Source of the DNA: a virus
IMG/VR virus record: IMGVR_UViG_3300042988_001121
Location: 1 to 64,000 of that record
Reading direction: 5' to 3' (one strand)
DNA length: 64,000 bases
The first letter of the stretch is position 1. Each line of letters starts with the position of its first letter. The notes under the pieces were generated by a model. That model worked only from the letters and a program-made list of their open reading frames with translations, made no database searches and was not told the DNA's origin. The position numbers and the translations under genes were made by a program. Positions 1 to 64,000 of this stretch are shown one piece after another.

Positions 1-768
1 GGGCCTATATTTACGACCCCTACTTTGAATACGTCAGCCACCGCCGCAGAAACCACTACTTCGGGAAATATATTGCAGAGGAAGGATCAGCCCCCTGCAA
101 TGTATTTCGGTATGAACTACGGAAATATACCCCATGTCCGTTATGCTTTCAAACGCGCCCCCGGCTTCTTTGATGTGGTTTGTTATACGGGAACTGGAAA
201 TCCTGGGCTGGTTGTGCCGCATAGTCTATCGGCAATACCGGAATTGATTCTCATAAAAGCAAGGAAATTTGGTGGATCGGGTTGGGAATGGATAATTCTC
301 CACATGGAAACAGCCCGTTTTTCATTTTTAGATAATGCCGCCATGTCGCTTGGCGCTTCAACCATCGTAACCAGTAGAACAAGTAACTCTATTACTTTAG
401 CTTCTGATTCGCGATATAACACCACGACTGAATACGTCGCTTACCTTTTTGCCACACTCCCCGGAATCAGCAAAATAGGCAGCTACACCGGAAATGGCTC
501 AAGCCAAACCATCAATTGCGGTTTTACTACTGGTGCAAGGTTTGTATTAATCAAGCGCACGGACTCCACTGGTGACTGGTACGTGTGGGATACAGTGCGT
601 GGGTTGACTTCATCAACTGATCCACATCTGAGCATGAATTCAACAGCCGCAGAAGTCACTACAGATGATTCTGTTGACCCAGATACCTCTGGTTTCATTG
701 TGAACCAAGACGCATCGACTAACATCAACGTCAATGCTGGCACATATCTGTACCTCGCAATTGCATAA
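1..768 (+). CDS. Tail fibre/virion protein C-terminal part (DUF7483-like), truncated by window edge
   Basis: The reading frame is open from base 1, so this is the last 255 residues of a longer protein; the TTG at 25 is merely the first start-like codon inside the window. A phrase resembling FDVVCYTGTGNPG, followed by a buried ELILIKAR strand and a Trp-rich stretch, is the pattern of the DUF7483 beta-sandwich module found repeatedly in phage tail fibres and capsid-decorating proteins. A second copy of the same type seems to begin near ISKIGSYTGNGSS (about residue 160), so at least two modules are tandem here. It lies directly upstream of a fibre-assembly-like gene and a fibre gene, which supports a distal tail or fibre role. 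The exact function and host ligand cannot be read from the sequence. Confidence 0.7.
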   Translation, partial: GPIFTTPTLNTSATAAETTTSGNILQRKDQPPAMYFGMNYGNIPHVRYAFKRAPGFFDVVCYTGTGNPGLVVPHSLSAIPELILIKARKFGGSGWEWIILHMETARFSFLDNAAMSLGASTIVTSRTSNSITLASDSRYNTTTEYVAYLFATLPGISKIGSYTGNGSSQTINCGFTTGARFVLIKRTDSTGDWYVWDTVRGLTSSTDPHLSMNSTAAEVTTDDSVDPDTSGFIVNQDASTNINVNAGTYLYLAIA

Positions 769-776
769 GGAACCCT

Positions 777-1337
777 ATGCCATACATCAATACAAAAACT
801 AAAAAATATCCTCTCTCATTTCTTGACATTCAGCAAGAAAATCCAATGACAAGTTTCGATGCTACATCGATTCCTGCTGCTTATGCGTGGGTGTTCCCAA
901 CACCAACTCCGACATACGATTCTTTGCTGCAATATGTCGTTGAAGGTACTCCCAAGAAAACTACTGATAAGACATACGAACAGACTTGGCAAGTAGTTGA
1001 TAAGTATACCACACAAGAAGAAATTGATGCAGCAATCGCAGCAAATGAAAAGTCTAAACTTGATGCAATGGTGCGCGAAGTAACTCAGATGGTTCAGAAT
1101 AAGCTAGATGATTTTGCCAAGTCAAGAAACTATGATTCTATTTTATCGGCAGCAACCTATGCAACATCAGCTATTCCTAAATTTCAACAGGAAGGTCAGG
1201 ATGCCGTGAATGTACGCGATACCACATGGGCGTCTCTTTATAAGATTATGACCGATGTTATGACCGGTAAACGTGCTGTACCAACTATTGCCGATATTAT
1301 GGCAGAGTTGCCTGTCATGGAATGGACAAATAAATAA
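777..1337 (+). CDS. Tail-fibre assembly/chaperone-like protein
   Basis: A 186-residue protein beginning MPYINTKTKKYPLSF, with ATG preceded by an AAGGAA ribosome site. The N-terminal half has a short Pro/Tyr-rich segment (PTPTPTYDSLL), and the middle holds a YEQTWQVVDKYTTQEEIDA stretch. This layout is common in small proteins coded next to tail fibres, where the first part describes a residue-poor beta region and the rest is a helical 'DUF4376-like' tail. The remainder is charged and helical, without membrane segments. Its position between two fibre genes suggests a fibre chaperone or a small fibre subunit. This is inference from context plus the recognisable EEIDAAIA helix; no catalytic motif is visible. 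Confidence 0.5.
   Translation: MPYINTKTKKYPLSFLDIQQENPMTSFDATSIPAAYAWVFPTPTPTYDSLLQYVVEGTPKKTTDKTYEQTWQVVDKYTTQEEIDAAIAANEKSKLDAMVREVTQMVQNKLDDFAKSRNYDSILSAATYATSAIPKFQQEGQDAVNVRDTTWASLYKIMTDVMTGKRAVPTIADIMAELPVMEWTNK
1329..1336 (+). promoter_or_regulatory. Late-promoter-like motif AATAAATA
   Basis: AATAAATA ends 22 bp before the ATG of the fibre gene at 1359. It matches the NATAAATA -10 element used for T4 and cyanophage late transcription. It overlaps the end of the preceding gene, so chance is possible. Confidence 0.4.
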
Positions 1338-1358
1338 TAGATCAATATCGGGTAAGAC

Positions 1359-2933
1359 ATGGCAATCACACTATCACAATATCTTCAAGTCGGGGCTAAT
1401 GGTCCAATTGGTATAACCGCTGGCGGCACGGGCGGCACAACTGCTGCTTCGGCTCGTGCTTCGCTAGGTGCGGCAGCGGCAGGTGCTAACACCGACATTA
1501 CTTCATTGTCAAGTGGTGTTTGGGCACCTTTGTTGAAAGGGTCTGGGAGCACTTATTCTGCGGCAGGAACAAATTTAGCTACAGCCGCCCCTATTGTTTC
1601 AGATACTGTGGTAGTCACGAGTAGCAGCGCAAGTGCATATTGTTTAGCACTTCCTGCATTTACAGATGATTATAAGAGCCAAAAAATAACAGTATATAAT
1701 CAGACCGCGTTGCCAATAAATGTTTATGCACAGGGAACTGGAACTATAACCTTAACACATACAGGCACTGCCCCTTCATTTTATACGATTCCTGCGATGG
1801 CTTCTGCCGTTTTTGACAGTGGGATTAGTGGAGCGAATGACAATAGATGGATTGTATCGAGTGCACAAGTTACCGACCCATCCGCCTTGACAGCCGCTGT
1901 TCCTGCCAATAAAGGTGGTACTGGTCAGGTTTCGTATACAGTTGGTGATATTCTCTATGCGTCAGGAACCACAACAATCAGTAAATTGATTGCTGCATCA
2001 ACTGGTTTTGCATTGATTTCAAATGGAGTCGGTGTTGCTCCTAGTTGGGGTAAAATTGATCTAACCACAACTGTTAGTGGTACTTTGCCGGTTGCGAATG
2101 GTGGCACTGGTGTTACCACATCAACTGGTTCTGGTAATAATGTTCTCAGTTCAAGTCCTACCTTAACAACTCCTATTTTATCAGCGGCAACGAGTTCAAC
2201 GGCAGGTGCTATTGGTTATAGTACCGGTGTTCTGACATATGGCGACGGGTCTTCAACCATATCAATTGCTAACTTGACAGGCACTCAGACATTTAGCAAC
2301 AAAACATTAAGTACAGGATGCTCGTGGGCGGGTGGTTTGATTACTCCTACTTATGGCGGTACAGGTGCTAATTTATCTGGTGCTGCTGGTGGTGGGGTTG
2401 CTTACTTTTTTGGTGGACAAATTTCTGTTACTTCGGCGGGAACAGCGGGTCAGGTTCTTCAATCAAATGGTGCATCGGCTCCTAGTTGGGTAACAATCTC
2501 TGGCGGTGCAACGCTTTCGGATGATACCACAACCAATGCATCTTATTATCCTGTCTTTGCTACCGCAACATCAGGAACAATGTCTACTGCCAAGGTTGCA
2601 TCAACGAAACTGAATTTTAACCCTTCTACGGGCACATTGTCAAGTACACAATTCAATGCCACATCGGATTCTGATGTTAAGACCAATGTAGTTGCCGCAG
2701 AAGGTATTGCTATTGTCAATCAATTGAATGGCGTTGAGTTTGACTGGAAAGATGGTACAGGTCATTCGGCAGGTGTAATTGCTCAGGATGTTGAAACTGT
2801 TTTGCCATTCTTGGTTCAGACTGATCCTATTCATGGAAAGAGCGTCAACTATCTTGGAATCATTGCGTATCTTATTCAGTCGGTCAAGGAACTAGATGCA
2901 CGAGTGAAAGAATTGGAGAAATTGAATGGCTAA
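1359..2933 (+). CDS. Tail fibre with C-terminal S74 intramolecular chaperone
   Basis: A 524-residue fibre. The N-terminal half is a glycine/threonine/serine-rich shaft with the typical phage-fibre phrases AGGTGGTTAASARASLG and LPVANGGTGVTTSTG. The last ~90 residues form a Peptidase_S74 (endosialidase-type) chaperone: the cleavage and folding motif SDSDVKT places Ser436 and Lys441 with the S-x4-K spacing of the family, followed by GVEFDWKDGTGHSAGVIAQDVE and a C-terminal coiled coil (LIQSVKELDARVKELEKL). In this family the domain drives trimerisation and then autocleaves before the serine. The gene overlaps the next one by 8 bp, implying translational coupling to the first RCC1 protein. The receptor-binding portion is not identifiable. 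Confidence 0.85.
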   Translation: MAITLSQYLQVGANGPIGITAGGTGGTTAASARASLGAAAAGANTDITSLSSGVWAPLLKGSGSTYSAAGTNLATAAPIVSDTVVVTSSSASAYCLALPAFTDDYKSQKITVYNQTALPINVYAQGTGTITLTHTGTAPSFYTIPAMASAVFDSGISGANDNRWIVSSAQVTDPSALTAAVPANKGGTGQVSYTVGDILYASGTTTISKLIAASTGFALISNGVGVAPSWGKIDLTTTVSGTLPVANGGTGVTTSTGSGNNVLSSSPTLTTPILSAATSSTAGAIGYSTGVLTYGDGSSTISIANLTGTQTFSNKTLSTGCSWAGGLITPTYGGTGANLSGAAGGGVAYFFGGQISVTSAGTAGQVLQSNGASAPSWVTISGGATLSDDTTTNASYYPVFATATSGTMSTAKVASTKLNFNPSTGTLSSTQFNATSDSDVKTNVVAAEGIAIVNQLNGVEFDWKDGTGHSAGVIAQDVETVLPFLVQTDPIHGKSVNYLGIIAYLIQSVKELDARVKELEKLNG

Positions 2934-4080
2934 TTTTCTATATAGCGGAACCAGTGGAACGCTAGAGGAAAAATATGTTACGTTCGATGAAATGGGGTTT
3001 GATTCTCCATCTAATTCTGCTGGATCGTTATGGGGTTGGGGAGACAATACAGATGGTCAATTAGGTCTTAACAATGTGACAAATGTAAGTTCTCCTGTTC
3101 AGATCGGTTCATTGACTGACTGGAAACAGGTGTCGATGGGAGGATATCATACAACAGCAATCAAAACAGATGGCACTCTTTGGAGCTGTGGAAATAATTT
3201 ATATGGTCAATTAGGACTCAATGACACGACTAAAAGAAGTTCACCCGTTCAAATAGGATCGTTGACTAATTGGAAATTAGTCAGTTGCGGAAGGTATCAT
3301 ACAACAGCAATTAAAACAGATGGCACGCTCTGGGTTTGGGGATATAACAACCAAGGACAATTAGGGCTTAACAATGTGACAAATATAAGTTCTCCTGTTC
3401 AAGTAGGTACAATGACTGACTGGAAAACATTGACTGGGAATTTGTATAATACGTTTTCTGTTAAGAACGATGGTTCATTGTGGGGTTGGGGCGGCAATAT
3501 TTTCGGTCAATTAGGACTTAATGACTATATATATAGAAGTTCACCGGTTCAAATAGGATCGTTGACTAATTGGAAACAAGTATCTATGTCAAGTGTCTTC
3601 TCTGTTGCCGCAATAAAGACAGATGGTTCATTGTGGGGGTGGGGGACAAATACTAACGGTCAAATTGGCTTAGGTAATACAACAGAATATTCTTCTCCTG
3701 TTCAAGTCGGAACGATGACTAACTGGAAAACATTGTCAACCGGTGGCGTTGCTAACGTTCTTGCTACAAAGACAGATGGTTCATTGTGGGCATGGGGTTA
3801 TAACTATGGTGGTCTTGGTCTAGGTGATAGCCTTGCCAGAAGCTCTCCTATTCAAGTCGGATCATTGACTAATTGGAAATCTGTTTCTTGTAGTACTTCA
3901 CAAGGTTCTTCCTTTGCTGTTAAAACAGATGGCACTCTCTGGGCTTTTGGGCAAAATGCCTCTAAAAATCTAGGACTCGGCGATAACGTCAGTAATTCTT
4001 CTCCTGTGCAAATCGGAACATCAACTGGATGGAAATCGGTTTCTACTGGATACACTTCTGCCATTGCAATCAAATACTAA
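2926..4080 (+). CDS. RCC1-type seven-bladed beta-propeller protein 1 (putative receptor-binding tail protein)
   Basis: A 384-residue protein. After a ~36-residue N-terminal leader it consists of seven tandem ~50-residue units, each starting with (S/T)LWxWGxNxxGQLGL and continuing SSPVQIGSLTNWKxVS...IKTDG. This is the RCC1 blade signature, and seven units make one closed propeller with nothing left over. No membrane segment or signal peptide is present. It starts inside the end of the fibre gene (GAATGGCTAAT), so the two are co-translated. RCC1 propellers in general bind proteins or glycans; a receptor-binding tip role is inferred from position. The protein differs from the two later RCC1 genes mainly at the blade loop positions, for example around YHTT. 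Confidence 0.8.
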   Translation: MANFLYSGTSGTLEEKYVTFDEMGFDSPSNSAGSLWGWGDNTDGQLGLNNVTNVSSPVQIGSLTDWKQVSMGGYHTTAIKTDGTLWSCGNNLYGQLGLNDTTKRSSPVQIGSLTNWKLVSCGRYHTTAIKTDGTLWVWGYNNQGQLGLNNVTNISSPVQVGTMTDWKTLTGNLYNTFSVKNDGSLWGWGGNIFGQLGLNDYIYRSSPVQIGSLTNWKQVSMSSVFSVAAIKTDGSLWGWGTNTNGQIGLGNTTEYSSPVQVGTMTNWKTLSTGGVANVLATKTDGSLWAWGYNYGGLGLGDSLARSSPIQVGSLTNWKSVSCSTSQGSSFAVKTDGTLWAFGQNASKNLGLGDNVSNSSPVQIGTSTGWKSVSTGYTSAIAIKY

Positions 4081-4089
4081 AGAAAAAAT

Positions 4090-4731
4090 ATGTACGCACT
4101 AATTCATAACAATCAAATTCAAGTTGGTCCTCGTCAATGGTCATATTCTTTCTTCAAGGAATATCTGGTTGAAGAAGGATTGGATTTTTCGGCGCTAACT
4201 GTTCGTGAGCAACCAACAGGTATTCACACATCAACTTATAGAATTGTTCCTGTAACAATTACAAAACACGCGAACGTTGAACCCATTTACGAACAACCTT
4301 CTGGTCCGTTTTGGACAATCTACGAAGATCGTGTTGAGGGTGAATACAAATCGGCTCCTGTTTCTATTGATGCAGTCAAATCTATTCTGAAGCAAAAAGC
4401 AGCAGAAGAAAGATATAAGAAAGAAACCTCAGGAACCAAGGCAATTATCAGTGTCGGAGAAGTTAATCTATATACTGATCGTGATACTCGCAAGACTTAT
4501 CTAGAGGCGTTGCAATTGATTCCTGACGATGTTTCTACATTCAATTTCAAATTCAGTAATGGATTCTTTCCGGTCAATAAAGGCGATCTGACTTTGATTG
4601 TTTCAACAATTGTTACTCATGTTCAGGCTGCATTTGATTGGGAAGCTGGTATTGTAGCTGCTATTGATTCTGCTACTACTATTGCTGAATTGAAGGCAAT
4701 TGTTATTGAGGAAAAGAAGAATGCCATCTAA
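4090..4731 (+). CDS. DUF4376-like tail fibre assembly protein
   Basis: A 213-residue protein of the type usually found beside fibre genes. The N-terminal ~90 residues hold a beta-rich segment (YALIHNNQIQVGPRQWSY, then FFKEYLVEEG). The C-terminal half contains the helix-strand pattern of DUF4376, with KAIISVGEVNLYTDRDTR and a final IAELKAIVIEEKKNAI helix. Known relatives are annotated as fibre chaperones or adhesin-assembly proteins; the precise job is inferred. The last 11 bp overlap the next RCC1 gene, whose GAGGA ribosome site is inside this gene's 3' end, so it is likely translated together with that propeller protein. Confidence 0.6.
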   Translation: MYALIHNNQIQVGPRQWSYSFFKEYLVEEGLDFSALTVREQPTGIHTSTYRIVPVTITKHANVEPIYEQPSGPFWTIYEDRVEGEYKSAPVSIDAVKSILKQKAAEERYKKETSGTKAIISVGEVNLYTDRDTRKTYLEALQLIPDDVSTFNFKFSNGFFPVNKGDLTLIVSTIVTHVQAAFDWEAGIVAAIDSATTIAELKAIVIEEKKNAI

Positions 4732-5923
4732 TTTGACTGGTTTCCGGGAGAATGGGGTTGATATCAGTGACCTTTATTTGAATGGCTCGGGTATCAATGG
4801 AACCGATGATCGTGGTCAGGTTTATGATTATTTGACTGATACTGGTAAGATAAATTATGAAACCGGTTCATTATGGAGTTGGGGTTGGAATGCATACGGA
4901 AATTTAGGACTAAACGACATTATAGATAGAAGTTCTCCTGTTCAAGTCGGTTCATTAACTAATTGGAAACAAATAACATCTTCATCTTCTGCTGGTCATT
5001 ACCTTTCTACCGCGATCAAAACAGACGGAACTCTTTGGAGTTGGGGCAAAAATCAATTTGGCGAATTGGGACTCAACGACACGACTAACCGAAACTCTCC
5101 TGTTCAAGTCGGTTCATTGACTAATTGGAAACAAGTGTCTACCGGGGGGTTTTTTTCTTTTGCGATCAAAACAGACGGAACTCTTTGGAGTTGGGGTAAG
5201 AACGATGTTGGTCAATTAGGACTCAATAACCAAACGAATATAAGCTCTCCTGTTCAAGTTGGTTCATTAACTAATTGGAAATTGGTTTCTTGTGGTGCAT
5301 ATCATCAATCGTTTATTGACAATTACGGGCAGTTGTGGAGTTGTGGAAATAATTTATACGGTCAATTAGGACTCAATAACCAAACGAATATAAGCTCTCC
5401 TGTTCAAGTTGGTTCATTAACTAATTGGAAATTGGTTTCTTGTGGAGACAGACACACAACAGCAATCAAAACAGACGGAACTCTTTGGAGTTGGGGTTGG
5501 AATGCGGTTGGTCAATTAGGTCTTAATGACACGGCATATAGAAGTTCACCTGTTCAAGTCGGAACAATGGCTAACTGGAAATCGGTTTTTTCTGGTGAGT
5601 TTATAACATTTGCCACAAAGACAGACGGATCATTGTGGGGATGGGGATATAATCTATACGGTCAATTGGGACTCAATGACACTACCGACAGAAGCTCTCC
5701 TGTTCAAGTTGGTTCTTTAACTAATTGGAAATCTGTCGCTGCGGGGCAATCTGTTGTATATGTAAAAAATGACGGGACACTATGGAGTGCTGGTAATAAT
5801 GCGCATGGTCAATTGGGGCTAGGTGATAATTCTCATAGAAGCTCTCCTGTTCAAGTTGGTTCGTTGACTAATTGGAAACTAATTTCAGGCGGTTCTATGG
5901 CGATAATTTCCACGAAAGGTTAA
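4721..5923 (+). CDS. RCC1-type seven-bladed beta-propeller protein 2
   Basis: The start at 4721 (MPSNLTGFRENG) is chosen because GAGGA lies 8 bp upstream; an upstream TTG at 4700 lacks support. The 400-residue protein has an N-terminal anchor (GFRENGVDISDLYLNGSG) and then seven RCC1 units beginning SLWSWG, TLWSWG (twice), QLWSCG, TLWSWG, SLWGWG and TLWSAG. Units 4 and 5 repeat almost exact DNA (NNQTNISSPVQVGSLTNWK occurs twice), pointing to recent unit duplication or conversion. The N-terminus resembles that of the third RCC1 protein (GFQINGVDTDTIFL), suggesting both plug into the same virion attachment point. Function as an alternative receptor-binding head is inference. Confidence 0.8.
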   Translation: MPSNLTGFRENGVDISDLYLNGSGINGTDDRGQVYDYLTDTGKINYETGSLWSWGWNAYGNLGLNDIIDRSSPVQVGSLTNWKQITSSSSAGHYLSTAIKTDGTLWSWGKNQFGELGLNDTTNRNSPVQVGSLTNWKQVSTGGFFSFAIKTDGTLWSWGKNDVGQLGLNNQTNISSPVQVGSLTNWKLVSCGAYHQSFIDNYGQLWSCGNNLYGQLGLNNQTNISSPVQVGSLTNWKLVSCGDRHTTAIKTDGTLWSWGWNAVGQLGLNDTAYRSSPVQVGTMANWKSVFSGEFITFATKTDGSLWGWGYNLYGQLGLNDTTDRSSPVQVGSLTNWKSVAAGQSVVYVKNDGTLWSAGNNAHGQLGLGDNSHRSSPVQVGSLTNWKLISGGSMAIISTKG

Positions 5924-5953
5924 ATACCATCCCACAAACAAACAATTTTCATT

Positions 5954-6511
5954 ATGAAAAAACTGAATCTAGGATCGGGGTACAAAAGATACCCCGATTT
6001 TATTAACATCGATCAAGATCATCATTGTAATCCCGATATTGTAACTGATCTAGAATCCCCGAATTGTCTCTCCATGATACCCGATGATTCGGTCGAGATA
6101 ATTCTTGCACATCACATTCTTGAACATATCGGAAGTAATTATATTCCGCTGCTCAAAGAATTATATCGAGTCGCCAAACACAAAGCAATTATTGATATAC
6201 GGGTTCCTCATCCGAATCATGAAATATTCTTGAATGACCCGACTCATAAAAGACCAATTACGGTTGAAGGTCTAAGATTGTTCTCAAAACAATATAACCT
6301 ACAAGAAATTCAAAGAGGCGGAAGTTCATCGACACTCGGAATCATGAATGACATTGATTTTGAGATTGTTCACTTTGATTACATTCATGATCCATATTAC
6401 GACAACATCAAGACAACTGCAACACCCGAGCAATTGGAAAGAATATTTCGTTCAGAAATAAATACGACTCTTGAAATTCACGTTGTTCTAACTGTTATTA
6501 AAAATGTTTGA
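5954..6511 (+). CDS. SAM-dependent methyltransferase
   Basis: A 185-residue class I methyltransferase of the compact type (Methyltransf_11-like). Motif I is KKLNLGSGYKRYPDFINID, where the LNLGSG loop binds S-adenosylmethionine and the aspartate ends strand 2. The acidic VTDLE follows, and the motif IV region is SVEIILAHHILEHI, with the typical 'HILEH' helix. Substrate is not evident. It sits between two RCC1 genes and overlaps the glycosyltransferase-like gene by 8 bp, so methylation of a sugar or of a tail protein is a reasonable guess. Such small methyltransferases also occur in bacterial polysaccharide clusters, a likely source of transfer. Confidence 0.8.
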   Translation: MKKLNLGSGYKRYPDFINIDQDHHCNPDIVTDLESPNCLSMIPDDSVEIILAHHILEHIGSNYIPLLKELYRVAKHKAIIDIRVPHPNHEIFLNDPTHKRPITVEGLRLFSKQYNLQEIQRGGSSSTLGIMNDIDFEIVHFDYIHDPYYDNIKTTATPEQLERIFRSEINTTLEIHVVLTVIKNV

Positions 6512-7829
6512 TTACCAAAATTCATCTATTATGCAAGCCGCCTTTGCTGCAAAGAGCATTGGTAGATCGATGGACATGTATGCGCCATTGAAAACGATTG
6601 CTCAGTATATCTATGCAATCGATAAGCTAGACGAGATTGCCTATATTCAAAATGAATTGAAGGATTACGAGGGTTCAGTTGCGACTCTCAACAAGATGGC
6701 ATCCATTTCGATGAATAATCAGGAAAAATATTCGATTAGAGCCAATCTTGCGAAGATGTACAATCATCTGAATAAACCAGAAGAATCGCTTGCTGAGTCA
6801 CAATTGAATGATATGGTGTCAAATGGTAATGACCTAGACACATGGATGGAAATGGCGTTCAGCTATTATCTGTTAGGTCAATATAATAAGTCCGAAGAAA
6901 TGATGCGCAAGATTTCTTGTATTGATAATATCTCGGATGAATTAAGAGGTCGAGTTGAATACAACCTAGGCTCCTATGATATTGAGCATGGCGAGTTCAA
7001 GAAAGGAATTCGTGGCTTCATTGATGTTGGACATAAGATCGGTATTTGGCATCCGAAGGGCATTGATGGTGTTCCTACATGGAAGGGCGAAACCGATAAA
7101 CAATTCATTGTCATTCATGGCGAAGGCGGTATCGGTGACGAATTGATCAACTTTCGTTTCACCAATAATATCAAGTCAATGGGATTGACTCCTATCTGGA
7201 TTACTAATCACAAAGAACTGGTTCCTGTGTTTGAGCGCCATGACGTGAAGACGATAATGAATCATCAAATTGATAAAGAGAATTCGTATCAGATCAATGC
7301 AATGTACTTACCAATTGTACTAGACCTTGATGCAGATCAGTTATGGAGTGGCGCTTATTTGATTCCTTGTTCCGAACATGTTGCCAAGTGGCGTGATATA
7401 TTACCGAGCGGTAGAAAGATCGGTGTCAAGTGGAGTGGCAATCCTGCCTATGAACAGGACCTACATCGAGGGCTGACAACCGATTTTATTGATGCATTGG
7501 AATTCGATGCAGTGAAGGTGAATCTTCAGATCGATGCGTTGAAGGATCATTATTTCTCGGTTCCAATAAATAGTATTGAAGACACATTGGCAATCTTATC
7601 GCTTGTTGATGTTACGGTTACTTCATGCACATCGGTTGCTCACATGGCAGGGGCAATTGGTTCAAAAGTTATTGTATGCCCTCCTATTGCTTGCTACTAT
7701 GTATGGCTAGGGCGGAATGATGGATACAGTAACTGGTACGGCAAAAACACAATGGTGGTTCGACAGACGAAACACAATAATCGTGATGATGTTTTGGTGA
7801 AGGTTAACGAATTACTGAGTAAGGTTTAA
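6504..7829 (+). CDS. TPR-repeat protein with GT9-like glycosyltransferase C-terminal half
   Basis: A 441-residue protein. Residues ~1-190 form helical hairpins that read as tetratricopeptide repeats (YEGSVATLNKMASIS, YNKSEEMMRKIS). The C-terminal half follows a GT-B glycosyltransferase pattern: FIVIHGEGGIGDELINFRF resembles the ADP-heptose glycosyltransferase (GT9) N-domain loop, RKIGVKWSGNPAYEQD the central G-W/SGNP strand, and VDVTVTSCTSVAHMAGAIG the donor-site DLVITxDTxxxHLAGA motif with the canonical aspartate replaced by a serine/cysteine. TPR plus GT-B fusions transfer sugars to proteins or polysaccharides in many bacteria. Overlap with the methyltransferase and the neighbouring RCC1 genes suggests a role in glycosylating the tail or a surface polymer. 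The donor-site variation makes activity uncertain. Confidence 0.65.
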   Translation: MFDYQNSSIMQAAFAAKSIGRSMDMYAPLKTIAQYIYAIDKLDEIAYIQNELKDYEGSVATLNKMASISMNNQEKYSIRANLAKMYNHLNKPEESLAESQLNDMVSNGNDLDTWMEMAFSYYLLGQYNKSEEMMRKISCIDNISDELRGRVEYNLGSYDIEHGEFKKGIRGFIDVGHKIGIWHPKGIDGVPTWKGETDKQFIVIHGEGGIGDELINFRFTNNIKSMGLTPIWITNHKELVPVFERHDVKTIMNHQIDKENSYQINAMYLPIVLDLDADQLWSGAYLIPCSEHVAKWRDILPSGRKIGVKWSGNPAYEQDLHRGLTTDFIDALEFDAVKVNLQIDALKDHYFSVPINSIEDTLAILSLVDVTVTSCTSVAHMAGAIGSKVIVCPPIACYYVWLGRNDGYSNWYGKNTMVVRQTKHNNRDDVLVKVNELLSKV

Positions 7830-7832
7830 TAT

Positions 7833-8978
7833 ATGGCAAGCGGGTTTCAGATTAACGGAGTTGATACCGATACAATTTTTCTTAATCGTTCGGATACGAT
7901 TTTGGATAGTGTTTCTGTGCCCGGTAAGTTGTGGAGTTGGGGGAAAAATTCATACTACGGTCAATTGGGACTCAATGACACTATCAACAGAAGCTCACCT
8001 GTTCAAGTTGGAGTATTGACTAATTGGAAACAAATCGGTGGCGGTAACGATTCCCTAATTGCAATTAAAACAGACGGTACACTTTGGAATTGGGGTTATA
8101 ATTCACATGGTCAATTAGGACTAGGGGATATTTCTCATAGAAGCTCTCCTGTTCAAGTCGGTACGTTGACTAATTGGAAACTAATTTCACAACATGCATC
8201 TCAATATAGCAGAATATCAATCAAAACAGATGGAACTCTTTGGAGTTGGGGATATAATAATAACGGCGAGCTAGGGTTAAATGATGTAAACCACAGAAGT
8301 TCTCCTGTTCAAGTTGGTTCATTGACTAACTGGAAATATATCAGTTCGGTTAATCACGCAATTGCGATTAAAACAGATGGAACTCTTTGGAGTTGGGGAT
8401 ATAATCCATATGGTCAATTAGGACTAGGGGATATTTCTCATAGAAGCTCTCCTGTTCAAGTCGGTACGTTGACTAATTGGAAATCGGTTTCTTGCGGTGC
8501 TAATCACAACGCAGTGATTAAAACAGATGGAACTCTTTGGAGTTGGGGGCAAAATACATACGGAAGTTTGGGTCTAAACGATACCTCGCCAAGAAGCTCT
8601 CCTGTTCAGGTTGGTTCATTGACTAATTGGAAATCAGTTTCTTGTGGAAACTACCATGTTCTTGCGATTAAAACAGATGGTACATTGTGGAGTTGGGGTA
8701 TTAATGGCAACGGGCAATTGGGGCTAAATGACTTAACCTATAGAAGCTCTCCTGTTCAAGTCGGTACGTTGACTAATTGGAAATCGGTTTCTTGCGGTGA
8801 TGCACATACTACCGCAATTAAAACAGATGGAACTCTTTGGAGTTGGGGAACGCACAACAATGGTCAATTAGGTCTTAATGGAACGACACAAGTAAGCTCT
8901 CCTGTTCAAGTTGGTTCATTGACTAATTGGAAATCTGTTGCAGGTAGTTTCAGAGCATCTTTAGCAATCTCATCATAA
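7833..8978 (+). CDS. RCC1-type seven-bladed beta-propeller protein 3
   Basis: A 381-residue protein starting MASGFQINGVDTDTIF. It has seven RCC1 blades (KLWSWG, TLWNWG, then five TLWSWG), each ~51 residues with SSPVQVG(S/T)LTNWK and AIKTDG at fixed places. Variation is concentrated in short segments between the tryptophan strand and SSPVQVG, and just before AIKTDG, which would be exposed loops on one propeller face. The whole-gene DNA is a direct-repeat array of ~153-bp units, so recombination between blades or between the three genes is easily imagined. Together with the genes at 2926 and 4721 it makes a family of three. A late-type promoter lies at its end, ahead of the sulfotransferases. 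Confidence 0.8.
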   Translation: MASGFQINGVDTDTIFLNRSDTILDSVSVPGKLWSWGKNSYYGQLGLNDTINRSSPVQVGVLTNWKQIGGGNDSLIAIKTDGTLWNWGYNSHGQLGLGDISHRSSPVQVGTLTNWKLISQHASQYSRISIKTDGTLWSWGYNNNGELGLNDVNHRSSPVQVGSLTNWKYISSVNHAIAIKTDGTLWSWGYNPYGQLGLGDISHRSSPVQVGTLTNWKSVSCGANHNAVIKTDGTLWSWGQNTYGSLGLNDTSPRSSPVQVGSLTNWKSVSCGNYHVLAIKTDGTLWSWGINGNGQLGLNDLTYRSSPVQVGTLTNWKSVSCGDAHTTAIKTDGTLWSWGTHNNGQLGLNGTTQVSSPVQVGSLTNWKSVAGSFRASLAISS

Positions 8979-8981
8979 ATA
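8974..8981 (+). promoter_or_regulatory. Late promoter CATAAATA
   Basis: CATAAATA 28 bp before the GTG of the first sulfotransferase. It is a good match to the T4/cyanophage late element NATAAATA and lies across the end of the RCC1 gene, implying separate late expression of the sulfotransferase block. Confidence 0.6.
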
Positions 8982-9008
8982 CCAATCCAGCAATCTTTAT
9001 TATTCAAA

Positions 9009-9800
9009 GTGAAACAATTTTTCTTTCTATCTGGTCTACCAAGATCGGGTTCAACTGTTCTTGCTAGTATCCTTAATCAGCATCCCGAGATTCACGTAAC
9101 GCCAACTTCTCCGTTACTTGATTTACTTTACCTCAATGAACAGAACTACCGATCAAATCCATCGGTAATCGCGAATCCAACTCATACCTCATATGAGTCT
9201 ATTTCAAAATCAATCATTGAAGGTACATGGAAGCACGTTAATAAACCAATCATCGTTGATAAACACAGAGCATGGGCAAGAAATATTCCTACCATTCGAC
9301 GTGTGTTTGAAACCGATCCAAAGGTTATTCTGACAGTTCGCTCGATTCCCGAGATTGTTGCCAGTTTCTTTACTCTCCTAAGAAAAACAAAACAATCGCC
9401 ACATTACATTGATCAAATTCTATTACAAAGAAATGCACCGATCAATGATATGAACCGCGCATATATTCTGTGGCATGATTTTATTGCAAATACCGTTGAA
9501 TCGGCGTTGATCGGGTTCAAAACAAATCGAGCAAATATTCATCTGGTTGATTACAATGACTTGATACAATGTCCTGAAGAAGAACTGAAAAAGATATATC
9601 AGTTCCTTGCGCTTCCATCATATCAACATGATCTAAACAATATCGTTAATGATACCAATGACGATGATCTCGCGGCATGGGGAATCGAGAATCTTCATCA
9701 AATACGCCCGGTATTGAAAAGAACATCATCAGATGCAAAAGAAATACTCGGTGATGTTTATCATGTCGTCAATTCATTGAATGCCGAGTTCTGGAGATAA
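9009..9800 (+). CDS. PAPS-dependent sulfotransferase, copy 1
   Basis: A 263-residue protein with GTG start. The N-terminal LSGLPRSGSTVLASIL is the 5'-phosphosulfate-binding loop of sulfotransferases (Sulfotransfer family; the PRSGST loop binds the PAPS phosphosulfate). A 3'-phosphate-binding strand/helix is suggested by VILTVRSIPEIVASFF, with an arginine and following serine at the usual place. The family transfers sulfate from PAPS to a sugar or tyrosine hydroxyl. The C-terminal DDDLAAWGIENLHQIRP matches the second copy, which starts 3 bp downstream. PAPS must be supplied by the host unless a kinase is coded elsewhere. Substrate is unknown; fibre or surface glycan is inferred from the neighbourhood. 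Confidence 0.85.
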   Translation: MKQFFFLSGLPRSGSTVLASILNQHPEIHVTPTSPLLDLLYLNEQNYRSNPSVIANPTHTSYESISKSIIEGTWKHVNKPIIVDKHRAWARNIPTIRRVFETDPKVILTVRSIPEIVASFFTLLRKTKQSPHYIDQILLQRNAPINDMNRAYILWHDFIANTVESALIGFKTNRANIHLVDYNDLIQCPEEELKKIYQFLALPSYQHDLNNIVNDTNDDDLAAWGIENLHQIRPVLKRTSSDAKEILGDVYHVVNSLNAEFWR

Positions 9801-9802
9801 TT

Positions 9803-10585
9803 ATGTTTTATATGATCGGTCTACCAAGATCGGGTTCAACTGTTCTTGCTAGTATCCTTAATCAACATCCCGAGATTCATGTAACTCCAACTTCTCCTTT
9901 GCTGGATCAATTGGTTGCGAATCAGGATATCTATCATTCATTACAGGCAGTTCGCGCAAATCCTGTTCCGGGTCAACTGGAAAATATCACCCATTCCATT
10001 ATCAATGGTATGTACAGTCATATCAAGAAGCCTATTATCATTGACAAGAATCGGGGATGGGGAAAGAATGTCAGGGATGCAACCACACTTCTTGGAAAAG
10101 AAATGAAAATGATTGCGACCACTCGTTCACTTCCTGCGGTCATGGAATCTTGGCTCCGCATTATTAAAAAGAACCCCAATAGTTTCGTTCACCGTGAACT
10201 AAAAGGTCTTGTTACCGATGCTCGAATCCTTTCCTATATGTGGGAACATCAGGTCAAAGATTGTGTTGAAAGTCTTCATACCGCTATTCAATACAATAAG
10301 AAAAATGTATTGATCGTTGATTATGATGCTCTGGTAGATAACCCGGTCGAACAATTAAATCGAGTCGTTGAGTTTACGGGCGCATCTGATTTCACATTTG
10401 ATCTGAATAACATTAAGAGCGAAACGAAGGATGATGACCTTGCTGCATGGGGTATTGATGGCATGCATACTGTTCAGCCATCTCTGAAGCGTTTAAACGC
10501 GATTACAGGCGTTTTAACACAGGAGCAGTATGTTCGGTTCAAATCGCTTGAAAAATCGTTTGTAGGCGTTTTTAATGCGTTCTAG
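9803..10585 (+). CDS. PAPS-dependent sulfotransferase, copy 2
   Basis: A 260-residue paralogue of the preceding gene, with IGLPRSGSTVLASILNQHPE as the PAPS-binding loop and MIATTRSLPAVMESW as the probable 3'-phosphate site. The two copies agree closely over the first ~45 residues and again near the C-terminus (KDDDLAAWGIDGMHTVQP), but differ in the middle third. That is what one expects if the cofactor site is conserved while the acceptor pocket diverged after tandem duplication. The gene overlaps the DUF2061 gene by 11 bp. Distinct substrate from copy 1 is likely but unproven. Confidence 0.85.
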   Translation: MFYMIGLPRSGSTVLASILNQHPEIHVTPTSPLLDQLVANQDIYHSLQAVRANPVPGQLENITHSIINGMYSHIKKPIIIDKNRGWGKNVRDATTLLGKEMKMIATTRSLPAVMESWLRIIKKNPNSFVHRELKGLVTDARILSYMWEHQVKDCVESLHTAIQYNKKNVLIVDYDALVDNPVEQLNRVVEFTGASDFTFDLNNIKSETKDDDLAAWGIDGMHTVQPSLKRLNAITGVLTQEQYVRFKSLEKSFVGVFNAF

Positions 10586-10766
10586 CCACATTCTAACATT
10601 GCTCAAGACAATTACTTGGCGAATAACAGGAAGTGGAGCGACTTTTGCAATATCTTACATCTATACAGGAAGTACTTCATTTGCCTCTGGTATTGCACTG
10701 ACTCAGATGGTTGTCAATAGCATCCTTTACTATGTACATGAAAGAATTTGGAATTATGTTGAATAG
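10575..10766 (+). CDS. DUF2061 small membrane protein
   Basis: A 63-residue protein with the DUF2061 pattern: LLKTITWRITGSGATF at the start, two hydrophobic helices, and the closing signature LYYVHERIWNYVE. Members are short inner-membrane proteins of unknown function, often coded beside sulfate-activation or sulfotransferase genes, and here it directly overlaps the second sulfotransferase. A role in holding or supplying the sulfation machinery at the membrane is inference. It ends 11 bp inside the oxygenase gene. Confidence 0.75.
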   Translation: MRSSHILTLLKTITWRITGSGATFAISYIYTGSTSFASGIALTQMVVNSILYYVHERIWNYVE

Positions 10767-11367
10767 AATTTATATTGTTGATGATTTTTATCCTAATCCT
10801 GATGGCGTGATGGAGAATGTCTTTAATGACGAACGAGAAGATAACTCGGGCGGCAATTACGCGGGTGTCATGAATTCAACCAATTTCTTTACTCCTGAAC
10901 ATCAAAGAGTGTTTCAGCAATTGGTCGGGCATCCTGTTTCGGCAGGAACATCTTTAACCGGAAAGTTTCGTTTCTCGTGTGTCAATGATACTTATAAGCA
11001 GAATATTCATTTTGATGCCGGTGGTGAGAATCTTGCATGGGCAGGTGTTGTCTATATGCAGAAACATTATGAAGAAGGAATCGAAGGAACTTCATTTTAT
11101 AAACACAAGGAAACTGGATTAGAAGAAATACCTAGGTCGATTGAAGGTTGTTCTAAATATGGATGGAATTCAATTGCTGATCTTAAGAAGTTTCTGGATA
11201 CCGATGGTGTCGATGATTCGAAATGGATCAAGACACTAACAGTTCCTTATAAGTACAATCGATTGGTATTATTTCGCCCTTGGTTGTTTCATGCTCCGGG
11301 AAAGGCTTTCGGCAGTTCAATTGAAACATCACGAATCGTTCAAACAATTTTTCTTAATCAGGAATAA
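10756..11367 (+). CDS. 2OG-Fe(II) oxygenase-like protein (DUF6445-like)
   Basis: The start at 10756 (MLNRIYIVDDFYPNPDG) is preferred, since IYIVDDFY is the usual first strand of these proteins; ATG 10738 and TTG 10711 are upstream options. The 203-residue double-stranded beta-helix has an HxD iron motif in NIHFDAGGENLAWAGVVYM, and the distal histidine plus a 2-oxoglutarate-binding arginine in PWLFHAPGKAFG...SRIVQTIF. Such phage enzymes hydroxylate proteins, sugars or nucleic acids; the substrate cannot be told. It follows the sulfotransferase block with overlap, suggesting a shared modification pathway. The annotation as DUF6445 rests on the DDFYPNPDGVM and FYKHKETG phrases. Confidence 0.7.
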   Translation: MLNRIYIVDDFYPNPDGVMENVFNDEREDNSGGNYAGVMNSTNFFTPEHQRVFQQLVGHPVSAGTSLTGKFRFSCVNDTYKQNIHFDAGGENLAWAGVVYMQKHYEEGIEGTSFYKHKETGLEEIPRSIEGCSKYGWNSIADLKKFLDTDGVDDSKWIKTLTVPYKYNRLVLFRPWLFHAPGKAFGSSIETSRIVQTIFLNQE

Positions 11368-11369
11368 AC

Positions 11370-11666
11370 ATGCCATTTCCAACATCAAGCGCTTCGTTCA
11401 ATGCAACGCCCGGTGCATATGATTACTCTGAAATTCTAGGTGCATTCTATACTATGTTCGAGACACGGTTGACTGCAATTGAAACTAACCAACTTGCATT
11501 AAATACTGATATTGCATCTATTAAAAATAATATCCAGACTCTTATGGATCGTGCGACCGATGCAAATAAAGGTATTGTCACTAAGGGTGCAGCGGAGTTT
11601 TCGCCCGAAGGTTATCAGACATATTTGCAACTCAAGGAATATTACACCGCACGCGGAATTGGATAA
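11370..11666 (+). CDS. Small putative virion protein
   Basis: A 98-residue protein, MPFPTSSASFNATPGAYDYS, with a central heptad-like helix (LTAIETNQLALNTDIASIKNNIQTLMDR) and a GAAEFSPEGYQTYLQLKEYY tail. It starts 3 bp after the oxygenase and ends 5 bp before the large structural gene. I do not recognise the family. The coiled coil and position suggest a small structural or chaperone subunit belonging with the next gene. Confidence 0.5.
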   Translation: MPFPTSSASFNATPGAYDYSEILGAFYTMFETRLTAIETNQLALNTDIASIKNNIQTLMDRATDANKGIVTKGAAEFSPEGYQTYLQLKEYYTARGIG

Positions 11667-11670
11667 TTAA

Positions 11671-14433
11671 ATGCAGAATTTGTTCCATGACACAATGGCA
11701 GCAGCCGCAATGAATGTATTGCGCGAGAATCCTAATATCTCCAAGGTTGATAAAGGTCTGCTGCACGAAATCACGGTTCAAATAGCAAAGGCAACTGCAA
11801 AGGGAAACGAACCAGTTGCTGCCATGATCGATAATCTGGTCAACGAACTCAAAAAGAGCGAACAGATAAAAGATGATGCGTTTGAGAGACTTCTGAAATC
11901 AGAGAGAGAAAATACCAGACGTATTATTGATGCCCTCAATAAATGGAACGCAAAACAAGGTTATGGAACCGACAAGGAATCTATCAAAGATTCTATGCGC
12001 GAAGTCATTGAGAAGATCGAGAACTCCGAAGACAAGAAAGAACTTGCTAAGGAGTTCAAGGAATTCCATCGAGAGTTTATTGCAATCGTTGATACATTAG
12101 AGGCAGAGGCTCTAAAGAGTTCACATCATCTTAGTACAATAGAGCAACATACCAAAGAATTAAAATCAATTGACAAGGTTCTTCATACAATTGATGAAGG
12201 CGAACATCAGCTTGTTAATCAAGAGCATTCCGATTCAACTGTCAAAGAATCCTATACTTCCGAGACAGAAAAAACTTCTGATTCTGAGACAGAAAAAATT
12301 TCTGTTGAAAGTTCGACCGATACGCAAAAAACTAATAAAGTCGAAGCAAAGCAGTCTTCTGATACCAATGTACTAAAAGAAACTGTTGATCAGAGTTCAA
12401 AGACAGACGCGAAATCTGAAAATAAAACAAATACCACTGGACAGAATACACCTGAGACAAAGAAAGCAGTAACTGCCAAAGAAGCATTTGCCTCTGGTGT
12501 TAAACGTCATGCAGAAGATTATAACCCATATTATAGTCAGGGTATGACACATGACGTAAAAAGAATGGTAGGCGCGGGCGTTGCTAACGTTCTTATTACC
12601 AAATTAGCGCAGACAGGTAAGTTTGATAAGAACGGAAATGAAATTAAGCCGAAGGAACCTGAAGTCGATTCCGATGGTAATCCGATTATAAAGAAACCTT
12701 CATTCAAGGAAATGTTTGTTCAACAGGCGCAGATGCATGCTGAGAACTATAATCCTTATTTTAGTCGAGGTATCGTCGGTGATGTGATGCACATCGGTGG
12801 TATGGCTCTGCGTGGCGCTGTCATTCATAAAATATCTGAACTGTTCCATAAAAAGACTGTCGAGAAGAATACAGAACAGAAAGACTCGCCTGAATCTTCG
12901 ATTGAGCCGAAACAGCAATCTGATGTATCCGAGTTAAAAACAGCAACAGAAACCGTTTCAAAGAACACGGCAAATAATGTTGTGAATTCTTCTATTGAGA
13001 AGAAAGAATCTTCTACTGATCAAATGGTCAATATTTTGACCAAAAAATCTGATGAAATAACAACTGCACCAAGTGTTGTTATGGGCAAACCTTTAACCAA
13101 GGCAGCTATCAGAAAACAGGAAAAAGAAAAGAATCGGGTCAACTTCACTAAAGTCAAAAAGGCAAGAGAAGCCGCGATTGCTGATCCTACACCTGTTATC
13201 AATACGCCAGTTGAATCAAAGAAGATCGAACAGAAGATAACAGATTCTACAACAGAAAAGCTGTCTGATGTAGCAACTAAATCAAATAACGTTGAATCAA
13301 AGAATACAACAAGTTTACTGGAAAAGGTAAGCGTAAAGGCATCTGAATCAAATAATGTTTCTAACGTTGAATCAAAGAATACTAATTCATCACAAGTAAA
13401 AACATTATATGATGTAAATAAAACTTCTACTGATTCTCTGTCTGATGTAGCAACTAAATCAAATAACGTTGAATCAAAGAATACAAATAAAACTTCTACT
13501 GATTCTCTGTCTGATGTAGCAACTAAATCAAATAACGTTGAATCAAAGAATACAACAAGTTTACTTTCAAAACTCAGCCAAAATACATCTAATGTAGCCA
13601 GTAATGTTTTTGGTGCGCTGAAAGAAAAATACGATCAACTAACTTCTCGTAAAGAAAATAAAACTTCTACCAACGAATCTCTAAGAGATACTGTTATCAA
13701 TTTGCGCGGAAAGACTATTGTCAATTTCATGGGTAAATTGAAACAAGATCGCAAACAGTTGGAAGCAGTAGGAGAAGTAACAAAGAAAGAGTCAGATGAC
13801 AAGAAATCTTCTTTGCTGGATACGGCAAAGAATTTAGTCCTAGATAAGATCGGAAGCGTAACGAATTTGGTCAAAGGCGCTGCGCCTGCTCTTGGTGGTA
13901 TTGCTAGTGCTGCTGCACCGGTTCTAGGAGTCACTGCTGCCGCTGCTGGTGGCTATATGCTTGGCGACAAAATAATCAGACCTACACTGGATTCTTTATC
14001 AGAAAAAGTAACTGGTAAAAAAGGACAAACCCTTGGTGGCGCTATATATGATTTTTTCAATAAAGACGAGAACGCAAAAATAGAGGCGATGCTTAATGGT
14101 GATTCAAAAGAATTATCATCCAAGTCGTCAACCGTCACTAGCAAACAGTCCGATGCAGCTAAAGTGCTCGAATCGATGAAAACGACAAGTGCAACGACCC
14201 TCAGAGAAGCATCCGAGTTCAGAGACACGCAAAAAGAAAAACTAGAAACCAATAAACTCAATGAAATTGCTAAAAACACTGCACAGAGCGTAGTGATAAA
14301 TAATAGAACCAATAATGTAGGTGGTGGGAATGGTGCGCCAAATCAATTAGCACCAAGACCAATTATACGCAACCCGGATAGTACGTTCGAGAAAATGCAA
14401 ATGAAGGATTATTGGGGTCGTTTTGCATTTTAA
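11671..14433 (+). CDS. Large repeat-containing structural protein
   Basis: A 920-residue protein. Residues ~1-190 are helical and charged. There are two related modules, KEAFASGVKRHAEDYNPYYSQG (~270-290) and KEMFVQQAQMHAENYNPYFSRG (~345-365), each followed by a Gly/Ala-rich helix. The stretch from about residue 400 to 630 is low-complexity Ser/Thr/Asn/Lys, with near-exact 44-bp DNA repeats in it. A strongly hydrophobic Ala/Gly helix (GAAPALGGIASAAAPVLG, ~735) could cross a membrane. The C-terminal tail (APNQLAPRPIIRNP) is Pro/Asn rich. No enzymatic motif is visible. Its size, late position and membrane-type helix make an ejected internal or tail-associated protein plausible, by inference only. 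Confidence 0.45.
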   Translation: MQNLFHDTMAAAAMNVLRENPNISKVDKGLLHEITVQIAKATAKGNEPVAAMIDNLVNELKKSEQIKDDAFERLLKSERENTRRIIDALNKWNAKQGYGTDKESIKDSMREVIEKIENSEDKKELAKEFKEFHREFIAIVDTLEAEALKSSHHLSTIEQHTKELKSIDKVLHTIDEGEHQLVNQEHSDSTVKESYTSETEKTSDSETEKISVESSTDTQKTNKVEAKQSSDTNVLKETVDQSSKTDAKSENKTNTTGQNTPETKKAVTAKEAFASGVKRHAEDYNPYYSQGMTHDVKRMVGAGVANVLITKLAQTGKFDKNGNEIKPKEPEVDSDGNPIIKKPSFKEMFVQQAQMHAENYNPYFSRGIVGDVMHIGGMALRGAVIHKISELFHKKTVEKNTEQKDSPESSIEPKQQSDVSELKTATETVSKNTANNVVNSSIEKKESSTDQMVNILTKKSDEITTAPSVVMGKPLTKAAIRKQEKEKNRVNFTKVKKAREAAIADPTPVINTPVESKKIEQKITDSTTEKLSDVATKSNNVESKNTTSLLEKVSVKASESNNVSNVESKNTNSSQVKTLYDVNKTSTDSLSDVATKSNNVESKNTNKTSTDSLSDVATKSNNVESKNTTSLLSKLSQNTSNVASNVFGALKEKYDQLTSRKENKTSTNESLRDTVINLRGKTIVNFMGKLKQDRKQLEAVGEVTKKESDDKKSSLLDTAKNLVLDKIGSVTNLVKGAAPALGGIASAAAPVLGVTAAAAGGYMLGDKIIRPTLDSLSEKVTGKKGQTLGGAIYDFFNKDENAKIEAMLNGDSKELSSKSSTVTSKQSDAAKVLESMKTTSATTLREASEFRDTQKEKLETNKLNEIAKNTAQSVVINNRTNNVGGGNGAPNQLAPRPIIRNPDSTFEKMQMKDYWGRFAF
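13264..13555 (+). repeat. Imperfect 44-bp direct repeats inside the large structural gene
   Basis: The segment beginning TCTGATGTAGCAACTAAATC occurs at about 13264, 13441 and 13510, each continuing for ~44 bp with identical sequence. They encode the peptide SDVATKSNNVESKN three times, and a related shorter form near 13366-13380. The second and third copies are adjacent with an interposed AATAAAACTTCTACTGATTC, so expansion by slippage or recombination is likely. Copy number may differ between relatives. Confidence 0.85.
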
Positions 14434-14441
14434 AGGTTTAC

Positions 14442-14735
14442 ATGGCTAAGATCGAACTATTAGAATTTGTCCCTATTATTCTTGCTGTGGTCGCAATTAT
14501 TTTTTCTTCTCTTAAAATGAGGAAAGTAAGAAGACTGTCTGACATGATTTATTGTATCGTTTCAGCGGTTTCTGCTATTCTTTTGATCATAGCACAGACA
14601 AGTTGGTGGAATTCCGCTGTCATTGAAAAGAATCTAATTGGTACTTGGTTGTCAAATCAAATTTGGTTGGTGTTTAATACACTTGCAATGATTGCAATCA
14701 TATTACAAACATATCCGAGAGCAGACGGAAAATGA
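14442..14735 (+). CDS. Small membrane protein, three to four helices
   Basis: A 97-residue protein starting MAKIELLEFVPI; ATG 14442 is chosen because AAAGGTTTAC is upstream, while the TTG at 14412 lies inside the previous gene. Hydrophobic segments at ~8-24 (VPIILAVVAIIFSSL), ~37-53 (MIYCIVSAVSAILLIIA) and ~75-91 (LVFNTLAMIAIILQT) indicate three helices. It overlaps the next membrane protein gene by ATGA. I do not recognise it. It could be a holin-type or superinfection-immunity protein, but no specific motif is present. Confidence 0.55.
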   Translation: MAKIELLEFVPIILAVVAIIFSSLKMRKVRRLSDMIYCIVSAVSAILLIIAQTSWWNSAVIEKNLIGTWLSNQIWLVFNTLAMIAIILQTYPRADGK

Positions 14736-15106
14736 AATGCTTTTTGATGCGGGAAAGGTTTCTGATCGTAGAAATGATCAGTGCCATTTCTTTTTTTGTC
14801 ATGTCTATTGCTCTGACAGGAATAAAGTATTCTTCTCCTGACGGGCAAGGCTCTTTATTTTGGGTAGTGTTGTTTACGGTGTTTGCTCTTTTGCAGGGTG
14901 CCGGAATTGCATTTCTTCGTGATATGATTTTGCTCAGAATTATTATGACATGGGTAGCAGGAAGTGTCTGGACATGGATTAGCTACGCAAATATGAATAG
15001 TGTATTGGTTGTCCCTATGTTTCTCGTTGGGATTGCTAATTTTGTTTCTTTCGTTGACCTTTCCAATCGTGCAACAATCGATTGGAGAGAATTTTTCCAA
15101 GAGTAA
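14732..15106 (+). CDS. Small membrane protein, about four helices
   Basis: A 124-residue protein starting MKCFLMRERFLIVEM at an ATGA overlap with the previous gene. It has predicted hydrophobic helices near residues 12-30, 43-62, 66-85 and 89-106. The C-terminus, SNRATIDWREFFQE, is soluble and lies just ahead of the neck gene. No family recognised. The pair with the previous gene looks like a two-component membrane unit. Confidence 0.55.
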   Translation: MKCFLMRERFLIVEMISAISFFVMSIALTGIKYSSPDGQGSLFWVVLFTVFALLQGAGIAFLRDMILLRIIMTWVAGSVWTWISYANMNSVLVVPMFLVGIANFVSFVDLSNRATIDWREFFQE

Positions 15107-15112
15107 GCCAAC

Positions 15113-16069
15113 ATGATTACCTCAAGACAAGGCTTGATAGATTATGCGCTCCGTAAATTGGGTGCACCAGTGATTGAAATCAATATCGATGTTTCTCAGG
15201 TAGAGGATAGAGTCGATGAAGCATTACAATTTTTTCAGGACTTCCATTATGATGCTACAGAGAGATTGTACCTCAAGCACCAGATAACAGGAACAATAAT
15301 TACGGTTTCGGATGCAACGAACTTTACTGTCGGCGAGAATGTTGTGTGTAGTAACGGAACTACGTTTGCGATTGATAGCAAAACACCAACAACCCTCATC
15401 ACAAAAAATTGTTATAACGCACAGGGTATTGATAAGCAGCCTGTGCCAGCATTATCAACAATTATCGGACAGACTTCTGGCGCAACCGCGACTGTCGTAT
15501 CAAAAGTTGCTGGTGACACAGAAAACGGATTTGTTACTGTCGGTGAAATGGTCACTGGTGTGACTCGGGTTCTTCCTTGGAGTGGTGCAACCAGCAAGAC
15601 TAATTATTATTTCGATCCAAAGTATCAGACAATTATTAGTTCATTTGCTAATATCAGTTCCACTTCAATGATCTATTTTGAGCAATTGCAGAGTCACATT
15701 GCTTTATTGGATCAATTACTAAAACCAATTGAGTCTATTTCTTTTAATCAGAAAATGAATAGCGTTCGCATTGACATGGATTGGAGCGAAGCGACTATTG
15801 GTGCTTTCCTGATTTTTGACTGTTTCAGAATTCTTGATCCAGAAGTATTCACGAAAATATACAATGATCGTATGCTGAAAAAGTTGGTCACAGCAAAGAT
15901 CAAATATCAGTGGGCAAGTAACACACAGAAATATCAAGGAATTCAGCTTCTTGGTGGGGTTACTATTGATGCATCAACTTTAATGGCACAGGCAGTCGCT
16001 GAAATCGAAGCCGCTGAAGCTGAGATTAGGGATTCTTATGAAATTCCTCCTATCGGGTTTATAGCATGA
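15113..16069 (+). CDS. 13: Neck protein, T4 gp13-like
   Basis: A 318-residue protein matching the T4 gp13 head-to-tail neck protein. The start IDYALRKLGAPVIEINIDVSQVEDRV...ALQFFQDFHYD and the end LLGGVTIDASTLMAQA...PPIGFIA are the family's conserved ends. Between residues ~55 and ~150 it carries an inserted beta-rich stretch (ITVSDATNFTVGENVV, then IIGQTSGATATVVS) that does not align with T4 gp13 and resembles small Ig-like surface modules. gp13 with gp14 closes the filled head and joins the preformed tail. It is separated from gp14 here by a lysis cassette, unlike T4. Confidence 0.85.
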   Translation: MITSRQGLIDYALRKLGAPVIEINIDVSQVEDRVDEALQFFQDFHYDATERLYLKHQITGTIITVSDATNFTVGENVVCSNGTTFAIDSKTPTTLITKNCYNAQGIDKQPVPALSTIIGQTSGATATVVSKVAGDTENGFVTVGEMVTGVTRVLPWSGATSKTNYYFDPKYQTIISSFANISSTSMIYFEQLQSHIALLDQLLKPIESISFNQKMNSVRIDMDWSEATIGAFLIFDCFRILDPEVFTKIYNDRMLKKLVTAKIKYQWASNTQKYQGIQLLGGVTIDASTLMAQAVAEIEAAEAEIRDSYEIPPIGFIA

Positions 16070-16587
16070 GTTCTATGTTCGCTGATTCAAATTATCCTGA
16101 AAGACGAAAAAGAAAAAGTCGTCGCGGAGAAGACACAAAGCCAGTTGTTAAGGAACCGGCTAACATACTATATCGTAGATACGTTGTTGCTAGATTATAC
16201 GTCGTTCTCTCGGTATTCACTTCAGTAGTAATGTCTATATTTGAGCCAGCAAGTATTCATCACCAAATATTTGATGCAACAGGAACAGGTTCTTTGTTGG
16301 TTCTTACTGCAATTGGTGCTATTGCAGGTATTGCATTTATGGACATTATTGTAAACGATCTTGCTCCGAATAAATATCAATTAAAGATTTTTTATGATAA
16401 TAGACATATATTGTATATGGCGTTATCTCTTGGAATGTATGGCATCAGTGCGGCAATGATTTTTACATATGGGGCAAGTGCTGTTCTCATTAGACTTTGG
16501 TTGGACGGTGGCGTTGCGGCAGCGGTAGCTGTACTTGATATATTTGCTAGACATAGGGGTGTCTCGTGGCAATCTGGTACGCCGTAA
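16066..16587 (+). CDS. Membrane protein, lysis-region, four helices
   Basis: A 173-residue protein with a basic soluble N-terminus (NYPERRKRKSRRGEDTKP) and hydrophobic helices at about 45-60, 78-95, 112-130 and 134-155. It starts in an ATGA overlap with gp13. It is followed by another overlapping membrane gene and then further small membrane genes and the lysozyme, so the most likely role is in membrane disruption (holin or pinholin type) or its control. No sequence signature separates these options. Confidence 0.5.
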   Translation: MSSMFADSNYPERRKRKSRRGEDTKPVVKEPANILYRRYVVARLYVVLSVFTSVVMSIFEPASIHHQIFDATGTGSLLVLTAIGAIAGIAFMDIIVNDLAPNKYQLKIFYDNRHILYMALSLGMYGISAAMIFTYGASAVLIRLWLDGGVAAAVAVLDIFARHRGVSWQSGTP

Positions 16588-16994
16588 AAGTAATTAAATT
16601 TCTTCTTCTGCTCCTATGGAGTGTGACTGTTTCTGCTGCTGTTGCGGTTGCTGATCCTACAACGAATCCGTTCGGTGAAATTAGCGGCTTGCAAATACTT
16701 GTCATGGGTGCAATAAGCACCCTTAGTGGCGTTACGGCATTGACTTTGAGGATAGATGCTGAATTGGGTAGACACAAGTCAAAATCGCTTCCTAGACCCA
16801 TTCTATTCGCTTCTAGCCATATGCTCGGAAGTTGGTTAGCAGGAGTTTTGTCGTTCGCCATTTCACAGCATCTGATACTCGGTATCTGGTGGCAGATAGG
16901 TTTCATCATTGTTGCTAGTTTTACTGGAGCAAAGTTTGTTGAGCGCATGAGTGAACTCTATTCAGTGAAAATTATCAAGAGGGAGCTTCAATGA
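16566..16994 (+). CDS. Holin-like membrane protein (LydA-type guess)
   Basis: A 142-residue protein; GTG at 16566 overlaps the previous gene. An N-terminal hydrophobic segment (VIKFLLLLLWSVTVSAAVAVA) could be a signal or first helix. It is followed by a long helix GLQILVMGAISTLSGVTALTL, and later SHMLGSWLAGVLSFAIS and IGFIIVASFTGAKFVE. The short soluble RIDAELGRHKSKSLPRP between helices and the helix layout recall LydA-type superfamily III holins. It is the best holin candidate of this cluster, but the call rests on topology and on the lysozyme ~1.1 kb downstream. Confidence 0.5.
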   Translation: MAIWYAVKVIKFLLLLLWSVTVSAAVAVADPTTNPFGEISGLQILVMGAISTLSGVTALTLRIDAELGRHKSKSLPRPILFASSHMLGSWLAGVLSFAISQHLILGIWWQIGFIIVASFTGAKFVERMSELYSVKIIKRELQ

Positions 16995-17101
16995 TCGAAA
17001 ACATCTTTATTCTTGGTGGGTTGATCCTCATAGGTTCTGTGTTTGGGGCTTACCTATTTGAATTGATCGAGGAAATGATTAAAGGGGAAGATGAATGTTA
17101 A
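16991..17101 (+). CDS. 36-residue membrane peptide
   Basis: A small gene: ATG 16991 overlaps the previous stop (ATGA), and it ends 7 bp inside the next gene's start. The product MIENIFILGGLILIGSVFGAYLF... has one hydrophobic helix followed by a charged tail (LIEEMIKGEDEC). Its overlap on both sides with lysis-region genes and its clean reading frame argue that it is real. Size and topology fit an antiholin or holin regulator, which is inference. Confidence 0.5.
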   Translation: MIENIFILGGLILIGSVFGAYLFELIEEMIKGEDEC

Positions 17102-17637
17102 GTATACTTTCTGCTATATTGGGATTCGCGGGACCGTTTGTTCCTGAACTGATTAAATTCTTTCGCCAGAAACAAGACAACGCTCATGAATTAGCGGTTC
17201 TACAGTTTCAGGCACAGATTGCGGCACAAGAACATGCTTATCGAATGGAAGCAATCAATATCTCGGCAGATATTCAAGAAAGTGCAATCATTCATCAGCC
17301 GCAAATCAGCTTTGGTGTTCAGATATTAGACGCCGCAAAAGACTGGAGCAAAGTTTTTGTTCTACCAGTTTTCTATCTATTTGCATTCCTAGATTTTATC
17401 TCGGGGTTGGTTCGACCAGCGGTTACTTATGCAATTGTTGCATTTTATCTGATGTACAAATATGCGTTATTCGAAATGGCTCGTATTCAATCGGCTGATT
17501 GGAAGAATGCAGCAACAATGGTTTGGAATGCAGACGATCTTTCGCTGTTGCTACTGACTCTTGGCTGGTACTTTGGCAACCGTGCAGTGAAGGCAACATT
17601 CGGTGGTAGCGCAAATACGGGAAGACCCGGAGCGTAA
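17095..17637 (+). CDS. Membrane protein of the lysis cassette (3TM-holin-like)
   Basis: A 180-residue protein. An amphipathic, charged N-terminus includes a helical stretch LAVLQFQAQIAAQEHAYRM. It is followed by three hydrophobic helices at about 87-105 (VFVLPVFYLFAFLDFIS), 108-127 and 148-160 (LLLLTLGWYFGN), and a Gly/Pro-rich tail. This order, with a coiled N-terminal helix and three membrane helices, resembles the three-helix holin of gene-transfer agents and several phages. The lysozyme gene is ~0.5 kb downstream. A real holin function is not proven. Confidence 0.45.
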   Translation: MLSILSAILGFAGPFVPELIKFFRQKQDNAHELAVLQFQAQIAAQEHAYRMEAINISADIQESAIIHQPQISFGVQILDAAKDWSKVFVLPVFYLFAFLDFISGLVRPAVTYAIVAFYLMYKYALFEMARIQSADWKNAATMVWNADDLSLLLLTLGWYFGNRAVKATFGGSANTGRPGA

Positions 17638-17639
17638 TA

Positions 17640-18143
17640 ATGAACATAGAAGATGGAAGATTGACTGTCTGGAAACGCGATGGTGCATTTGAAATACATC
17701 ATGTCCAGAAAGACAAGAACGATCCCAATAAAAGTGTTTCAGGTGAATGGCAACACACCAATGATTACAACCACAAATTCGTTTCAACTATGTTCAATAT
17801 GGCAAAACGAATAATTGATAGCGGGAATTCCGTTCGTATTATTGGCAATCACGAAAATAAAATGTTCGATAGATATCATCGAATCGCAAGTGTATTGGCA
17901 AAAAGACACGGATATACGGTTGGTAAACCGAAATTACATCATGCGGGCGATGGCAAATATTCAGAATTCATTGTAGGCAAAAATCTTTCTGAGCACTATT
18001 TGATCAAAATGGTTCAAGAAGCCGATATGAAAAATAGGAATAAGAAGAACAATTATGGACTCACCAATTATCGTTTTTGGTTAGGAGAAATGAGTCCTGA
18101 TTATGTTTCTTTAGAAGAAATTTTGGCTAATGGAAATGCTTAA
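17640..18143 (+). CDS. Uncharacterised protein upstream of lysozyme
   Basis: A 167-residue soluble, basic protein. It contains a KFVSTMFNMAKRIIDSGNSVRIIGNHENK stretch, then a DRYHRIASVLAKRHGY helix and the tail GLTNYRFWLGEMSPDYVSLEEILANGNA. GNHENK recalls, but does not match, phosphatase-type GNHE signatures; the remaining metal motifs (GDxH, GHxH) are absent, so I do not call an enzyme. It overlaps the lysozyme gene by 14 bp, suggesting co-translation. Confidence 0.45.
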   Translation: MNIEDGRLTVWKRDGAFEIHHVQKDKNDPNKSVSGEWQHTNDYNHKFVSTMFNMAKRIIDSGNSVRIIGNHENKMFDRYHRIASVLAKRHGYTVGKPKLHHAGDGKYSEFIVGKNLSEHYLIKMVQEADMKNRNKKNNYGLTNYRFWLGEMSPDYVSLEEILANGNA

Positions 18144-18687
18144 ACGGATATTCGATTCTATTACGGCTCCGATGCCAAGTGTAGCGCAGCCTGAAATCCA
18201 GATAACCTCAACTGGATGTAGGCGAGTATGTGATGCCGCAATCACAATGATTAGATCATTTGAGGGCATGGCTAATGTAAAGTCTGATGGTCTGGTATAT
18301 CCTTATCACGATGCGATTGGATTACCAACCATTGGTATTGGTCATCTTCTGAGTCGAAAGCCTTGGGACGATCTATCACAGTGGCAACCTATCACGCAAC
18401 AAGACGCAATTGAATTGAAATATCGTGACCTCGATAAATTCTCGAATGGCGTTTCTTTGCTGTTAAAAGTTCCTGTCACGGATAATCAATTTGGTGCATT
18501 AGTTTCTCTTGCATTCAATATAGGTCTTGGTAATCTTCAGGGAAGCACCCTACTGAGGAAATTAAATAGAGGCGATTCGGTCAATGAAATTGCCGAAGAA
18601 TTCATCAAGTGGAACAAAGCAGGCGGTAAAATTCTCAATGGTCTGACGAGAAGAAGAAAAGCCGAAGCGAAACTATTTTTAAGCTAA
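18130..18687 (+). CDS. GH24 lysozyme (endolysin)
   Basis: A 185-residue muramidase of glycoside hydrolase family 24. The active site is clear: Glu45 in MIRSFEGMANV, Asp61 in YPYHDAIG and Thr67 in LPTIGIGH, followed by ALVSLAFNIGLGNLQGSTLLRKLNRGD and the closing GLTRRRKAEAKLFL helix. There is no signal peptide, so release would need the upstream holin-like proteins. The first ~30 residues are not part of the domain. It lies between gp13 and gp14, unlike T4, where gene e is elsewhere. Confidence 0.9.
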   Translation: MEMLKRIFDSITAPMPSVAQPEIQITSTGCRRVCDAAITMIRSFEGMANVKSDGLVYPYHDAIGLPTIGIGHLLSRKPWDDLSQWQPITQQDAIELKYRDLDKFSNGVSLLLKVPVTDNQFGALVSLAFNIGLGNLQGSTLLRKLNRGDSVNEIAEEFIKWNKAGGKILNGLTRRRKAEAKLFLS

Positions 18688-19442
18688 TGGCAACCAATTC
18701 ATATTTCCGCAGCACAATAGGTGTTCCAAGTGAACAGAACATCTATGAAAACATGATCATCGAATCTATTAAGATCGCTGGCTATGATTTTATCTATATC
18801 CCAAGAACCCTTAACAAGTTTGATCAGTTGTTCGGAGAGGATGTTCTTAGTAGCTTCGAGTCTTATGTTCCAATTGAAATGTGGATAGAAGATTTTTCTG
18901 GTTATGGTGGTGAATCAGAAATGTTGGCTAAATTCGGTATGGAAATACGAGATACAGCTACTTTCATGATATCAAGAAAGAGATTCAAAGAAACGGTTTC
19001 TCCTATATTTCCTGCATCAAGAAATGCTGCTGTCATGGATAGACCGAATGAAGGAGATTTGATATTTGCTCCTTTCTCTAAGTCTCTGTTCGAGATTAAA
19101 TTCGTTGAAGACGAGTACCCCGGATTTTACCAGCTTGGTAAGAAATATATATGGGCGCTTCGTTGTGAATTGGTTCAATTGAACAACGAAAAATTCAAAA
19201 CCGGTAATGCTGACATAGACGAATATTTTGGAACAAATATCAATAGATTAGATCACCGTATTCTAAACGAGAACGGTGATGTTTGGACTCTTGAGGCTGG
19301 CGGGACAATCCTGAGCGAAGACTACCTTGAATCCAAACCATTTGATGAAATGATTGGGTACGGTGATATGGATATTATTAAGAAAGAATTCTCGGAAATC
19401 ATGGACTTCACTGAAGATTCGCCATTTGGGGAGAATTTCTGA
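18687..19442 (+). CDS. 14: Neck protein, T4 gp14-like
   Basis: A 251-residue protein beginning MATNSYFRSTIGVPSEQ. It matches the gp14 pattern: MIIESIKIAGYDFIYIPRTLNKFDQLFGEDV, then WIEDFSGYGGESEMLAKFGMEI and a GDLIFAPFSKSLFEIKFVEDEYPGFYQLGKKY stretch, all of which align by order with T4 gp14. gp14 forms the neck collar with gp13. The C-terminus IMDFTEDSPFGENF matches the T4 SSPFDNDF end. The start overlaps the lysozyme stop by one base. Confidence 0.9.
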   Translation: MATNSYFRSTIGVPSEQNIYENMIIESIKIAGYDFIYIPRTLNKFDQLFGEDVLSSFESYVPIEMWIEDFSGYGGESEMLAKFGMEIRDTATFMISRKRFKETVSPIFPASRNAAVMDRPNEGDLIFAPFSKSLFEIKFVEDEYPGFYQLGKKYIWALRCELVQLNNEKFKTGNADIDEYFGTNINRLDHRILNENGDVWTLEAGGTILSEDYLESKPFDEMIGYGDMDIIKKEFSEIMDFTEDSPFGENF

Positions 19443-20233
19443 TGCTAACAAAAGTTCCTTTCTATCATGCAGTAACAAGAAAACTTGTTGTGAGTTTTGG
19501 TGGTCTGTTTGGTAATATTTTTATTCAAACAAAGAACAAAGACAACAAGACAGAAAAAATTGTCAAGGTTCCTCTGGCTTATGCCAATAAGGACAAAGTT
19601 ATTGTTCGCCTGCAACAAGACCCCGGATTGCAAGAAGATGTTCAGATTCTTTTACCAAGAATGTCTTTTGAGATTGTTGGTATGTCTTATGATGCGTCAA
19701 GACAGTTGAATAAAATTCATCGAACAACTGCTATTACAAATACACGCAATGTTTTCATGTATGCACCAGTTCCATATAACGTCGAATTTAACCTCTATAC
19801 ATATACAAAGACAACAGAAGATAATTTGCAGATCATGGAGCAAATTATACCATACTTCACCCCTGACATGAATCTGACTATCAAGATGATGGCTGACCCA
19901 CCTTTGTCTCAAGATATTCCGTTGATTCTTAATTCAGTGAATACGGATGATGAATATGACGGTAGTTTTGAAGATAGGCGCTATATCATCACTACATACT
20001 CTTTTACTATGAAGGCGTACTATTACGGTCCTCTGTTGGGTTCACTTGATCCAGAGAAACATTTTGAAGATGGTAAGCAAGTCAATGTTATTAAGACAGT
20101 TCAGGCAACTGTTAATAACAACTTTAAATATTCTGCTGTAATCGATCCTATTTCTGCTAATGTCACTGACCCATATAACATCACCGAGTCATGGACAAGC
20201 ACACCACCAACCGTTGGAGGACAGACACTATGA
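19442..20233 (+). CDS. 15: Proximal tail sheath stabiliser, T4 gp15-like
   Basis: A 263-residue protein. GLFGNIFIQTKN, VPLAYANKDKVIVRL, ILLPRMSFEIVGMSYD, and the YNVEFNLYTYTKTTEDNLQIMEQIIPYFTPD stretch follow T4 gp15 (tail completion and sheath-stabiliser hexamer), which caps the tail tube and sheath and joins them to the head. It partners with gp13/gp14 and the sheath and tube genes downstream. It starts with an ATG one base inside the previous stop and overlaps gp16 by ATGA. Confidence 0.9.
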   Translation: MLTKVPFYHAVTRKLVVSFGGLFGNIFIQTKNKDNKTEKIVKVPLAYANKDKVIVRLQQDPGLQEDVQILLPRMSFEIVGMSYDASRQLNKIHRTTAITNTRNVFMYAPVPYNVEFNLYTYTKTTEDNLQIMEQIIPYFTPDMNLTIKMMADPPLSQDIPLILNSVNTDDEYDGSFEDRRYIITTYSFTMKAYYYGPLLGSLDPEKHFEDGKQVNVIKTVQATVNNNFKYSAVIDPISANVTDPYNITESWTSTPPTVGGQTL

Positions 20234-20661
20234 CCCCAAAATTAGATTCTGCTCTTGCATCGATATTTGATACAACTCTACAGGACACAGATAAATCTAT
20301 TGCTGAGATTAAGGCAGATGCTCAGGTAAGTGAAATTGACTCTCTTGAAAAACAAAGAGAATACGTCAAAGCAAACCTCGTGAAATTGATTGAGCGCGGA
20401 ATGCATGCTGTCAGTGACATGAACACGATTGCTAATAGCACAGAAAAGGCAAGAGACTTTGAAGTTCTGTCAGGAATGATCAAGACTCTTGTTGACACAA
20501 ATATTCAATTACTTGATGTTGAGGTTGCTCATAAACCGAAGCTAGATGTTAAGGCTGGTGGGCAGGAAGCAAACACAATTAACAATAATACTGTTTTTGT
20601 TGGCTCAACCAAGGATTTACAATCTTACTTAAAATCGCAAACTATTGATGAAATTAAATAG
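20230..20661 (+). CDS. 16: Small terminase subunit, T4 gp16-like
   Basis: A 143-residue protein (ATG 20230 overlapping the gp15 stop). Mostly helical: DFEVLSGMIKTLVDTNIQLLD is the central helix expected for the terminase small subunit. The tail NTINNNTVFVGSTKDLQSYL parallels the T4 gp16 NIQNATVFMGSPTELMDEI. The small terminase binds phage DNA and stimulates the large subunit. No large terminase gene follows, unlike T4. Confidence 0.8.
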   Translation: MTPKLDSALASIFDTTLQDTDKSIAEIKADAQVSEIDSLEKQREYVKANLVKLIERGMHAVSDMNTIANSTEKARDFEVLSGMIKTLVDTNIQLLDVEVAHKPKLDVKAGGQEANTINNNTVFVGSTKDLQSYLKSQTIDEIK

Positions 20662-20688
20662 TCTAGTTCACAAATAAACGATTGAGTC

Positions 20689-21885
20689 ATGACAAAAAAA
20701 CTTAGAGAACAATACTTCGCAAATGAAATTTTCAAGATAGGTGATATCGTTGAAGATTCAGAAACAGGCGCTCAACTAAAAATTATTGATCGCGGAAGCA
20801 ATTATATTACCGTTATTGCTGAAGGCGGAGAAGTGTCGAAGAAATGGCTCAACGCAGTTTCTATTGTTGCTGAAAAAGAAAAGGATACAGAACCTTCTAG
20901 TGAGTTCCGTATCACTGAGTCTGGTCAGATTGCAATGTTTGGTGGCGAGACAAAGAATTTTGATATTGACTTGTCTACATTTGTTCTTGAACAATTTACT
21001 GAGTTCGATGATTCGTATGCCAAACACCAGATAATTCAATTGCTGGATTTGGCTCTACAGGAATCTAACGAAGATACTCAATATGAGTTATTGGAAAAAG
21101 TTTCTGCTCTATATGACAAGAAAGACATTTGGTGTCCAATTGTTGTTGAAGGGCTGAAAAACGATGTTGAGAGAAAAAGAATTGCGGCAGTGATTGCTAG
21201 TGTGGCTAACATAAAGGTAACAGGTTCACCGTATAACACTGTATCGACAGCAATCAAAGTTCTTAAAACAAAATACAAGAAAAAAGAACAATGGGAAGCC
21301 TTGCTACCAATTTTCCGTGTCGCAAGAAAAGCCGGTCTAATGAGTACAACATCAAATCTTCCGTATGATCTGGATAATTCAAGATTATCAGAGGATTCAT
21401 TAGATGATATCCATGAATCAATCGAAACTCTGATATCAGAGAATGTAGATGAATTCATTGAGTCACTGGAAATTGATGATATTCAAGAAGCATTCGAGAC
21501 AGAATTTACCGAAACTATTTTGTCAGAAGAACAATTGAATGAAGTTTTGTCTCCGGCAATAAGATCAAAATTGGCAGCGAAGATGCGTCAACACGAGGCT
21601 CTGTTGCAAGTCAATCGAGCAAGGGCGCTAACTCGTGCCGCAACGACTTCTGTTCTTCAGGATCGTGCTCGTAAATTAGCAGAGACAATGCTGAAGCGCA
21701 AGATGTTCAAAAAAGATGCCAAGGATATGACTCGACAAGAAAAAGAACGGTTCGAGGCAGGCGCAGCAAGACGCAAAGCATTGGTTGCTAAATTGACACA
21801 GAAACTTATTGCTAAGGTCAGATTGCTTCAGGTCGCAAGAATGCATGCAGCGCATACTGCTGCTGATCAAACAGGTGCTGCATGA
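20689..21885 (+). CDS. Uncharacterised protein with N-terminal SH3-like KIGDIVEDS module
   Basis: A 398-residue protein in the place of T4 gene 17. Residues ~14-65 (FKIGDIVEDSETGAQLKIIDRGSNYITV, then KKWLNAVS) are a small beta-barrel often found in T4-like environmental phage proteins. The middle is helical and acidic, and the last ~120 residues are very basic helices (ARALTRAATTSVLQDRARKLAETML, then LVAKLTQKLIAKVRLLQVAR), perhaps DNA- or scaffold-binding. There is no Walker A or nuclease motif, so it is not a large terminase. Late location suggests an internal head or packaging accessory protein. Confidence 0.5.
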   Translation: MTKKLREQYFANEIFKIGDIVEDSETGAQLKIIDRGSNYITVIAEGGEVSKKWLNAVSIVAEKEKDTEPSSEFRITESGQIAMFGGETKNFDIDLSTFVLEQFTEFDDSYAKHQIIQLLDLALQESNEDTQYELLEKVSALYDKKDIWCPIVVEGLKNDVERKRIAAVIASVANIKVTGSPYNTVSTAIKVLKTKYKKKEQWEALLPIFRVARKAGLMSTTSNLPYDLDNSRLSEDSLDDIHESIETLISENVDEFIESLEIDDIQEAFETEFTETILSEEQLNEVLSPAIRSKLAAKMRQHEALLQVNRARALTRAATTSVLQDRARKLAETMLKRKMFKKDAKDMTRQEKERFEAGAARRKALVAKLTQKLIAKVRLLQVARMHAAHTAADQTGAA

Positions 21886-22322
21886 TAGATCATCTTAAAG
21901 TAATGCTTGCTAACAACATTGAGGCAAGCAACATCGCATCAACATTACACTGGAATGTTACTGGTGTAAATTTTGAACAATATCATTCCTTTTACGGCGA
22001 TGTTTATGAAGCATTCTACTCTAAACAAGACCGTATTGCTGAATACGTAAGAATTATTTCCGGCGCAACAGAAAATGTCAGCGCCCTGACTTCTGTTACA
22101 AAATCAAATAAAACATTACCAGAAATAGTTCCTGTCAATGGCAACGACACGCCAAAGCAAATTAAACAGCTTATCACTGTTACCAATCATCTGATTGCGG
22201 ATAATAAAAAGTTGTTTAATCTTTCGCAAGAACAAAATGAACAGGGAGTCGCAAATTTTGCGGCTGACTGCCAAGATGAATTTGCCAAAATTCTCTGGAA
22301 ACTACAATCAATGATCCTCTGA
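21882..22322 (+). CDS. Dps/ferritin-like protein
   Basis: A 146-residue four-helix protein with the Dps ferroxidase signature: TLHWNVTGVNFEQYHSFYGDVYEAF then KQDRIAEYVR, where His23, His35, Asp50 and Glu54 sit at the spacings of Dps iron sites (HxW...H...D...E). Dps proteins oxidise and store iron and protect DNA from hydroxyl radicals. Being only 146 residues, without the lysine-rich DNA-binding tail, it more probably acts on iron or redox than by coating DNA. Overlap with the upstream gene (ATGA) and a late-operon place suggest virion or late function, by inference. Confidence 0.6.
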   Translation: MIDHLKVMLANNIEASNIASTLHWNVTGVNFEQYHSFYGDVYEAFYSKQDRIAEYVRIISGATENVSALTSVTKSNKTLPEIVPVNGNDTPKQIKQLITVTNHLIADNKKLFNLSQEQNEQGVANFAADCQDEFAKILWKLQSMIL

Positions 22323-22330
22323 GGCTAAAA

Positions 22331-23251
22331 ATGGAAATCGACAAACTACATAAAATTATCAATCTACAAAAGCACGGAGACACAACAGTAGTGTCTATTG
22401 GCGGTCTGGTTGCACTTGAAATCACCGGCAAAGAAGGAAGTTTCTTTGCGCAGATCAATCCTGTGTTTGCTAAATTGGCATATGGCGCATCGAAAGTTTG
22501 GGTTGATGTGCCCCACCTCGGATTGTCAGAAACTCTGCCAGATGCAATTGCTGCTGGTCTTACTGCATTGCACGATAAAGGCGCTTTTTCTACAATGGTT
22601 GATCTACCAGATGATAGCACAACCATCAATGAATCTTCGTCCGATCTGATTGCAAGCTATATTCAGAAACGCAAAGAACAAATGAAGGGGCTGCAAAAAG
22701 ATATGCTGACTCCAAGAAATGTTCTTCCCGGCGATGCAAATGACGTTAAAGCAAAGGCTGCTGCCGCAAAGTGGGTTAAGCATGCCGCAAATGTTGCTAA
22801 GGCAGAAATCAAGAAGAACAAGAAAGATTATCAGAAAGAATTGTCAGAGGCAGAAATTATTGCTATTTCAGAAATTTTTTCTGACTGCGAAGAATTCGGG
22901 CTGAAGTGTGCTGATACTGTTCTGGAAGCAAATGAAATTGCCGAAGAAATGTTCAAGTATATCGCAGAAGGTCGCCGTAGCGATGGTAAGACAAAAGACG
23001 AATTGTTCGATGTAGTTAAGACCAACATCGAGGCAGGTCGCCGCGCAACACATGGAATGGATCGCAACGAGAAACTTCGTGCTATTCGTGCAGGCGTCTT
23101 TGATCATCCTGACTTCAAGGAACACAAACCTGTTGCTGGTCGCCCTACATTGGACAAAGCAATTAAAGATGATGAGAGTCGTGAAAACGAACCAAAGATT
23201 AAATCTTCCAAAGAATTGAATAACGTGTTTTCTATGTGGGCAGCAAAATGA
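22331..23251 (+). CDS. Uncharacterised protein, helix-rich
   Basis: A 306-residue protein. The N-terminal 95 residues alternate strands and helices (KHGDTTVVSIGGLVALEITG, FAKLAYGASKVWVDVPHLG). The rest is lysine/glutamate-rich helix, with EIIAISEIFSDCEEFGLKCADTVLEANEIAEEM and RATHGMDRNEKLRAIRAG. It ends with SKELNNVFSMWAAK. No known motif. The downstream gene starts inside its stop codon (ATGA), so the two are translationally coupled. Confidence 0.5.
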   Translation: MEIDKLHKIINLQKHGDTTVVSIGGLVALEITGKEGSFFAQINPVFAKLAYGASKVWVDVPHLGLSETLPDAIAAGLTALHDKGAFSTMVDLPDDSTTINESSSDLIASYIQKRKEQMKGLQKDMLTPRNVLPGDANDVKAKAAAAKWVKHAANVAKAEIKKNKKDYQKELSEAEIIAISEIFSDCEEFGLKCADTVLEANEIAEEMFKYIAEGRRSDGKTKDELFDVVKTNIEAGRRATHGMDRNEKLRAIRAGVFDHPDFKEHKPVAGRPTLDKAIKDDESRENEPKIKSSKELNNVFSMWAAK

Positions 23252-24471
23252 ACCAAGAACAAAAAGACAAAAGAGAAGAAATCGTCAAGGCTCTGAAAAA
23301 GAAAAAGAGCGACTTCGTTAAACGATATGGCGATGAAGCAGAAAACGTTATGTACGCAACAGCAACCAAACAAGCTCTGACAGAAATCTCAACAGAGAAG
23401 CTGGCGAAGTACAAAGAAGCTGCTGGTCAATCAGCAAGAGAAGCTGATAAGAAGGGTGATTACGAACTCGGCAACAAGCGTTTCCGTAATATCCTGAAAG
23501 CAACTCGCAAACAATTTGACAACGACAAGAAGCAAACTGTTATTGTACACGAATCTGCTGAAGTTTTGTTGACAGAAAATCTTGATGTATATGGTAAGTA
23601 TACACTGAGACAAGGTTCGGTTGTACGAGATATGCCAGAAGGTCATCCAAGCCATGTGGTTGCTCGTAAGAATAAATTGAGCCAGCTTAGTGTTAAAGCC
23701 GATGCAAGCGATGAGTCCAATGGGTATGGTACGACACATCGAATTTCTGTTCGCAATAATGAAACCGGCGAAACTAGCCATCATCACATCTATCAAAGTG
23801 GTGTGAGTAACAATCGCCCTGTGTTCTCAGTAAGATCAACGGGTAATTTGGATAACCCAAAGGCAAAAGAACATAATCAGGTTTTGATGGACTATCTTGC
23901 TGGCAAGAAAACTGATACCAAAGTTGTTCAAGAAGCATTCGCTATCAAAGACCCATCTGGTCATACCATTCATGTTTCAAAGACAGAAGAAAACGCAAGA
24001 GAAAAAGCAAAAGAGTTTTCCGTAAAGACAGGACAGGAACATTATATTCTTCCGATCAATGAAGCCAATAAGCACACTTTGATGACTCACTTGGCAAAAC
24101 AAAAAAAGATCGAACACGAAGATGAGGAAGCCATTGAGGAATCCTATAAGTCTTGTGTAGATAAGAATGGAAGAACAAAACTGAGCGCCGAGGCTGTTAT
24201 CAAGAAGGCAAGAGAAATTGCTGCACAGGATATTGTTGCAAATCCACCTAAAGCAAGAAAACTGACAGTAAATAGAGAGCATATGGATGCTGCGCGTAAA
24301 TTCTTCCTGCAAGAGCGTATTGATAAACCACAGGGCATTGAAGTTGGCGATCCAATTTCAAAGGACTCAAAAGAAGGAAATGGTCGAGTCAAAAAACAGA
24401 TGGGAAATAAAGCTCCTGTTGAAGCCATCGTTTCTCTGTTAACACACAAATTGAAGAAAGAAAAACTGTAA
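23248..24471 (+). CDS. Uncharacterised protein of T4-like phages (YGDEAENVMYATATK family)
   Basis: A 407-residue protein; ATG 23248 overlaps the previous stop and is preferred over the GTG at 23236. The beginning KSDFVKRYGDEAENVMYATATKQAL is a phrase repeatedly seen in hypothetical proteins of environmental T4-like phages. The middle is basic and includes HRISVRNNETGETSHHH; the end is helical and lysine-rich (AVIKKAREIAAQDIV). It could be an internal head or DNA-associated protein. No enzymatic motif is visible. Confidence 0.5.
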   Translation: MNQEQKDKREEIVKALKKKKSDFVKRYGDEAENVMYATATKQALTEISTEKLAKYKEAAGQSAREADKKGDYELGNKRFRNILKATRKQFDNDKKQTVIVHESAEVLLTENLDVYGKYTLRQGSVVRDMPEGHPSHVVARKNKLSQLSVKADASDESNGYGTTHRISVRNNETGETSHHHIYQSGVSNNRPVFSVRSTGNLDNPKAKEHNQVLMDYLAGKKTDTKVVQEAFAIKDPSGHTIHVSKTEENAREKAKEFSVKTGQEHYILPINEANKHTLMTHLAKQKKIEHEDEEAIEESYKSCVDKNGRTKLSAEAVIKKAREIAAQDIVANPPKARKLTVNREHMDAARKFFLQERIDKPQGIEVGDPISKDSKEGNGRVKKQMGNKAPVEAIVSLLTHKLKKEKL

Positions 24472-24773
24472 TGTCATTGCTTAAAACAAAACCATCATAT
24501 TGCCCAACTGCTGTTGCAACCTCGCGTGGTTGGGTAAATCCTGCTACCGGCGAAGTTCTGGTTGCTATTGGTAATCTGGACAAAATGCTTGCTGCCGAAG
24601 CGCCCGTACAAGTTTCTGCTCATGTATTAAACATTCCAGCAACCCCCGTAGAAGCCCCTAAAACGACTTCTGAGCCGACTTTGAAGGAAGTGCATACTCC
24701 TAGGCTCAAACGCAAGCAAAAGCTGTTAGGCGAGGTTGTAGAGGCTCCTAGCGATAATCTGTTGGCAGAATAA
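24471..24773 (+). CDS. Small protein, MSxLxTKP family, copy 1
   Basis: A 100-residue protein starting MSLLKTKPSYCPTAVATSRG, with a short beta-rich head WVNPATGEVLVAIGNLDKM and a Pro/Ala-rich flexible tail. It is paralogous to the gene at 25714 (MSFLNTKPRSHPWAIATENG then WVDPTNGTLLVNIPNL). Overlap by one base with the previous gene. The tail ending KRKQKLLGEVVEAPSDN is basic then acidic. Function unknown; small structural or decoration protein is plausible. Confidence 0.55.
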   Translation: MSLLKTKPSYCPTAVATSRGWVNPATGEVLVAIGNLDKMLAAEAPVQVSAHVLNIPATPVEAPKTTSEPTLKEVHTPRLKRKQKLLGEVVEAPSDNLLAE

Positions 24774-25162
24774 TGGCAGATACAAAATTATCACAGCTTC
24801 CGGTCGCAACAGCGGCTGCTCAGGCTGATCTGATTCCAATACTTTCTGGTGGTGCAAATAAATGTGTCACCAGAAGTGTTCTGTTCACTGATACTACATT
24901 GAATGGTTCACATAAAGTTTCTGTGTCTTCCCCTACATCACTGTCTATCCCTCTGAATACGGCAGTATGTAACCTTACTGCAACCGACACATATACTTTG
25001 GGGTTAGGATCAGAGAATCAGTTGCTGACGATCATATCGTCTGTTTCAGCAACTGTATCAGGAACCATCAATGCAACATTTTCTGCAAATGGTACTCTAC
25101 AACTATTATTCATTTCTGGTAGCTGGTTTGTATTGTCAGCAAGAAACGTCACATTAGCATGA
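24773..25162 (+). CDS. Small virion decoration protein (MADTKLSQLP family)
   Basis: A 129-residue all-beta protein. The start MADTKLSQLPVATAAAQADL is a signature of phage fibre/decoration proteins, in which this segment caps the beta-sandwich. The rest alternates strands (SLSIPLNTAVCNLTATDTYTLGLG) and lacks cysteines beyond a few. In the usual case these proteins attach to capsid or tail. It lies between two other small proteins, overlapping both by 1-4 bp. Confidence 0.5.
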   Translation: MADTKLSQLPVATAAAQADLIPILSGGANKCVTRSVLFTDTTLNGSHKVSVSSPTSLSIPLNTAVCNLTATDTYTLGLGSENQLLTIISSVSATVSGTINATFSANGTLQLLFISGSWFVLSARNVTLA

Positions 25163-25509
25163 TCAGAACAGACTCAGAGTATCTTCAGTATGCATTAAAG
25201 AATTATGACAATCCTTTGATGCAAAGTGTCTCTGAGTTCGAGAATGATCTTAGGCGAGTCATCTATATCAATAACCTCTTGACACGGTATCGAAATGATT
25301 CCGATGATCTTAAAGACAGACTTCTTCTGAATCATATTGTTATTGTTGGCAATTGTTTTGGCGTTTCTTCTTCAATAGAAATGCTTTATTATAAAATCGA
25401 TTCAGAAAACATTAAATATCTTGAAACTGCTCTTTTCTATATTGGTTGGATACAAACAGCGAAGACAGAGCTTGATTTTGAACTTTTAAATAAATTTGAG
25501 CAATTATGA
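25159..25509 (+). CDS. Conserved small protein, helix-rich
   Basis: A 116-residue helical protein. MIRTDSEYLQYALKNYDNPLMQSVSEFENDLRRVIYINNLLTRY and DRLLLNHIVIVGNCFGVSSSIEML are phrases seen in hypothetical proteins of T4-like cyanophages (DUF7207-like by memory). The gene follows with ATGA overlap. Its function is unknown; it is encoded with genes of the terminase-to-sheath interval. Confidence 0.5.
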   Translation: MIRTDSEYLQYALKNYDNPLMQSVSEFENDLRRVIYINNLLTRYRNDSDDLKDRLLLNHIVIVGNCFGVSSSIEMLYYKIDSENIKYLETALFYIGWIQTAKTELDFELLNKFEQL

Positions 25510-25712
25510 TTAAAGAAGATGCTGTTCCGTTGAACGTCACCGCTGGTATAGAAGGACCAAAACTACCGATCAAAATCCAGAAAGTGGATTCCTCTGTTAT
25601 TAAGAGAGCAGCACTTTTGAAGAAGAAAAAGGTCGTCGCCGAAGAATTGAATATTATTGCGGATACACTTTTCTGTGAAGAAGATGGTACTGCACTTTTT
25701 CTGGAAGATTAA
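25506..25712 (+). CDS. Small basic/acidic protein
   Basis: A 68-residue protein; ATG overlaps the previous stop (ATGA). It has a basic helix SSVIKRAALLKKKKVV and an acidic end (FCEEDGTALFLED). No family recognised. The overlapping arrangement and absence of a gap support it being expressed. Confidence 0.45.
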   Translation: MIKEDAVPLNVTAGIEGPKLPIKIQKVDSSVIKRAALLKKKKVVAEELNIIADTLFCEEDGTALFLED

Positions 25713-25713
25713 A

Positions 25714-25983
25714 ATGAGTTTTCTTAATACGAAGCCAAGGAGTCATCCTTGGGCAATAGCAACTGAAAATGGATGGGTAGACCCAACTAACGGGACTCTG
25801 TTGGTTAATATACCTAATTTGAAATCAATTATAGAGGGTAAATTTATTAACTACGCTCCAATTGTAATTGAGCAACCGATAATTGATGTTAGCAGCACAC
25901 ATATTGAATTGGATGTGGTTGATGCAGTGATCGTTGAGGAAGAATTAAATAAACCTCCGCGAAATAAGAAGAAACATAAATAA
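25714..25983 (+). CDS. Small protein, MSxLxTKP family, copy 2
   Basis: An 89-residue protein; the ATG at 25714, one base after the previous stop, is chosen because MSFLNTKPRSHPWAIATENG aligns with copy 1 at 24471. The WVDPTNGTLLVNIPNLKS head is shared, while the tail differs (VDVVDAVIVEEELNKPPRNKKKHK). The two paralogues bracket three other small genes, so a local duplication and insertion is suggested. A late promoter lies at its end. Confidence 0.55.
   Translation: MSFLNTKPRSHPWAIATENGWVDPTNGTLLVNIPNLKSIIEGKFINYAPIVIEQPIIDVSSTHIELDVVDAVIVEEELNKPPRNKKKHK
25975..25982 (+). promoter_or_regulatory. Late promoter CATAAATA upstream of sheath gene
   Basis: CATAAATA 49 bp before the gp18 ATG, with a strong AAGGAG ribosome site at 26021-26026. 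It fits the late element NATAAATA. Confidence 0.65.
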
Positions 25984-26031
25984 TAAAAGCGATCATAAGA
26001 TCAAACAATTTAATTAACACAAGGAGTCTTA

Positions 26032-28002
26032 ATGGCTACATTTATGCAATCCCCCGGAGTGCAAGTTATTGAAAAGAACGTTTCAGCAACTGTTCCCGGC
26101 GCATCTTCAACAATAGGCGCAACTGTTGGCGTATTCAATTGGGGTCCAGTGATGGTTCCACAAATGATCGGTACAGAATCTGAATTGGTTTCCGTTTTCG
26201 GTAAACCAAATGATGTTACTGCTCCATATTTCTTCTCGGCAGCAAACTTTCTGTCATATTCGAATGCAATGTACGTTGTTCGTGCTGATGCAAATGCAAA
26301 GAACGCTACTGCTGATGGTACTGGTTTGAAAATCAATAACCTCGAAGCATATCAGGCTGGTTTCGAAACTGGTCAAGGTAGTGTAGGATGTTGGGCTGCT
26401 CGTTATCCCGGTGCGTTGGGTAACAGTTTGGCAGTCTATGTGGTTGATTCCGGTACATGGTCAGCATTTACTACTGCCCATCCAGATTTGGCTGCTCAGT
26501 TCCGTGGCGCTCCCGGCACATCTGAATTTGCTCGTGCTAAGGCAGGTAGCAACACATTCAATGCATATGACGAATTGCATGTTCTGGTTGTTGATCGTGC
26601 TGGTTTGTTCACAGGTACTCCCGGTGCTACTCTGGAAAAATATGAATACCTGAGTAAAGCATCTGATGCATTGTCTTATCAAGGCACTAGCAACTATTAT
26701 GCTAACGTCATCACTAATAAGTCACAGTACATCTACTGGATGGATCATCCTACAGCACAATCTTTGGTTGTGACCGCTGGTTCTGTTTCTGGTTCGATTG
26801 CTACGCTGACATTCAGTGATCAGGGCGCTGCACCTTATGTTGTTGGCGGTAAAGTTGTTGTTGCTGGCATGACTCCTGCTGAATACAACGGCACATTCAC
26901 CGTCACTGCTGTTACATCGACTTCTGTTTCATATGCATCTACTGCAACCGGTGTTGCTACTGTTGTTGGCACTGTTACCGGTTCGTATCGTTGGGGTGAT
27001 GCAATGTTGGACGTTGCAACTGCTCAACCAACTGTGTTCGCTCAGTTGCAAGACTTGGCTGGTGGTTCTTACGACTATAAGTATACACTGACTGGCGGTA
27101 CTGACCCTGTGTTGGGTGTTGGTCTGGATTCTGCTCTGACAAACGGTTATGACCTGTTCCAAGACAGTCAGACATATGATATTTCTTTGGTCGTTACTGG
27201 TGGCGTGAATTCAACTGTCGGTAAGTATGTTGTTGACAACATCGCTGAAGTTCGCCGCGATTGTGTTGCTTTCTTGTCTATCGTTAAGGTAGCTGACGGT
27301 ACTATCATTACTGGCACAAGCGAAACTCGACTGACAGACGCCAAGGCATATAAGACTGCCATCGGTAATTCTACCTATGCTGTTATTGACTCCGGTTTCA
27401 AATATCAGTATGACAAATACAACGACAAGTATCGCTGGATTGCTCTGAACGCTGATGTTGCTGGTCTGTGTGCCCGTACTGATGCTGCATGGTTCTCTCC
27501 TGCTGGTTTGGCTAAAGGTCAGATCAAAGGTGCAATCAAGCTGGCATGGAATCCTAAACAATCTGAACGCGATATTCTGTATCCTGTTGCAATCAATCCA
27601 GTGGTGACATTCCCTGCTATTGGCACAGTTCTGTTTGGTGATCGTACCGCAACCACAGTGCCATCTGCATTTGACCGTATTAACGTGCGTCGTCTGTTCT
27701 TGGTTCTGGAAAAATCCATTGCAAATAGCGCGAAATATCAACTGTTTGAAATCAATGATATTGTGACTCGTACACAATTCATTTCTTCTGTTGAACCATT
27801 CTTGCGTGATGTACAGGGTCGCCGTGGCATCGAAGCATTCAAAGTGATTGCAGATGAAACAGTTAACACACCAACCGTTGTTGCTGCAAACGAATTCCGT
27901 GGAACTATTTTGGTCAAGCCAACATACTCGATCAATTATATCACACTGACATTCACTGCCGTTGGTCCAGAAGTTAGCTTCTCGGTAGCTGCTGGCGCTT
28001 AA
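26032..28002 (+). CDS. 18: Tail sheath protein, T4 gp18-like
   Basis: A 656-residue protein. MATFMQSPGVQVIEKNVSA and GATVGVFNWGPVMVP then ELVSVFGKPND match the N-terminal sheath domain, and FDRINVRRLFLVLEKSIANSAKYQLFE with RDVQGRRGIEAFKVIADE is the conserved C-terminal core. The sheath surrounds the tail tube and contracts. Between about residues 247 and 318 there is an inserted, glycine/valine/threonine-rich beta module (VAGMTPAEYNGTFTVTAVTS) that looks like an Ig-like surface domain rather than sheath core. Late promoter and AAGGAG site upstream fit high expression. Confidence 0.95.
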   Translation: MATFMQSPGVQVIEKNVSATVPGASSTIGATVGVFNWGPVMVPQMIGTESELVSVFGKPNDVTAPYFFSAANFLSYSNAMYVVRADANAKNATADGTGLKINNLEAYQAGFETGQGSVGCWAARYPGALGNSLAVYVVDSGTWSAFTTAHPDLAAQFRGAPGTSEFARAKAGSNTFNAYDELHVLVVDRAGLFTGTPGATLEKYEYLSKASDALSYQGTSNYYANVITNKSQYIYWMDHPTAQSLVVTAGSVSGSIATLTFSDQGAAPYVVGGKVVVAGMTPAEYNGTFTVTAVTSTSVSYASTATGVATVVGTVTGSYRWGDAMLDVATAQPTVFAQLQDLAGGSYDYKYTLTGGTDPVLGVGLDSALTNGYDLFQDSQTYDISLVVTGGVNSTVGKYVVDNIAEVRRDCVAFLSIVKVADGTIITGTSETRLTDAKAYKTAIGNSTYAVIDSGFKYQYDKYNDKYRWIALNADVAGLCARTDAAWFSPAGLAKGQIKGAIKLAWNPKQSERDILYPVAINPVVTFPAIGTVLFGDRTATTVPSAFDRINVRRLFLVLEKSIANSAKYQLFEINDIVTRTQFISSVEPFLRDVQGRRGIEAFKVIADETVNTPTVVAANEFRGTILVKPTYSINYITLTFTAVGPEVSFSVAAGA

Positions 28003-28068
28003 TTAAAAAAGATCGGATGATGTGGGTTAAATATTCACATCATCCTAAAAGGATAAAAGGAAAAATAA

Positions 28069-28614
28069 ATGGCACGTATAGATGATTTTCGGGCAATGCT
28101 GGCACAGGGCGGTGCGCGTCCTTCGCAATTCCAAGTTTTGCTGAATTTCCCATCATGGGTAAATGCCGGTGAATCTACGACAAAAGGTATCTTCTTGGTC
28201 AAGGCAGCTTCTTTGCCTGCATCAACAATTTCTCCGATTGAAGTTGCTTACCGTGGTCGTATCACTAAAGTTGCGGGTGAACGTCAATTCGGTAATTGGA
28301 ACGTCACTGTTATCAATGATAATGACTTTACAATCCGCGATGCAATGGAACGCTGGAGTCAAGGTATTTTGGAGCATGGAGCAACTACTGGTCGTTTGGC
28401 TCAGTCGGACTATCAAACCGACATGTGGGTTCATCAGTTGGATCGCAACAATAATATCGTTAAGGAATATCGTTTCCACAACTGCCATCCACAGATCGTT
28501 TCTGAAATCGGGCTGGACTTCGGCAACACCAATCAGATCGAAGAATTCAACGTTGAATTCTCTGTCGATTACTGGACAGCAACCAATCCGCTGACCGGCA
28601 AAGCAATCGTCTAA
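28069..28614 (+). CDS. 19: Tail tube protein, T4 gp19-like
   Basis: A 181-residue protein. GGARPSQFQVLLNFPSWV, ASLPASTISPIEVAYRGR and FGNWNVTVINDNDFTIRDAMERWSQ are the pattern of T4 gp19, which stacks as hexamers to form the tube. The C-terminal QIEEFNVEFSVDYWT completes the fold. It sits immediately after the sheath gene and one base before the portal gene, as in T4. A long leader (66 bp) precedes it, with an AAAGGA site. Confidence 0.95.
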   Translation: MARIDDFRAMLAQGGARPSQFQVLLNFPSWVNAGESTTKGIFLVKAASLPASTISPIEVAYRGRITKVAGERQFGNWNVTVINDNDFTIRDAMERWSQGILEHGATTGRLAQSDYQTDMWVHQLDRNNNIVKEYRFHNCHPQIVSEIGLDFGNTNQIEEFNVEFSVDYWTATNPLTGKAIV

Positions 28615-30245
28615 TGGCAGTATTCGATAACAATGAACTGAATATTTTTGGGTTCACTATCAGAAAAAAATCTGATAGTACCCAAGAGTTAAATTCGTTC
28701 GTACCAAAGGCAGATGATACGGGCGGTATTGAAAATATCGTAACTGGCTCTGGTGCAGCATATAACTCATATTCAATTGATCTTGATCCCTCTGGTATTA
28801 AGAAGGAATCCGATCTTGTTCAGCGTTATCGTGAGTTGTCTTTAGTTGCTGATGTTGACAATGCAATATCAGAGATTGTTGACGAGTTTATTGTCAACGA
28901 TGAAGATGTTGCGTTGTCTCTTGATTTTACTGAAAAATTCGTTGAAAAATATTCAGAGAAGACTCGTGAATTGATTATAAACGAGTTTGAGAATATTTTG
29001 TCCATGATGAATTTCGATTTGAATTCTCAGGACATTTTTAGAAATTGGTATGTTGATGGAAGACTCGCATATCACAAGGTTATTGATGCCAAAAACCCAA
29101 AATCAGGTATCGTTGAATTACGTCCAATTGATGTAGCCAAACTTAAACGTATCGTAGAAGTAATAAAAGAAAAAGATACGAAGACACAGGCGACAATTAT
29201 CAAGGGACAGAAAGAATATTACATCTACTCTGATACAGGGTTTGATGGTGACAATAAAACTGGACTGAAGATTGCAACAGATGCAATTACTTATGTTACC
29301 AGTGGTCTATATGATCGTCTGACCAATATGCCTCTGTCATATCTGCATAAAGCGATTCGTCCAATGAATCAAGTCAGAATGATGGAAGACAGCGATGTTA
29401 TCTATAGAATGACTCGTGCGCCAGAGCGTAGGGTATTCTATATCGATACAAGCGGCATGAATCGTACCAAGGCAGAACAATACATCAAAGATGTGATGGC
29501 TCGGTATAAGAACAAACAAGTATATGATGCCACAACTGGAACACTCAAGGATGACAAAAAGCATCTGAGTATTCTTGAAGATTTCTGGCTCCCTCGCGCA
29601 AACGGCGGAAAGGGTACAGAAATCACAACACTTCCTTCTGGTGGTGGTCTTGGTTCACTTGAGAATACAGAATATTTCCAAACTAAATTGTGGCGTGCAC
29701 TGAATATTCCTCTGTCAAGAATGCAGCAAGGACAGGGTACATTCAATCTTGGTCGTGGTAATGAAATTACTCGCGATGAAATTAAATTCAACAAGTTCAT
29801 TCTTAAACTGAGAAGACGGTTCAATTTACTTTTCCTTGATCTGCTGAAGACTCAATTACTATTAAAAGGAATTGCGACTCAAGAAGATTGGGACATAATT
29901 AAGGATCAATTAGTCTTTAAATATGGCAAGGACAATTTCTTTGCTGAATTGAAAGAAATTGATATGTGGCGCGAACGCATGACAAGTGTTCAATTGGCAG
30001 ATCAATTTGTTGGGAAATATTTCAGCAAACGATATATCCAAAGAACTCTGTTGAGAATGACCGACGAAGAAATTAAGACAATGGACGAACAGATCGATGA
30101 GGAAACTCCTGATGAACCTGTTGAACCAGAAATGCAAGATCAACAGAATCAAGATCAGGCTCCACAGGAACAGGATCAACAAGAACCTCAGAATGCATAT
30201 GATGCATATGATTCAAACACAGAATATGGTAAGGGTGAAAAATGA
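28614..30245 (+). CDS. 20: Portal vertex protein, T4 gp20-like
   Basis: A 543-residue protein. LDPSGIKKESDLVQRYRELSLVADVDNAISEIVDEFIV and RNWYVDGRLAYHKVID then IVELRPIDVAKLKRI are highly typical of gp20 portals. The RVFYIDTSGMNRTKAEQYIKDVM and LWRALNIPLSRMQ segments follow. The C-terminus has a Gln/Asp/Glu-rich low-complexity tail (about residues 490-530). The portal dodecamer forms the DNA entry channel and nucleates prohead assembly. It starts one base inside gp19's stop. Confidence 0.95.
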   Translation: MAVFDNNELNIFGFTIRKKSDSTQELNSFVPKADDTGGIENIVTGSGAAYNSYSIDLDPSGIKKESDLVQRYRELSLVADVDNAISEIVDEFIVNDEDVALSLDFTEKFVEKYSEKTRELIINEFENILSMMNFDLNSQDIFRNWYVDGRLAYHKVIDAKNPKSGIVELRPIDVAKLKRIVEVIKEKDTKTQATIIKGQKEYYIYSDTGFDGDNKTGLKIATDAITYVTSGLYDRLTNMPLSYLHKAIRPMNQVRMMEDSDVIYRMTRAPERRVFYIDTSGMNRTKAEQYIKDVMARYKNKQVYDATTGTLKDDKKHLSILEDFWLPRANGGKGTEITTLPSGGGLGSLENTEYFQTKLWRALNIPLSRMQQGQGTFNLGRGNEITRDEIKFNKFILKLRRRFNLLFLDLLKTQLLLKGIATQEDWDIIKDQLVFKYGKDNFFAELKEIDMWRERMTSVQLADQFVGKYFSKRYIQRTLLRMTDEEIKTMDEQIDEETPDEPVEPEMQDQQNQDQAPQEQDQQEPQNAYDAYDSNTEYGKGEK

Positions 30246-30394
30246 ACATCATTGATACAATCATGACAAATCCAGATGAAGCTAAACAGGCACTGATTGA
30301 TTCTATCAATCGTAAATGTATGGATATTCTGGATCAGATGGCAAGTGAACCAAATATTAGTTCGGATACGGAAGATTTAGATGGCGCTGAATAA
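30242..30394 (+). CDS. 67: Prohead core protein, T4 gp67-like
   Basis: A 50-residue gene (ATG overlaps the gp20 stop) that lies exactly where T4 gene 67 lies, between portal and protease. The start MNIIDTIMTNPDEAKQAL, then SINRKCMDILDQM, aligns with the T4 gp67 N-terminal IEAIKSNDLVAARKLFAEAMAARTIDLI pattern, with an acidic short tail (SSDTEDLDGAE). T4 gp67 is a core component cleaved by gp21. It is shorter than T4's 80 residues because the long acidic tail is reduced. Confidence 0.7.
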   Translation: MNIIDTIMTNPDEAKQALIDSINRKCMDILDQMASEPNISSDTEDLDGAE

Positions 30395-30749
30395 AACGAT
30401 AATTAAAGCTGATCCAAGAGAAGTCATTGTTAAATGGGTCGGAAGTGGTACAGATACACTTACCCTTGCCTCTCTTGTTAGTACAGGTCAGACATTGACA
30501 GGAACCGTTGTACCTACAGTGGATATCCTAGCTGTTAGTACAAGCATCAGTGCTGCCGGTGAATGCACCATTACTCGTAACGGGCAGGATGTTCTGAAGG
30601 TTCATGATAATTACGAATTCCAGACAGATGGAATTATCACTGCTGTATTAAAAGAAAACTCTAGTCATGACATTGCTGTGAATCTTGCTGCTGCCGGTAC
30701 TCTGATCATGAGACTGCGTAAGACACAAGGCTATAGTTTAGGCGAATAA
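30381..30749 (+). CDS. Small beta-rich head protein
   Basis: A 122-residue protein. ATG overlaps the gp67 gene by 14 bp. Predicted all-beta, with ADPREVIVKWVGSGTDTLTLASLV and LIMRLRKTQGYSLGE at the end. In T4 this position belongs to gp68; no resemblance to gp68 is evident, so it may be a decoration or core protein specific to this group. It is directly followed by the protease gene (one-base overlap). Confidence 0.5.
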   Translation: MALNKTIIKADPREVIVKWVGSGTDTLTLASLVSTGQTLTGTVVPTVDILAVSTSISAAGECTITRNGQDVLKVHDNYEFQTDGIITAVLKENSSHDIAVNLAAAGTLIMRLRKTQGYSLGE

Positions 30750-32527
30750 TGAAATTCATTACAGAAACATTCAATGATCCACTGAGTCTCTTGCTTGAAG
30801 CCGATGAGACTGGTAAGAAATTCTTACATATTCAAGGACCATTTGCTGTTGCGGAACAGAAGAATAAGAACGGTCGTATCTATCCAAAGCACGTTATGGA
30901 AAGTGCGGTAGACAGATATACCAACGATTATATTTCTCCTAGAAAAGCATTGGGGGAAATGAACCACCCTTGTTTCAAACCCGGAGCGAAGGTTTTTGTT
31001 TACAAAAAAGGTCTTATTAACATAGAAGATGTTAGTAAGGGAGATTATGTATATGGCACGACAAAGGAAGGTATTAGTAAACTTTCCCTAGTCATCGACA
31101 CGACAGAAACGCTGTTTTCAGGGGAATTGTATAATTTTGATTCTAGAGCGTTTAAAGCAACAGTCACTCCATATCATAGATTCTATTTGAAAAATAGAAA
31201 TGGCGAGTTCTCGGTTGTCACCGCAAATGACATTTTATCCGATTTTGAATCTGGTAGTAGAAAGTTATCGCATTCTTATATCCCAAGAACACTTGAAAAT
31301 TGGCAGGGAGACGAAGAAGAATATATCGAATTATTTCCAACAAGAGAAAGAAAAAATACTTATAATAAATCTTCTCTTGTGATGAAATTTAAAGATTTCT
31401 GTGCTTTCATGGGTATATATCTTTCAGAGGGTAATATAGATTATTACACGAGGAAGGACGATTCGAGAACTTATGGTGAAATAACAATTACACAAAATAT
31501 AGGAACGAACCTCGATCTAATAATAGATTTGGTTTCTAAACTTGGTGTAGATTCTACGAATATTAGATTGAAAAGAAACGGAAAAAGTACGGGGGTCGTA
31601 ATTTCTGACAATCGTTTAGCCGATTATCTTTCTCAGTTCGGAGACTGTTATACAAAATTTGTACCAGATATAATACTGAACGCATCAAAGGAAAATATTA
31701 AAGAATTTCTTGATTGGTATCAGTTAGGCGATGGTTCCAGTGTAACTATAAACCAAAAAGGAAAAGATTACACCAGAAATGATGTATTCACAGTTTCCGA
31801 AAAACTAGCAGACGGTCTAATCGAATGTATTATAAAATTGGGGTTTAGTACAACAAAGAGAGTACAACTTTCAAATGAAGATTATATGTTTGCCGGTAGA
31901 ATTATAAAATGCGAGTCAAAATCTCCTTTGTTTAGAATGACCATTGGTAAAGGCGTTGGAAAATATGTTGACGAAAGATTTACTAAAATAAATAAAGAAC
32001 AATATACAGGAAATGTATACTGTCTTGTAACAGAGACAGACAATTTTATGGTTGAACAAAACGGAACTGTATTTCTTAGTGGTAATTGCAGACTTAACAT
32101 TGATTACGAAAGAGCCACACATCTTATCACAGAAATGAAACAGGATGGTAATGTGTGGATCGGTAAAGCTAAAGTTCTCAAGACCCCTATGGGTAAGGTT
32201 CTTGAAGGATTGTTGGAATCTGGTGTTGCTGTAGGTGTTTCTACTCGCGGTGCCGGTTCTATCACAGAGTCGAATGGCGCTAAAATGGTAGGAGATGATT
32301 TTTTCATGACTTCCGTTGATGTTGTTTCAGACCCATCTGGTCCCGGATGTGTTGTTAATTCTATCATGGAAGGCAGAGAATTCGATCTAGATGGGTTCGG
32401 CAATGCAATAGTCGAAGATTTAGCTGCAATCGCAAAAAAAGAATATGACAAAAAGCGATTGACAGAGCAAAGAAAAGTTGAATTGTTTAACCAATTCATT
32501 AAAAGTGTCCAAATTGGGCGCAAATAA
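30749..32527 (+). CDS. 21: Prohead protease, T4 gp21-like, interrupted by an intein
   Basis: A 592-residue precursor. The N-extein (residues 1-74) ends ALGEMNHP and the C-extein resumes CRLNIDYERATHLITEM, so the mature protease would be ~220 residues, the usual gp21 length. The catalytic histidine is in GEMNHP (His73) and the probable nucleophile is in GVAVGVSTRGAGSI. gp21 processes the scaffold and capsid. Residues 75-446 are an intein (separate entry). Because the insertion is two residues from the catalytic histidine, the enzyme cannot be active before splicing. The gene lies between gp67 and gp22, in T4 order. Confidence 0.9.
   Translation: MKFITETFNDPLSLLLEADETGKKFLHIQGPFAVAEQKNKNGRIYPKHVMESAVDRYTNDYISPRKALGEMNHPCFKPGAKVFVYKKGLINIEDVSKGDYVYGTTKEGISKLSLVIDTTETLFSGELYNFDSRAFKATVTPYHRFYLKNRNGEFSVVTANDILSDFESGSRKLSHSYIPRTLENWQGDEEEYIELFPTRERKNTYNKSSLVMKFKDFCAFMGIYLSEGNIDYYTRKDDSRTYGEITITQNIGTNLDLIIDLVSKLGVDSTNIRLKRNGKSTGVVISDNRLADYLSQFGDCYTKFVPDIILNASKENIKEFLDWYQLGDGSSVTINQKGKDYTRNDVFTVSEKLADGLIECIIKLGFSTTKRVQLSNEDYMFAGRIIKCESKSPLFRMTIGKGVGKYVDERFTKINKEQYTGNVYCLVTETDNFMVEQNGTVFLSGNCRLNIDYERATHLITEMKQDGNVWIGKAKVLKTPMGKVLEGLLESGVAVGVSTRGAGSITESNGAKMVGDDFFMTSVDVVSDPSGPGCVVNSIMEGREFDLDGFGNAIVEDLAAIAKKEYDKKRLTEQRKVELFNQFIKSVQIGRK
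30971..32086 (+). mobile_element. Intein in gp21 (residues Cys75-Asn446) with LAGLIDADG motifs
   Basis: The inserted 372 residues start with Cys75 in CFKPGAKVFVYKKGLINIEDV, a Hint-type block A. TPYHRFYLK holds the block B histidine. They end ...GTVFLSGN followed by Cys447, the +1 nucleophile. The C-terminal asparagine is preceded by Gly rather than the usual His, which occurs in some inteins. Two LAGLIDADG-type motifs, FMGIYLSEGNID and FLDWYQLGDGSS, mark a homing endonuclease domain. Extein reading frame is continuous, so splicing is expected. Whether the endonuclease is active is not known. Confidence 0.9.
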
Positions 32528-32547
32528 TTGATGCAATTCGTGAATTA

Positions 32548-32555
32548 AATAAATA
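32548..32555 (+). promoter_or_regulatory. Late promoter AATAAATA upstream of scaffold
   Basis: AATAAATA 26 bp before the gp22 ATG at 32582; a GGAG ribosome site lies at 32572-32575. Matches the NATAAATA late element. Confidence 0.55.
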
Positions 32556-32581
32556 ATTAAAAACCAATTTTGGAGTTCTAT

Positions 32582-33448
32582 ATGACATTGGAAGAACGTA
32601 TTAAACAGATGCTGGAAGAAGCAAACAAGACTGTGGCAGAAGAAACCACAACCATTGTTGCTGAAACCACTACAACCACAGAAACTGTCGAACAACCTAC
32701 AGAGAATATTGTTGAGAACAAAGACAACAAAGTAAGTTCACAGGTTTCTGCTCTGCTTGAAGCAGAAGGGTTGAGCGAAGATTTTAAACTTCAGGCTGTT
32801 ACTATTTTTGAAGCCGCTGTTGCTGATCGCACCATGCAAATTCAAGAACAGTTGCAAGAAGAATTTGAAACAAAACTGCAAGAAGCGCAAGCTGAATTGG
32901 CAGATCATATTGATGGATATTTGACTGAAATTGCTCAGGAATGGGCAGCTAATAATGAAGTAGCTATTCGTGCTAACTTCAAGACAAAACTGGCAGAAAG
33001 TTTTATTGATGGCTTGCAGGCTCTCCTGTCTGAGCATAACATTGATTTGCCAGAAGATCAAGAAAACGCACTCGAATTGGCGCTGGAGCAAGTTACTGAA
33101 TTGGAAGATGCAGTTGCTGCTGAAAAGGCTAAACAAACTTCTTTGCAAGAAGAAATCAATGCGCTCAAGGCTACTGCTATCATGGAATCCTTCAAGGACA
33201 AAATGGCAGCAACAGAATTTGATCGCTTTAAGCAACTGACAGAATCTGTCAAATTCACTAACGAAACTCAATACGCAAAACAACTGAATATCGTATTGGA
33301 AAACTTTGGTAAGCTGGCAAAAGAATTCACAAAAGAGACAACTCAAATTGTGGAAGACGTTCAAGAAGTCGCAACAACTAAAATTGTGACTGAATCGAAC
33401 GATTCCGTGAATTTTTACGCTGATTTTATCAAATCAAGCCGAATCTAA
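32582..33448 (+). CDS. 22: Prohead scaffold core protein, T4 gp22-like
   Basis: A 288-residue acidic, coiled-coil protein. The start is ATG 32582, with GGAG 7 bp ahead; TTG 32570 is weaker. Threonine/glutamate-rich N-terminal part (ETTTTTETVEQPTENIVE), then LLEAEGLSEDFKLQAVTIFEAAVADRTMQI and a long heptad region ELEDAVAAEKAKQTSLQEEINALKA are the pattern of gp22. The end FYADFIKSSRI is like the T4 gp22 terminus. It is the main internal scaffold, degraded by gp21. T4 order is kept with gp23 next. Confidence 0.85.
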   Translation: MTLEERIKQMLEEANKTVAEETTTIVAETTTTTETVEQPTENIVENKDNKVSSQVSALLEAEGLSEDFKLQAVTIFEAAVADRTMQIQEQLQEEFETKLQEAQAELADHIDGYLTEIAQEWAANNEVAIRANFKTKLAESFIDGLQALLSEHNIDLPEDQENALELALEQVTELEDAVAAEKAKQTSLQEEINALKATAIMESFKDKMAATEFDRFKQLTESVKFTNETQYAKQLNIVLENFGKLAKEFTKETTQIVEDVQEVATTKIVTESNDSVNFYADFIKSSRI

Positions 33449-33464
33449 ACGAGATTATCATTTC

Positions 33465-33472
33465 AATAAATA
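33465..33472 (+). promoter_or_regulatory. Late promoter AATAAATA upstream of major capsid gene
   Basis: AATAAATA 45 bp before the gp23 ATG, with AAGGAA at 33507-33512 as ribosome site. Consistent with strong late expression of the capsid gene. Confidence 0.6.
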
Positions 33473-33517
33473 ATTTCGTATTACGATAATTTCTCAATAT
33501 CCATTAAGGAATAAAAA

Positions 33518-34819
33518 ATGAAAACTGTACAACAACTCTTGGAAAAATGGGCACCCGTTCTGGATGCAGAAGGCGTTCCTACCATTGCTAACCGTCATCG
33601 TCGCGAAGTGACTGCTGTTCTGTTGGAAAACACAGAAAACGACATGAGCGAGCGTCGTCAACTGAACGAAGCTGCTCCTGTTACTCAAACTCAAGGCTAT
33701 CCTACCGATGGTTCCGGTTTGGCTAAATTCGATCCAGTGTTGATCAGCATGGTTCGCCGTTCTGCTCCACAGATGATTGCTTATGACGTTTGCGGCGTTC
33801 AGCCACTGCGTCAACCTACTGGTCTGGTGTTTGCTCTGCAAGCTCGTTATGGCAACCAATCTGGTGCCGAAGCTCTGTTCGGTGAAGCTAACTCCGGTTT
33901 CGGCGGCACTGGTACTCATGCTGGCACTGATCCTACTGCTGACTTCGTTGACCAAGACGCAGGTACTGCTGGCGACCAATTCGGTACAGTGACAACTGGC
34001 ACCGGTATGTCAACAGCAACTGCTGAAAGTTTGGGCGGTGGTGTTAATGCTTTCGGTGAAATGTCTTTCACTGTTGCTCAGATGACCGTTTCTGCTAAGA
34101 GCCGTGCTCTGCGTGCTGGTTACTCTGTTGAATTCGCTCAGGATATCAAGAACCTGCATGGTCTGGATGCTGATGCTGAGTTGTCTAGCATTCTGTCAAC
34201 AGAATTGCTGGCAGAAGTGAACCGCGAAGTTCTGCGTACAATCTACTCTGGCGCTAAAGTTGGTGCTCAAGACGCTACCAAAGCTGGTGTGTTTGACCTG
34301 TTGACTGACAGCGATGGTCGTTGGTTGGCAGAGCGTCACAAAGGTCTGTTGTTCCAGATCGAGCGTGAAGCTAACCGTATTGCTCAGACAACTCGTTTGG
34401 GTAAAGGTAACATCCTGATTTGTTCTTCTGACGTTGCTTCTGCTTTGGCTCTGGCTGGTGTGTTGGATTATGCTCCTGCTCTGGATGCAGCTAACAGCAT
34501 CAACGTTGATGAGTCTAGCGCAACTTTCGCTGGTGTTCTGAACAAGAAGATCAAAGTATATGTTGACCCATATGCTGGCGCTGCTGGTACACAAAACCAA
34601 TTCTTCTGCGTTGGTTACAAAGGTGACAGCGCATGGAAAGCCGGTTTGTTCTATTGCCCATATGTTCCTCTGCAACTGGTTCGTACAACTGATCCAGCTA
34701 CAATGACCCCAACAATGGCTTACCGGATGCGGTACGGTATCGCCCGTCACCCTCTGTTCCAAGGTGCCGGTCGTACCAATGAGTTCTATCGCATTGCGGC
34801 AGTTCGTAACGTTTTGTAA
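33518..34819 (+). CDS. 23: Major capsid protein, T4 gp23-like
   Basis: A 433-residue HK97-fold capsid protein. LVFALQARYGNQSGAEALFGEAN, FGEMSFTVAQMTVSAKSRALRAGYSVEFAQDI and LAERHKGLLFQIEREANRIAQTTRLGKGNILICSSDVASAL match gp23, as do YVPLQLVRTTDPATMTPTMAYRMRYGI and HPLFQ. A gp21-type cleavage site (L/I-x-E) in RRQLNE followed by AAPV, after residue 51, would remove the propeptide (inference). The protein is shorter than T4 gp23 (521). The codon use is strikingly rich in GCT/GGT/CTG relative to its neighbours, as expected of a highly expressed gene. A strong terminator follows. Confidence 0.95.
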   Translation: MKTVQQLLEKWAPVLDAEGVPTIANRHRREVTAVLLENTENDMSERRQLNEAAPVTQTQGYPTDGSGLAKFDPVLISMVRRSAPQMIAYDVCGVQPLRQPTGLVFALQARYGNQSGAEALFGEANSGFGGTGTHAGTDPTADFVDQDAGTAGDQFGTVTTGTGMSTATAESLGGGVNAFGEMSFTVAQMTVSAKSRALRAGYSVEFAQDIKNLHGLDADAELSSILSTELLAEVNREVLRTIYSGAKVGAQDATKAGVFDLLTDSDGRWLAERHKGLLFQIEREANRIAQTTRLGKGNILICSSDVASALALAGVLDYAPALDAANSINVDESSATFAGVLNKKIKVYVDPYAGAAGTQNQFFCVGYKGDSAWKAGLFYCPYVPLQLVRTTDPATMTPTMAYRMRYGIARHPLFQGAGRTNEFYRIAAVRNVL

Positions 34820-34834
34820 AATACAAAACTTAAC

Positions 34835-34859
34835 AAAAGGGCACTTCGGTGCCCTTTTT
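34835..34859 (+). terminator. Strong, probably bidirectional terminator after capsid gene
   Basis: GGGCAC, a TTCG tetraloop and GTGCCC form a 6-bp GC-rich stem (extended by A-T pairs to ten), followed by TTTTT on the + strand and preceded by AAAA, giving a T-run on the minus strand. It lies 15 bp after the capsid stop and its end touches the minus-strand endonuclease stop codon (34859-34861), so it can end transcription from both converging genes. Confidence 0.95.
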
Positions 34860-36499
34860 CATTTCTTTATCCCATAAACTTTGTTTCCGAAGTCATAAAT
34901 CTTTGAATACCCCAATTGTACCATAATATCTTCTGTTTTCATTGAAGAAAATTCAGGGTATTTTTCAATAAGTTTCCAGCGCTGAAACGTCATTCTGGAG
35001 TAACGCTTGCCGCCCTTATACCAACTGAACCCTTGCTCTGTTTGTTTTAGTTCAGTGAACCCCATATTTTCATATAGTTTTCCTGTTCCCCACCGAAGAT
35101 CACAATAAGAAATAATAGAGTCTGGTTTAGCGGATGACATAAAATGTTTTAGCAGTTTAGATGCACCGCCGATAACATTCGTATCGTTCAATGAGCAAAA
35201 TCGGAGCAATTCATACTGGTACTCTTTATTGAATCTAGACAAACCAAATGTCATTACAGCAACGAGTTCACCTGAATGTATTAGACCATATCTATGTTTT
35301 GATTGACACCAGCCCTGTATGTGATTTGTTTCAATAAATTCTCTACACTCAGTTTCTGTTAATTCAATGACAGAACATTTTCTTGCATGAATCTTTTTTT
35401 CTGTGATACCAAATATAGAACGAAGTCTTGAATAAACAATGTCTTCATTTTCGTCATCAAAGATTTTAATCAATCTGATACCAATTGAATCGCACATAAC
35501 TTTCTTGTGGTAATCGTCTTTATCTCGATGGAAGTAAAGACCATCATATTCAATCGCAATATTTTTCTCTGGAACAACTATATCCAACTCATATGGAGCA
35601 ATAAGTGTTCTGTCGTTTACCAAACAATTGAAACCGGCGTTCTGTAACATATCAACGATTCTTTTCTGTGGAACCGATCTGATGTTGCATTTAGGACAGA
35701 ATAATTCTTTTTTACTGAGAATGCTAGCCGAAAATTCAGTTGAACAGCAATTACATTTCCAGTTATATTTCTGATATCGAATATCCGATTCAATATACTT
35801 TTCAACTGTATCAAGACATTTTATGTTGCATGTAGTTTCAAGTAATGAAACCTTTTCTTTAAACCAAGGTATCGCAACATTCTGGTTATAGGTATCATTC
35901 AGTTTTCTTGACCCGAGCCTTTGTTGACGAATATTGTCTCTGTATTCTAAATTTGCATCTTTACAATCAACTGAACAGAAATCAGCAATACTTTTACCAT
36001 AAGGAGTTTGACTGACATTGTGAACAGGAATGATATCACCACACTCTTTACATTTCCGAATCAATTCGGAGCCATATTTTTCTATCTGAAGTAATGTCTT
36101 GATATCATTGAAATCGTGTTTCTCTTTAAGAGAGTCAACCGTTGCTTTTGACAGAAACTTATCTACCTTGCTCCATGAAAGATTACCATTCTGATCATAT
36201 AGAATAGAAAAATCTTCCAATATCGGTAAAGAAGAATCTTTTGTAGCAGAATACTCGTATTTACATTTCAATGAACAAGTTGATCCAAAAGACCCTTTCT
36301 TGAAATTGAGTCGGTCGAATACATCACCACATACCTTACATGTAGGAATCTCACCATGAATAACACCGGCTATCAGAGTCATTGCAGATAGCCCCTTGCG
36401 AACACCAAGGTAGGATTCAACCATTTCTCTATCTTCTGAAAAGGAAGATAACACATTGCTATTCAAGCCGCCCTGTTTGTTCAAATACTTTTCTAACAT
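34859..36499 (-). CDS. Free-standing homing endonuclease (VSR/EDxHD type) with Mom-like C-terminal domain
   Basis: A 546-residue minus-strand protein; ATG at 36499 is preferred (GGGG six bases ahead on its strand) over the ATG at 36523. Several zinc-finger pairs lie at the N-terminal side (CKVCGDVF, CKECGDII, CNCCSTEF...CPKC). The nuclease core APYELDIVVPEKNIAIEYDG then HRDKDDYHKKVMCDSIGIRLIKIFDDE has the aspartate/glutamate/histidine layout of VSR-fold homing enzymes. The last ~180 residues (IELTETECREFIETNHIQG, LVAVMTFGLSRF, YELLRFCSLNDTNVIGGASKLL) resemble the Mom/acetyltransferase-like tail of many phage homing endonucleases. It is the only clear protein gene on this strand and interrupts the late operon. 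Confidence 0.85.
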   Translation of the reverse strand: MLEKYLNKQGGLNSNVLSSFSEDREMVESYLGVRKGLSAMTLIAGVIHGEIPTCKVCGDVFDRLNFKKGSFGSTCSLKCKYEYSATKDSSLPILEDFSILYDQNGNLSWSKVDKFLSKATVDSLKEKHDFNDIKTLLQIEKYGSELIRKCKECGDIIPVHNVSQTPYGKSIADFCSVDCKDANLEYRDNIRQQRLGSRKLNDTYNQNVAIPWFKEKVSLLETTCNIKCLDTVEKYIESDIRYQKYNWKCNCCSTEFSASILSKKELFCPKCNIRSVPQKRIVDMLQNAGFNCLVNDRTLIAPYELDIVVPEKNIAIEYDGLYFHRDKDDYHKKVMCDSIGIRLIKIFDDENEDIVYSRLRSIFGITEKKIHARKCSVIELTETECREFIETNHIQGWCQSKHRYGLIHSGELVAVMTFGLSRFNKEYQYELLRFCSLNDTNVIGGASKLLKHFMSSAKPDSIISYCDLRWGTGKLYENMGFTELKQTEQGFSWYKGGKRYSRMTFQRWKLIEKYPEFSSMKTEDIMVQLGYSKIYDFGNKVYGIKK

Positions 36500-36531
36500 A
36501 AATACCCCAACAAAATAATTCATAGTATATC

Positions 36532-36735
36532 ATGGAATCAAGAACACATCAATTGGATAACACAAAACTCTCGGGTAACATCTTTGAAAGCATTCTAGCT
36601 GCTTCTCATGATTGCTATATGAGTCGAAGAAGGGAAAACAGAAACATAGAACTCGGGGCAGATGCACCAAGAGGAAAAGAATCTGCTTTCATTGGTGGCT
36701 GTGTAACGAGTCTTCTGAAGGTACAAAATGGCTGA
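36532..36735 (+). CDS. Uncharacterised small protein
   Basis: A 67-residue protein, MESRTHQLDNTKLSGNIFESIL, then HDCYMSRRRENRNIELGADAPRGKESAFIGGCVTSLLKVQNG. It is basic in the middle. The gene is divergent from the homing endonuclease with a 32-bp gap and overlaps the next virion-like gene by 8 bp. No family recognised. The overlap with a plausible virion gene argues that it is real. Confidence 0.5.
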   Translation: MESRTHQLDNTKLSGNIFESILAASHDCYMSRRRENRNIELGADAPRGKESAFIGGCVTSLLKVQNG

Positions 36736-37210
36736 TGCTGGTTTTAACCATCTACAGACAAATGCATTCACGTTTACTTTACAGAGGATGCAAGCAACTA
36801 CCTTTAGAATAACTTCAGCCGAGGTGCCATCAATTACTGTTCCTCCACCAAGTACAGGAACACAGGGAGCAACACAATATCATCCCGGTAGTTTCACTGA
36901 GTTTGATGAATTGTCTCTGAGATTTATTGTTGATGAAGACCTTCAGAATTACGAAGAAATATATCATTGGATAACACAACAGAGATATGCTATTGGCACT
37001 GCATATCAGCCAAAGTCAGATGCAGAGAAATTATTAGTGAGTGATGGGTTTCTAACGACTCTGACTAATAAGAGCAATCCAAATAGAACAATCTATTTTA
37101 AGGATATGTTTCCTATTGCATTAGGTAGTCTTGCATTCAATGTTCAAGAGACACCAGAACCATTGACATGTTGGGTAACATTTAGATTCAGTTACTTTGA
37201 GTTGAGGTGA
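36728..37210 (+). CDS. Tail-tube-fold virion protein
   Basis: A 160-residue protein following the pattern of tail-tube superfamily members: FTFTLQRMQATTFRITSAEVPSITVPPPS, then FTEFDELSLRFIVDEDLQNYEEIYHWITQ, and at the end TCWVTFRFSYFELR. Such proteins occur as tube initiators or baseplate-tube junction components in cyanophages and related viruses. It is not recognisably T4 gp48, gp54 or gp3. Overlap with the previous gene suggests shared expression. The place between homing endonuclease and the structured block is isolated from other tail genes. Confidence 0.6.
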   Translation: MADAGFNHLQTNAFTFTLQRMQATTFRITSAEVPSITVPPPSTGTQGATQYHPGSFTEFDELSLRFIVDEDLQNYEEIYHWITQQRYAIGTAYQPKSDAEKLLVSDGFLTTLTNKSNPNRTIYFKDMFPIALGSLAFNVQETPEPLTCWVTFRFSYFELR

Positions 37211-37219
37211 TCATCATTA

Positions 37220-37860
37220 CAGGTACTCTGTACTCATAAGGATTCATTAGACTCTGTTTGGGTAAACCAAACCATAGTGTGCTCCGCACATCGCTACGCG
37301 ATCATCCTTTATTTTTCTTTTTTCTTTTCGCGACTCCCTCCGGTCATACAGCGGTTGAGAAAAACAAAGTTACCCCGTTTCCGGGGGTAAGACGATGTTT
37401 CTCCCAACCACCGTATGATTTAAATCAGCATAGCTGATCATACATCGGCGTCGAATGAACTTAGTTTGATTTACAACCCCATTCCTATCTCAGAATGTTT
37501 AGGTAGCGCGGTGATTAAACGCTTTACGTAGTTACCTCTATCACTGTGGGTACTGACAAGAAATCAAACGTCTTCCGGGTTACTCAGTGTTCTACAGAAC
37601 AAAATTCACTCCGGTTGTCAATACCGTGGCACGCCCGCAGGTGCCTCTGCCCACCCTATTTCAGATCATAGTGAGCTTACCCTACTCTTTCTTTCACCAC
37701 CCGTTATCTACGATAAACTGAATTCGTGTTTTTCGGGAGGAACCATATCCTCTTGTGGTCTACTCGATTAGATGTAGTCAATCCATTTAGCTATGTGGTC
37801 AACCCATAGCCTAAGTCATCAATGCTTCGTTACGCTGCCATTGACACCAGCTACAGACAG
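37220..37860 (-). ncRNA. Candidate large structured non-coding RNA locus
   Basis: About 850 bp (37211-38061) contain no convincing protein gene, far longer than any other gap here. On the minus strand there are stable hairpins in series: CATACGG...GTATG enclosing TTACCCC with a GAAA tetraloop (37345-37417), GGCAC/GTGCC (37628-37645), GTTC/GAAC (37591-37602), GCTATG/CATAGC (37790-37810) and TCAATG/CATTGA (37819-37844). A GNRA loop appears only in minus-strand reading, and a CATAAATA late-like motif on that strand sits at 38010-38017. Large ornate RNAs (GOLLD/ROOL size class) occur in phages; this is an analogy, not a match. It might instead be a decayed element. Confidence 0.4.
37345..37417 (-). 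ncRNA. Long hairpin with internal GAAA-loop hairpin
   Basis: Outer arms CATACxGCGGTTGxGAAA and TTTCTCxCAACCxxCGTATG pair over about 20 nt with bulges. The inner arms TTACCCC and GGGGTAA (37370-37390) close a 7-nt loop that on the minus strand contains GAAA. Both arms retain pairing through their imperfect stretches, which is better than expected by chance in this AT-rich genome. It is the most stable part of the block. Confidence 0.75.
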
Positions 37861-37920
37861 TTTAAGGAGTAGATTGCGGCTCCATCAACAGAACAGTAGT
37901 TTTAAGTGGTACTCGTCACT

Positions 37921-37928
37921 GATAAATA
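37921..37928 (+). promoter_or_regulatory. Late-like motif GATAAATA
   Basis: GATAAATA immediately after the first exact 32-bp repeat, on the + strand, and upstream of uvsY. It differs from the T4 late consensus only at its first base. The distance to the gene (over 130 bp) makes direct use uncertain. Confidence 0.35.
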
Positions 37929-38009
37929 AAATGCAGTTTAGTGAGTATGCGGCTCAACAGATGGTACAGCAGAACAGTAGTTTTAAGTGGTACTCGTCAC
38001 TAACTTGGA

Positions 38010-38017
38010 TATTTATG
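38010..38017 (-). promoter_or_regulatory. Late-like motif CATAAATA, minus strand
   Basis: TATTTATG on the + strand reads CATAAATA on the minus strand. Transcription from here would run leftwards through the structured block, with no protein gene in reach before the antisense 36728 gene. This is the main hint for a minus-strand RNA. Confidence 0.4.
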
Positions 38018-38139
38018 TTTTCGATGAACTGGTATTTTAACGTGGTACTCGGCACGAACAGATGCTATTTATCAACACTATAACACAGAAAACGTTTGAG
38101 TCAACACATTGGTTGACACATTTTGAAAATAAATTATTT

Positions 38140-38580
38140 ATGCTTGATCATGAACAGCTTTTGACCGAATGGGAAACCGATTGTAAGGTTCCCTCTGATG
38201 CTCTGTTAGAGCGCATGTACAGACACCCCATCCTTCATAGCAAGTATCTTGGCTACCTACAGTCTTATAAGATCAGTAGTCGTAAGGTCACACTTCGCTA
38301 TCAGAAACTCCGGCTCCTGAAGACCCGTTACTATAACGGAGAACTGTCAGAAGAAGAACTAATTGAGAACAATCTTAAACAGTACCTGTATAAGCGACCT
38401 TTGAAGTCGGAAATGGAATCTCTACTGGATGCCGATGCTGATCTTCAGAAACTTCAGGAACAGATTCTGTATATCGAGACTTTGATTCAGAGTACCGAGG
38501 CTATCATGAAAGAGTTGACTAACCAACACTATCTGTTCAAAAATATCATTGAACAGACCAAATATCTTACAGGGAATTGA
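38140..38580 (+). CDS. uvsY: Recombination mediator, T4 UvsY-like
   Basis: A helical protein matching UvsY: LHSKYLGYLQSYKISSRKVTLRYQKLRLLKTRYYNGEL, then KSEMESLLDADADLQKLQEQI, and TEAIMKELTNQHYLFKNIIEQ. ATG 38140 (MLDHEQLLTEW) gives 146 residues, close to T4's 137; an upstream ATG at 38062 adds 26 residues with no T4 counterpart and cannot be excluded. UvsY loads UvsX on gp32-coated single strands. It precedes a small gene and uvsW, as in T4. Confidence 0.8.
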   Translation: MLDHEQLLTEWETDCKVPSDALLERMYRHPILHSKYLGYLQSYKISSRKVTLRYQKLRLLKTRYYNGELSEEELIENNLKQYLYKRPLKSEMESLLDADADLQKLQEQILYIETLIQSTEAIMKELTNQHYLFKNIIEQTKYLTGN

Positions 38581-38581
38581 A

Positions 38582-38854
38582 ATGTTTAGAGGCGCAGTAA
38601 CACTTGACAAAAATACTGTTATCAATTTTTTGAACTCACATGGAGTCGATCTTGTTCAATGGGTAGCGGATAAACTGGATAACCCAAAGATCGTTTACAT
38701 GCACAGTAACATTTTTGTGGTCGGCGAATCAACAGAATTTTCTGTTGCCAAATCTAGTATGGAATCTTACCCTCTTTACTCACTGAGATTTTTTGGTGTT
38801 GATTTACTTGACTACGCTTTTGAGGAACTGAGATTTCAATCAGTGGTTCTATGA
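38582..38854 (+). CDS. Small protein between uvsY and uvsW
   Basis: A 90-residue protein beginning MFRGAVTLDKNTVINFLNSHG; AGGGA lies 8 bp ahead. Predicted mixed alpha/beta (WVADKLDNPKIVYMHSNIFVVGE). T4 also has small genes (uvsY.-1, uvsY.-2) here; similarity is positional only. It overlaps uvsW by 4 bp. Confidence 0.5.
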   Translation: MFRGAVTLDKNTVINFLNSHGVDLVQWVADKLDNPKIVYMHSNIFVVGESTEFSVAKSSMESYPLYSLRFFGVDLLDYAFEELRFQSVVL

Positions 38855-40335
38855 CAGACATTATTATTCGTAAGGTCAATGAGACATATCTTGAAGTCGT
38901 ATCTGACATGGATACGGCTTTCGTTATCTCTGATAGTTATAGTTTCAGACCAGATGGGTATCGATTCATGCCAGAGTATAAGGCAGGTCGATGGGATGGG
39001 TATATCAGAATGTTCAATATGGGAACCCGCAGAATGTTATTGGGTCTGAAAAATGATCTGATTCAATTCTGTGAACAAAGAAATTACTCATATTCCCTTG
39101 AAAACTTCGACGATCAGTCACTGAATCTCTCTGACAGTGATGTAGATGCCTTTATTTCGCGTTTAAACGCCTTTGGAGGCGATAAACCGTTACAGGTAAG
39201 GGGATACCAGCGGTATGCCATTAAAACGGCTCTAAACGCCTCTAGATCGATTTTAAAGGCAACTACTGGCGCAGGTAAATCTTTTATTCAATACGCGCTA
39301 TCAAGATACCTTTCCGAAGAACTTGGACTAAAGGTTCTGATTCTTGTTCCAACAGTGGCGCTTACTACTCAGATGAAGAATGATTTTGCTGATTATTCTT
39401 CTCGGTCTGATTGGTCTGCCGAAAAGAATGTTCATACAATCAGTGCTGGTCTTGATAAAGACACAGATAAACCAATTGTGGTCAGCACATTCCAATCTAT
39501 CTATAAGATGCCAGTGGAATGGTATGAGCAGTTTGGGGCAATTATTGGCGATGAAGGTCATAAGATAAAGTCTTCTACAATATCTTCGATCTTCATGAAT
39601 TCAACTAAATGTAGATTCAAGATCGCCTGCACAGGCACATTGCACGATATGAAGTGTCACCTGAAGCAGATGATTGGGTTGACAGGCGATGTAGTTGAAG
39701 TTGCTGATGCAAAGGATTTGATTGCCGAGGGTCAGTTGGTTCCATTGAAAGTATCTGGAATTATATTGACCTATGACAAAGAAGTTGCAAAAGCAATGAA
39801 AAAAGCTGACTATGAAACGGAGATAAAATACATTGTCACGAACACCAAGCGGAACAAGTTCATTGCGAATCTGGCGCTGAAATGTAAGGGAACTACTTTA
39901 CTTCTATATAGGTTCATTGATCTTCAGGGTGATCCGCTGTATAAGATGTTATGTGAAAGAACAGATAGAACTGTTCACTTCATTGATGCCGATGTTGATA
40001 GAGAGACAAGAGAAGAAATCCGTCAGAGCGCAAATAAATCTGATGACGATATTATTGTTGGTAGCTACGGATGTATGAGCACTGGCATCAATCTTCCTGC
40101 GATTGAAAACATCATTTTCTGTCATCCAGTGAAGTCCAAGATCACGGTTCTTCAGAGCATTGGTAGGGGTCTGCGGCTGAAGGAAGGTAAGACACACTGT
40201 AATCTCTATGACATTACCGATAATATGACGTATAATAGAAAGCAGAACACAACTTTCTCGCACTTCAGTGAGCGTGTTGGTATGTACGGCTCAGAAGGGC
40301 ACTCTGTTAAACTTATTACGATTCCATTTGAATGA
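38851..40335 (+). CDS. uvsW: UvsW-like DNA/RNA helicase
   Basis: A 494-residue SF2 helicase. Walker A is ATTGAGKS (137-144), preceded by LQVRGYQRYAIKTAL, a typical Q-like approach. Motif II is AIIGDEGHKI, with the DEGH variant of UvsW, and motif VI is QSIGRGLRLKEGK. The first 90 residues (AFVISDSYSFRP...PEYKAGRWDGYIRM) are the UvsW N-terminal substrate-recognition domain. UvsW unwinds branched recombination and R-loop intermediates. It starts at an ATGA overlap. Confidence 0.9.
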   Translation: MTDIIIRKVNETYLEVVSDMDTAFVISDSYSFRPDGYRFMPEYKAGRWDGYIRMFNMGTRRMLLGLKNDLIQFCEQRNYSYSLENFDDQSLNLSDSDVDAFISRLNAFGGDKPLQVRGYQRYAIKTALNASRSILKATTGAGKSFIQYALSRYLSEELGLKVLILVPTVALTTQMKNDFADYSSRSDWSAEKNVHTISAGLDKDTDKPIVVSTFQSIYKMPVEWYEQFGAIIGDEGHKIKSSTISSIFMNSTKCRFKIACTGTLHDMKCHLKQMIGLTGDVVEVADAKDLIAEGQLVPLKVSGIILTYDKEVAKAMKKADYETEIKYIVTNTKRNKFIANLALKCKGTTLLLYRFIDLQGDPLYKMLCERTDRTVHFIDADVDRETREEIRQSANKSDDDIIVGSYGCMSTGINLPAIENIIFCHPVKSKITVLQSIGRGLRLKEGKTHCNLYDITDNMTYNRKQNTTFSHFSERVGMYGSEGHSVKLITIPFE

Positions 40336-40751
40336 AACCAACATTACTGTCACTACTCACTGTCAATAGTGAGCAAATTCTTGGCGACTATCTTTTCGAG
40401 GAAACAGAACTGGATAAGGACACAGGCGAAAGTCTTGGCTATATCTATCTTCTGTTTCCGATTCGGATCATGCAACAGAGCATGGTTCATCAGTCTTCAA
40501 AGGTGTCAACAATATTTGTTCCGCAACTGATGTTACCGTTCGGTAAGTCGAATGTTCATAAGTTCCGTAAAGACTTCTTTGTTCACATGACCATTTGTAG
40601 CGATTATGACCGCCGCTACTATAATAGCATCCTTGAGGAAATCCTTGCTGTTGAGACAAAGCGAAAATTGTTGTCTAGTTCTTACTTTGATCAGGTAGAA
40701 TACGCATACAAGAAATTTGATATGCACCACGGAACCACAACAATTCAATGA
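40332..40751 (+). CDS. Uncharacterised protein between helicase and primase
   Basis: A 139-residue protein (ATGA start). Contains GYIYLLFPIRIMQQSMVHQS, PQLMLPFGKSNVHKFRKDFF and RRYYNSILEEILAVETKRKLLSSSYF. It appears as a compact mixed-fold protein with a conserved-looking core and no enzymatic motif. It overlaps primase by 4 bp. Its place with replication genes suggests a role in replication or repair, as a guess. Confidence 0.5.
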   Translation: MKPTLLSLLTVNSEQILGDYLFEETELDKDTGESLGYIYLLFPIRIMQQSMVHQSSKVSTIFVPQLMLPFGKSNVHKFRKDFFVHMTICSDYDRRYYNSILEEILAVETKRKLLSSSYFDQVEYAYKKFDMHHGTTTIQ

Positions 40752-41761
40752 CAGCACTTTATATAGAAATCTCCTACTCAAAACAAGTAGGGGCTGCTCT
40801 TGAGCGTTTTCGTGTAAAACGTGAATCTCCTTTTCTGGCAGCGGCTCGATGCCCAATCTGTGGCGACTCAGCTAAAAGTAAGTCAAAGACTCGTTTCATC
40901 TTCTATGAGCGAGAAAGTCATATCAATGTGATGTGTCATAATTGTGGCTACAGTAGCTCTGTTGTCACATTTCTGAAGAATCATTACAACAGTCTCTATA
41001 ACGAATATATCATTGAGAAATATAGAGTAACCGGAAATGATAGAGAAAAAGAAACATTTAAAATACCTGTCTCTGCGCCTGTCATTAAACCAAATTCATT
41101 AGATTTACCTCTGGTTAAAAATCTTCCGGTAACTCATATTGCGAGACAATATGTTGATTCAAGAAACTTGCCTGAATATGGGTTTCAATTTGCAGAAGAC
41201 TTTTATGGGTTCTGTCAGCAATATAATAGTTCTATACCCGAGACTAAAAACAAAGAACCTAGACTCATAATTCCTTTCTTTGATCGGAAAGGAAACGTAT
41301 TTGCATTTCAGGGGCGCGATCTAACAGGAAAGAGCAAGCAAAAATATATTACCATCACGATTGATGACAAGACACCAAAAATATTTGGTATAGATCGTCT
41401 TGATGTTAAGCAGCCTGTTATCATTGTCGAGGGTCCAATTGATTCGTTGTTTCTTCCGAATTGCATTGCATCCGTGAATGCTTCTTTGGTTGCCACTGCC
41501 AAAAAGTTGACCGGAGTAATAAATAAAACCTCCACCACACTAGTCTATGATAATGAACCGAGAAATAAAATTATCGTAGAGCAGTATCAGAAGGCTATTG
41601 ATGCCGGATATCCAATAGTCATATGGAGTAAAGAGTGCGAGGGGCTTAAAGATGTTAATGACATGATTCTTGCTGGAATCGATGTTAAGAAGGTGATCAA
41701 AAAGAACACTTTTAGTGGTATAATGGCGAAGATAAAATTTTTGGAGTGGAAAAAGGTATGA
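40748..41761 (+). CDS. 61: DNA primase, T4 gp61-like
   Basis: A 337-residue primase. A zinc-binding module near residues 37-64 (ARCPICGDSAK and VMCHNCGYSS), then a TOPRIM-type core with PVIIVEGPIDSLFLPN (glutamate and DxD-type motif) and a domain ending in EGLKDVNDMILAGIDV. It makes RNA primers with the gp41 helicase. It is the T4 gp61 length. Overlap with the next gene is at the start of NrdA (ATGA). Confidence 0.85.
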   Translation: MTALYIEISYSKQVGAALERFRVKRESPFLAAARCPICGDSAKSKSKTRFIFYERESHINVMCHNCGYSSSVVTFLKNHYNSLYNEYIIEKYRVTGNDREKETFKIPVSAPVIKPNSLDLPLVKNLPVTHIARQYVDSRNLPEYGFQFAEDFYGFCQQYNSSIPETKNKEPRLIIPFFDRKGNVFAFQGRDLTGKSKQKYITITIDDKTPKIFGIDRLDVKQPVIIVEGPIDSLFLPNCIASVNASLVATAKKLTGVINKTSTTLVYDNEPRNKIIVEQYQKAIDAGYPIVIWSKECEGLKDVNDMILAGIDVKKVIKKNTFSGIMAKIKFLEWKKV

Positions 41762-44538
41762 CAGATATTGTGATCGACACATCACGTGATGAATTGTTTG
41801 ATGAAATTTCCTTGGCGCGACTCAAGGACTCGTATATGATCGAAGGAGAAACAACTCCGCAAGAGCGTTATGCGTTTGTTTCAAAACAGTTTGGGTCAAA
41901 CCCAGAGCACGCACAGCGATTATATGACTATGCGTCAAAACATTGGTTTGGATATTCAACCCCTATTCTTTCGTTTGGTCGAAATAAAGGTGGTTTACCC
42001 ATCAGTTGTTTCTTGGTATCTGTTCCTGATACTAAAGCTGGATTAGTTGATTCTTTGTCCGAAACAAATTGGCTTTCGATGCTCGGTGGCGGCGTTGGTG
42101 TTTATTTTGCGACTCGTGGCGCAGACGAAAAATCTGTTGGGGTGATTCCTCATTTGAAAGTATATGATGATTCTTGCCTTGCGTTCAAACAGGGTTCGAC
42201 CCGCCGTGGTTCATATGCTGCATATCTTGATATCAGTCATCCAGATATTATGGATTTTCTTGATATGCGCAAAGAAACCGGTGATCAGCGCCGCCGTTGT
42301 TTGAATCTCCACAATGCAGTGAATATTCCTGATTCTTTCATGAAATTGGTTGAGGGTCGAATGCTTGATCCTAAATTTGATGATACATGGGAATTGAAAG
42401 ACCCTGTGTCCGGTAAAGTACACGAAAAGGTCAGTGCTTCGGAATTGTGGATTAAACTGCTTGATCTTCGTGCAGGAGTCGGTCGTGGTGAGCCTTATAT
42501 TCTTTTCACTGACAATGTTAATAATCAGGTGAAACCTGTTTTGCGTGAACGTGGATATAAAGTCAATCAATCAAATCTTTGTGTTGCGCCAGAAACTCAA
42601 ATTTTGACAGAAAACGGATATGAAACAATATCTGATCTGGAAAACGAAACTGTATCTGTGTGGAATGGACAGGAATTTTCTAATGTTATTGTTCGCAAGA
42701 CCGGAGAAAATCAGAAACTGATCCGTGTTATCACAGATTCTGGGTTTGAACTTGAATGCACCCCATATCATAAGTTTTATGTCCATCAATATGTCAATGG
42801 CAAGAAAACTACTGTTGAAAAACGCGCTGGCGAATTGCTTCCCGGCGACAAGTTGATCAAGAGCGATTACCCTGTCATTGAGGGAACAGAGACTCTGGAA
42901 TATGCCTATGACAACGGTTTTTATACAGCCGATGGTTGTCTTGAGGCTAGAGGTCAGCGCGTTTATCTCTATGGCGAGAAACAAAAATTGAAACCATTCT
43001 TGTCGGATATCTATGGGAATTGGTGTGAGTCAAGTAACTGTGATCGTATAACTGCTACTACCAGAAAACTGAAGGACAAATATTTTGTTCCTAATGGAGA
43101 TTATACGATTAAATCTAAATTAGATTGGTTTGCTGGTTTGTGTGATGGTGATGGCACGGTTTGTCGGAACGGAGAATCTCAATCTATTCAAGTTTGTTCT
43201 GTTCGTAAAGAATTCTTACAACAGGTTCAATTGATGCTGCAAACACTTGGTGTGTATTCAAAGGTAACAAAATCAGTTGATGCAGGCTTTCGCCAGCTTC
43301 CAAAGAATGACGGTTCAGGAGAAAAAGGTGACTATTTCTGTCAGACAACGTATCGTCTGATGATTGGTCAACGTTATATTGAAAAACTCATTTCTCTTGG
43401 TTTTAAGACACATCGATTGGTTCTGACCAATCATACTGGCAATCGTGAGTGTACCCATTTCATTAAGGTTGAAGCCATCATCGATGATGGTCGTTATGAT
43501 GATACATATTGTTTCACCGAGCCAAAGCGACATATGGGCATGTTCAATGGTATGTTGACAGGTCAGTGCAACGAAATCATGTTGCATACCGATGCACAGA
43601 ATACCGCTGTTTGCTGTTTGTCTTCGATCAACTTGGATCGTTGGGATGAATACAAAGACAATTATCAGTTTTTCCTTGATCTGATGGAAATGCTTGACAA
43701 TGTGTTACAATACTTCATTGACAACGCACCTGACACAATTTCTCGGGCAAAATATTCTGCGATTCGAGAGCGTTCTGTCGGTCTTGGTGTGATGGGTTAT
43801 CATTCATACTTGCAACAAAAAGGCGTTGCATTTGACAGTGCAGTTGCAAAGGCATATAACAAAAAGATTTTCAAAACATTCAAGGAAATGCTTGATCGTG
43901 CTAACATTGATCTTGGTTCTTCTCGCGGTTCTCCTGCTCTTTTAGAAGGAACTGGATTGAGATTCGCGCATTGTAGTGCATTGGCACCAACAGCATCGAA
44001 TGCATTGATTTGCGGTAATGTGTCGCCTTCTATTGAGCCTTGGCATGCGAATGCTTTCCGTCAAGATACTTTGTCAGGTACTTTCATTCAGAAGAATAAG
44101 TATCTGAACCAGATTATCATTGAACTGGAAGCCGCAGGAAAATGTGATGCAGATGATGTGTGGAAGCAGATTGTTGCCGCAGATGGTTCTATTCAAAATA
44201 TTGATGTATTTGATGATCATACGAAGGAAGTCTTTAAGACAGCACCGGAGATTGAACAATTGATGTTAGTTGAACAGTTGACAGATCGACAGCCATATAT
44301 TGATCAAGGACAGTCTTTTAACATTTTTATTCGTCCAGACATTTCTATTCCTAAACTCCATGCGATACACTTCAACGTATGGAAAAAAGGTGGAAAGGGA
44401 ATGTATTATGTAAGGTCAGAGAAATTGGCTAATGCAGAGAAAGTGAATGCAAAGGTAGTTCGAGTAAAATTGGAAGATGAAATAGATATGAAGGCAGTTG
44501 CCAATGGTGATTTGGAATGTTTGGTGTGTAGTGGATAG
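41758..44538 (+). CDS. nrdA: Ribonucleotide reductase alpha subunit (class I NrdA), interrupted by intein
   Basis: A 926-residue precursor; the ATG at 41758 overlaps the primase stop and is chosen over the GTG at 41746. Removal of residues 275-603 leaves ~597 residues. Visible are the redox cysteine Cys84 in GLPISCFLV, the thiyl-radical cysteine Cys604 in SNL then CNEI (after splicing), and Cys619 in TAVCCLSSINL. The tail CLVCSG is the C-terminal cysteine shuttle. No ATP-cone is present at the N-terminus, as in other phage NrdA. It reduces ribonucleotides with NrdB coded just downstream. Confidence 0.9.
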   Translation: MTDIVIDTSRDELFDEISLARLKDSYMIEGETTPQERYAFVSKQFGSNPEHAQRLYDYASKHWFGYSTPILSFGRNKGGLPISCFLVSVPDTKAGLVDSLSETNWLSMLGGGVGVYFATRGADEKSVGVIPHLKVYDDSCLAFKQGSTRRGSYAAYLDISHPDIMDFLDMRKETGDQRRRCLNLHNAVNIPDSFMKLVEGRMLDPKFDDTWELKDPVSGKVHEKVSASELWIKLLDLRAGVGRGEPYILFTDNVNNQVKPVLRERGYKVNQSNLCVAPETQILTENGYETISDLENETVSVWNGQEFSNVIVRKTGENQKLIRVITDSGFELECTPYHKFYVHQYVNGKKTTVEKRAGELLPGDKLIKSDYPVIEGTETLEYAYDNGFYTADGCLEARGQRVYLYGEKQKLKPFLSDIYGNWCESSNCDRITATTRKLKDKYFVPNGDYTIKSKLDWFAGLCDGDGTVCRNGESQSIQVCSVRKEFLQQVQLMLQTLGVYSKVTKSVDAGFRQLPKNDGSGEKGDYFCQTTYRLMIGQRYIEKLISLGFKTHRLVLTNHTGNRECTHFIKVEAIIDDGRYDDTYCFTEPKRHMGMFNGMLTGQCNEIMLHTDAQNTAVCCLSSINLDRWDEYKDNYQFFLDLMEMLDNVLQYFIDNAPDTISRAKYSAIRERSVGLGVMGYHSYLQQKGVAFDSAVAKAYNKKIFKTFKEMLDRANIDLGSSRGSPALLEGTGLRFAHCSALAPTASNALICGNVSPSIEPWHANAFRQDTLSGTFIQKNKYLNQIIIELEAAGKCDADDVWKQIVAADGSIQNIDVFDDHTKEVFKTAPEIEQLMLVEQLTDRQPYIDQGQSFNIFIRPDISIPKLHAIHFNVWKKGGKGMYYVRSEKLANAEKVNAKVVRVKLEDEIDMKAVANGDLECLVCSG
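42580..43566 (+). mobile_element. Intein in NrdA (residues Cys275-Gln603) with LAGLIDADG motif
   Basis: The intein begins with Cys275 in CVAPETQILTENGYETISDL, a clear Hint block A, followed by a block-B-type TPYHKFYV. It ends GMLTGQ, with Gln603 as its last residue and Cys604 as +1, the active-site thiyl-radical cysteine of the reductase. A terminal glutamine instead of asparagine is a rarer form. DWFAGLCDGDGTV is a LAGLIDADG motif. Splicing is needed to create an intact SNLCNEI active site. Endonuclease activity is inferred. Confidence 0.9.
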
Positions 44539-44549
44539 CTGTTAAGGTT

Positions 44550-44584
44550 AAATAGTTCATGAAAGAGAAATTCATGAACTATTT
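44550..44584 (+). promoter_or_regulatory. Perfect 14-bp inverted repeat over the endonuclease start
   Basis: AAATAGTTCATGAA and TTCATGAACTATTT pair perfectly around a 7-nt loop (AGAGAAA). The arms contain both possible start codons of the HNH endonuclease (44559 and 44574), so the hairpin would hide them in an RNA transcribed from far upstream. T4 I-TevI is known to use such a hairpin to restrict translation; function here is inference. There is no U-tract, so it is not a terminator. Confidence 0.8.
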
Positions 44585-45330
44585 AAAACTGTATACACAA
44601 CTTGTTACAACTCGTAAACAAACTAGGAATGTCAAGAAAGAAGTAAATTATGAGGTACATCACATAATACCACGTTGTCTTGGTGGTAGTGATTGTGCTG
44701 AAAATCTTGTGAAGCTGACATATCGAGAACATTTTTTTATGTCATAGATTGCTGGCGAAGTTATATCCATCAAATTCAAAAATACAATATGCATTTTTGT
44801 GTATGTTGCGTGATCCGCATAACAAGCGCAACCTATCACCTCGAATGTATTCAACGATAAAAACATATTTTTCAAAGTTTAAGAAACAGCAGAGTATAGA
44901 AATGAACCCCGGAAAACATCAAAATTCTAGGAATGCTGCCAGATCACGTATGTTATCAGCGGAAAACCCCTCAAAAAAGAATCCGCACAAAATTCATTCT
45001 GTGAAATCATGTTATATTGTAACTAACGATGGTATTATTGTGAGATTCCGTATGAAAAAAGATATGATTTCTTATTTTATGGAAATAACTGGACTATCAC
45101 ATGGTTCTATTAAAACTTATATACTGGATCGTAGGCTTGATAAGTTGAATGTAGTTGATATTGTCGTAGAAGAAAAAGAAAATAACTCAGATACAGCGTC
45201 AATTGGTAGAAGATGGTACACAAATGGTTCAGAAAATCAATTTGTGTTTCCAGGAAACGAATCTTTTGGTTTTATACCTGGGTTGCATAAAAAATCTCAC
45301 AGACGAAAGAAAGGCATTCCTGTGATATGA
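44559..45330 (+). pseudogene. HNH homing endonuclease, disrupted by a frameshift
   Basis: The first part (to 44747) encodes a start with YEVHHIIPRCLGGSDCAENLVKLTYREHFFMS, a full HNH core of the phage H-N-H type. It ends at a TAG at 44745-44747. From 44749, one base out of frame, the reading continues LLAKLYPSNSKIQYAFLCML...RKRGIP-type, the usual following helix and a NUMOD-type DNA-binding tail (VRFRMKKDMISYFMEITGLSHGSIKTYI). A single extra base in TCATAGATTG would explain it. Whether the split still gives two products is unknown. Its insertion between nrdA and nrdB is typical of homing genes. Confidence 0.75.
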
Positions 45331-45362
45331 TACCCACTCATCCCAATTAAAAAGGAAAATAA

Positions 45363-46367
45363 ATGAACACACACCCCAGAAAACAAAAAACTAAACTGAC
45401 AGATAAACGTAACACGTTTAAGCCATTTGCTTATCCTAAGTGTTATGACATTTGGCTCCAGCATGAACAAATTCATTGGCTACATTCGGTGGTCAATATG
45501 CAGCAAGATGTTACTGATTTTAAAAAGCGTCTTACTCCGAGCCAGAAAAACTTTTTGACTCAGATTCTACGCCTTTTTACTCAGGGTGATATTGATGTTG
45601 CCTCTGGTTATGTCAATAATTATCTGCCAGTTTTTTCTCAACCAGAAGTGCGAATGATGCTTCTTGGATTCGCTTCGCGAGAGGCTGTTCATATTGCGGC
45701 ATATAGTCATTTACTTGAAACTCTTGGGTTTCCTGACACCACATATAACGAGTTCTTGAACTACAAAGAAATGGTGGATAAACATGAGTTTATTGAACAG
45801 TTGACCTCTAATACCGATTCAAATCATATTGTCCAACAGATGTGTGCTATTAGTGCATTTACAGAAGGGATGCAACTTTTTAGTTCTTTTGTGATGCTGT
45901 TGAACTACGGTCGTAACAACCTGATGCCGGGTACAACGAAAATTGTGACTTGGAGTATTATTGACGAAACAAAACATTGTGAAGGAATGACATATCTTTT
46001 CCGAGAGTTTATCAAGGAAAACAAGGATATCTGGAATGATGAGTTGAAGTCGCAACTCTATGCAATTGCAACGAAAATGGTTGAATTAGAAGATGCCTTC
46101 ATCGATTTGGCTTATAAAGAAATGGATGGTTCTGAATTCCAACAGCCTCTGTTAAAAGAAGATATGCATACATATATTAGATATATCGCAGATCGTAGAT
46201 TGATTGGGTTGGGGTTAAAGGGCATCTTCAAACAGAAGAAAAATCCTTTGCCTTGGGTAGATGAAATGACTTCTTTACCATCACATTCAAACTTCTTTGA
46301 ACAAGAGGAATCTTCTTACTCTAAGGGGGCTTTGACAGGAGACTGGTCGATGGTATTCCCTCAATAA
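45363..46367 (+). CDS. nrdB: Ribonucleotide reductase beta subunit (class I NrdB)
   Basis: A 334-residue diiron protein. Ligands are visible in SREAVHIAAYSHLLE (Glu107, His110 and radical Tyr114), FTEGMQLFSS (Glu168) and SIIDETKHCEGM (Glu202 and His205), with a first-position acidic residue in the QQDVTDFKKRL helix. It stores the tyrosyl radical used by NrdA. The usual C-terminal region for binding NrdA (SYSKGALTGDW) is present. A good AAAAGGAAA ribosome site is at 45350-45358. It is separated from nrdA by the broken endonuclease. Confidence 0.9.
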   Translation: MNTHPRKQKTKLTDKRNTFKPFAYPKCYDIWLQHEQIHWLHSVVNMQQDVTDFKKRLTPSQKNFLTQILRLFTQGDIDVASGYVNNYLPVFSQPEVRMMLLGFASREAVHIAAYSHLLETLGFPDTTYNEFLNYKEMVDKHEFIEQLTSNTDSNHIVQQMCAISAFTEGMQLFSSFVMLLNYGRNNLMPGTTKIVTWSIIDETKHCEGMTYLFREFIKENKDIWNDELKSQLYAIATKMVELEDAFIDLAYKEMDGSEFQQPLLKEDMHTYIRYIADRRLIGLGLKGIFKQKKNPLPWVDEMTSLPSHSNFFEQEESSYSKGALTGDWSMVFPQ

Positions 46368-46369
46368 AT

Positions 46370-46397
46370 CTACACATATTTTTCTCTGTGATACAAT
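46370..46397 (+). promoter_or_regulatory. Early promoter copy A
   Basis: A -35-like CTACAC (46370-46375), 16-bp spacer and extended -10 TGATACAAT (TACAAT 46392-46397), then the conserved AACTCCATCGC downstream. One of five near-identical promoters in this region. It drives the SH3-fold gene at 46432. Confidence 0.8.
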
Positions 46398-46431
46398 AAC
46401 TCCATCGCAACAAACTTAAAGAGGTTTACAA

Positions 46432-46695
46432 ATGACAGCATCACGTACACTCGCAACAATGATTGATAGTTCCAACGGTAAAATCGTTTCCGTTGTATTC
46501 ATCAAAAAAGATGGTAGCCAACGTAATCTGGTTGGTCGTCTTGGTGTAACAAAGGCTCTCAAAGGTGGAGTAAAACAAGTGGATGAAAATAAATTCATCA
46601 CTATCTTTGATATGCAGAAAAATGATTATCGCAACATCAACCGCGACACAATCATTTCAATTAAAATGAATGGAATCGAAGCCATTGCTGCCTAA
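46432..46695 (+). CDS. SH3-like beta-barrel small protein
   Basis: An 87-residue protein. ATMIDSSNGKIVSVVFIKKDGSQRNLVGRLGVTKALKGG and the tail FDMQKNDYRNINRDTIISIKMN are the pattern of the widespread phage 'SH3 beta-barrel' proteins of unknown function. AAAGAGGTTTACAAATG gives a clear ribosome site. It is first in the cassette behind promoter A and overlaps the next gene by 26 bp. Confidence 0.65.
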   Translation: MTASRTLATMIDSSNGKIVSVVFIKKDGSQRNLVGRLGVTKALKGGVKQVDENKFITIFDMQKNDYRNINRDTIISIKMNGIEAIAA

Positions 46696-47200
46696 ATTCT
46701 ATGCAGGTATAGGAAGTAGAAGAACTCCTGATAATGTTCTGAGGATAATGGAGCATTTTGGGAGTTCTTTGTCATCTGCTTATGTACTTCGTAGTGGCGG
46801 AGCAGATGGCGCAGACAGTGCATTTGAAAGAGGTTGTGATTCCGAGTCTGGCGTAAAAGAAATTTATCTGCCTTGGTATAATTTCAATTACAAGACAGGC
46901 ATCGTGGTGCATAATAAATCTGTTCTTGATAAGGCAGATCAGATAGTTCAACGGTTGCACCCAAAGTACCGATCTTTATCAATCGGAGCCAGAAAATTAC
47001 ACATCAGAAACTGTTTCCAGATTCTGGGTGCTGATCTAAAGACTCCTGTTGATTTTGTTCTGTGTTGGTATCCAGACTCTTTTCCTAGCGGCGGAACAGC
47101 AACTGCTGTGAATCTTGCTCATAGACTCAAGATTCCTGTCTATGTTCTGAAGACAGAGGCGGATGTTGAATTGGTTAGAAATAATCTACACATACTCTGA
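46670..47200 (+). CDS. DprA/SLOG-like nucleotide-binding protein
   Basis: A 176-residue Rossmann-like protein. KFYAGIGSRRTPDNVLRIMEHFGSSL, RSGGADGADSAFERGC, and later PSGGTATAVNLAHRLKIPVYVL are the sequence pattern of SLOG/DprA-family proteins, in which GS/TR, GGADGAD and the second SGGTATA loop bind a nucleotide-type ligand. Known members include DprA (DNA recombination) and phage or defence sensors of nucleotide signals. A ligand or effector is not identified. Long overlap with the upstream gene is unusual but the frame is strong. Confidence 0.7.
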   Translation: MESKPLLPKFYAGIGSRRTPDNVLRIMEHFGSSLSSAYVLRSGGADGADSAFERGCDSESGVKEIYLPWYNFNYKTGIVVHNKSVLDKADQIVQRLHPKYRSLSIGARKLHIRNCFQILGADLKTPVDFVLCWYPDSFPSGGTATAVNLAHRLKIPVYVLKTEADVELVRNNLHIL

Positions 47201-47214
47201 GTTTCTGTTACAAT
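47186..47214 (+). promoter_or_regulatory. Early promoter copy B
   Basis: CTACAC (47186-47191), 17-bp spacer and TGTTACAAT -10 (TACAAT 47209-47214), then AACTCCATCGACAACGAA. It overlaps the end of the SLOG gene and precedes the gene at 47246. Confidence 0.8.
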
Positions 47215-47245
47215 AACTCCATCGACAACGAACCGGAGATTCAAA

Positions 47246-47437
47246 ATGACACTTACTCAAGCGCAGACCCGTTATGTTGAACGTGTTAACAATTGCCATC
47301 CCGGTCACTTTAACCGTGTTCGTGCATCAGCCGCAAAAGAATTGAAATTATGGGCAGCTAAACACGGTTACGATGCATCGGTTGTGTGGAAGGATGCGCG
47401 TGATATCGCGGAACTTGAGCGTAATTCAGAAGATTGA
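47246..47437 (+). CDS. Small early protein behind promoter B
   Basis: A 63-residue helical protein, TLTQAQTRYVERVNNCHPGHFNRV, then AAKELKLWAAKHGYDASVVWKDARDIAELERN. CCGGAGATTCAAAATG is a good ribosome site. Basic, small and early; no family recognised. Such genes often redirect host functions. Confidence 0.5.
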   Translation: MTLTQAQTRYVERVNNCHPGHFNRVRASAAKELKLWAAKHGYDASVVWKDARDIAELERNSED

Positions 47438-47452
47438 TTGGAAAGGATAATA

Positions 47453-47644
47453 ATGTACATAACAAAGAAAAATGTAATAGACATTCTTGATGCAATGGAA
47501 GACTTCGAGGATGCCACCAGCTTTAAATTGGTAAACGATAACTCAAGTGGCATTGGTGGAATTTTGAGTCTTATTGTGACTACCGTGGTTAAGAATCGTC
47601 CTGTTGAGATCAAGATTGAAATCTCGGGCGTCGAAAATTGGTAA
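47453..47644 (+). CDS. Small early protein
   Basis: A 63-residue protein, start MYITKKNVIDILDAMEDF with AAAGGA 7 bp upstream; the TTG at 47438 is less likely. It has an alpha-beta-beta layout, ending VKNRPVEIKIEISGVENW. The next gene starts 6 bp later. Unknown function. Confidence 0.5.
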   Translation: MYITKKNVIDILDAMEDFEDATSFKLVNDNSSGIGGILSLIVTTVVKNRPVEIKIEISGVENW

Positions 47645-47650
47645 TAACTT

Positions 47651-47923
47651 ATGTCACTGTCCTATAAAAAGAAACTGGAAATCTCGGTCGTCTGCTATGC
47701 CAATGTGTCGGGTTCTTTTGCACATTTCAGCAACCAAAAGAACCGAGTTAAAGATTTTACTTTGGATTGGGACGGATGGATTCGACATTGTGTGGATGAA
47801 GCCGATCTTTGGATGACGATTCATCTTGTTCGTGGAAACAAGAAACTTATTAACGAAACCGCGAGGGAATTTACAAGAGAAATTGCGGAAACTCTGGTAG
47901 AGCGCTATGAATGCGAGAATTAA
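47651..47923 (+). CDS. Small early protein
   Basis: A 90-residue protein starting MSLSYKKKLEISVVCYANVS. Mixed fold with TLDWDGWIRHCVDEADLWMTIHLVRGNKK and a helical end EFTREIAETLVERYE. No recognised motif. Short spacing with neighbours implies a shared transcript from promoter B. Confidence 0.5.
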   Translation: MSLSYKKKLEISVVCYANVSGSFAHFSNQKNRVKDFTLDWDGWIRHCVDEADLWMTIHLVRGNKKLINETAREFTREIAETLVERYECEN

Positions 47924-47944
47924 AGAACTTTATGAGGTCTACCA

Positions 47945-48097
47945 ATGAAGGGACCTCGTGAAATGAAACATTACGTGGCAAAGTGGCGTAAGCAGCTTAA
48001 CAAAATGCATTGGGACGATTTGATGATTTTCAAATGGGAGAAATGTAAGAAATGGTTTAAGCGAGATAAAAAGGTGGATTGGAAAGAATGGGAGTAA
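47945..48097 (+). CDS. 50-residue Trp/Lys-rich peptide
   Basis: A small gene: MKGPREMKHYVAKWRKQLNK, then MHWDDLMIFKWEKCKKWFKR and a WKEWE end. It contains six tryptophans and many lysines, which is unlikely for random DNA. GAGG lies about 7 bp before the ATG. The stop is followed within 7 bp by promoter C. Function unknown. Confidence 0.5.
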   Translation: MKGPREMKHYVAKWRKQLNKMHWDDLMIFKWEKCKKWFKRDKKVDWKEWE

Positions 48098-48103
48098 AAT
48101 AAT

Positions 48104-48132
48104 CTACACATAAAGTTTCTTTATGATACAAT
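48104..48132 (+). promoter_or_regulatory. Early promoter copy C
   Basis: CTACAC (48104-48109), 17-bp spacer and TGATACAAT (TACAAT 48127-48132), then AACTGCAAC. It precedes RNA ligase 1. Confidence 0.8.
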
Positions 48133-48157
48133 AACTGCAACAGAAAAGGAAACTAAA

Positions 48158-49255
48158 ATGACATTCCTCGGACACACCTCGTTACAGTCGCTGCTCGATG
48201 CAGCAAAAGAGAAGAACATCTCAATTAAGGACTACGAAAACTTCGTACTCCTGAAGTATGATCAGATTTTCAGTCCCGCGACCGATCCATTGGTCATGCA
48301 GTGTCGTGGTATCATCATTGACAAAGCGACTGGTCATATCATTGGTCGCGCATACCCTCGATTCTTCAATTATGGTCAGTATCCTGACATAACCGAAAAA
48401 TTTGAATTTGATGGCTCAACTATCTATGAAAAACTCGATGGATCGGTCATTAAGATTTGGTTCAATTGCTATTCTGATCGTTGGGAAATTGCAACCAACG
48501 GAACTGCATTAGGTGAATCCGAACAAGCCTTCTTCCCATCTTTCCGTGAGGCTGTTTTGCGCGATGGATTCGGTCTAACAGAAGACGAGTTTCAGTCCCG
48601 TTTCGCGAACATGGATCGTGCTTATTCACATGTGTTCGAGTATTGCAGTAACTATAACCAGATCGTTACATTTTACGAATCTGGTCGTATGTACTACATC
48701 ACCAGTTTCAATAACGAGACTGGCGCAGAATCTTACTTCAATAAAGTTTTTGATTCGGTGAAAGCATTACCATGCCCTGTCTATAACTTCAATTCAAAGC
48801 AAGACATGCTTAACATGGCAGAGGCGCTGACTGACCTGAAAGAAGGGTTTGTTACGCAGGATGTGAATGGTCTTCGTATCAAGATCAAATCCAGTGCTTA
48901 TGTTCGTGCTCACCATATGCGAGGTGAAGGAGCGCTGAATCAAAAACGAATTGCCGAGTGTGTCGTTCAGAATGAACAGGATGAATTCCTGACCTATTTC
49001 CCGAACTCAAAAGAAATGTTCGAACCAGTGATCGATGAAGTGGGTTCTCTGTTGACTGAAATGAGTCAACTTTATGATCGCGTGAAATTCATTGAGGATC
49101 AGAAGGAATTTGCTATGTCGATTCGGAATTGTTCTTTCAGCGGTGTCTTGTTCGAGGCGCGTAAAAAGAAGATTGATGTTCTGCACGCATGGGGCGAATC
49201 GAAATTAGAGTTCAAAGTCAAGATTGTGTTGGGGCGGCTTTCGTCAACCACCTAA
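48158..49255 (+). CDS. rnlA: RNA ligase 1 (T4 RnlA family)
   Basis: A 365-residue nucleotidyltransferase. The lysine-adenylation motif I is YEKLDGSVIKIW (Lys92 in KxDG). Motif III is YSHVFEYCSNYNQIV, and motif IV/V is KEGFVTQDVNGLRIKIKS with the lysine pair. QCRGIIID before motif I is typical for the T4 Rnl1 family. It seals broken RNA ends, in T4 repairing tRNAs cut by host anticodon nuclease. A kinase gene for the same pathway lies ~400 bp downstream, as a functional pair. Confidence 0.9.
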   Translation: MTFLGHTSLQSLLDAAKEKNISIKDYENFVLLKYDQIFSPATDPLVMQCRGIIIDKATGHIIGRAYPRFFNYGQYPDITEKFEFDGSTIYEKLDGSVIKIWFNCYSDRWEIATNGTALGESEQAFFPSFREAVLRDGFGLTEDEFQSRFANMDRAYSHVFEYCSNYNQIVTFYESGRMYYITSFNNETGAESYFNKVFDSVKALPCPVYNFNSKQDMLNMAEALTDLKEGFVTQDVNGLRIKIKSSAYVRAHHMRGEGALNQKRIAECVVQNEQDEFLTYFPNSKEMFEPVIDEVGSLLTEMSQLYDRVKFIEDQKEFAMSIRNCSFSGVLFEARKKKIDVLHAWGESKLEFKVKIVLGRLSSTT

Positions 49256-49346
49256 CAGCTAAAGACAGTTAGGCTTGCTTGCTCCCCATTACAACGGAAT
49301 CACGAAAGAAGAATTCGAGTCCGTAGTAATTGACTGACAAAATAAT

Positions 49347-49375
49347 CTACACATAAAATTTAGTTGTGATACAAT
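49347..49375 (+). promoter_or_regulatory. Early promoter copy D
   Basis: CTACAC (49347-49352), 17-bp spacer and TGATACAAT (TACAAT 49370-49375), then AACTCCATCGCAGCAAAC. It precedes the gene at 49407. Confidence 0.85.
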
Positions 49376-49406
49376 AACTCCATCGCAGCAAACTTAGGAG
49401 TCCAAA

Positions 49407-49667
49407 ATGGCTAAAACTTTCAAATTCTATTCTGATGCAGGTCACGGTTGGTTGGCAGTGAAACGAGAATTTCTCGTTAACCTTGGTGTTCAAGATAAAA
49501 TTTCTTCTTACAGCTACCAGAGAGGTAAAACTGTTTATCTTGAAGAAGATTGTGATTGTTCTGTTTTAATCTCTGCCTTGCGTCAATCTGGCGTAGAATT
49601 TTCGATCAAAGAAGGAAAATTTGCTGAACGTTCTCCAATTCGTTCTTATGAAAGTTACCATGCGTAA
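49407..49667 (+). CDS. Small conserved protein (SDAGHGWLAVKR type)
   Basis: An 86-residue protein. FKFYSDAGHGWLAVKREFLVNLG and SSYSYQRGKTVYLEEDCD are recurrent phrases in hypothetical proteins of many phages and bacteria. TTAGGAGTCCAAAATG is a strong ribosome site. Predicted alpha/beta; no catalytic set is clear. It overlaps the kinase gene by 8 bp. Confidence 0.6.
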   Translation: MAKTFKFYSDAGHGWLAVKREFLVNLGVQDKISSYSYQRGKTVYLEEDCDCSVLISALRQSGVEFSIKEGKFAERSPIRSYESYHA

Positions 49668-50115
49668 ACTTATTATTCTCGTTGGACTCCCATGTACAGG
49701 GAAGTCTACCTATGCAAGAAACCTGACAAAAGATGGTGGTGTAGTCATTTCAACTGATGATTACATCGAAAGAGTAGCAAAAGAACAAGGTAAGACTTAT
49801 TCCGATGTTTTCATGGACACAATCGGTTTCGCTATCGATGACATGGAAACTAAAATAAAACTTAATCAGGAAACTGATCTTGTTGTCATCGATCAAACAA
49901 ATCTGTCGCGTAAGAAGCGAATGAAATTGATTGGGCAATTCCCTAATCACGAGCCTTGCATTGTTGTGTTCGGTAGTAGATTGTCTCTGTTCGCTTGGCT
50001 CCTTAATGTTTCAAGTCGTCCAGAGAAAGTCATTTCACTCAACATTGTTACTAAGATGTTTTCTTCTTATGAGGAACCTTCTTTCGACGAAGGCGCGAAA
50101 ATAATCTACACATAA
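49660..50115 (+). CDS. Polynucleotide kinase-like P-loop protein (kinase domain only)
   Basis: A 151-residue protein starting MRKLIILVGLPCTGKSTYAR. The P-loop GLPCTGKS (9-16) and VISTDDYIERV (acidic pair) match the 5'-kinase domain of T4 Pnk, with LVVIDQTNLSRKKRMKL as the strand-helix of the substrate loop. The 3'-phosphatase (HAD) half of T4 Pnk is absent, so only 5' phosphorylation is expected. ATG 49660 is chosen; 49648 is a possible start. With RNA ligase 1 nearby, RNA repair is a reasonable role. Confidence 0.75.
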   Translation: MRKLIILVGLPCTGKSTYARNLTKDGGVVISTDDYIERVAKEQGKTYSDVFMDTIGFAIDDMETKIKLNQETDLVVIDQTNLSRKKRMKLIGQFPNHEPCIVVFGSRLSLFAWLLNVSSRPEKVISLNIVTKMFSSYEEPSFDEGAKIIYT

Positions 50116-50134
50116 AAATTAGTTGTGATACAAT
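50106..50134 (+). promoter_or_regulatory. Early promoter copy E
   Basis: CTACAC (50106-50111), 17-bp spacer and TGATACAAT (TACAAT 50129-50134), then AACTCCATCGACAACGAA. It overlaps the end of the kinase gene. Confidence 0.85.
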
Positions 50135-50170
50135 AACTCCATCGACAACGAAATGTGAATGGAGTTCAAA

Positions 50171-50599
50171 ATGACTGGTTACATCAAACCAACGTCTTTC
50201 GGTCAATCTCGTGCAGGTGAGTGCAATGATTGTACAGTTCGTGCCCTCGCAAATACAGGAGTGATGAGTTACGATGCTGCGTTTACTCACATGAAAGACT
50301 TCGGTCGTTCAAACAATCGCGGAGCAAACCAATCCACTTTGTTTTCTGCTTATGAAGCTGCTGGCTATAAAGCAAAAATTTTTGGTACAACACGCACCGC
50401 TAAAGCATTCGCAAGAACCACTGGCTTAACAAAAGAAAAAGGAATGACAGTAAAAACTATGTTACAATCACCTGAATACAAAGGCAAGACCTTTATTGCT
50501 GTTATTAAGGGTCATGCTTTTGCTGTCGTCAATGGCGGCATTGTTGATACATCTTATATCAAAGAAAACAGTCGTGTAACATCAATCTTCATGAAATGA
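50171..50599 (+). CDS. Cysteine-peptidase-like protein
   Basis: A 142-residue protein; ATG 50171 with GGAG 6 bp ahead is preferred to ATG 50159. AGECNDCTVRALANTGVMSYDAAFTHM and later KGHAFAVVNGGIVDTSY are the pattern of compact papain-like phage proteins in which a Cys (CTVRAL) and a His (HAFAVV) would form the catalytic pair, and the Asp after VNG the third residue. Peptide substrate unknown. Some of these are inactive; activity is not proven. Confidence 0.55.
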   Translation: MTGYIKPTSFGQSRAGECNDCTVRALANTGVMSYDAAFTHMKDFGRSNNRGANQSTLFSAYEAAGYKAKIFGTTRTAKAFARTTGLTKEKGMTVKTMLQSPEYKGKTFIAVIKGHAFAVVNGGIVDTSYIKENSRVTSIFMK

Positions 50600-50790
50600 A
50601 ATCTTTCATCTACAAAGTAACTTTACCGGAAGGCAAGACTATTCAGGGAAACCTGAATGTCTTTACTATCAGCGTAATTGCTGTCAACTCTACTACTGCA
50701 AAGGAATGGGTGAACCAAACCTTTGCTGGCGCAACAATGAACTACGTTGGTTCAACTGACCATGTACATCAGATTCCCAACCATGCATAA
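50596..50790 (+). CDS. Small early protein
   Basis: A 64-residue protein; ATG overlaps the previous stop (ATGA). Predicted beta-alpha-beta with KVTLPEGKTIQGNLNVFTISV and NSTTAKEWVNQTFAGA. No family recognised. Ends just before the gp32 leader. Confidence 0.5.
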   Translation: MKSFIYKVTLPEGKTIQGNLNVFTISVIAVNSTTAKEWVNQTFAGATMNYVGSTDHVHQIPNHA

Positions 50791-50793
50791 ATA
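50786..50793 (+). promoter_or_regulatory. Late promoter CATAAATA upstream of gp32
   Basis: CATAAATA within an inverted repeat ATGCAT...ATGCAT (50783-50800). T4 gene 32 is also transcribed late as well as in the middle period. It lies 60 bp before the gp32 start. Confidence 0.55.
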
Positions 50794-50802
50794 AATGCAT
50801 GA

Positions 50803-50835
50803 GTCAGAAGCCATCGCTGACAATAACCAGATGGC
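50803..50835 (+). promoter_or_regulatory. Predicted gp32 autoregulatory RNA pseudoknot
   Basis: Stem 1 is GTCAG (50803-50807) with CTGAC (50817-50821). Six bases of its loop, GCCATC (50810-50815), pair with GATGGC (50830-50835), making an H-type pseudoknot with a 2-nt first loop and an 8-nt last loop. T4 gene 32 mRNA has such a pseudoknot, from which gp32 binds cooperatively toward the ribosome site and blocks its own translation. The following A/U-rich stretch and AAAGGTG ribosome site fit the same plan. Confidence 0.75.
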
Positions 50836-50852
50836 ATTTTTAAAGGTGTAAA

Positions 50853-51719
50853 ATGAAAATTGATTTTAGTAAACTTCTCAAAGAAATTGATCCAGCGAAT
50901 CAAAAGAAAACTTTTGAGCGCGATGACGCACATTTCTGGCGTCTTAAGACCGATGAATCTGGTAATGGTAGTGCCGTGATTCGATTCCTTCCTGATGCCG
51001 AACCAACAAACATCCCATACTTCAAATTCTTTAAGTATGCATTCAAGAATCCAAAGACAGGTCGTTGGTACATCGAAAACAGTCCCACCACAATTAGCAA
51101 CAGTACACCTGACCCTGTTTATGAAGCAAATGGTAAGCTGACTGATTCTGCGGCGGATGTTGCTATCAAGAAACTGCGTAAGCGGAAAGTTTACTATCTC
51201 AGCAACATTCTGGTTGTCAAAGACCCTGCTAATCCAGAAAATAATGGTAAGGTTTTTCCATTCCAGTATGGGCAGAAAATCTATGATAAAATCATGGCAG
51301 CAATCTATCCAGACGAAGCATTGGGCGAAGAATCGTTCATTCCATTTGATCCTGTTGGTGGCGCTGATTTCCTTCTGAAGCAGACCGTTGTTGGGGATTT
51401 CCCGAATTTCGATCAATCCAAGTTCAGTCGTATTAAGCCTATCACTGATGATGAAGATCGGTTGGCTGAGATTCTGTCTCAGTGTTATTCTCTGAAAGAT
51501 CAGATCAAGATTAAGCCATATGACATTCTGAAGAAAAATTTTGATCGAGTCAATGGTGTTGCTGATACACCAGCGAAACCCGCTGATGACGAAGATGAAT
51601 TCGATACATTAGCAGAGTTGGCAAAGCCAGCCGCGAAACCCGCTGTCGAAAAGAAAGCGCCGACCGTCACTGCCGAAGATGACGATGAAGCATTCTTTAA
51701 ATCTCTTTTGAACGACTAA
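50853..51719 (+). CDS. 32: Single-strand DNA-binding protein, T4 gp32-like
   Basis: A 288-residue protein. The basic N-terminal KIDFSKLLKEIDPANQ is the cooperativity (B) domain, followed by an OB-like core (FWRLKTDESGNGSAVIRFLPD, then PYFKFFKYAFKNPKTGRWYIENSPTT). RKVYYLSNILVVKDP and FPFQYGQKIYDKI are conserved. The C-terminus has an acidic tail (DDEDEF..., EDDDEAFF) for partner binding. The zinc-binding Cys/His set found in T4 gp32 is missing: the equivalent region (DPVYEANGKLTDS) has no cysteines. Confidence 0.9.
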   Translation: MKIDFSKLLKEIDPANQKKTFERDDAHFWRLKTDESGNGSAVIRFLPDAEPTNIPYFKFFKYAFKNPKTGRWYIENSPTTISNSTPDPVYEANGKLTDSAADVAIKKLRKRKVYYLSNILVVKDPANPENNGKVFPFQYGQKIYDKIMAAIYPDEALGEESFIPFDPVGGADFLLKQTVVGDFPNFDQSKFSRIKPITDDEDRLAEILSQCYSLKDQIKIKPYDILKKNFDRVNGVADTPAKPADDEDEFDTLAELAKPAAKPAVEKKAPTVTAEDDDEAFFKSLLND

Positions 51720-51726
51720 GAAAATA

Positions 51727-51742
51727 GGGGGCATATGCCCCC
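51727..51742 (+). terminator. GC-rich palindrome after gp32
   Basis: GGGGGCATATGCCCCC is perfectly palindromic, 7 bp after the gp32 stop. No clear T-run follows (AATTGATT), so it may act as an mRNA-end stabiliser or weak terminator rather than a strong one. It lies only 8 bp before the ThyX start. Confidence 0.55.
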
Positions 51743-51750
51743 AATTGATT

Positions 51751-52686
51751 ATGAAAAATAAAAAATATGAAGGTAAGAACGGAATCTGGTGTAGAATCAT
51801 TGCAGATTCGATTTCTCTTGGTGGTCATCGTATAACTACATTCGAAACTAATTTCCCTCGGTGGATTTTGGCGGAAGTTAATACGCACCGTGAACTGTCT
51901 AAGAATGCTGCGTCTTCTCGCGCTGTTCCTGTTGGTAGTTCTATTGACATGATTCTTGAGAATCCGGCTGTTCCTGTTCACTTTGGTGCAAACAATCCCG
52001 GAATGGTTTCCAATGTTGCCCTTGAAGGAATTCAGTTAGAGGGCGCAAAGGGGATGTGGGATTCAGCAATGCGATCTGCTGTCAATTTTGCTCGGGTCAT
52101 GTCCGATAAGGCAGGCATCAATGGTCATAAGCAGTGGGTAAATCGTGTTATTGAAAATTACACATTTACCCGACAGGTCATTACTGGAACCAAGTGGAAT
52201 AATTTTTTCTGGCTCCGCGATCACCCTGATGCACAACCAGAGTTTCGAGAATTAGCTCATTGTATGCATACGGCATATAAAGAGACTACTCCGAGTGTAT
52301 TGGAAGCTGGTCAATGGCACCTTCCATATGTTGACTTTGATGGTTCTAACTATCTTGTTGGTGATGAAGTCTATGATCTTGATACCGCAATCAAAATCTC
52401 TGCGTCATGCTGTGCTCAGGTAAGTTATCGTAAACTGGATATGTCAATTGACAAGGTGACTTCTATCTACGATAAATTGAATATCGGGTCTACTGATAAG
52501 CCGCAACATGTTTCACCAACAGAACACCAAGCAACGCCGATTCCATTGAATGTTAAACCTTTTGAAACAAATACTTGGGTTGATGGTATCACTCATGTTC
52601 GTCGTGATGGTATACTGTGCTCTGGTAATTTGACTGGCTGGATTCAGTATCGTCAACTGATCCCCGGACATACTAGAATGGGTTAA
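51751..52686 (+). CDS. thyX: FAD-dependent thymidylate synthase (ThyX)
   Basis: A 311-residue protein. The ThyX signature HRxxSxNxxSxR is present as THRELSKNAASSRAVP (46-57), and QVITGTKWNNFFWLRDHPDAQPEFRELA is the conserved C-terminal half that binds dUMP and FAD. It makes dTMP with FAD and methylene-folate. The extra ~60 residues at the end (PTEHQATPIPLN... WIQYRQLIPGH) are usual for phage ThyX. ATG 51751 is used rather than the TTG at 51745. It complements the NrdA/B genes. Confidence 0.9.
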   Translation: MKNKKYEGKNGIWCRIIADSISLGGHRITTFETNFPRWILAEVNTHRELSKNAASSRAVPVGSSIDMILENPAVPVHFGANNPGMVSNVALEGIQLEGAKGMWDSAMRSAVNFARVMSDKAGINGHKQWVNRVIENYTFTRQVITGTKWNNFFWLRDHPDAQPEFRELAHCMHTAYKETTPSVLEAGQWHLPYVDFDGSNYLVGDEVYDLDTAIKISASCCAQVSYRKLDMSIDKVTSIYDKLNIGSTDKPQHVSPTEHQATPIPLNVKPFETNTWVDGITHVRRDGILCSGNLTGWIQYRQLIPGHTRMG

Positions 52687-52687
52687 C

Positions 52688-53011
52688 ATGAAAAAACTTA
52701 TTGCAATTGCTCTACTGGCATCATCTTCTGCTTCTTTTGCTCTAACGGATGGGCAGGCTGCATTGATTGGTATTATTGTTGGTAGTCAGATTAACAAAAC
52801 GACTGCATACCAATATCAACCGCAATCGTTTGACTCACTGAAATATTATCGAAATGTACCTTCTCCAATTATTAGTTCTGCAACGGATGTTTGCTCAGGT
52901 ATTTCTGACTCCATTGAGTTGGCTTATTGCCGGGGAGCAGCGCAAAGAGCAGAAATTGAACGCCGCCGAGCAGAGCAAGAGGCATACAATCGAGGATTGA
53001 ATGGTCGGTAA
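52688..53011 (+). CDS. Secreted/periplasmic small protein
   Basis: A 107-residue protein with an N-terminal signal peptide (MKKLIAIALLASSSASFALTDG, likely cut after SFA), one more hydrophobic segment (LIGIIVGSQI) and a helical, Arg/Glu-rich tail (RAEIERRRAEQEAY). Two cysteines (DVCSG, YCRG) could form a disulfide. A phage protein exported early may modify the envelope, for example in superinfection exclusion or as a spanin-like piece. No specific family. Confidence 0.5.
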   Translation: MKKLIAIALLASSSASFALTDGQAALIGIIVGSQINKTTAYQYQPQSFDSLKYYRNVPSPIISSATDVCSGISDSIELAYCRGAAQRAEIERRRAEQEAYNRGLNGR

Positions 53012-53204
53012 AATTTTTCACTGGATATCTCATAAGACCGGAAATTATTCCGGTCGAGTAATCTCTTGGAGAGACGATAAATACATTTTTATTGGTTTCC
53101 AGTGCGACAAGTGTGGTGAAGTCGATAAAAAAACCATCAACGTTATTGAAAGTGTGATTGAAAATTATGAGCGAACAGACGATTCTTGTTATGAAACTGA
53201 TTAG
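53001..53204 (+). CDS. Small zinc-ribbon-like protein
   Basis: A 67-residue protein (ATG overlaps the previous stop region by 11 bp). HKTGNYSGRVISWRDDKYIFIGFQCDKCGEVDKKTI has a CxxC pair. The second metal pair is not complete (one Cys near the end). Unknown function. It overlaps the next gene by 38 bp, an unusually long overlap. Confidence 0.45.
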   Translation: MVGKIFHWISHKTGNYSGRVISWRDDKYIFIGFQCDKCGEVDKKTINVIESVIENYERTDDSCYETD

Positions 53205-53469
53205 TGGCGAAGAACTGATTGCCACTGTGACCGAAGATTCTGGTCAATACATTGCAACTGATGTATTGCAGATCATGAGTGTTCCTGATGAACAGACCTC
53301 TACTATGCGAATGGGGTTGGTTGACTTCATGCCATACTCCAACGGAAAAGGTATTGCTATCCCTGCTGCGATGTGCATCGTTTCCTTTCCTTCCGAAGAT
53401 TTCCTGAATCATTACAAACAGAAATTTGGGCGAATTATTACTCCATCAAGTAAGATTCAGTTGTCTTGA
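53167..53469 (+). CDS. Sm-like small protein (guess)
   Basis: A 100-residue protein starting MSEQTILVMKLISGEELIATV. The pattern ISGEELIATVTEDSGQYIATDVLQIMSV recalls the Sm/Hfq-like barrel sequence and is common in hypothetical proteins of T4-like environmental phages. No other motif. RNA-binding is possible but unproven. The TTG at 53158 is an alternative start. Confidence 0.45.
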   Translation: MSEQTILVMKLISGEELIATVTEDSGQYIATDVLQIMSVPDEQTSTMRMGLVDFMPYSNGKGIAIPAAMCIVSFPSEDFLNHYKQKFGRIITPSSKIQLS

Positions 53470-53687
53470 AATACATCAAGAGAAGCTCCGTTGAGTCTCA
53501 GCGGCTTTCCATAAAAGATCATCTTGCGGTGATCTTTTATAGTCTTTTTTTGATTCCTATTGTGATGGTGACATTTTGCTTTCAGAGTCTATATCAATTG
53601 ATTCTGATACCACATACAGTGATAAGCGATGTTTTCCTTGCAAGGCAATTCAAAATATTTTTGAGGGATAATGATGCCGACATATGA
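53466..53687 (+). CDS. Small membrane protein
   Basis: A 73-residue protein, TTG start overlapping the previous stop. It has a hydrophobic helix LAVIFYSLFLIPIVMVTFCF and a second, weaker one (LYQLILIPHTVISDVFL). Basic ends. It overlaps the FmdB-like gene. No family recognised. Confidence 0.4.
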   Translation: MKYIKRSSVESQRLSIKDHLAVIFYSLFLIPIVMVTFCFQSLYQLILIPHTVISDVFLARQFKIFLRDNDADI

Positions 53688-53940
53688 ATATAAGTGTCAG
53701 GAGTGCGGAAACGTCAGGGACATGATCAAGTCTATCTCCACAAGGGATGAAACTGAGTCTGATGTTTGTCAAGAATGTGGATCGGTCGGTAAATACTCAA
53801 GACAAGTAGGGGCAGCAATGGTTGCTTATACTGTCACAGTAAACGGTTCTGGTAAGCCCCCATCTGGTTTTCGTGAAGTGTTAAAAAATATTCAAAAGCG
53901 TTCTCCGGGAGCTAACCCGAACATGAGTAGCCACATCTAG
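53674..53940 (+). CDS. FmdB-type zinc-ribbon protein
   Basis: An 88-residue protein; ATG 53674 (MPTYEYKCQECGNVRD) is chosen as the canonical FmdB start, with GAGGGA upstream. Zinc pairs are CQECG and, after ~20 residues, CQECGSVGKYSRQ. The tail GSGKPPSGFREVLKNI is flexible. The family regulates formamidase-amidase genes in bacteria or binds nucleic acid; in phages its role is unknown. Confidence 0.7.
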   Translation: MPTYEYKCQECGNVRDMIKSISTRDETESDVCQECGSVGKYSRQVGAAMVAYTVTVNGSGKPPSGFREVLKNIQKRSPGANPNMSSHI

Positions 53941-53953
53941 AACGGATATTATT

Positions 53954-54775
53954 TTGACACGAAGCATTCGCACACCAAGAAAATCTATCACAAACTCGTC
54001 TGCACAGAATGAGCGCACTGCAAAGAGACTGGCAAGGCAACAAAAGCGCCTTGAAAGAGAATTGTTGTGTGATATGGGGCAGATGACACAGGCTCAGGTC
54101 AAACCAATCAGAATCGATAATCTTAAGAACATCGATCCACTGACAGATACACAAACCGATTTTTTTGAGTGTTATGAGTCGAATCAGGCAGATGCTTTTG
54201 TTCTGTATGGTTCTGCTGGCACAGGTAAAAGTTATCTTGCAATGTATCATGCCCTTCAGGATGTTCTGTCAGGTGAGACAAGACAAAATCGTATTGTCAT
54301 CGTAAGAACGACTGTTAGTGCAAGGGATATGGGAGCATTACCGGGAGTTGAGTCAGAAAAACTTGCTCCATATGAAGCGCCCTATATCGACATTTGCCGT
54401 GACTTGCTTGGTCGAAAAGATGCATACGAAAAACTCAAAGATATGGGTGTTGTTGAATTCTATTCAACTGCATTCATTCGCGGAGTGACATTCGATAATG
54501 CGATTGTGATTTTTGATGAAGTTCAAAACAGCACATTCCAAGAAACATCAAGTGTCGTAACACGTACTGGTAGAGACACAAAATTGATTATCTGTGGTGA
54601 CGGTAAGCAAGATGACCTGCATTACAAAAAGACTGATGTATCTGGTTTCCGTGACTTTCTGGCTGTGTCCAAAAATATGCCAGAATTCAGACACTTTAGA
54701 TTCGGTCCCGAAGATATCGTAAGGTCAGGAATCGTTAAATCTTGGATTCTTGCTTCAGAGAAACTAGGATTGTAA
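53954..54775 (+). CDS. phoH: PhoH-like P-loop ATPase
   Basis: A 273-residue protein, TTG start. Walker A is VLYGSAGTGKSYLA (86-93) and Walker B is NAIVIFDEVQNS, followed by TRTGRDTKLIICGDGKQDD, all in the order of PhoH. N-terminal basic helix (ARQQKRLERE). PhoH is very common in marine and freshwater phages and belongs to the SF1-related ATPases; its phage role is not settled (RNA processing or helicase activity suggested). Confidence 0.85.
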   Translation: MTRSIRTPRKSITNSSAQNERTAKRLARQQKRLERELLCDMGQMTQAQVKPIRIDNLKNIDPLTDTQTDFFECYESNQADAFVLYGSAGTGKSYLAMYHALQDVLSGETRQNRIVIVRTTVSARDMGALPGVESEKLAPYEAPYIDICRDLLGRKDAYEKLKDMGVVEFYSTAFIRGVTFDNAIVIFDEVQNSTFQETSSVVTRTGRDTKLIICGDGKQDDLHYKKTDVSGFRDFLAVSKNMPEFRHFRFGPEDIVRSGIVKSWILASEKLGL

Positions 54776-54802
54776 TCAGGAATAGCCCTAGAACGCATTT
54801 AA

Positions 54803-54856
54803 ACGGCTTTTGGGGCGTTTTTTCAATAAACTAAGGGGTAGATAACTCTTTACCCC
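54803..54856 (+). terminator. Possible terminator region after phoH
   Basis: AAACG, a 10-nt loop and CGTTT are followed by TTT at 54801-54823, and then GGGGTA...TACCCC (54835-54856) forms a second hairpin. The first has a T-rich end, suggesting a weak rho-independent terminator after phoH. The gap before the next gene is 105 bp. Confidence 0.45.
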
Positions 54857-54880
54857 ATTTCTTCCTCTAAGGGCTTTATA

Positions 54881-56434
54881 ATGATAAGTTGTAATGAGTG
54901 TGGTTCAACCAATTTGATCAAGAAGGGTACGTACACAACGGCATCCGGTGATTTCAAACAAAGATATAAATGCAATAACTGCGGCAGTCCTTTACGAGTG
55001 TCCAGCGAAAAGTTTTCAGAAGAAACAGAGATTGCGGTCGATTCGATCTACGATGAACCTACAAATGCAGGAATCAAGCGATATGTGATTACCTCGGTTC
55101 AGAATAACTCTGATATCAATGAAGATTTTCTTTCTAGCCTTGATACATACTGCTCTTATAATGAGGCACAGTTGATGATCGTTCCGTTTGTCTATAACGG
55201 AGAGGGAACCATTGTTGAATATAATGTGAGTCCAAGGCACCGAGAATGCTTCGTCAATTCTCGCGTCAAACTACATGATGAACTGTTTGTGATGGGGCAT
55301 TTCAATTTCTCGCCTACCACAGTCAACCCATTTGCTGGAATGGAGCCAATTTCAAAGGGAAATTCTCTGATCATTCCATCACCTCAGTTGCGAATGAAGT
55401 CTCTGGCAATGTCATCGAATCAACATCCAGCAATCTTGATTACAACAGGTGCAATCAGCGTCCCTAACTATTTGCCATCAAAGACAGGTGAACGCGCCTC
55501 GTTTAATCATTCATTCTCTGCGGTTGTGGTTGAAATTGATTCTGATAACGATTATCATATTCGTGTTCTGAATGCCGATATCACTGGCGGGTTCTATGAT
55601 CTAGATGCATACTATACCCCCTATGGTGAAGTTTCAACCAATAATAACATCACATGTCTTGTTACGGGCGATGAACATGCTATCTTTGCTTGTCCTGATG
55701 TTGAGAGCGCAACATATACTGCCGCAGACTCGATTGTTAATATTTTGAATCCAAAGGTTGTTGTTCGTCATGATCTATTGGACTGCTATTCTGTGAGCCA
55801 TCATCACCGGAAAGATTCTATTCTCTCTGTTGGTAAGTACCTATATGGAAATAACAGCATTCAAAGTGAATTGGATGCTACAATAGATTATCTTGAGCGC
55901 ACGACAGGAGATTTTGATAACGTTATCGTTTCATCGAATCACAACGATCATTTGACCAAGTGGCTCAAGGAAGTTGACATTAAATCAGAGCCTTGGAATG
56001 CATTGTTGTATCATCAACTGATGTACCTTACTCTTGCGAGTATTGAGAAGACCGATGTTGGTATCAGCTATGCAAACCCATTTGAAACATATTTCCGCGA
56101 TTCAGAGGTATCAAATACAACGAATGTCAAGTTTCTTGGTAGAGACGAGTCATTCACCGTACATGGGATTGAACTGAATGCGCATGGTGATGTTGGTGTG
56201 AATGGTTCTCGTAGTAGCCTTGCTCAGTATTCCAATCTGGCTCAGAAATATGTGATTGGTCATTCGCATACACCGGGAATTATTTGGGGTGCATATCAAG
56301 TAGGAACCAGTTCTCGCTTGAAATTAGAGTATAATCGGGGACCGTCTAGCTGGATGAATACGCACTGTATCATTCACGAAAACGGAAAACGTCAGCTTAT
56401 TAACATTATTAACGGAAAGTGGAGAGCTAAATGA
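54881..56434 (+). CDS. Zinc-ribbon plus calcineurin-like phosphoesterase (T5 A1-like)
   Basis: A 517-residue protein. The first ~35 residues are a transposase-type zinc ribbon (CNECGSTNLIKKG, then RYKCNNCGS). The rest contains metallophosphoesterase motifs in order: VTGDEHAIF (GDxH, ~265), VSSNHNDHLTK (NHxxH, ~347), LNAHGDVGVNGS (~428) and VIGHSHTPGI (GHxH, ~461). This layout resembles the A1 pre-early protein of T5, linked to host DNA degradation and transfer. A nuclease acting on DNA is a likely role, with the ribbon contacting DNA, but this is inference. Confidence 0.75.
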   Translation: MISCNECGSTNLIKKGTYTTASGDFKQRYKCNNCGSPLRVSSEKFSEETEIAVDSIYDEPTNAGIKRYVITSVQNNSDINEDFLSSLDTYCSYNEAQLMIVPFVYNGEGTIVEYNVSPRHRECFVNSRVKLHDELFVMGHFNFSPTTVNPFAGMEPISKGNSLIIPSPQLRMKSLAMSSNQHPAILITTGAISVPNYLPSKTGERASFNHSFSAVVVEIDSDNDYHIRVLNADITGGFYDLDAYYTPYGEVSTNNNITCLVTGDEHAIFACPDVESATYTAADSIVNILNPKVVVRHDLLDCYSVSHHHRKDSILSVGKYLYGNNSIQSELDATIDYLERTTGDFDNVIVSSNHNDHLTKWLKEVDIKSEPWNALLYHQLMYLTLASIEKTDVGISYANPFETYFRDSEVSNTTNVKFLGRDESFTVHGIELNAHGDVGVNGSRSSLAQYSNLAQKYVIGHSHTPGIIWGAYQVGTSSRLKLEYNRGPSSWMNTHCIIHENGKRQLINIINGKWRAK

Positions 56435-56631
56435 AAGTCGAAACCAATCAGCGATTCGTTTCAAAGAAAACCGGAAACAACATTCTGGTCAAGAAAGTTT
56501 TCCGAACCGGAACTAATCGCAAACATGATATTGTGGTTGTGGTTGATGTTCAGCGAGGTGTCGGGAAAATTGAGACTGCCCGTATTATGGAGTCTGATAG
56601 TATTCGTCGTCGTTACCGTGAAATTTTGTGA
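56431..56631 (+). CDS. Small basic protein
   Basis: A 66-residue protein (ATGA start), VETNQRFVSKKTGNNILVKKVF, then VVVVDVQRGVGKIETARIM and a basic end. Beta-rich, positively charged; a nucleic-acid or protein-binding adapter is possible. No family recognised. It lies between the phosphoesterase and the ClpP-like gene. Confidence 0.45.
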   Translation: MKVETNQRFVSKKTGNNILVKKVFRTGTNRKHDIVVVVDVQRGVGKIETARIMESDSIRRRYREIL

Positions 56632-56640
56632 AGGAAAATA

Positions 56641-57270
56641 ATGAAAGCAGATGCAGAAGAAGTTGAAATCGTTGAAATTCTGAATCAGGCGCAACAAAGC
56701 GGGATGATTCGAGTCAATAAACAGGTCATTACTCAATATAACGTTTTTCTGGATCGACAGATCGGAGCACCTTCTGAGTATCGTGATCTGATCAATGCTC
56801 TATATAACGCAGGGGAAGGCGATATTTTCAATATCGTTATTAATTCTCCGGGCGGTTATCTGAGTTCAGCAATGGCGATTATTGAGGCAATCAATAACAC
56901 AGAAGCATTGGTTCGTGCTATCATGGTCGGGGAGTGTCACTCTGCTGCCAGTCTGATTGCCCTGAAGTGTCATGAAATTGTTTTGGGTCAATACTCTCAT
57001 ATGATGTGTCATACCGCTGATTATGTCAGTGGCGGAAACACACATAATGTTCAGGCTCATGCAAACTTTAGTACATCATATATCAATCGAATCATTGATG
57101 ATGTTTATAAAGACTTCCTGACAGAGACTGAGTTGAGTGATTTGCGTAAGGGAGCCGAAGTTTGGCTAGATTATGATGAACTAGAAAAGCGAATGCTGAA
57201 ACGACAGGAACTGTTAGTGAAGGCAGCAAAAGAAGAAGCCAAAATACCGAACAAAGGTAAAAAGGCTTAA
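56641..57270 (+). CDS. ClpP-like serine protease
   Basis: A 209-residue ClpP/crotonase-fold protein. VINSPGGYLSSAMAI is the oxyanion-hole loop, GECHSAASLIALKC contains the nucleophile Ser104 (AAS), and SHMMCHTADYVSGG carries the histidine (120 or 124). The C-terminal helix is lysine-rich. It could act alone or with a host unfoldase, to process virion or host proteins. The last helix KRQELLVKAAKEEAK differs from bacterial ClpP. A terminator follows. Confidence 0.75.
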   Translation: MKADAEEVEIVEILNQAQQSGMIRVNKQVITQYNVFLDRQIGAPSEYRDLINALYNAGEGDIFNIVINSPGGYLSSAMAIIEAINNTEALVRAIMVGECHSAASLIALKCHEIVLGQYSHMMCHTADYVSGGNTHNVQAHANFSTSYINRIIDDVYKDFLTETELSDLRKGAEVWLDYDELEKRMLKRQELLVKAAKEEAKIPNKGKKA

Positions 57271-57276
57271 AAAGAA

Positions 57277-57305
57277 TGGCAAGTGACCCTTGCCATTTTT
57301 ATTTT
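57277..57305 (+). terminator. Rho-independent terminator after clpP-like gene
   Basis: TGGCAAG, loop TGACC and CTTGCCA form a 7-bp stem (57277-57295), followed by TTTTTATTTT. A classical terminator 6 bp after the stop codon. It is directly followed by an extended -10 promoter. Confidence 0.9.
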
Positions 57306-57306
57306 G

Positions 57307-57315
57307 TGATATAAT
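57307..57315 (+). promoter_or_regulatory. Extended -10 promoter TGATATAAT, possibly leaderless
   Basis: TG-A-TATAAT, with TATAAT at 57310-57315. The ATG of the next gene is only 6 bp after TATAAT, so transcription would start at or near the A of ATG. No -35 is recognisable. Same arrangement at 60372-60380. Confidence 0.7.
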
Positions 57316-57321
57316 TTTGTT

Positions 57322-59028
57322 ATGACAAAAATTCTACGTGAACAACATATCATTGATGCATACAATTTTCTTGGATTCTCTCCCCGAGATTCTCAGATGA
57401 AGATTGTTGATAACATCGTTCATTCCTTTCTTGATAAGAAGAAAAGGAATGTTATTCTATCTGCGCCAACAGGATCAGGTAAATCTATTATCGCGGCAGT
57501 GGTCGCAAGAGTTCTGGATACCATAACTAATGGTAATGGTCAGTCTGCTATTTTCATGTCCAGTACCAACGCGCTTGTAAACCAATACGCGGATACATTC
57601 AATCATCACAACGAATCTGAGTTCTTCCGTATCAAGGGAGCCTCAAATTATCCTTGCAACTATTTCATTAGTAAGGGCAATACGACTGCAACAGGAGAAG
57701 AATGCGCCAAGAATGATCTTGATGTTATGGAGCAGACTCATTTCTGTAATAAATGCTCATATGACAAGGCAAAGGGGCTTGCAAAGACAACGAACAACCT
57801 GATCACAAATTATGCGTTGTTCATGACTTCTGCGACCACGAATCGAACCCATTGCTCTCGTAATCTTCAGGTGTTTGATGAAGCGCATTTGATCAATGAT
57901 GTTTATTGTGAGTTTGTTGCTGTTACCATTGATGTGACGAATTTGGATGCTATCATCAAAATTTTGAACAATCTGGCATCAAAATTTTCTTCTCATGTTG
58001 ATGCCATTCAAGGTATTCGCGCAGAGATACAAAACCAGATGGTTACGGATAGTAACTATATCAAATTCTTTGATCGAGCAAGAAGTATATTTACAGAAAC
58101 TGCAAAGGAAGCCGCAAGACTTGCTGATCTACATACGGATGTAAGAGAGAAAGCCAGATATTTGAAAATCTCTAAGCGAGTCGCAAACATCGCTCACAAA
58201 ATCAAAGAGTTTCTTAAAAACGATTACGAACATGTTTTTGATAACTCTACTGTTGGTATAGTAAGTGTTAAACCGATTTTCGTTTCAGAAATGATGGAAG
58301 CCTTGTTAGGTAAATACAACCTGTTTATGTCAGCAACACTTTCAGTTGATTTTGCTGCAACGACAATGAATCTCGATCCAGACGAAACGGATTATATTGA
58401 TGTTGGGGTAGTATTTCCGCCAGAGAATCTTCCGCTGTTCTTTGTTGGTACAACTGCCCTGAATTATCATCAGATGCAGATGCCCGAGACTTTCGTGAAC
58501 CTTGGTAAATTGTGTGCCAATATCATTGCTTCACATGGAAACGACAAAGGAATCATTTTGACGCCTTCCTTTGCTGTTACGAAGAAGATTGTTGACAACC
58601 TCGGTCGGTTTAAGAGCATATATTCGAAAAACTCCGATGTTAAGATATTCGAACATCAGTCAGGTAAGCAGGCATCAGAGATAGTCACTGAATTCAAAGA
58701 ATATGAGGGCGCAGCGGTTCTGTTGTCGCCTTCTATCTTTGAGGGAATTGATTTTGCTGATGATCATAGTCGGTATCAGATCATCCTAAAAACACCTTTC
58801 GCGAGCCTTGGTGACAAGAGAATGTCAAAGATCGCAAAAGATTACCCTGAAATATATCGTTCAATTGGTCTACTTAAAATTATTCAGGGCATCGGTAGAA
58901 GTGTTCGCAGTAGCACAGATACCGCCGCTACATATTTCACTGACAAGAGCAGTGAAACATTGTATAATTCTAAACTGAACATCTGGAAAAATCGATTTAG
59001 TGTCCAGTACAGTAGTTCAACTCGTTAA
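57322..59028 (+). CDS. FeS-containing SF2 helicase (DinG/XPD-like)
   Basis: A 568-residue helicase. Walker A is SAPTGSGKS (47-55), motif II is LQVFDEAHLIN, and motif VI is IIQGIGRSVRSST. Four cysteines between motif I and II (Cys112 in NYPCNYF, Cys128 in GEECAKN, Cys142 and Cys145 in FCNKCSYD) match the 4Fe-4S cluster of XPD/DinG. It unwinds DNA 5'-3' in known relatives. There is no T4 counterpart of this type; it may be used in repair or replication. ATG is immediately after the -10, so there is no ribosome site. Confidence 0.85.
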   Translation: MTKILREQHIIDAYNFLGFSPRDSQMKIVDNIVHSFLDKKKRNVILSAPTGSGKSIIAAVVARVLDTITNGNGQSAIFMSSTNALVNQYADTFNHHNESEFFRIKGASNYPCNYFISKGNTTATGEECAKNDLDVMEQTHFCNKCSYDKAKGLAKTTNNLITNYALFMTSATTNRTHCSRNLQVFDEAHLINDVYCEFVAVTIDVTNLDAIIKILNNLASKFSSHVDAIQGIRAEIQNQMVTDSNYIKFFDRARSIFTETAKEAARLADLHTDVREKARYLKISKRVANIAHKIKEFLKNDYEHVFDNSTVGIVSVKPIFVSEMMEALLGKYNLFMSATLSVDFAATTMNLDPDETDYIDVGVVFPPENLPLFFVGTTALNYHQMQMPETFVNLGKLCANIIASHGNDKGIILTPSFAVTKKIVDNLGRFKSIYSKNSDVKIFEHQSGKQASEIVTEFKEYEGAAVLLSPSIFEGIDFADDHSRYQIILKTPFASLGDKRMSKIAKDYPEIYRSIGLLKIIQGIGRSVRSSTDTAATYFTDKSSETLYNSKLNIWKNRFSVQYSSSTR

Positions 59029-59037
59029 AGGAAAAAC

Positions 59038-59415
59038 ATGACAAATGAAAAATTCGTATACCAAACTGATACGACAGGAGTGGTTTACTCTACACCAACG
59101 ACTGGAATCAATTACGGTATTCCGAAACCCGTTATCACAGCCCCGGTTATCAACACAAAAATAGAATTGCGAACCGAGGCGCGTAAACACAATCATTATT
59201 TCAAAGATGTGTCGAAGCTACAAACAATTGATGTTTATCGTGTATTGTCTCTATTCAATGTGACCGATCCGTGTATTCAACATGCAGTAAAGAAATTGCT
59301 TGTTGCTGGCGGTCGCGGCGCAGGAAAAGATATCAAGCGCGATATCAAAGAGGCAATCGATACATTGAGCCGTTGGGTAGAAATGCAGGGCGAAAATGAA
59401 TCACGTAATGGTTGA
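59038..59415 (+). CDS. Conserved phage protein (VYRVLSLFNVTDPC family)
   Basis: A 125-residue protein. The second half YFKDVSKLQTIDVYRVLSLFNVTDPCIQHAVKKLLVAGGRGAGKDIKRDI, then EAIDTLSRWVEMQ, is a very recurrent sequence in phage proteins of unknown role. GRGAGKD looks like a P-loop but lacks the rest. The first 45 residues are variable and Thr/Pro-rich. It overlaps the exonuclease by 20 bp. Confidence 0.6.
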   Translation: MTNEKFVYQTDTTGVVYSTPTTGINYGIPKPVITAPVINTKIELRTEARKHNHYFKDVSKLQTIDVYRVLSLFNVTDPCIQHAVKKLLVAGGRGAGKDIKRDIKEAIDTLSRWVEMQGENESRNG

Positions 59416-59917
59416 TATCGAAACAATGGACGTAGTACCAACTGCTGCCATTGTCTCAATCGGTGCTGTCAAATTTGACACTAATACAGGTGAGTTAGGT
59501 GAAACTTTTAAAGTCAACCTAGATATCACGGAACAAAAGAAACTTGGGTTATCTTTCAGTAACTCTACTGTTGAATGGTGGAAAGAACAGCCGCCAGAAG
59601 TATGGAAGGGAATTCGTGAGAATTCCGTTTCGATCACAGAAGGTATGGAACGTTTCAAAAATTTCTGTGGAAAATCTGAGTTCTATTGGGGTAATGGCGC
59701 TGGTTTCGACATGCCAATTATTCGTAATGCGTGTCATGTTATTGGTATGGAACCTTGGTGGAAATACTATAATCTTATGTGTTATCGAACCCTAATCAAT
59801 CTTCATGGGTTGGATAACAAAAAACTCTCGGCAGGTCGAGAAGGATACCACGACTCTGTTTCTGATGCTATTTTTCAGGCAGAGACTTTATTGAAAATTA
59901 TGAAAGGTGAACTGTAA
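59396..59917 (+). CDS. dexA: 3'-5' exonuclease, T4 DexA-like (DEDDh)
   Basis: A 173-residue exonuclease. Exo I is MVDIETMDVVPTA (Asp7, Glu9), Exo II is YWGNGAGFDMPIIRNA (Asp), and Exo III is YHDSVSDAIFQA (His and Asp), the DEDDh set. The family includes T4 DexA, a DNA/RNA 3'-5' exonuclease. The segment SIGAVKFDTNTGELGETF is typical of it. Overlap with neighbours suggests operon expression. Confidence 0.85.
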   Translation: MNHVMVDIETMDVVPTAAIVSIGAVKFDTNTGELGETFKVNLDITEQKKLGLSFSNSTVEWWKEQPPEVWKGIRENSVSITEGMERFKNFCGKSEFYWGNGAGFDMPIIRNACHVIGMEPWWKYYNLMCYRTLINLHGLDNKKLSAGREGYHDSVSDAIFQAETLLKIMKGEL

Positions 59918-60366
59918 TGACAAATTTTGATCGCGTATCTAGTTGGTTGGAAACCGCTGGTAAAGAGCGCAACCAAACAAACTTCTCTGTTCAATGTGGT
60001 GTTCACATCGAAGAATTCTGTGAATTCCTAACTGAGATTGATGTTCAGGATACTGTATCTAACGATCAATTGGTTACAGCAATTGCTGTTCTTTCTACGG
60101 TTGCGAATCGTTTGAAGAAAGAAGGCGCACAGGTTGATATTAGAAATCGTCTGAATCTGTTAGATGCCCTTTGTGACACTGATGTTACTGGTAATGGCGT
60201 TGCATATTTCGCTGGTTTCAATAAGAACGGCGCGGATAAGGAAGTGCTAGATTCCAATGACAGTAAATTTGAAGATGGTAAGGCTGTCATTCTTCCGGGC
60301 GGTAAAATCGGCAAGGGGAAAAATTATAAAGCGCCTGACCTAACAAATTTTGTTTGGTTGGAATGA
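59917..60366 (+). CDS. MazG-like NTP pyrophosphohydrolase
   Basis: A 149-residue helical protein. HIEEFCEFLTEI is a possible EExxE metal motif. NLLDALCDTDVTGNGVAYF with LDSNDSKFEDGKAVILPGGKIGKGKNY and KAPDL are typical of phage MazG-like (all-alpha NTP-PPase) proteins. MazG hydrolyses dNTPs or ppGpp-type molecules; many phages carry one. One base overlap with the exonuclease. Confidence 0.7.
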   Translation: MTNFDRVSSWLETAGKERNQTNFSVQCGVHIEEFCEFLTEIDVQDTVSNDQLVTAIAVLSTVANRLKKEGAQVDIRNRLNLLDALCDTDVTGNGVAYFAGFNKNGADKEVLDSNDSKFEDGKAVILPGGKIGKGKNYKAPDLTNFVWLE

Positions 60367-60371
60367 TTCTG

Positions 60372-60380
60372 TGATATAAT
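60372..60380 (+). promoter_or_regulatory. Extended -10 promoter TGATATAAT, possibly leaderless
   Basis: TG-A-TATAAT (TATAAT 60375-60380), ATG 6 bp later at 60387. Same element and spacing as at 57307. Confidence 0.65.
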
Positions 60381-60386
60381 TCATTC

Positions 60387-60614
60387 ATGGAAAAAATTCT
60401 CTCACAAATTCTGTATCTTCACGATCCTTGCAACATTGCTTATGCCGAGGATGAATATGATGTTATTGCGAGGATGACTCTTTGTGTGATGTTCAAACGT
60501 CGCATTAAATTGTCTGCCGCGTTCAAGAACGTGGTGAGAAAATATGTCTATAAAGGCATAGAAGTTAAAAACATGGATAAAGTAGATGCAGAGTTTTATT
60601 CAATTTGTAAATGA
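60387..60614 (+). CDS. Small protein behind a leaderless-type promoter
   Basis: A 75-residue protein. MEKILSQILYLHDPCNIAYAEDEYDVIARMTLCVMF, then basic helices (RRIKLSAAFKNVVRKYV). The EYDVIARM phrase weakly recalls DUF1871. It overlaps the next gene by 29 bp. No ribosome site upstream. Unknown function. Confidence 0.45.
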   Translation: MEKILSQILYLHDPCNIAYAEDEYDVIARMTLCVMFKRRIKLSAAFKNVVRKYVYKGIEVKNMDKVDAEFYSICK

Positions 60615-60951
60615 AGCCAACCTCAATAAACTGTATATCAATGGATGGACAGTTTATTCTTATGGTCACTCAAAGGATCGCTCAAATGAGCGTAGAAATG
60701 AATTTGAATACCCTGAATGGAAACATTTACATAACAAGGCAACTGAATACATCAACAAAAATAAACTTGATGACGGTGAACATCTTTTCTATTCTAGGCT
60801 GAAGCGGCAGGGGTATGTCGCTCGACTTGCGAACAAGAATAGGCAGTTACATTTGATTACTGTCTTACCTGAAGGTAGTTCAAGAGCAAAAGAAGGGACG
60901 CAAAAACACATCATTGAGTCCAAAGAGTATGATATAATCATCGTTGATTAA
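60586..60951 (+). CDS. Small protein, weak DUF4258/RelE-like resemblance
   Basis: A 121-residue protein starting MQSFIQFVNEANLNKLY. The segment SYGHSKDRSNERRNEFEYPEWKHL then FYSRLKRQGYVARLANKNRQLHLITVLPEG has the HSxxR...ER layout seen in RelE/DUF4258 nuclease-like proteins. The similarity is only suggestive. It ends 5 bp before tRNA-Arg. Confidence 0.4.
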   Translation: MQSFIQFVNEANLNKLYINGWTVYSYGHSKDRSNERRNEFEYPEWKHLHNKATEYINKNKLDDGEHLFYSRLKRQGYVARLANKNRQLHLITVLPEGSSRAKEGTQKHIIESKEYDIIIVD

Positions 60952-60956
60952 CAAAT

Positions 60957-61033
60957 GCGCCTGTAGCTCAGTTGGACAGAGCAACAGCCTTCTAAGCTGT
61001 GGGTCAGAGGTTCGAATCCTCTCAGGCGCACCA
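60957..61033 (+). tRNA. tRNA-Arg (anticodon TCT)
   Basis: Acceptor GCGCCTG pairs with CAGGCGC. D-arm AGCTCAGTTGG, anticodon arm ACAGC/GCTGT with loop CTTCTAA (TCT), variable GGGTC, T-arm AGAGG-TTCGAAT-CCTCT, discriminator A and encoded CCA. It reads AGA, a codon favoured by this AT-rich phage. It lies between a small gene and the sliding clamp gene. Confidence 0.95.
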
Positions 61034-61059
61034 ATTTTAGTAATGAAAGTGAGTGAAAT

Positions 61060-61719
61060 ATGCAATTGAGCAAACAAACCATTGAAGTCCTTAAAAACTT
61101 CGCCTCTATTAACCAGAACATTCTGATCCGTGCTGGCAACAAACTGACAACTCGGACAGTTGCTAAGAATATCTATGTAGAGGCAACTGTTCCTGATACA
61201 TTTGAACAGGAATTTGGTATCTATAATCTGAGCGAGTTTCTTGGTATCACTACTCTGTTTAGTGAGCCTGTATTTGAGTTGTCAGATTCCTGTGTCTATA
61301 TCTCTCAGGGAAAGAATCGAGTTCAATACATGTTCGCTTCACCAGAAGTTTTGGACTATCCCGATAAACCGATTCCTACTCTGGAAACCGATGCCCAATT
61401 CTTGATGAATGAGGATGTTCTTAAGAGTCTGTTGAAGGCAGGCGCAGTTTTATCTAGTACAGACCTGCGTATTACTGGTGCAGATGGTATTATCACTTGT
61501 ACTGTTCTTGATCCAAAGAATCCTAGTAGTAATACATTCAGTGTCGAAGTCGGTACAACTGATCGAACATTTGACGTTTATATTAAACTGTCGAACCTGA
61601 AAATGCCAGCGGGTTCATATGATGTTCTTTTGACAAGCAAGCGGGTTGCCAATTTCAAGAACACTGCAATGGATTATTCTATCTTCATTGCAAACGAGAA
61701 AAATACTAGCTGGTCTTGA
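61060..61719 (+). CDS. 45: Sliding clamp, T4 gp45-like
   Basis: A 219-residue protein. LSKQTIEVLKNFASINQNILIRAGN is the beta-clamp-like start of gp45, with IYVEATVPDTFEQEFGIYNLSEFLG and FELSDSCVYISQGKNRVQYMFASPEV. It trimerises as a ring for polymerase processivity and also activates late transcription in T4. The T4 length (228) is nearly kept. Flanked by two tRNA genes. Confidence 0.9.
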   Translation: MQLSKQTIEVLKNFASINQNILIRAGNKLTTRTVAKNIYVEATVPDTFEQEFGIYNLSEFLGITTLFSEPVFELSDSCVYISQGKNRVQYMFASPEVLDYPDKPIPTLETDAQFLMNEDVLKSLLKAGAVLSSTDLRITGADGIITCTVLDPKNPSSNTFSVEVGTTDRTFDVYIKLSNLKMPAGSYDVLLTSKRVANFKNTAMDYSIFIANEKNTSWS

Positions 61720-61724
61720 TTCTC

Positions 61725-61799
61725 TCGGGGATAGCTCAATGGTAGAGCAGGGAACTCATAATTCCTTGGTTGTCGGTTCGAGTCCGGCTCCCCGAACCA
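61725..61799 (+). tRNA. tRNA-Met (anticodon CAT)
   Basis: Acceptor TCGGGGA pairs with TCCCCGA. D-arm TAGCTCAATGGTAGAGC, anticodon stem GGGAA/TTCCT with loop CTCATAA (CAT), T-arm GTCGG-TTCGAGT-CCGGC, discriminator A and encoded CCA. The first acceptor pair is T-A, so it is elongator-type Met (or Ile if C34 is lysidinylated), not initiator. It lies in the 93-bp gap between genes 45 and 44. Confidence 0.95.
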
Positions 61800-61812
61800 A
61801 TAAGGTTTAATT

Positions 61813-62748
61813 ATGTTAGAAAATTTAGTTTGGGAACAAAAGTACCGTCCCAAAAAAATTGATGATGTTATTCTTCCGGCAACTACAAAGAAGATGATTA
61901 AGGATTCCATTACTTCTGGTAAGGTTCCTAATTTTTTATTTGCTGGTTCTGCTGGAACAGGGAAGACGACAACTGCATATGCGATTGCAAATGAGTTGGG
62001 CGCAGACATTCTGTTCATCAATGCTAGTCTTGAGGGAAACATGGATACTTTGCGAACAAAGATTTCGCAGTTTGTTAGTACAGTTTCTTTCACGGACTCC
62101 AAGAAGGTTGTGTTATTGGACGAGTGTGATTATCTGTCAACCTCTGGTGTGATGCCAGCTTTGCGCGGATTTCTTGATACATTTAGTGACAACGCTATTT
62201 TCATCTTTACTTGTAACTATCCGAATCGTCTGATTGACCCTCTGTTGTCTCGCTTGACTCGCGTAGATTTCAAATTCAGTAAAGAAGAAACTCAACCTGC
62301 CTGTGTTGGTATGTTGCGCCGTATTTGTCAGATTCTGGAAACAGAATCAGTTGAATATGACAAGAAAGCTGTTGCTTCTTTGGTAACAAGAAACTTTCCT
62401 GATTTTCGCCGTACTCTTGTTGATCTTCAGCGTTATTCAGCCGGTGGTGTGATTGATAGTGGGATTCTTGCTACAATCGATGAAACCGGAATAGATACAC
62501 TTGTGGATCACTTGCGTAACAAGAAATTCACTGAAGTGCGCCAGTGGATCGCAAATAACACAATGGATGCACAACACTTTTATCGGCTGTTCTATGATAA
62601 GGTTTCACCATATCTGGTTCCGATGAGTGTTCCTCAGATGATTTTGTTGATCGCTGATTCTGAATTCAAGGCTTCTCATAGTGTTGACCCCGAGATTAAC
62701 CAAGTTGCTTTCTGTATTCAGTTCATGCAAAGCTGTGCATTCAAATGA
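61813..62748 (+). CDS. 44: Clamp loader large subunit, T4 gp44-like
   Basis: A 311-residue AAA+ ATPase. VWEQKYRPKKIDDVILPA start, Walker A GSAGTGKTT (45-53), Walker B LLDECDYLS (DECD 103-106), and LLSRLTRVDFKF as sensor/SRC region. It loads gp45 with gp62. Length is near T4 gp44 (319). ATG follows AAGG. Confidence 0.95.
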   Translation: MLENLVWEQKYRPKKIDDVILPATTKKMIKDSITSGKVPNFLFAGSAGTGKTTTAYAIANELGADILFINASLEGNMDTLRTKISQFVSTVSFTDSKKVVLLDECDYLSTSGVMPALRGFLDTFSDNAIFIFTCNYPNRLIDPLLSRLTRVDFKFSKEETQPACVGMLRRICQILETESVEYDKKAVASLVTRNFPDFRRTLVDLQRYSAGGVIDSGILATIDETGIDTLVDHLRNKKFTEVRQWIANNTMDAQHFYRLFYDKVSPYLVPMSVPQMILLIADSEFKASHSVDPEINQVAFCIQFMQSCAFK

Positions 62749-63158
62749 GTAGCCCATTTGACTATATCAAGTCAGTGACTCAGACAAAGGAAGACCTGTT
62801 CACGAATGACGAGATATTCAAGAAAGAATATAACGCATTTATTGTGAACCGAGGTCTTTCTAATTCAGAGACAACTGCTCTATTTGCTGATGCAATGAAT
62901 CAACATCCTAATCTTGATCCATATCTTCAATATAAATTCTATTTGACCGGAATACCTAAAAGTAGAAATTATTCAAAATGGATTAAAAAAGAAGCGATAA
63001 ATAAAGATGAAAATGAATTACAATTTATCGCAGAACAATTAAATGTATCCATAAAAAGGGCTTTAATTCTCCATGACCTAATTGGGTCAGAAAAGATTAA
63101 AGAATTGATTGACCTGCGAGGTGGCAAGGCAATCAATAATGGAAAACAAAAAATTTGA
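62745..63158 (+). CDS. 62: Clamp loader small subunit, T4 gp62-like
   Basis: A 137-residue helical protein, ATGA overlap with gene 44. SPFDYIKSVTQTKEDLF and QYKFYLTGIPKSRNYSKWIKKE follow T4 gp62, which is longer (187). It partners with gp44. Gene order 45-44-62-regA is that of T4. Confidence 0.8.
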   Translation: MSSPFDYIKSVTQTKEDLFTNDEIFKKEYNAFIVNRGLSNSETTALFADAMNQHPNLDPYLQYKFYLTGIPKSRNYSKWIKKEAINKDENELQFIAEQLNVSIKRALILHDLIGSEKIKELIDLRGGKAINNGKQKI

Positions 63159-63546
63159 AGATATCGGAGTACCTGTTAAACTTGGTAAGCCAGATGATTT
63201 TAATATTCTGATCGAAACGCTGTCTCGTATCGGTATCGCATCAAAGAAGACAAAGACTCTTTATCAGAGTTGTCATCTTCTGCATAAGAGGGGTGAATAT
63301 AGAATCGTTCACTTCCTTGAAATGTTTGCTCTTGATGGAAAACCGACTTCTCTGACAGAAGATGATATTAAAAGAAGAAACACTATTGCCAAACTGATTG
63401 ATCAATGGAAATTGGCAACTGTATTGGACAAGACGCTGATTGAAACTGCGCCAGTTACTGATATCAAGATCGTTCCGTTCAAAGAGAAAAAAGAATGGAC
63501 ACTGATCAGTAAATACACATTGGGTACAAAGAAACGTACTCACTAG
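63139..63546 (+). CDS. regA: Translational repressor RegA
   Basis: A 135-residue protein; ATG 63139 is chosen because the remainder aligns with T4 RegA. KLGKPDDFNILIETLSRIGIASKKTKTLYQSCHLLHKRGEYRIVHFLEMFALDGKP matches the T4 start (KKPEDFLKVKETLTRMGIANNKDKVLYQSCHIL...), and LISKYTLG is the T4 end. It binds ribosome sites of early mRNAs. Overlaps gene 62 by 20 bp. Two hairpins lie after it. Confidence 0.9.
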   Translation: MENKKFEDIGVPVKLGKPDDFNILIETLSRIGIASKKTKTLYQSCHLLHKRGEYRIVHFLEMFALDGKPTSLTEDDIKRRNTIAKLIDQWKLATVLDKTLIETAPVTDIKIVPFKEKKEWTLISKYTLGTKKRTH

Positions 63547-63548
63547 AA

Positions 63549-63600
63549 TTTGCTGCAATTGTGTAGCAAATACGATGATGCTTCGGGTCATCGGTTAATT
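63549..63600 (+). terminator. Two hairpins after regA
   Basis: TTTGCT...AGCAAA (63549-63570) and CGATGA...TCATCG (63573-63593), the second followed by GTTAATTTT. A weak rho-independent terminator is possible before the Hsp20 gene. Confidence 0.5.
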
Positions 63601-63625
63601 TTAAACTTGCTTTATGGAGTTAAAA

Positions 63626-64000
63626 ATGTCAAAAATCAATTTCGCCACAGTTTTCCCTGATTATGTTGGTGGGCAACGCCTACTGGACAAGATCAATGAA
63701 TTCTATGATGATGCAAAGAAAGCCACTTCCTTTCCGCCATATAACATCATTGAATCCGATGATGGTATGAAGTACACAGTTGAATTGGCTGTTGCTGGCT
63801 ATAACAAGGATGAGTTACAGGTGAAGTATCAGGACAACAGTCTGATCATCACTGGTAACAAGGTGCAAACAACACTGTCGGTAACTGATACCGAAACTTA
63901 TTTGCATCGTGGTATCGCTTCACGCGACTTTACTCGAAAATTCTTGTTGGGCGATGATATCGTCATCGACTCGGTTAAGGTTGATAACGGGATTCTTACT
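63626..64000 (+). CDS. Small heat-shock protein Hsp20 (truncated by window edge)
   Basis: The first 125 residues of a reading frame still open at the window end; ATG 63626 with GGAG 6 bp ahead. PPYNIIESDDGMKYTVELAVAGYNKDEL, LQVKYQDNSLIITGNK, and YLHRGIASRDFTRKFLLGDD are the alpha-crystallin domain of Hsp20. Phage Hsp20 is common in cyanophages and relatives and may help fold late proteins. The C-terminal I-x-I tail lies outside the window. Confidence 0.9.
   Translation, partial: MSKINFATVFPDYVGGQRLLDKINEFYDDAKKATSFPPYNIIESDDGMKYTVELAVAGYNKDELQVKYQDNSLIITGNKVQTTLSVTDTETYLHRGIASRDFTRKFLLGDDIVIDSVKVDNGILT

Follow-up and report, generated by a model that had tools for sequence, protein, structure and literature searches.

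Three RCC1-type propeller genes as a putative three-slot receptor-binding head set in the tail locus of a T4-like phage

Results

The DNA analysed here, hereafter the window, comprises positions 1 to 64,000 of the IMG/VR virus record IMGVR_UViG_3300042988_001121. On the plus strand, a cassette opens with a tail fibre gene carrying a Peptidase_S74 chaperone domain (1359..2933), which overlaps the start of propeller gene A (2926..4080; 384 amino acids). This is followed by a gene matching DUF4376 and phrog_10508 (tail fibre; 4090..4731), propeller gene B (4721..5923; 400 amino acids), a methyltransferase-like gene of phrog_6636 with a Pfam match only below the cut-off (5954..6511), a gene for a TPR protein (6504..7829), propeller gene C (7833..8978; 381 amino acids) and two sulfotransferase genes (9009..9800 and 9803..10585), all on the plus strand. 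The order S74 fibre, head A, DUF4376 gene, head B, TPR gene, head C, sulfotransferase is also present in the Synechococcus phage S-SRM01 and in many uncultured phages; megablast with window positions 1-14400 found no close DNA relative among cultured phages. Baseplate wedge and fibre genes lie upstream of the propellers, a setting expected of genes for receptor-binding proteins. Together with the S74 and DUF4376 neighbours, they bear out the tail-locus placement of an earlier note on this DNA. The three genes do not adjoin one another, as that note had it, the DUF4376, methyltransferase and TPR genes being interleaved.

The DUF4376 gene is flanked by an RCC1 gene on either side in 19 of 20 loci, and used as a query it retrieved only 4 viral loci; its product is possibly an assembly factor. 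The C-terminal half of the TPR protein gave a weak match to glycosyltransferase family 9 in one of ten family members (E 0.0043), and a search of solved structures returned repeat-type proteins only (positions 8-180), so that we did not retain it as a glycosyltransferase. A diversity-generating retroelement acting on the propeller genes was likewise considered and rejected: the 178-kb record, which may be incomplete, contains no match to RVT_1 (reverse transcriptase).

Each propeller protein contains seven stretches matching Pfam PF00415 (E-values 1.5e-68, 2.9e-83 and 6.4e-81 for A, B and C, respectively), with scores of 227.6-274.7 bits against a curated cut-off of 21.7. Splitting at the G-x-L-W motif likewise yielded seven units per protein, each 48-54 amino acids long, and apart from these units only an N-terminus of 30-48 residues is present. 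The earlier claim of seven RCC1-type units per gene and little else therefore holds. All 21 PF00415 matches in the 178,209-base record of this virus fall within A, B or C, and the head of B is 62-63% identical to those of A and C. The N-termini, hereafter pegs, occupy 2926..3021 (+) in A (32 amino acids), 4721..4864 (+) in B (48 amino acids) and 7833..7922 (+) in C (30 amino acids). For B, the open reading frame is listed as 4700-5923 with a TTG start; an ATG at 4721, preceded by GAGGAAA, is the more likely start.

AlphaFold2 models of A (pLDDT 90.4, pTM 0.85) and C (pLDDT 89.7, pTM 0.86) each display 28 strands (7x4), the predicted fold being a closed propeller of seven four-stranded blades, with most N-terminal residues below pLDDT 50-60. 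The predictions for A and C thus agree with the expectation of a seven-bladed propeller with a separate N-terminal peg. Model C superimposes on HERC2 RLD2 with a Z score of 53.3 (rmsd 1.6 over 352 residues), on UVR8 and RCC1 with Z scores of about 50 and about 49, respectively, and on BLIP-II with a Z score of 30.7.

The earlier note had also asked whether the blade number of relatives is always seven. Among non-redundant complete ORFs, 133 of 143 contain 7, 14, 21 or 28 units; counting distinct complete ORFs, the window's three included, multiples of seven were obtained in 140 of 152. This count left aside some further loci and the duplicates of the virus from which the window comes. The ten exceptions among the 143 representatives have 41, 27, 12, 12, 8, 6, 6, 5, 3 and 2 units; several contain truncated or weak units, and head A of S-SRM01 is a clean six-unit protein. 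Seven blades are hence close to a rule, but not always found.

In line with the earlier observation that exposed segments vary while blade cores stay constant, the entropies of the AB and CD loops in the window were 1.47 and 2.56 bits compared to 0.62 and 0.58 bits for the BC and DA loops, and 1.47 and 2.16 compared to 0.62 and 0.72 with another alignment. The AB and CD loops lie on one face of the propeller, and strand order in the models places both chain ends on the opposite, constant face, formed by the BC and DA loops. Greater variability on one face was present in all of 16 phages of our choosing (uncorrected p<0.05 in 14; units shorter than 41 residues dropped). Moreover, one face varied more in 118 of 118 phage proteins, drawn from 122 seven-unit representatives. 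Among RCC1 proteins encoded in bacterial genome records this held for 8 of 12 (p 6e-8, kinship ignored), and the asymmetry there is slight. The bacterial proteins are the 12 of 16 ORFs with six or more usable units, of which the first seven were taken, and may include prophages. On the variable face of the window proteins pN/pS was 0.56, with a bootstrap interval of 0.37-0.77 that lies entirely below 1, and thus gives no sign of positive selection there; synonymous differences reach 0.70, near saturation. Across 11 sets, pN/pS exceeded 1 in four, and the bootstrap interval lay above 1 in one (L114) of seven that were bootstrapped.

Long exact repeats connect blades of the same gene. In B, an 86-bp tract is shared by blades 3 and 4 (5210-5295 = 5360-5445, +; maximum 35 bp in 200 synonymous shuffles), and C contains tracts of 74 bp (8107-8180 = 8410-8483, +) and 60 bp (8440-8499 = 8740-8799, +), where the maximum over 200 synonymous shuffles was 36 bp; within A, one 30-bp exact tract was found. 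The tracts inside B and inside C point to recent blade copying. Copying between the three genes is indicated less clearly: exact tracts shared by B and C total 212 bp versus a shuffle maximum of 88, A and C share one tract of 24 bp, within the shuffle range, and A and B share none of at least 24 bp. Whole heads also appear to have been exchanged, as three locus pairs, L018/L023, L114/L149 (gene B) and L099/L114 (gene C), show a breakpoint within the peg or right next to it.

We then compared pegs and heads across 11 loci chosen by us from 25, some of them closely related. For pegs, the nearest relative in another phage occupied the same slot in 33 of 33 cases, those of the window being of the slot-A, slot-B and slot-C type with L127_A, L127_B and L127_C as closest relatives; for heads, this held in only 14 of 33. 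Slot thus governs the pegs and hardly the heads, as expected for a conserved end, presumably serving attachment, joined to a variable distal domain; this pattern is most pronounced in the fibres of PollyC and SeaP1-4 discussed below. The set includes S-SRM01 with its six-unit head A, L042, whose head C runs off the contig, L085, whose head B has eight detected units, and L099, represented by the second of its two C-type genes. Left out were L069, L070 and L129 (head C on a longer N-terminus), L079 and L082 (like L085 and L077), L086, L097, L098 and L105 (incomplete), L096 and L102 (fused heads) and L074, L083 and L122 (no DUF4376 match).

Within these 11 triplets, heads of different slots in the same phage are 65.6% identical, compared to 54.6% and 54.3% between phages, whereas pegs of different slots score alike within and between phages (mean local score 22.1 versus 21.1). 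The nearest head is found in the same locus for all three window heads, for 21 of 33 heads in the triplets and for 26 of 72 in a first, wider set; likeness within a phage is therefore not universal. Where the heads of a phage are alike, three different receptors are not suggested.

The anchor GF..NGVD, described earlier as shared by the second and third protein, is indeed common to B and C, the only two occurrences of the DNA pattern in the window (one with a mismatch; 0.04 expected), but it does not generalise over the 11 phages. A PHROG search with the three window pegs gave no match, seven pegs of relatives gave two weak ones (E 0.17 and 0.034), and tblastn with the peg peptide of C found none among phage records. 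Strict patterns built for the relatives' A, B and C pegs retrieved 46 ORFs, 30 of them distinct. Since all 30 carry RCC1 units, no peg with another kind of head was seen with these narrow patterns.

Discussion

Taken together, these results make it likely that A, B and C are receptor-binding heads, each with a slot of its own on the contractile tail of a T4-like phage. All three would be closed seven-bladed RCC1-type propellers bearing a short slot-specific peg, which may dock each of them at a separate tail position, as the slot kinship of the pegs suggests. Because both chain ends lie on the constant face, the variable face with the AB and CD loops would point away from the particle and may contact the cell surface, probably glycans. 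Copying of blades inside a gene and, with weaker indications, from one of the three genes to another, together with exchange of heads at or close to their junction with the peg, would keep the core alike and leave diversity on one face, in a ring that stays at seven blades. Speculatively, the heads or the host surface may be modified by the products of the TPR and sulfotransferase genes.

The earlier note had proposed alternative, interchangeable receptor-binding heads. Receptor binding remains the best reading of a variable face in a tail locus. Since every gene comes with a particular peg and gene neighbourhood, and the three recur as a conserved set, simultaneous display of the heads is more probable than their use as alternatives, and the breakpoints suggest interchangeability over evolution only.

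Would the same proteins serve as surface decoration or structural spacers, adhering weakly and unspecifically to biofilm, mucilage or other particles? The frequent likeness of heads within one phage is what avidity or decoration predicts, and some ORFs are many-copied (28 and 41 units). However, variation on one face in every phage protein compared is typical of specific recognition. So is the divergence of the distal fibre part in the T7-like phages PollyC and SeaP1-4, whose fibre joins a distal RCC1 region to an N-terminus resembling the T7 tail fibre (in the two phages tested, the match falls just short of the cut-off): identity is 99-100% for the terminase and 95-100% for fibre residues 1-300, but 22-99% for alignment columns 401-900. 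We thus consider decoration without true receptor recognition unlikely.

Still less weight can be given to non-virion proteins acting in the infected cell, for instance by inhibiting host or defence proteins. Although BLIP-II, an RCC1-like inhibitor, is a structural neighbour and enzyme genes sit between the heads, the pegs conserved per slot, the S74 and DUF4376 neighbours, the domain fusions and the reported detection of distant relatives in virions make this reading very improbable. The family name, regulator of chromosome condensation, and several papers suggest DNA-condensing or internal virion proteins instead. RCC1 itself binds nucleosomes (PDB titles), and the authors on phAPEC6 proposed a role in ordering DNA for such proteins. 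The RCC1-like proteins W70_237-239 of Escherichia phage W70 were reportedly all detected in virions by mass spectrometry with 233, 196 and 141 spectra, the authors mentioning DNA encapsidation (PMC11370258), and RCC1-like GAP32_001 was found in GAP32 virions by proteomics (PMC5259590). On the other hand, the genes studied here neighbour baseplate and fibre genes, RCC1 regions occur in fusion with Ig-type domains (Ig/TIG/fn3 in L017, L026 and L002) and with the T7-type fibre N-terminus, and a single variable face is ill-suited to generic DNA binding. This function is accordingly the least probable of those considered.

The receptor-binding reading implies that an RCC1 phage family often labelled DNA-condensing is probably a host-recognition kit: PHROGs places the three families that best match the window proteins under DNA/RNA metabolism, and papers treat such proteins as condensing DNA, whereas their genes here have the surroundings of tail adhesins. 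If this is right, many uncultured phages and the cultured cyanophage S-SRM01 hold a testable receptor-binding set, and propellers offer a ready-made modular binding scaffold. The text of the S-SRM01 paper mentions neither mass spectrometry nor RCC1 nor condensation, and in our literature search neither virion proteomics nor binding data turned up for this phage or any of its close relatives. More tentatively, the cassette could be a platform of three fixed pegs and a pool of heads, in which blade gene conversion, junction exchange and selection on one face create new seven-part surfaces, the phage thereby presenting at one time three heads that are related without being identical. In that case the cassette would be the viral counterpart to a combinatorial binding scaffold and would do without a mutator enzyme, and recognition heads would be what many phage genes with names referring to chromosome condensation encode. 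The family also provides a natural experiment on a repeat protein that keeps an exact blade number and yet copies blades and diversifies one face.

Among known systems, the RCC1/RLD propellers (RCC1, HERC2 RLD2, UVR8) share the fold of model C and likewise have seven units; the window proteins differ by their viral tail locus, very regular units of ~50 residues, slot-specific pegs and one variable face, and the Ran nucleotide exchange and nucleosome binding of RCC1 proper would not be expected in a phage. Bacterial BLIP-II also has an RCC1-like propeller fold, but is a beta-lactamase inhibitor, and its chain, at about 270 residues, is shorter. In W70, three RCC1-like genes lie in tandem, and the window proteins match phrog_4219, the PHROG given for W70_237-239. 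However, those three have a common N-terminal MLEM-(L/M)-NL where the window has three pegs, and with much diverged units they are distant relatives, W70_238 matching only below the cut-off; no annotated tail gene lies in the surrounding 20 kb. In the T7-like Pseudomonas phages PollyC and SeaP1-4, the RCC1 region is the distal, most variable part of the fibre, but here with a T7-type N-terminus, an alanine-rich stalk and degenerate units (6-8 detected), and no three-slot cassette was seen within the 9-11 kb examined. Finally, as described in PMC4901313, the phi11 RBP (five blades), PRD1 P2 (five, distorted) and phiKZ gp131C (seven; function unconfirmed there) place a beta-propeller at the baseplate or as a receptor-binding head, as proposed here; compared by description, they are other proteins, two of the three with five blades.

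Three Genes for Predicted Seven-Bladed Propellers

All 21 PF00415 matches in the 178,209-base virus record, of which the window is bases 1-64,000, fall within three plus-strand genes, A (2926-4080; 384 aa), B (4700/4721-5923; 400-407 aa, depending on the start) and C (7833-8978; 381 aa). For B, the ATG at position 4721, preceded by a ribosome-binding-like GAGGAAA, agrees with relatives better than the TTG at position 4700. Each product consists of seven RCC1 units of 48-54 residues (the head) and an N-terminus of 30-48 residues (the peg), with hardly anything more; head B is 62-63% identical to heads A and C. A and C were modelled with AlphaFold2 using alignments of window and locus proteins. 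Both models comprise 28 strands (A: mean pLDDT 90.4, pTM 0.85; C: 89.7 and 0.86), their N-termini being for the most part of low confidence. Solved structures of RCC1-like domains match model C around its entire ring (HERC2 RLD2, Z 53.3; UVR8, ~50; RCC1, ~49; BLIP-II, 30.7). For A and C, the models thus support the proposal of the earlier note that these proteins fold into seven-bladed propellers with a separate N-terminus.

Four queries, three of them RCC1 and one DUF4376, retrieved loci of relatives from IMG/VR, which were complemented with the cultured Synechococcus phage S-SRM01 and BUCT-ZZ01. The unit count is a multiple of seven in 140 of 152 distinct complete ORFs, including A, B and C of the window. 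Likewise, 133 of 143 representatives contain 7 (122), 14 (8), 21 (2) or 28 (1) units, where the seven-unit queries bias the sample to seven-unit proteins, a bias that does not account for 14, 21 and 28. As to whether the blade number is always seven, as the earlier note had asked, the representatives thus give a multiple of seven with ten exceptions. Since six or eight units are rare although blades are visibly copied, the repeat counts point to selection for closed rings. Head A of S-SRM01 (L059 7710-8744) has six units, representing either a true six-blade ring or a repeat collapsed during assembly. Single ORFs with 27 (L101 1647-5945), 28 (L036 3157-8634) and 41 detected units (L087 4363-12066) probably comprise several propellers per chain.

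Pegs Follow the Slot and Heads Often Resemble Those of Their Own Phage

We compared pegs and heads in 11 hand-chosen loci with clear A, B and C slots, several of which are closely related, so that the cases are not independent. Each of the 33 pegs has its nearest relative from another phage in the same slot, whereas just 14 of 33 heads do, with a random expectation of 11. Correspondingly, the mean peg score is 57.6 for the same slot of another phage, and 22.1 and 21.1 for other slots of the same and of other phages, respectively. Heads in different slots of a single phage are on average 65.6% identical (33 pairs), as compared with 54.6% for heads of different phages in the same slot (165 pairs) and 54.3% in different slots (330 pairs). 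For 21 of 33 heads, including all three of the window, the nearest head overall belongs to the same phage; in a wider first set of loci with at least two heads, this applies to only 26 of 72. Within-phage likeness is hence common, not universal. The window heads are 58-63% alike, and share 45-57% with those of S-SRM01 and the locus L042. These patterns indicate that heads are either made alike inside a phage, as in many cases, or swapped, and that the pegs keep their place.

Three breakpoints were found inside or next to the peg. A head of L018 is 91% identical to an L023 head on a different peg, whereas the gene whose peg matches carries a head just 57% alike. The B heads of L114 and L149 are identical and follow diverged pegs, the remainder of the stretch being 99% identical. 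L099 contains two C-type genes, and the head of the second is shared with the L114 C gene (at least 97% in most 60-base steps, 78% in one), the likeness stopping inside the peg. Moreover, exact tracts of 86, 74 and 60 bp connect different blades within B and C, as compared to a longest tract of 36 in 200 synonymous-codon shuffles. The fibre of the Pseudomonas phage SeaP1 (L067 3615-6317) has an exact 37-residue tandem duplication in its RCC1 region, absent from SeaP4, as if a blade portion had been newly gained, or through an assembly error.

One Face of the Predicted Propeller Is Variable

Faces were assigned from the strand order of the models; in this predicted topology the AB and CD loops would lie on one face, and opposite them the two chain ends together with the BC and DA loops. 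Loop entropies in the window are 1.47 (AB) and 2.56 bits (CD) versus 0.62 (BC) and 0.58 (DA), or, in another alignment, 1.47, 2.16, 0.62 and 0.72, respectively. In all 16 phages tested AB+CD is larger than BC+DA, with an uncorrected permutation p<0.05 for 14 of them; the exception in a comparison of nine sets is L038, where BC (2.25) is slightly above AB (2.17). The excess is present in 118 of 118 phage seven-unit proteins (mean difference 0.76 bit), compared with 8 of 12 among RCC1 proteins taken from records of bacterial genomes (0.11; Mann-Whitney p 6e-8, kinship of the proteins being ignored). The within-phage share of diversity is 37% for BC, 57% for CD, 62% for strands, 69% for DA and 71% for AB. 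BC loops differ between phages, and thus tolerate change yet are uniform within a phage.

In all 11 sets, the variable face has the greater pN/pS, which exceeds 1 in four of them, and bootstrapping supports a value above 1 in one of seven sets tested (L114), which suggests that positive selection acts in some relatives. For the window, pN/pS on this face is 0.56 with a bootstrap interval below 1 (0.37-0.77) and synonymous differences near saturation, which does not show positive selection. A search of the 178,209-base record for a reverse transcriptase yielded none.

The Cassette and Its Neighbours

The region upstream of the window was read from a 125,892-base contig (G001) that has the A, C and DUF4376 genes of the window in identical form, and contains baseplate wedge genes and fibres. 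The cassette runs S74-chaperone fibre, head A, DUF4376 (matching a tail-fibre PHROG), head B, methyltransferase, TPR, head C and sulfotransferases. The order is comparable in S-SRM01, as it is in many uncultured phages, with the methyltransferase and TPR genes sometimes downstream of head C. Among 66 loci compared, none with an RCC1 protein identical to that of another, 20 have a DUF4376 homologue; RCC1 genes stand on either side of it in 19, and in the remaining locus it lies at a contig edge. Within the stretch fetched, S74 occurs in 16 of these 20 loci, TPR in 18, sulfotransferase in 15 and methyltransferase in eight. In the remaining 46 loci, the RCC1 genes come with no DUF4376 match in the stretch examined.

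Head C adjoins a tandem sulfotransferase pair (9009-10585, both phrog_27463), with homologues in 38 of the 66 RCC1 loci; candidate substrates are the heads, the fibres or host glycans. The TPR gene (6504-7829) belongs to a family tied to the cassette with a conserved C-terminal half, which, given a weak GT9 match in one of ten members, may be a glycosyltransferase, making the protein a possible TPR-guided protein glycosyltransferase. A small gene (777-1337) matches phrog_4998, to which W70_130, listed among W70 virion proteins (PMC11370258), belongs. Upstream of the window (L061, G001:31000-50300), two consecutive giant ORFs of 2108 and 1503 aa (5207-11533 and 11544-16055, gap 10 bases) contain "VNEG..." repeats, Calx-beta-like by eye; phrog_358 matches parts of both in order, and they represent either one very long split tail gene or two genes. 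A homing/HNH endonuclease-like gene (34859-36523, phrog_3339) lies on the minus strand amid plus-strand genes.

RCC1 Proteins in Other Phages

In the T7-like Pseudomonas phages PollyC and SeaP1-4, a tail-fibre gene has an RCC1 region as its distal part and is flanked by internal virion protein/transglycosylase genes on one side and holin/terminase genes on the other. The Phage_T7_tail-like N-terminus, tested for PollyC and SeaP3, scores E ~7e-5, slightly under the Pfam cut-off. Identity among these phages is 99-100% for terminases, 95-100% for fibre residues 1-300 and 22-99% for columns 401-900. Heads of other relatives are fused to Ig-type domains (TIG, He_PIG, fn3). Three tandem RCC1-like proteins of Escherichia phage W70 were detected in virions by mass spectrometry (PMC11370258); they have a common N-terminal peptide and a diverged RCC1 signal only. 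Similarly, GAP32_001 was detected in virions, with several homologues in 121Q and PBEC04 (PMC5259590), and phAPEC6 has eleven (PMC7247149). Among the products that share <50% identity between the jumbo phages fEgEco12 and Ecwhy_1, two carry the annotation of chromosome condensation regulator (PMC13070987).

Discussion

The earlier note suggested that the three propellers are interchangeable, alternative receptor-binding heads. Taken together, the T7-like fibre position, the Ig-type fusions and the virion detection in other phages favour receptor-binding heads over a role in DNA condensation. Alternative use appears less likely: the three slots are kept as a set with different pegs, an arrangement that makes it more likely that the three heads are displayed together. 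The within-phage likeness of the heads suggests related ligands or avidity.

The excerpts of the literature examined on phage RCC1 proteins do not propose receptor binding, and a three-slot RCC1 cassette appears in no title or abstract opening among the literature matches listed, subscription papers lying outside this scope. Receptor binding by propeller domains in general is already known from phi11 and PRD1, and has been suggested for phiKZ (PMC4901313).
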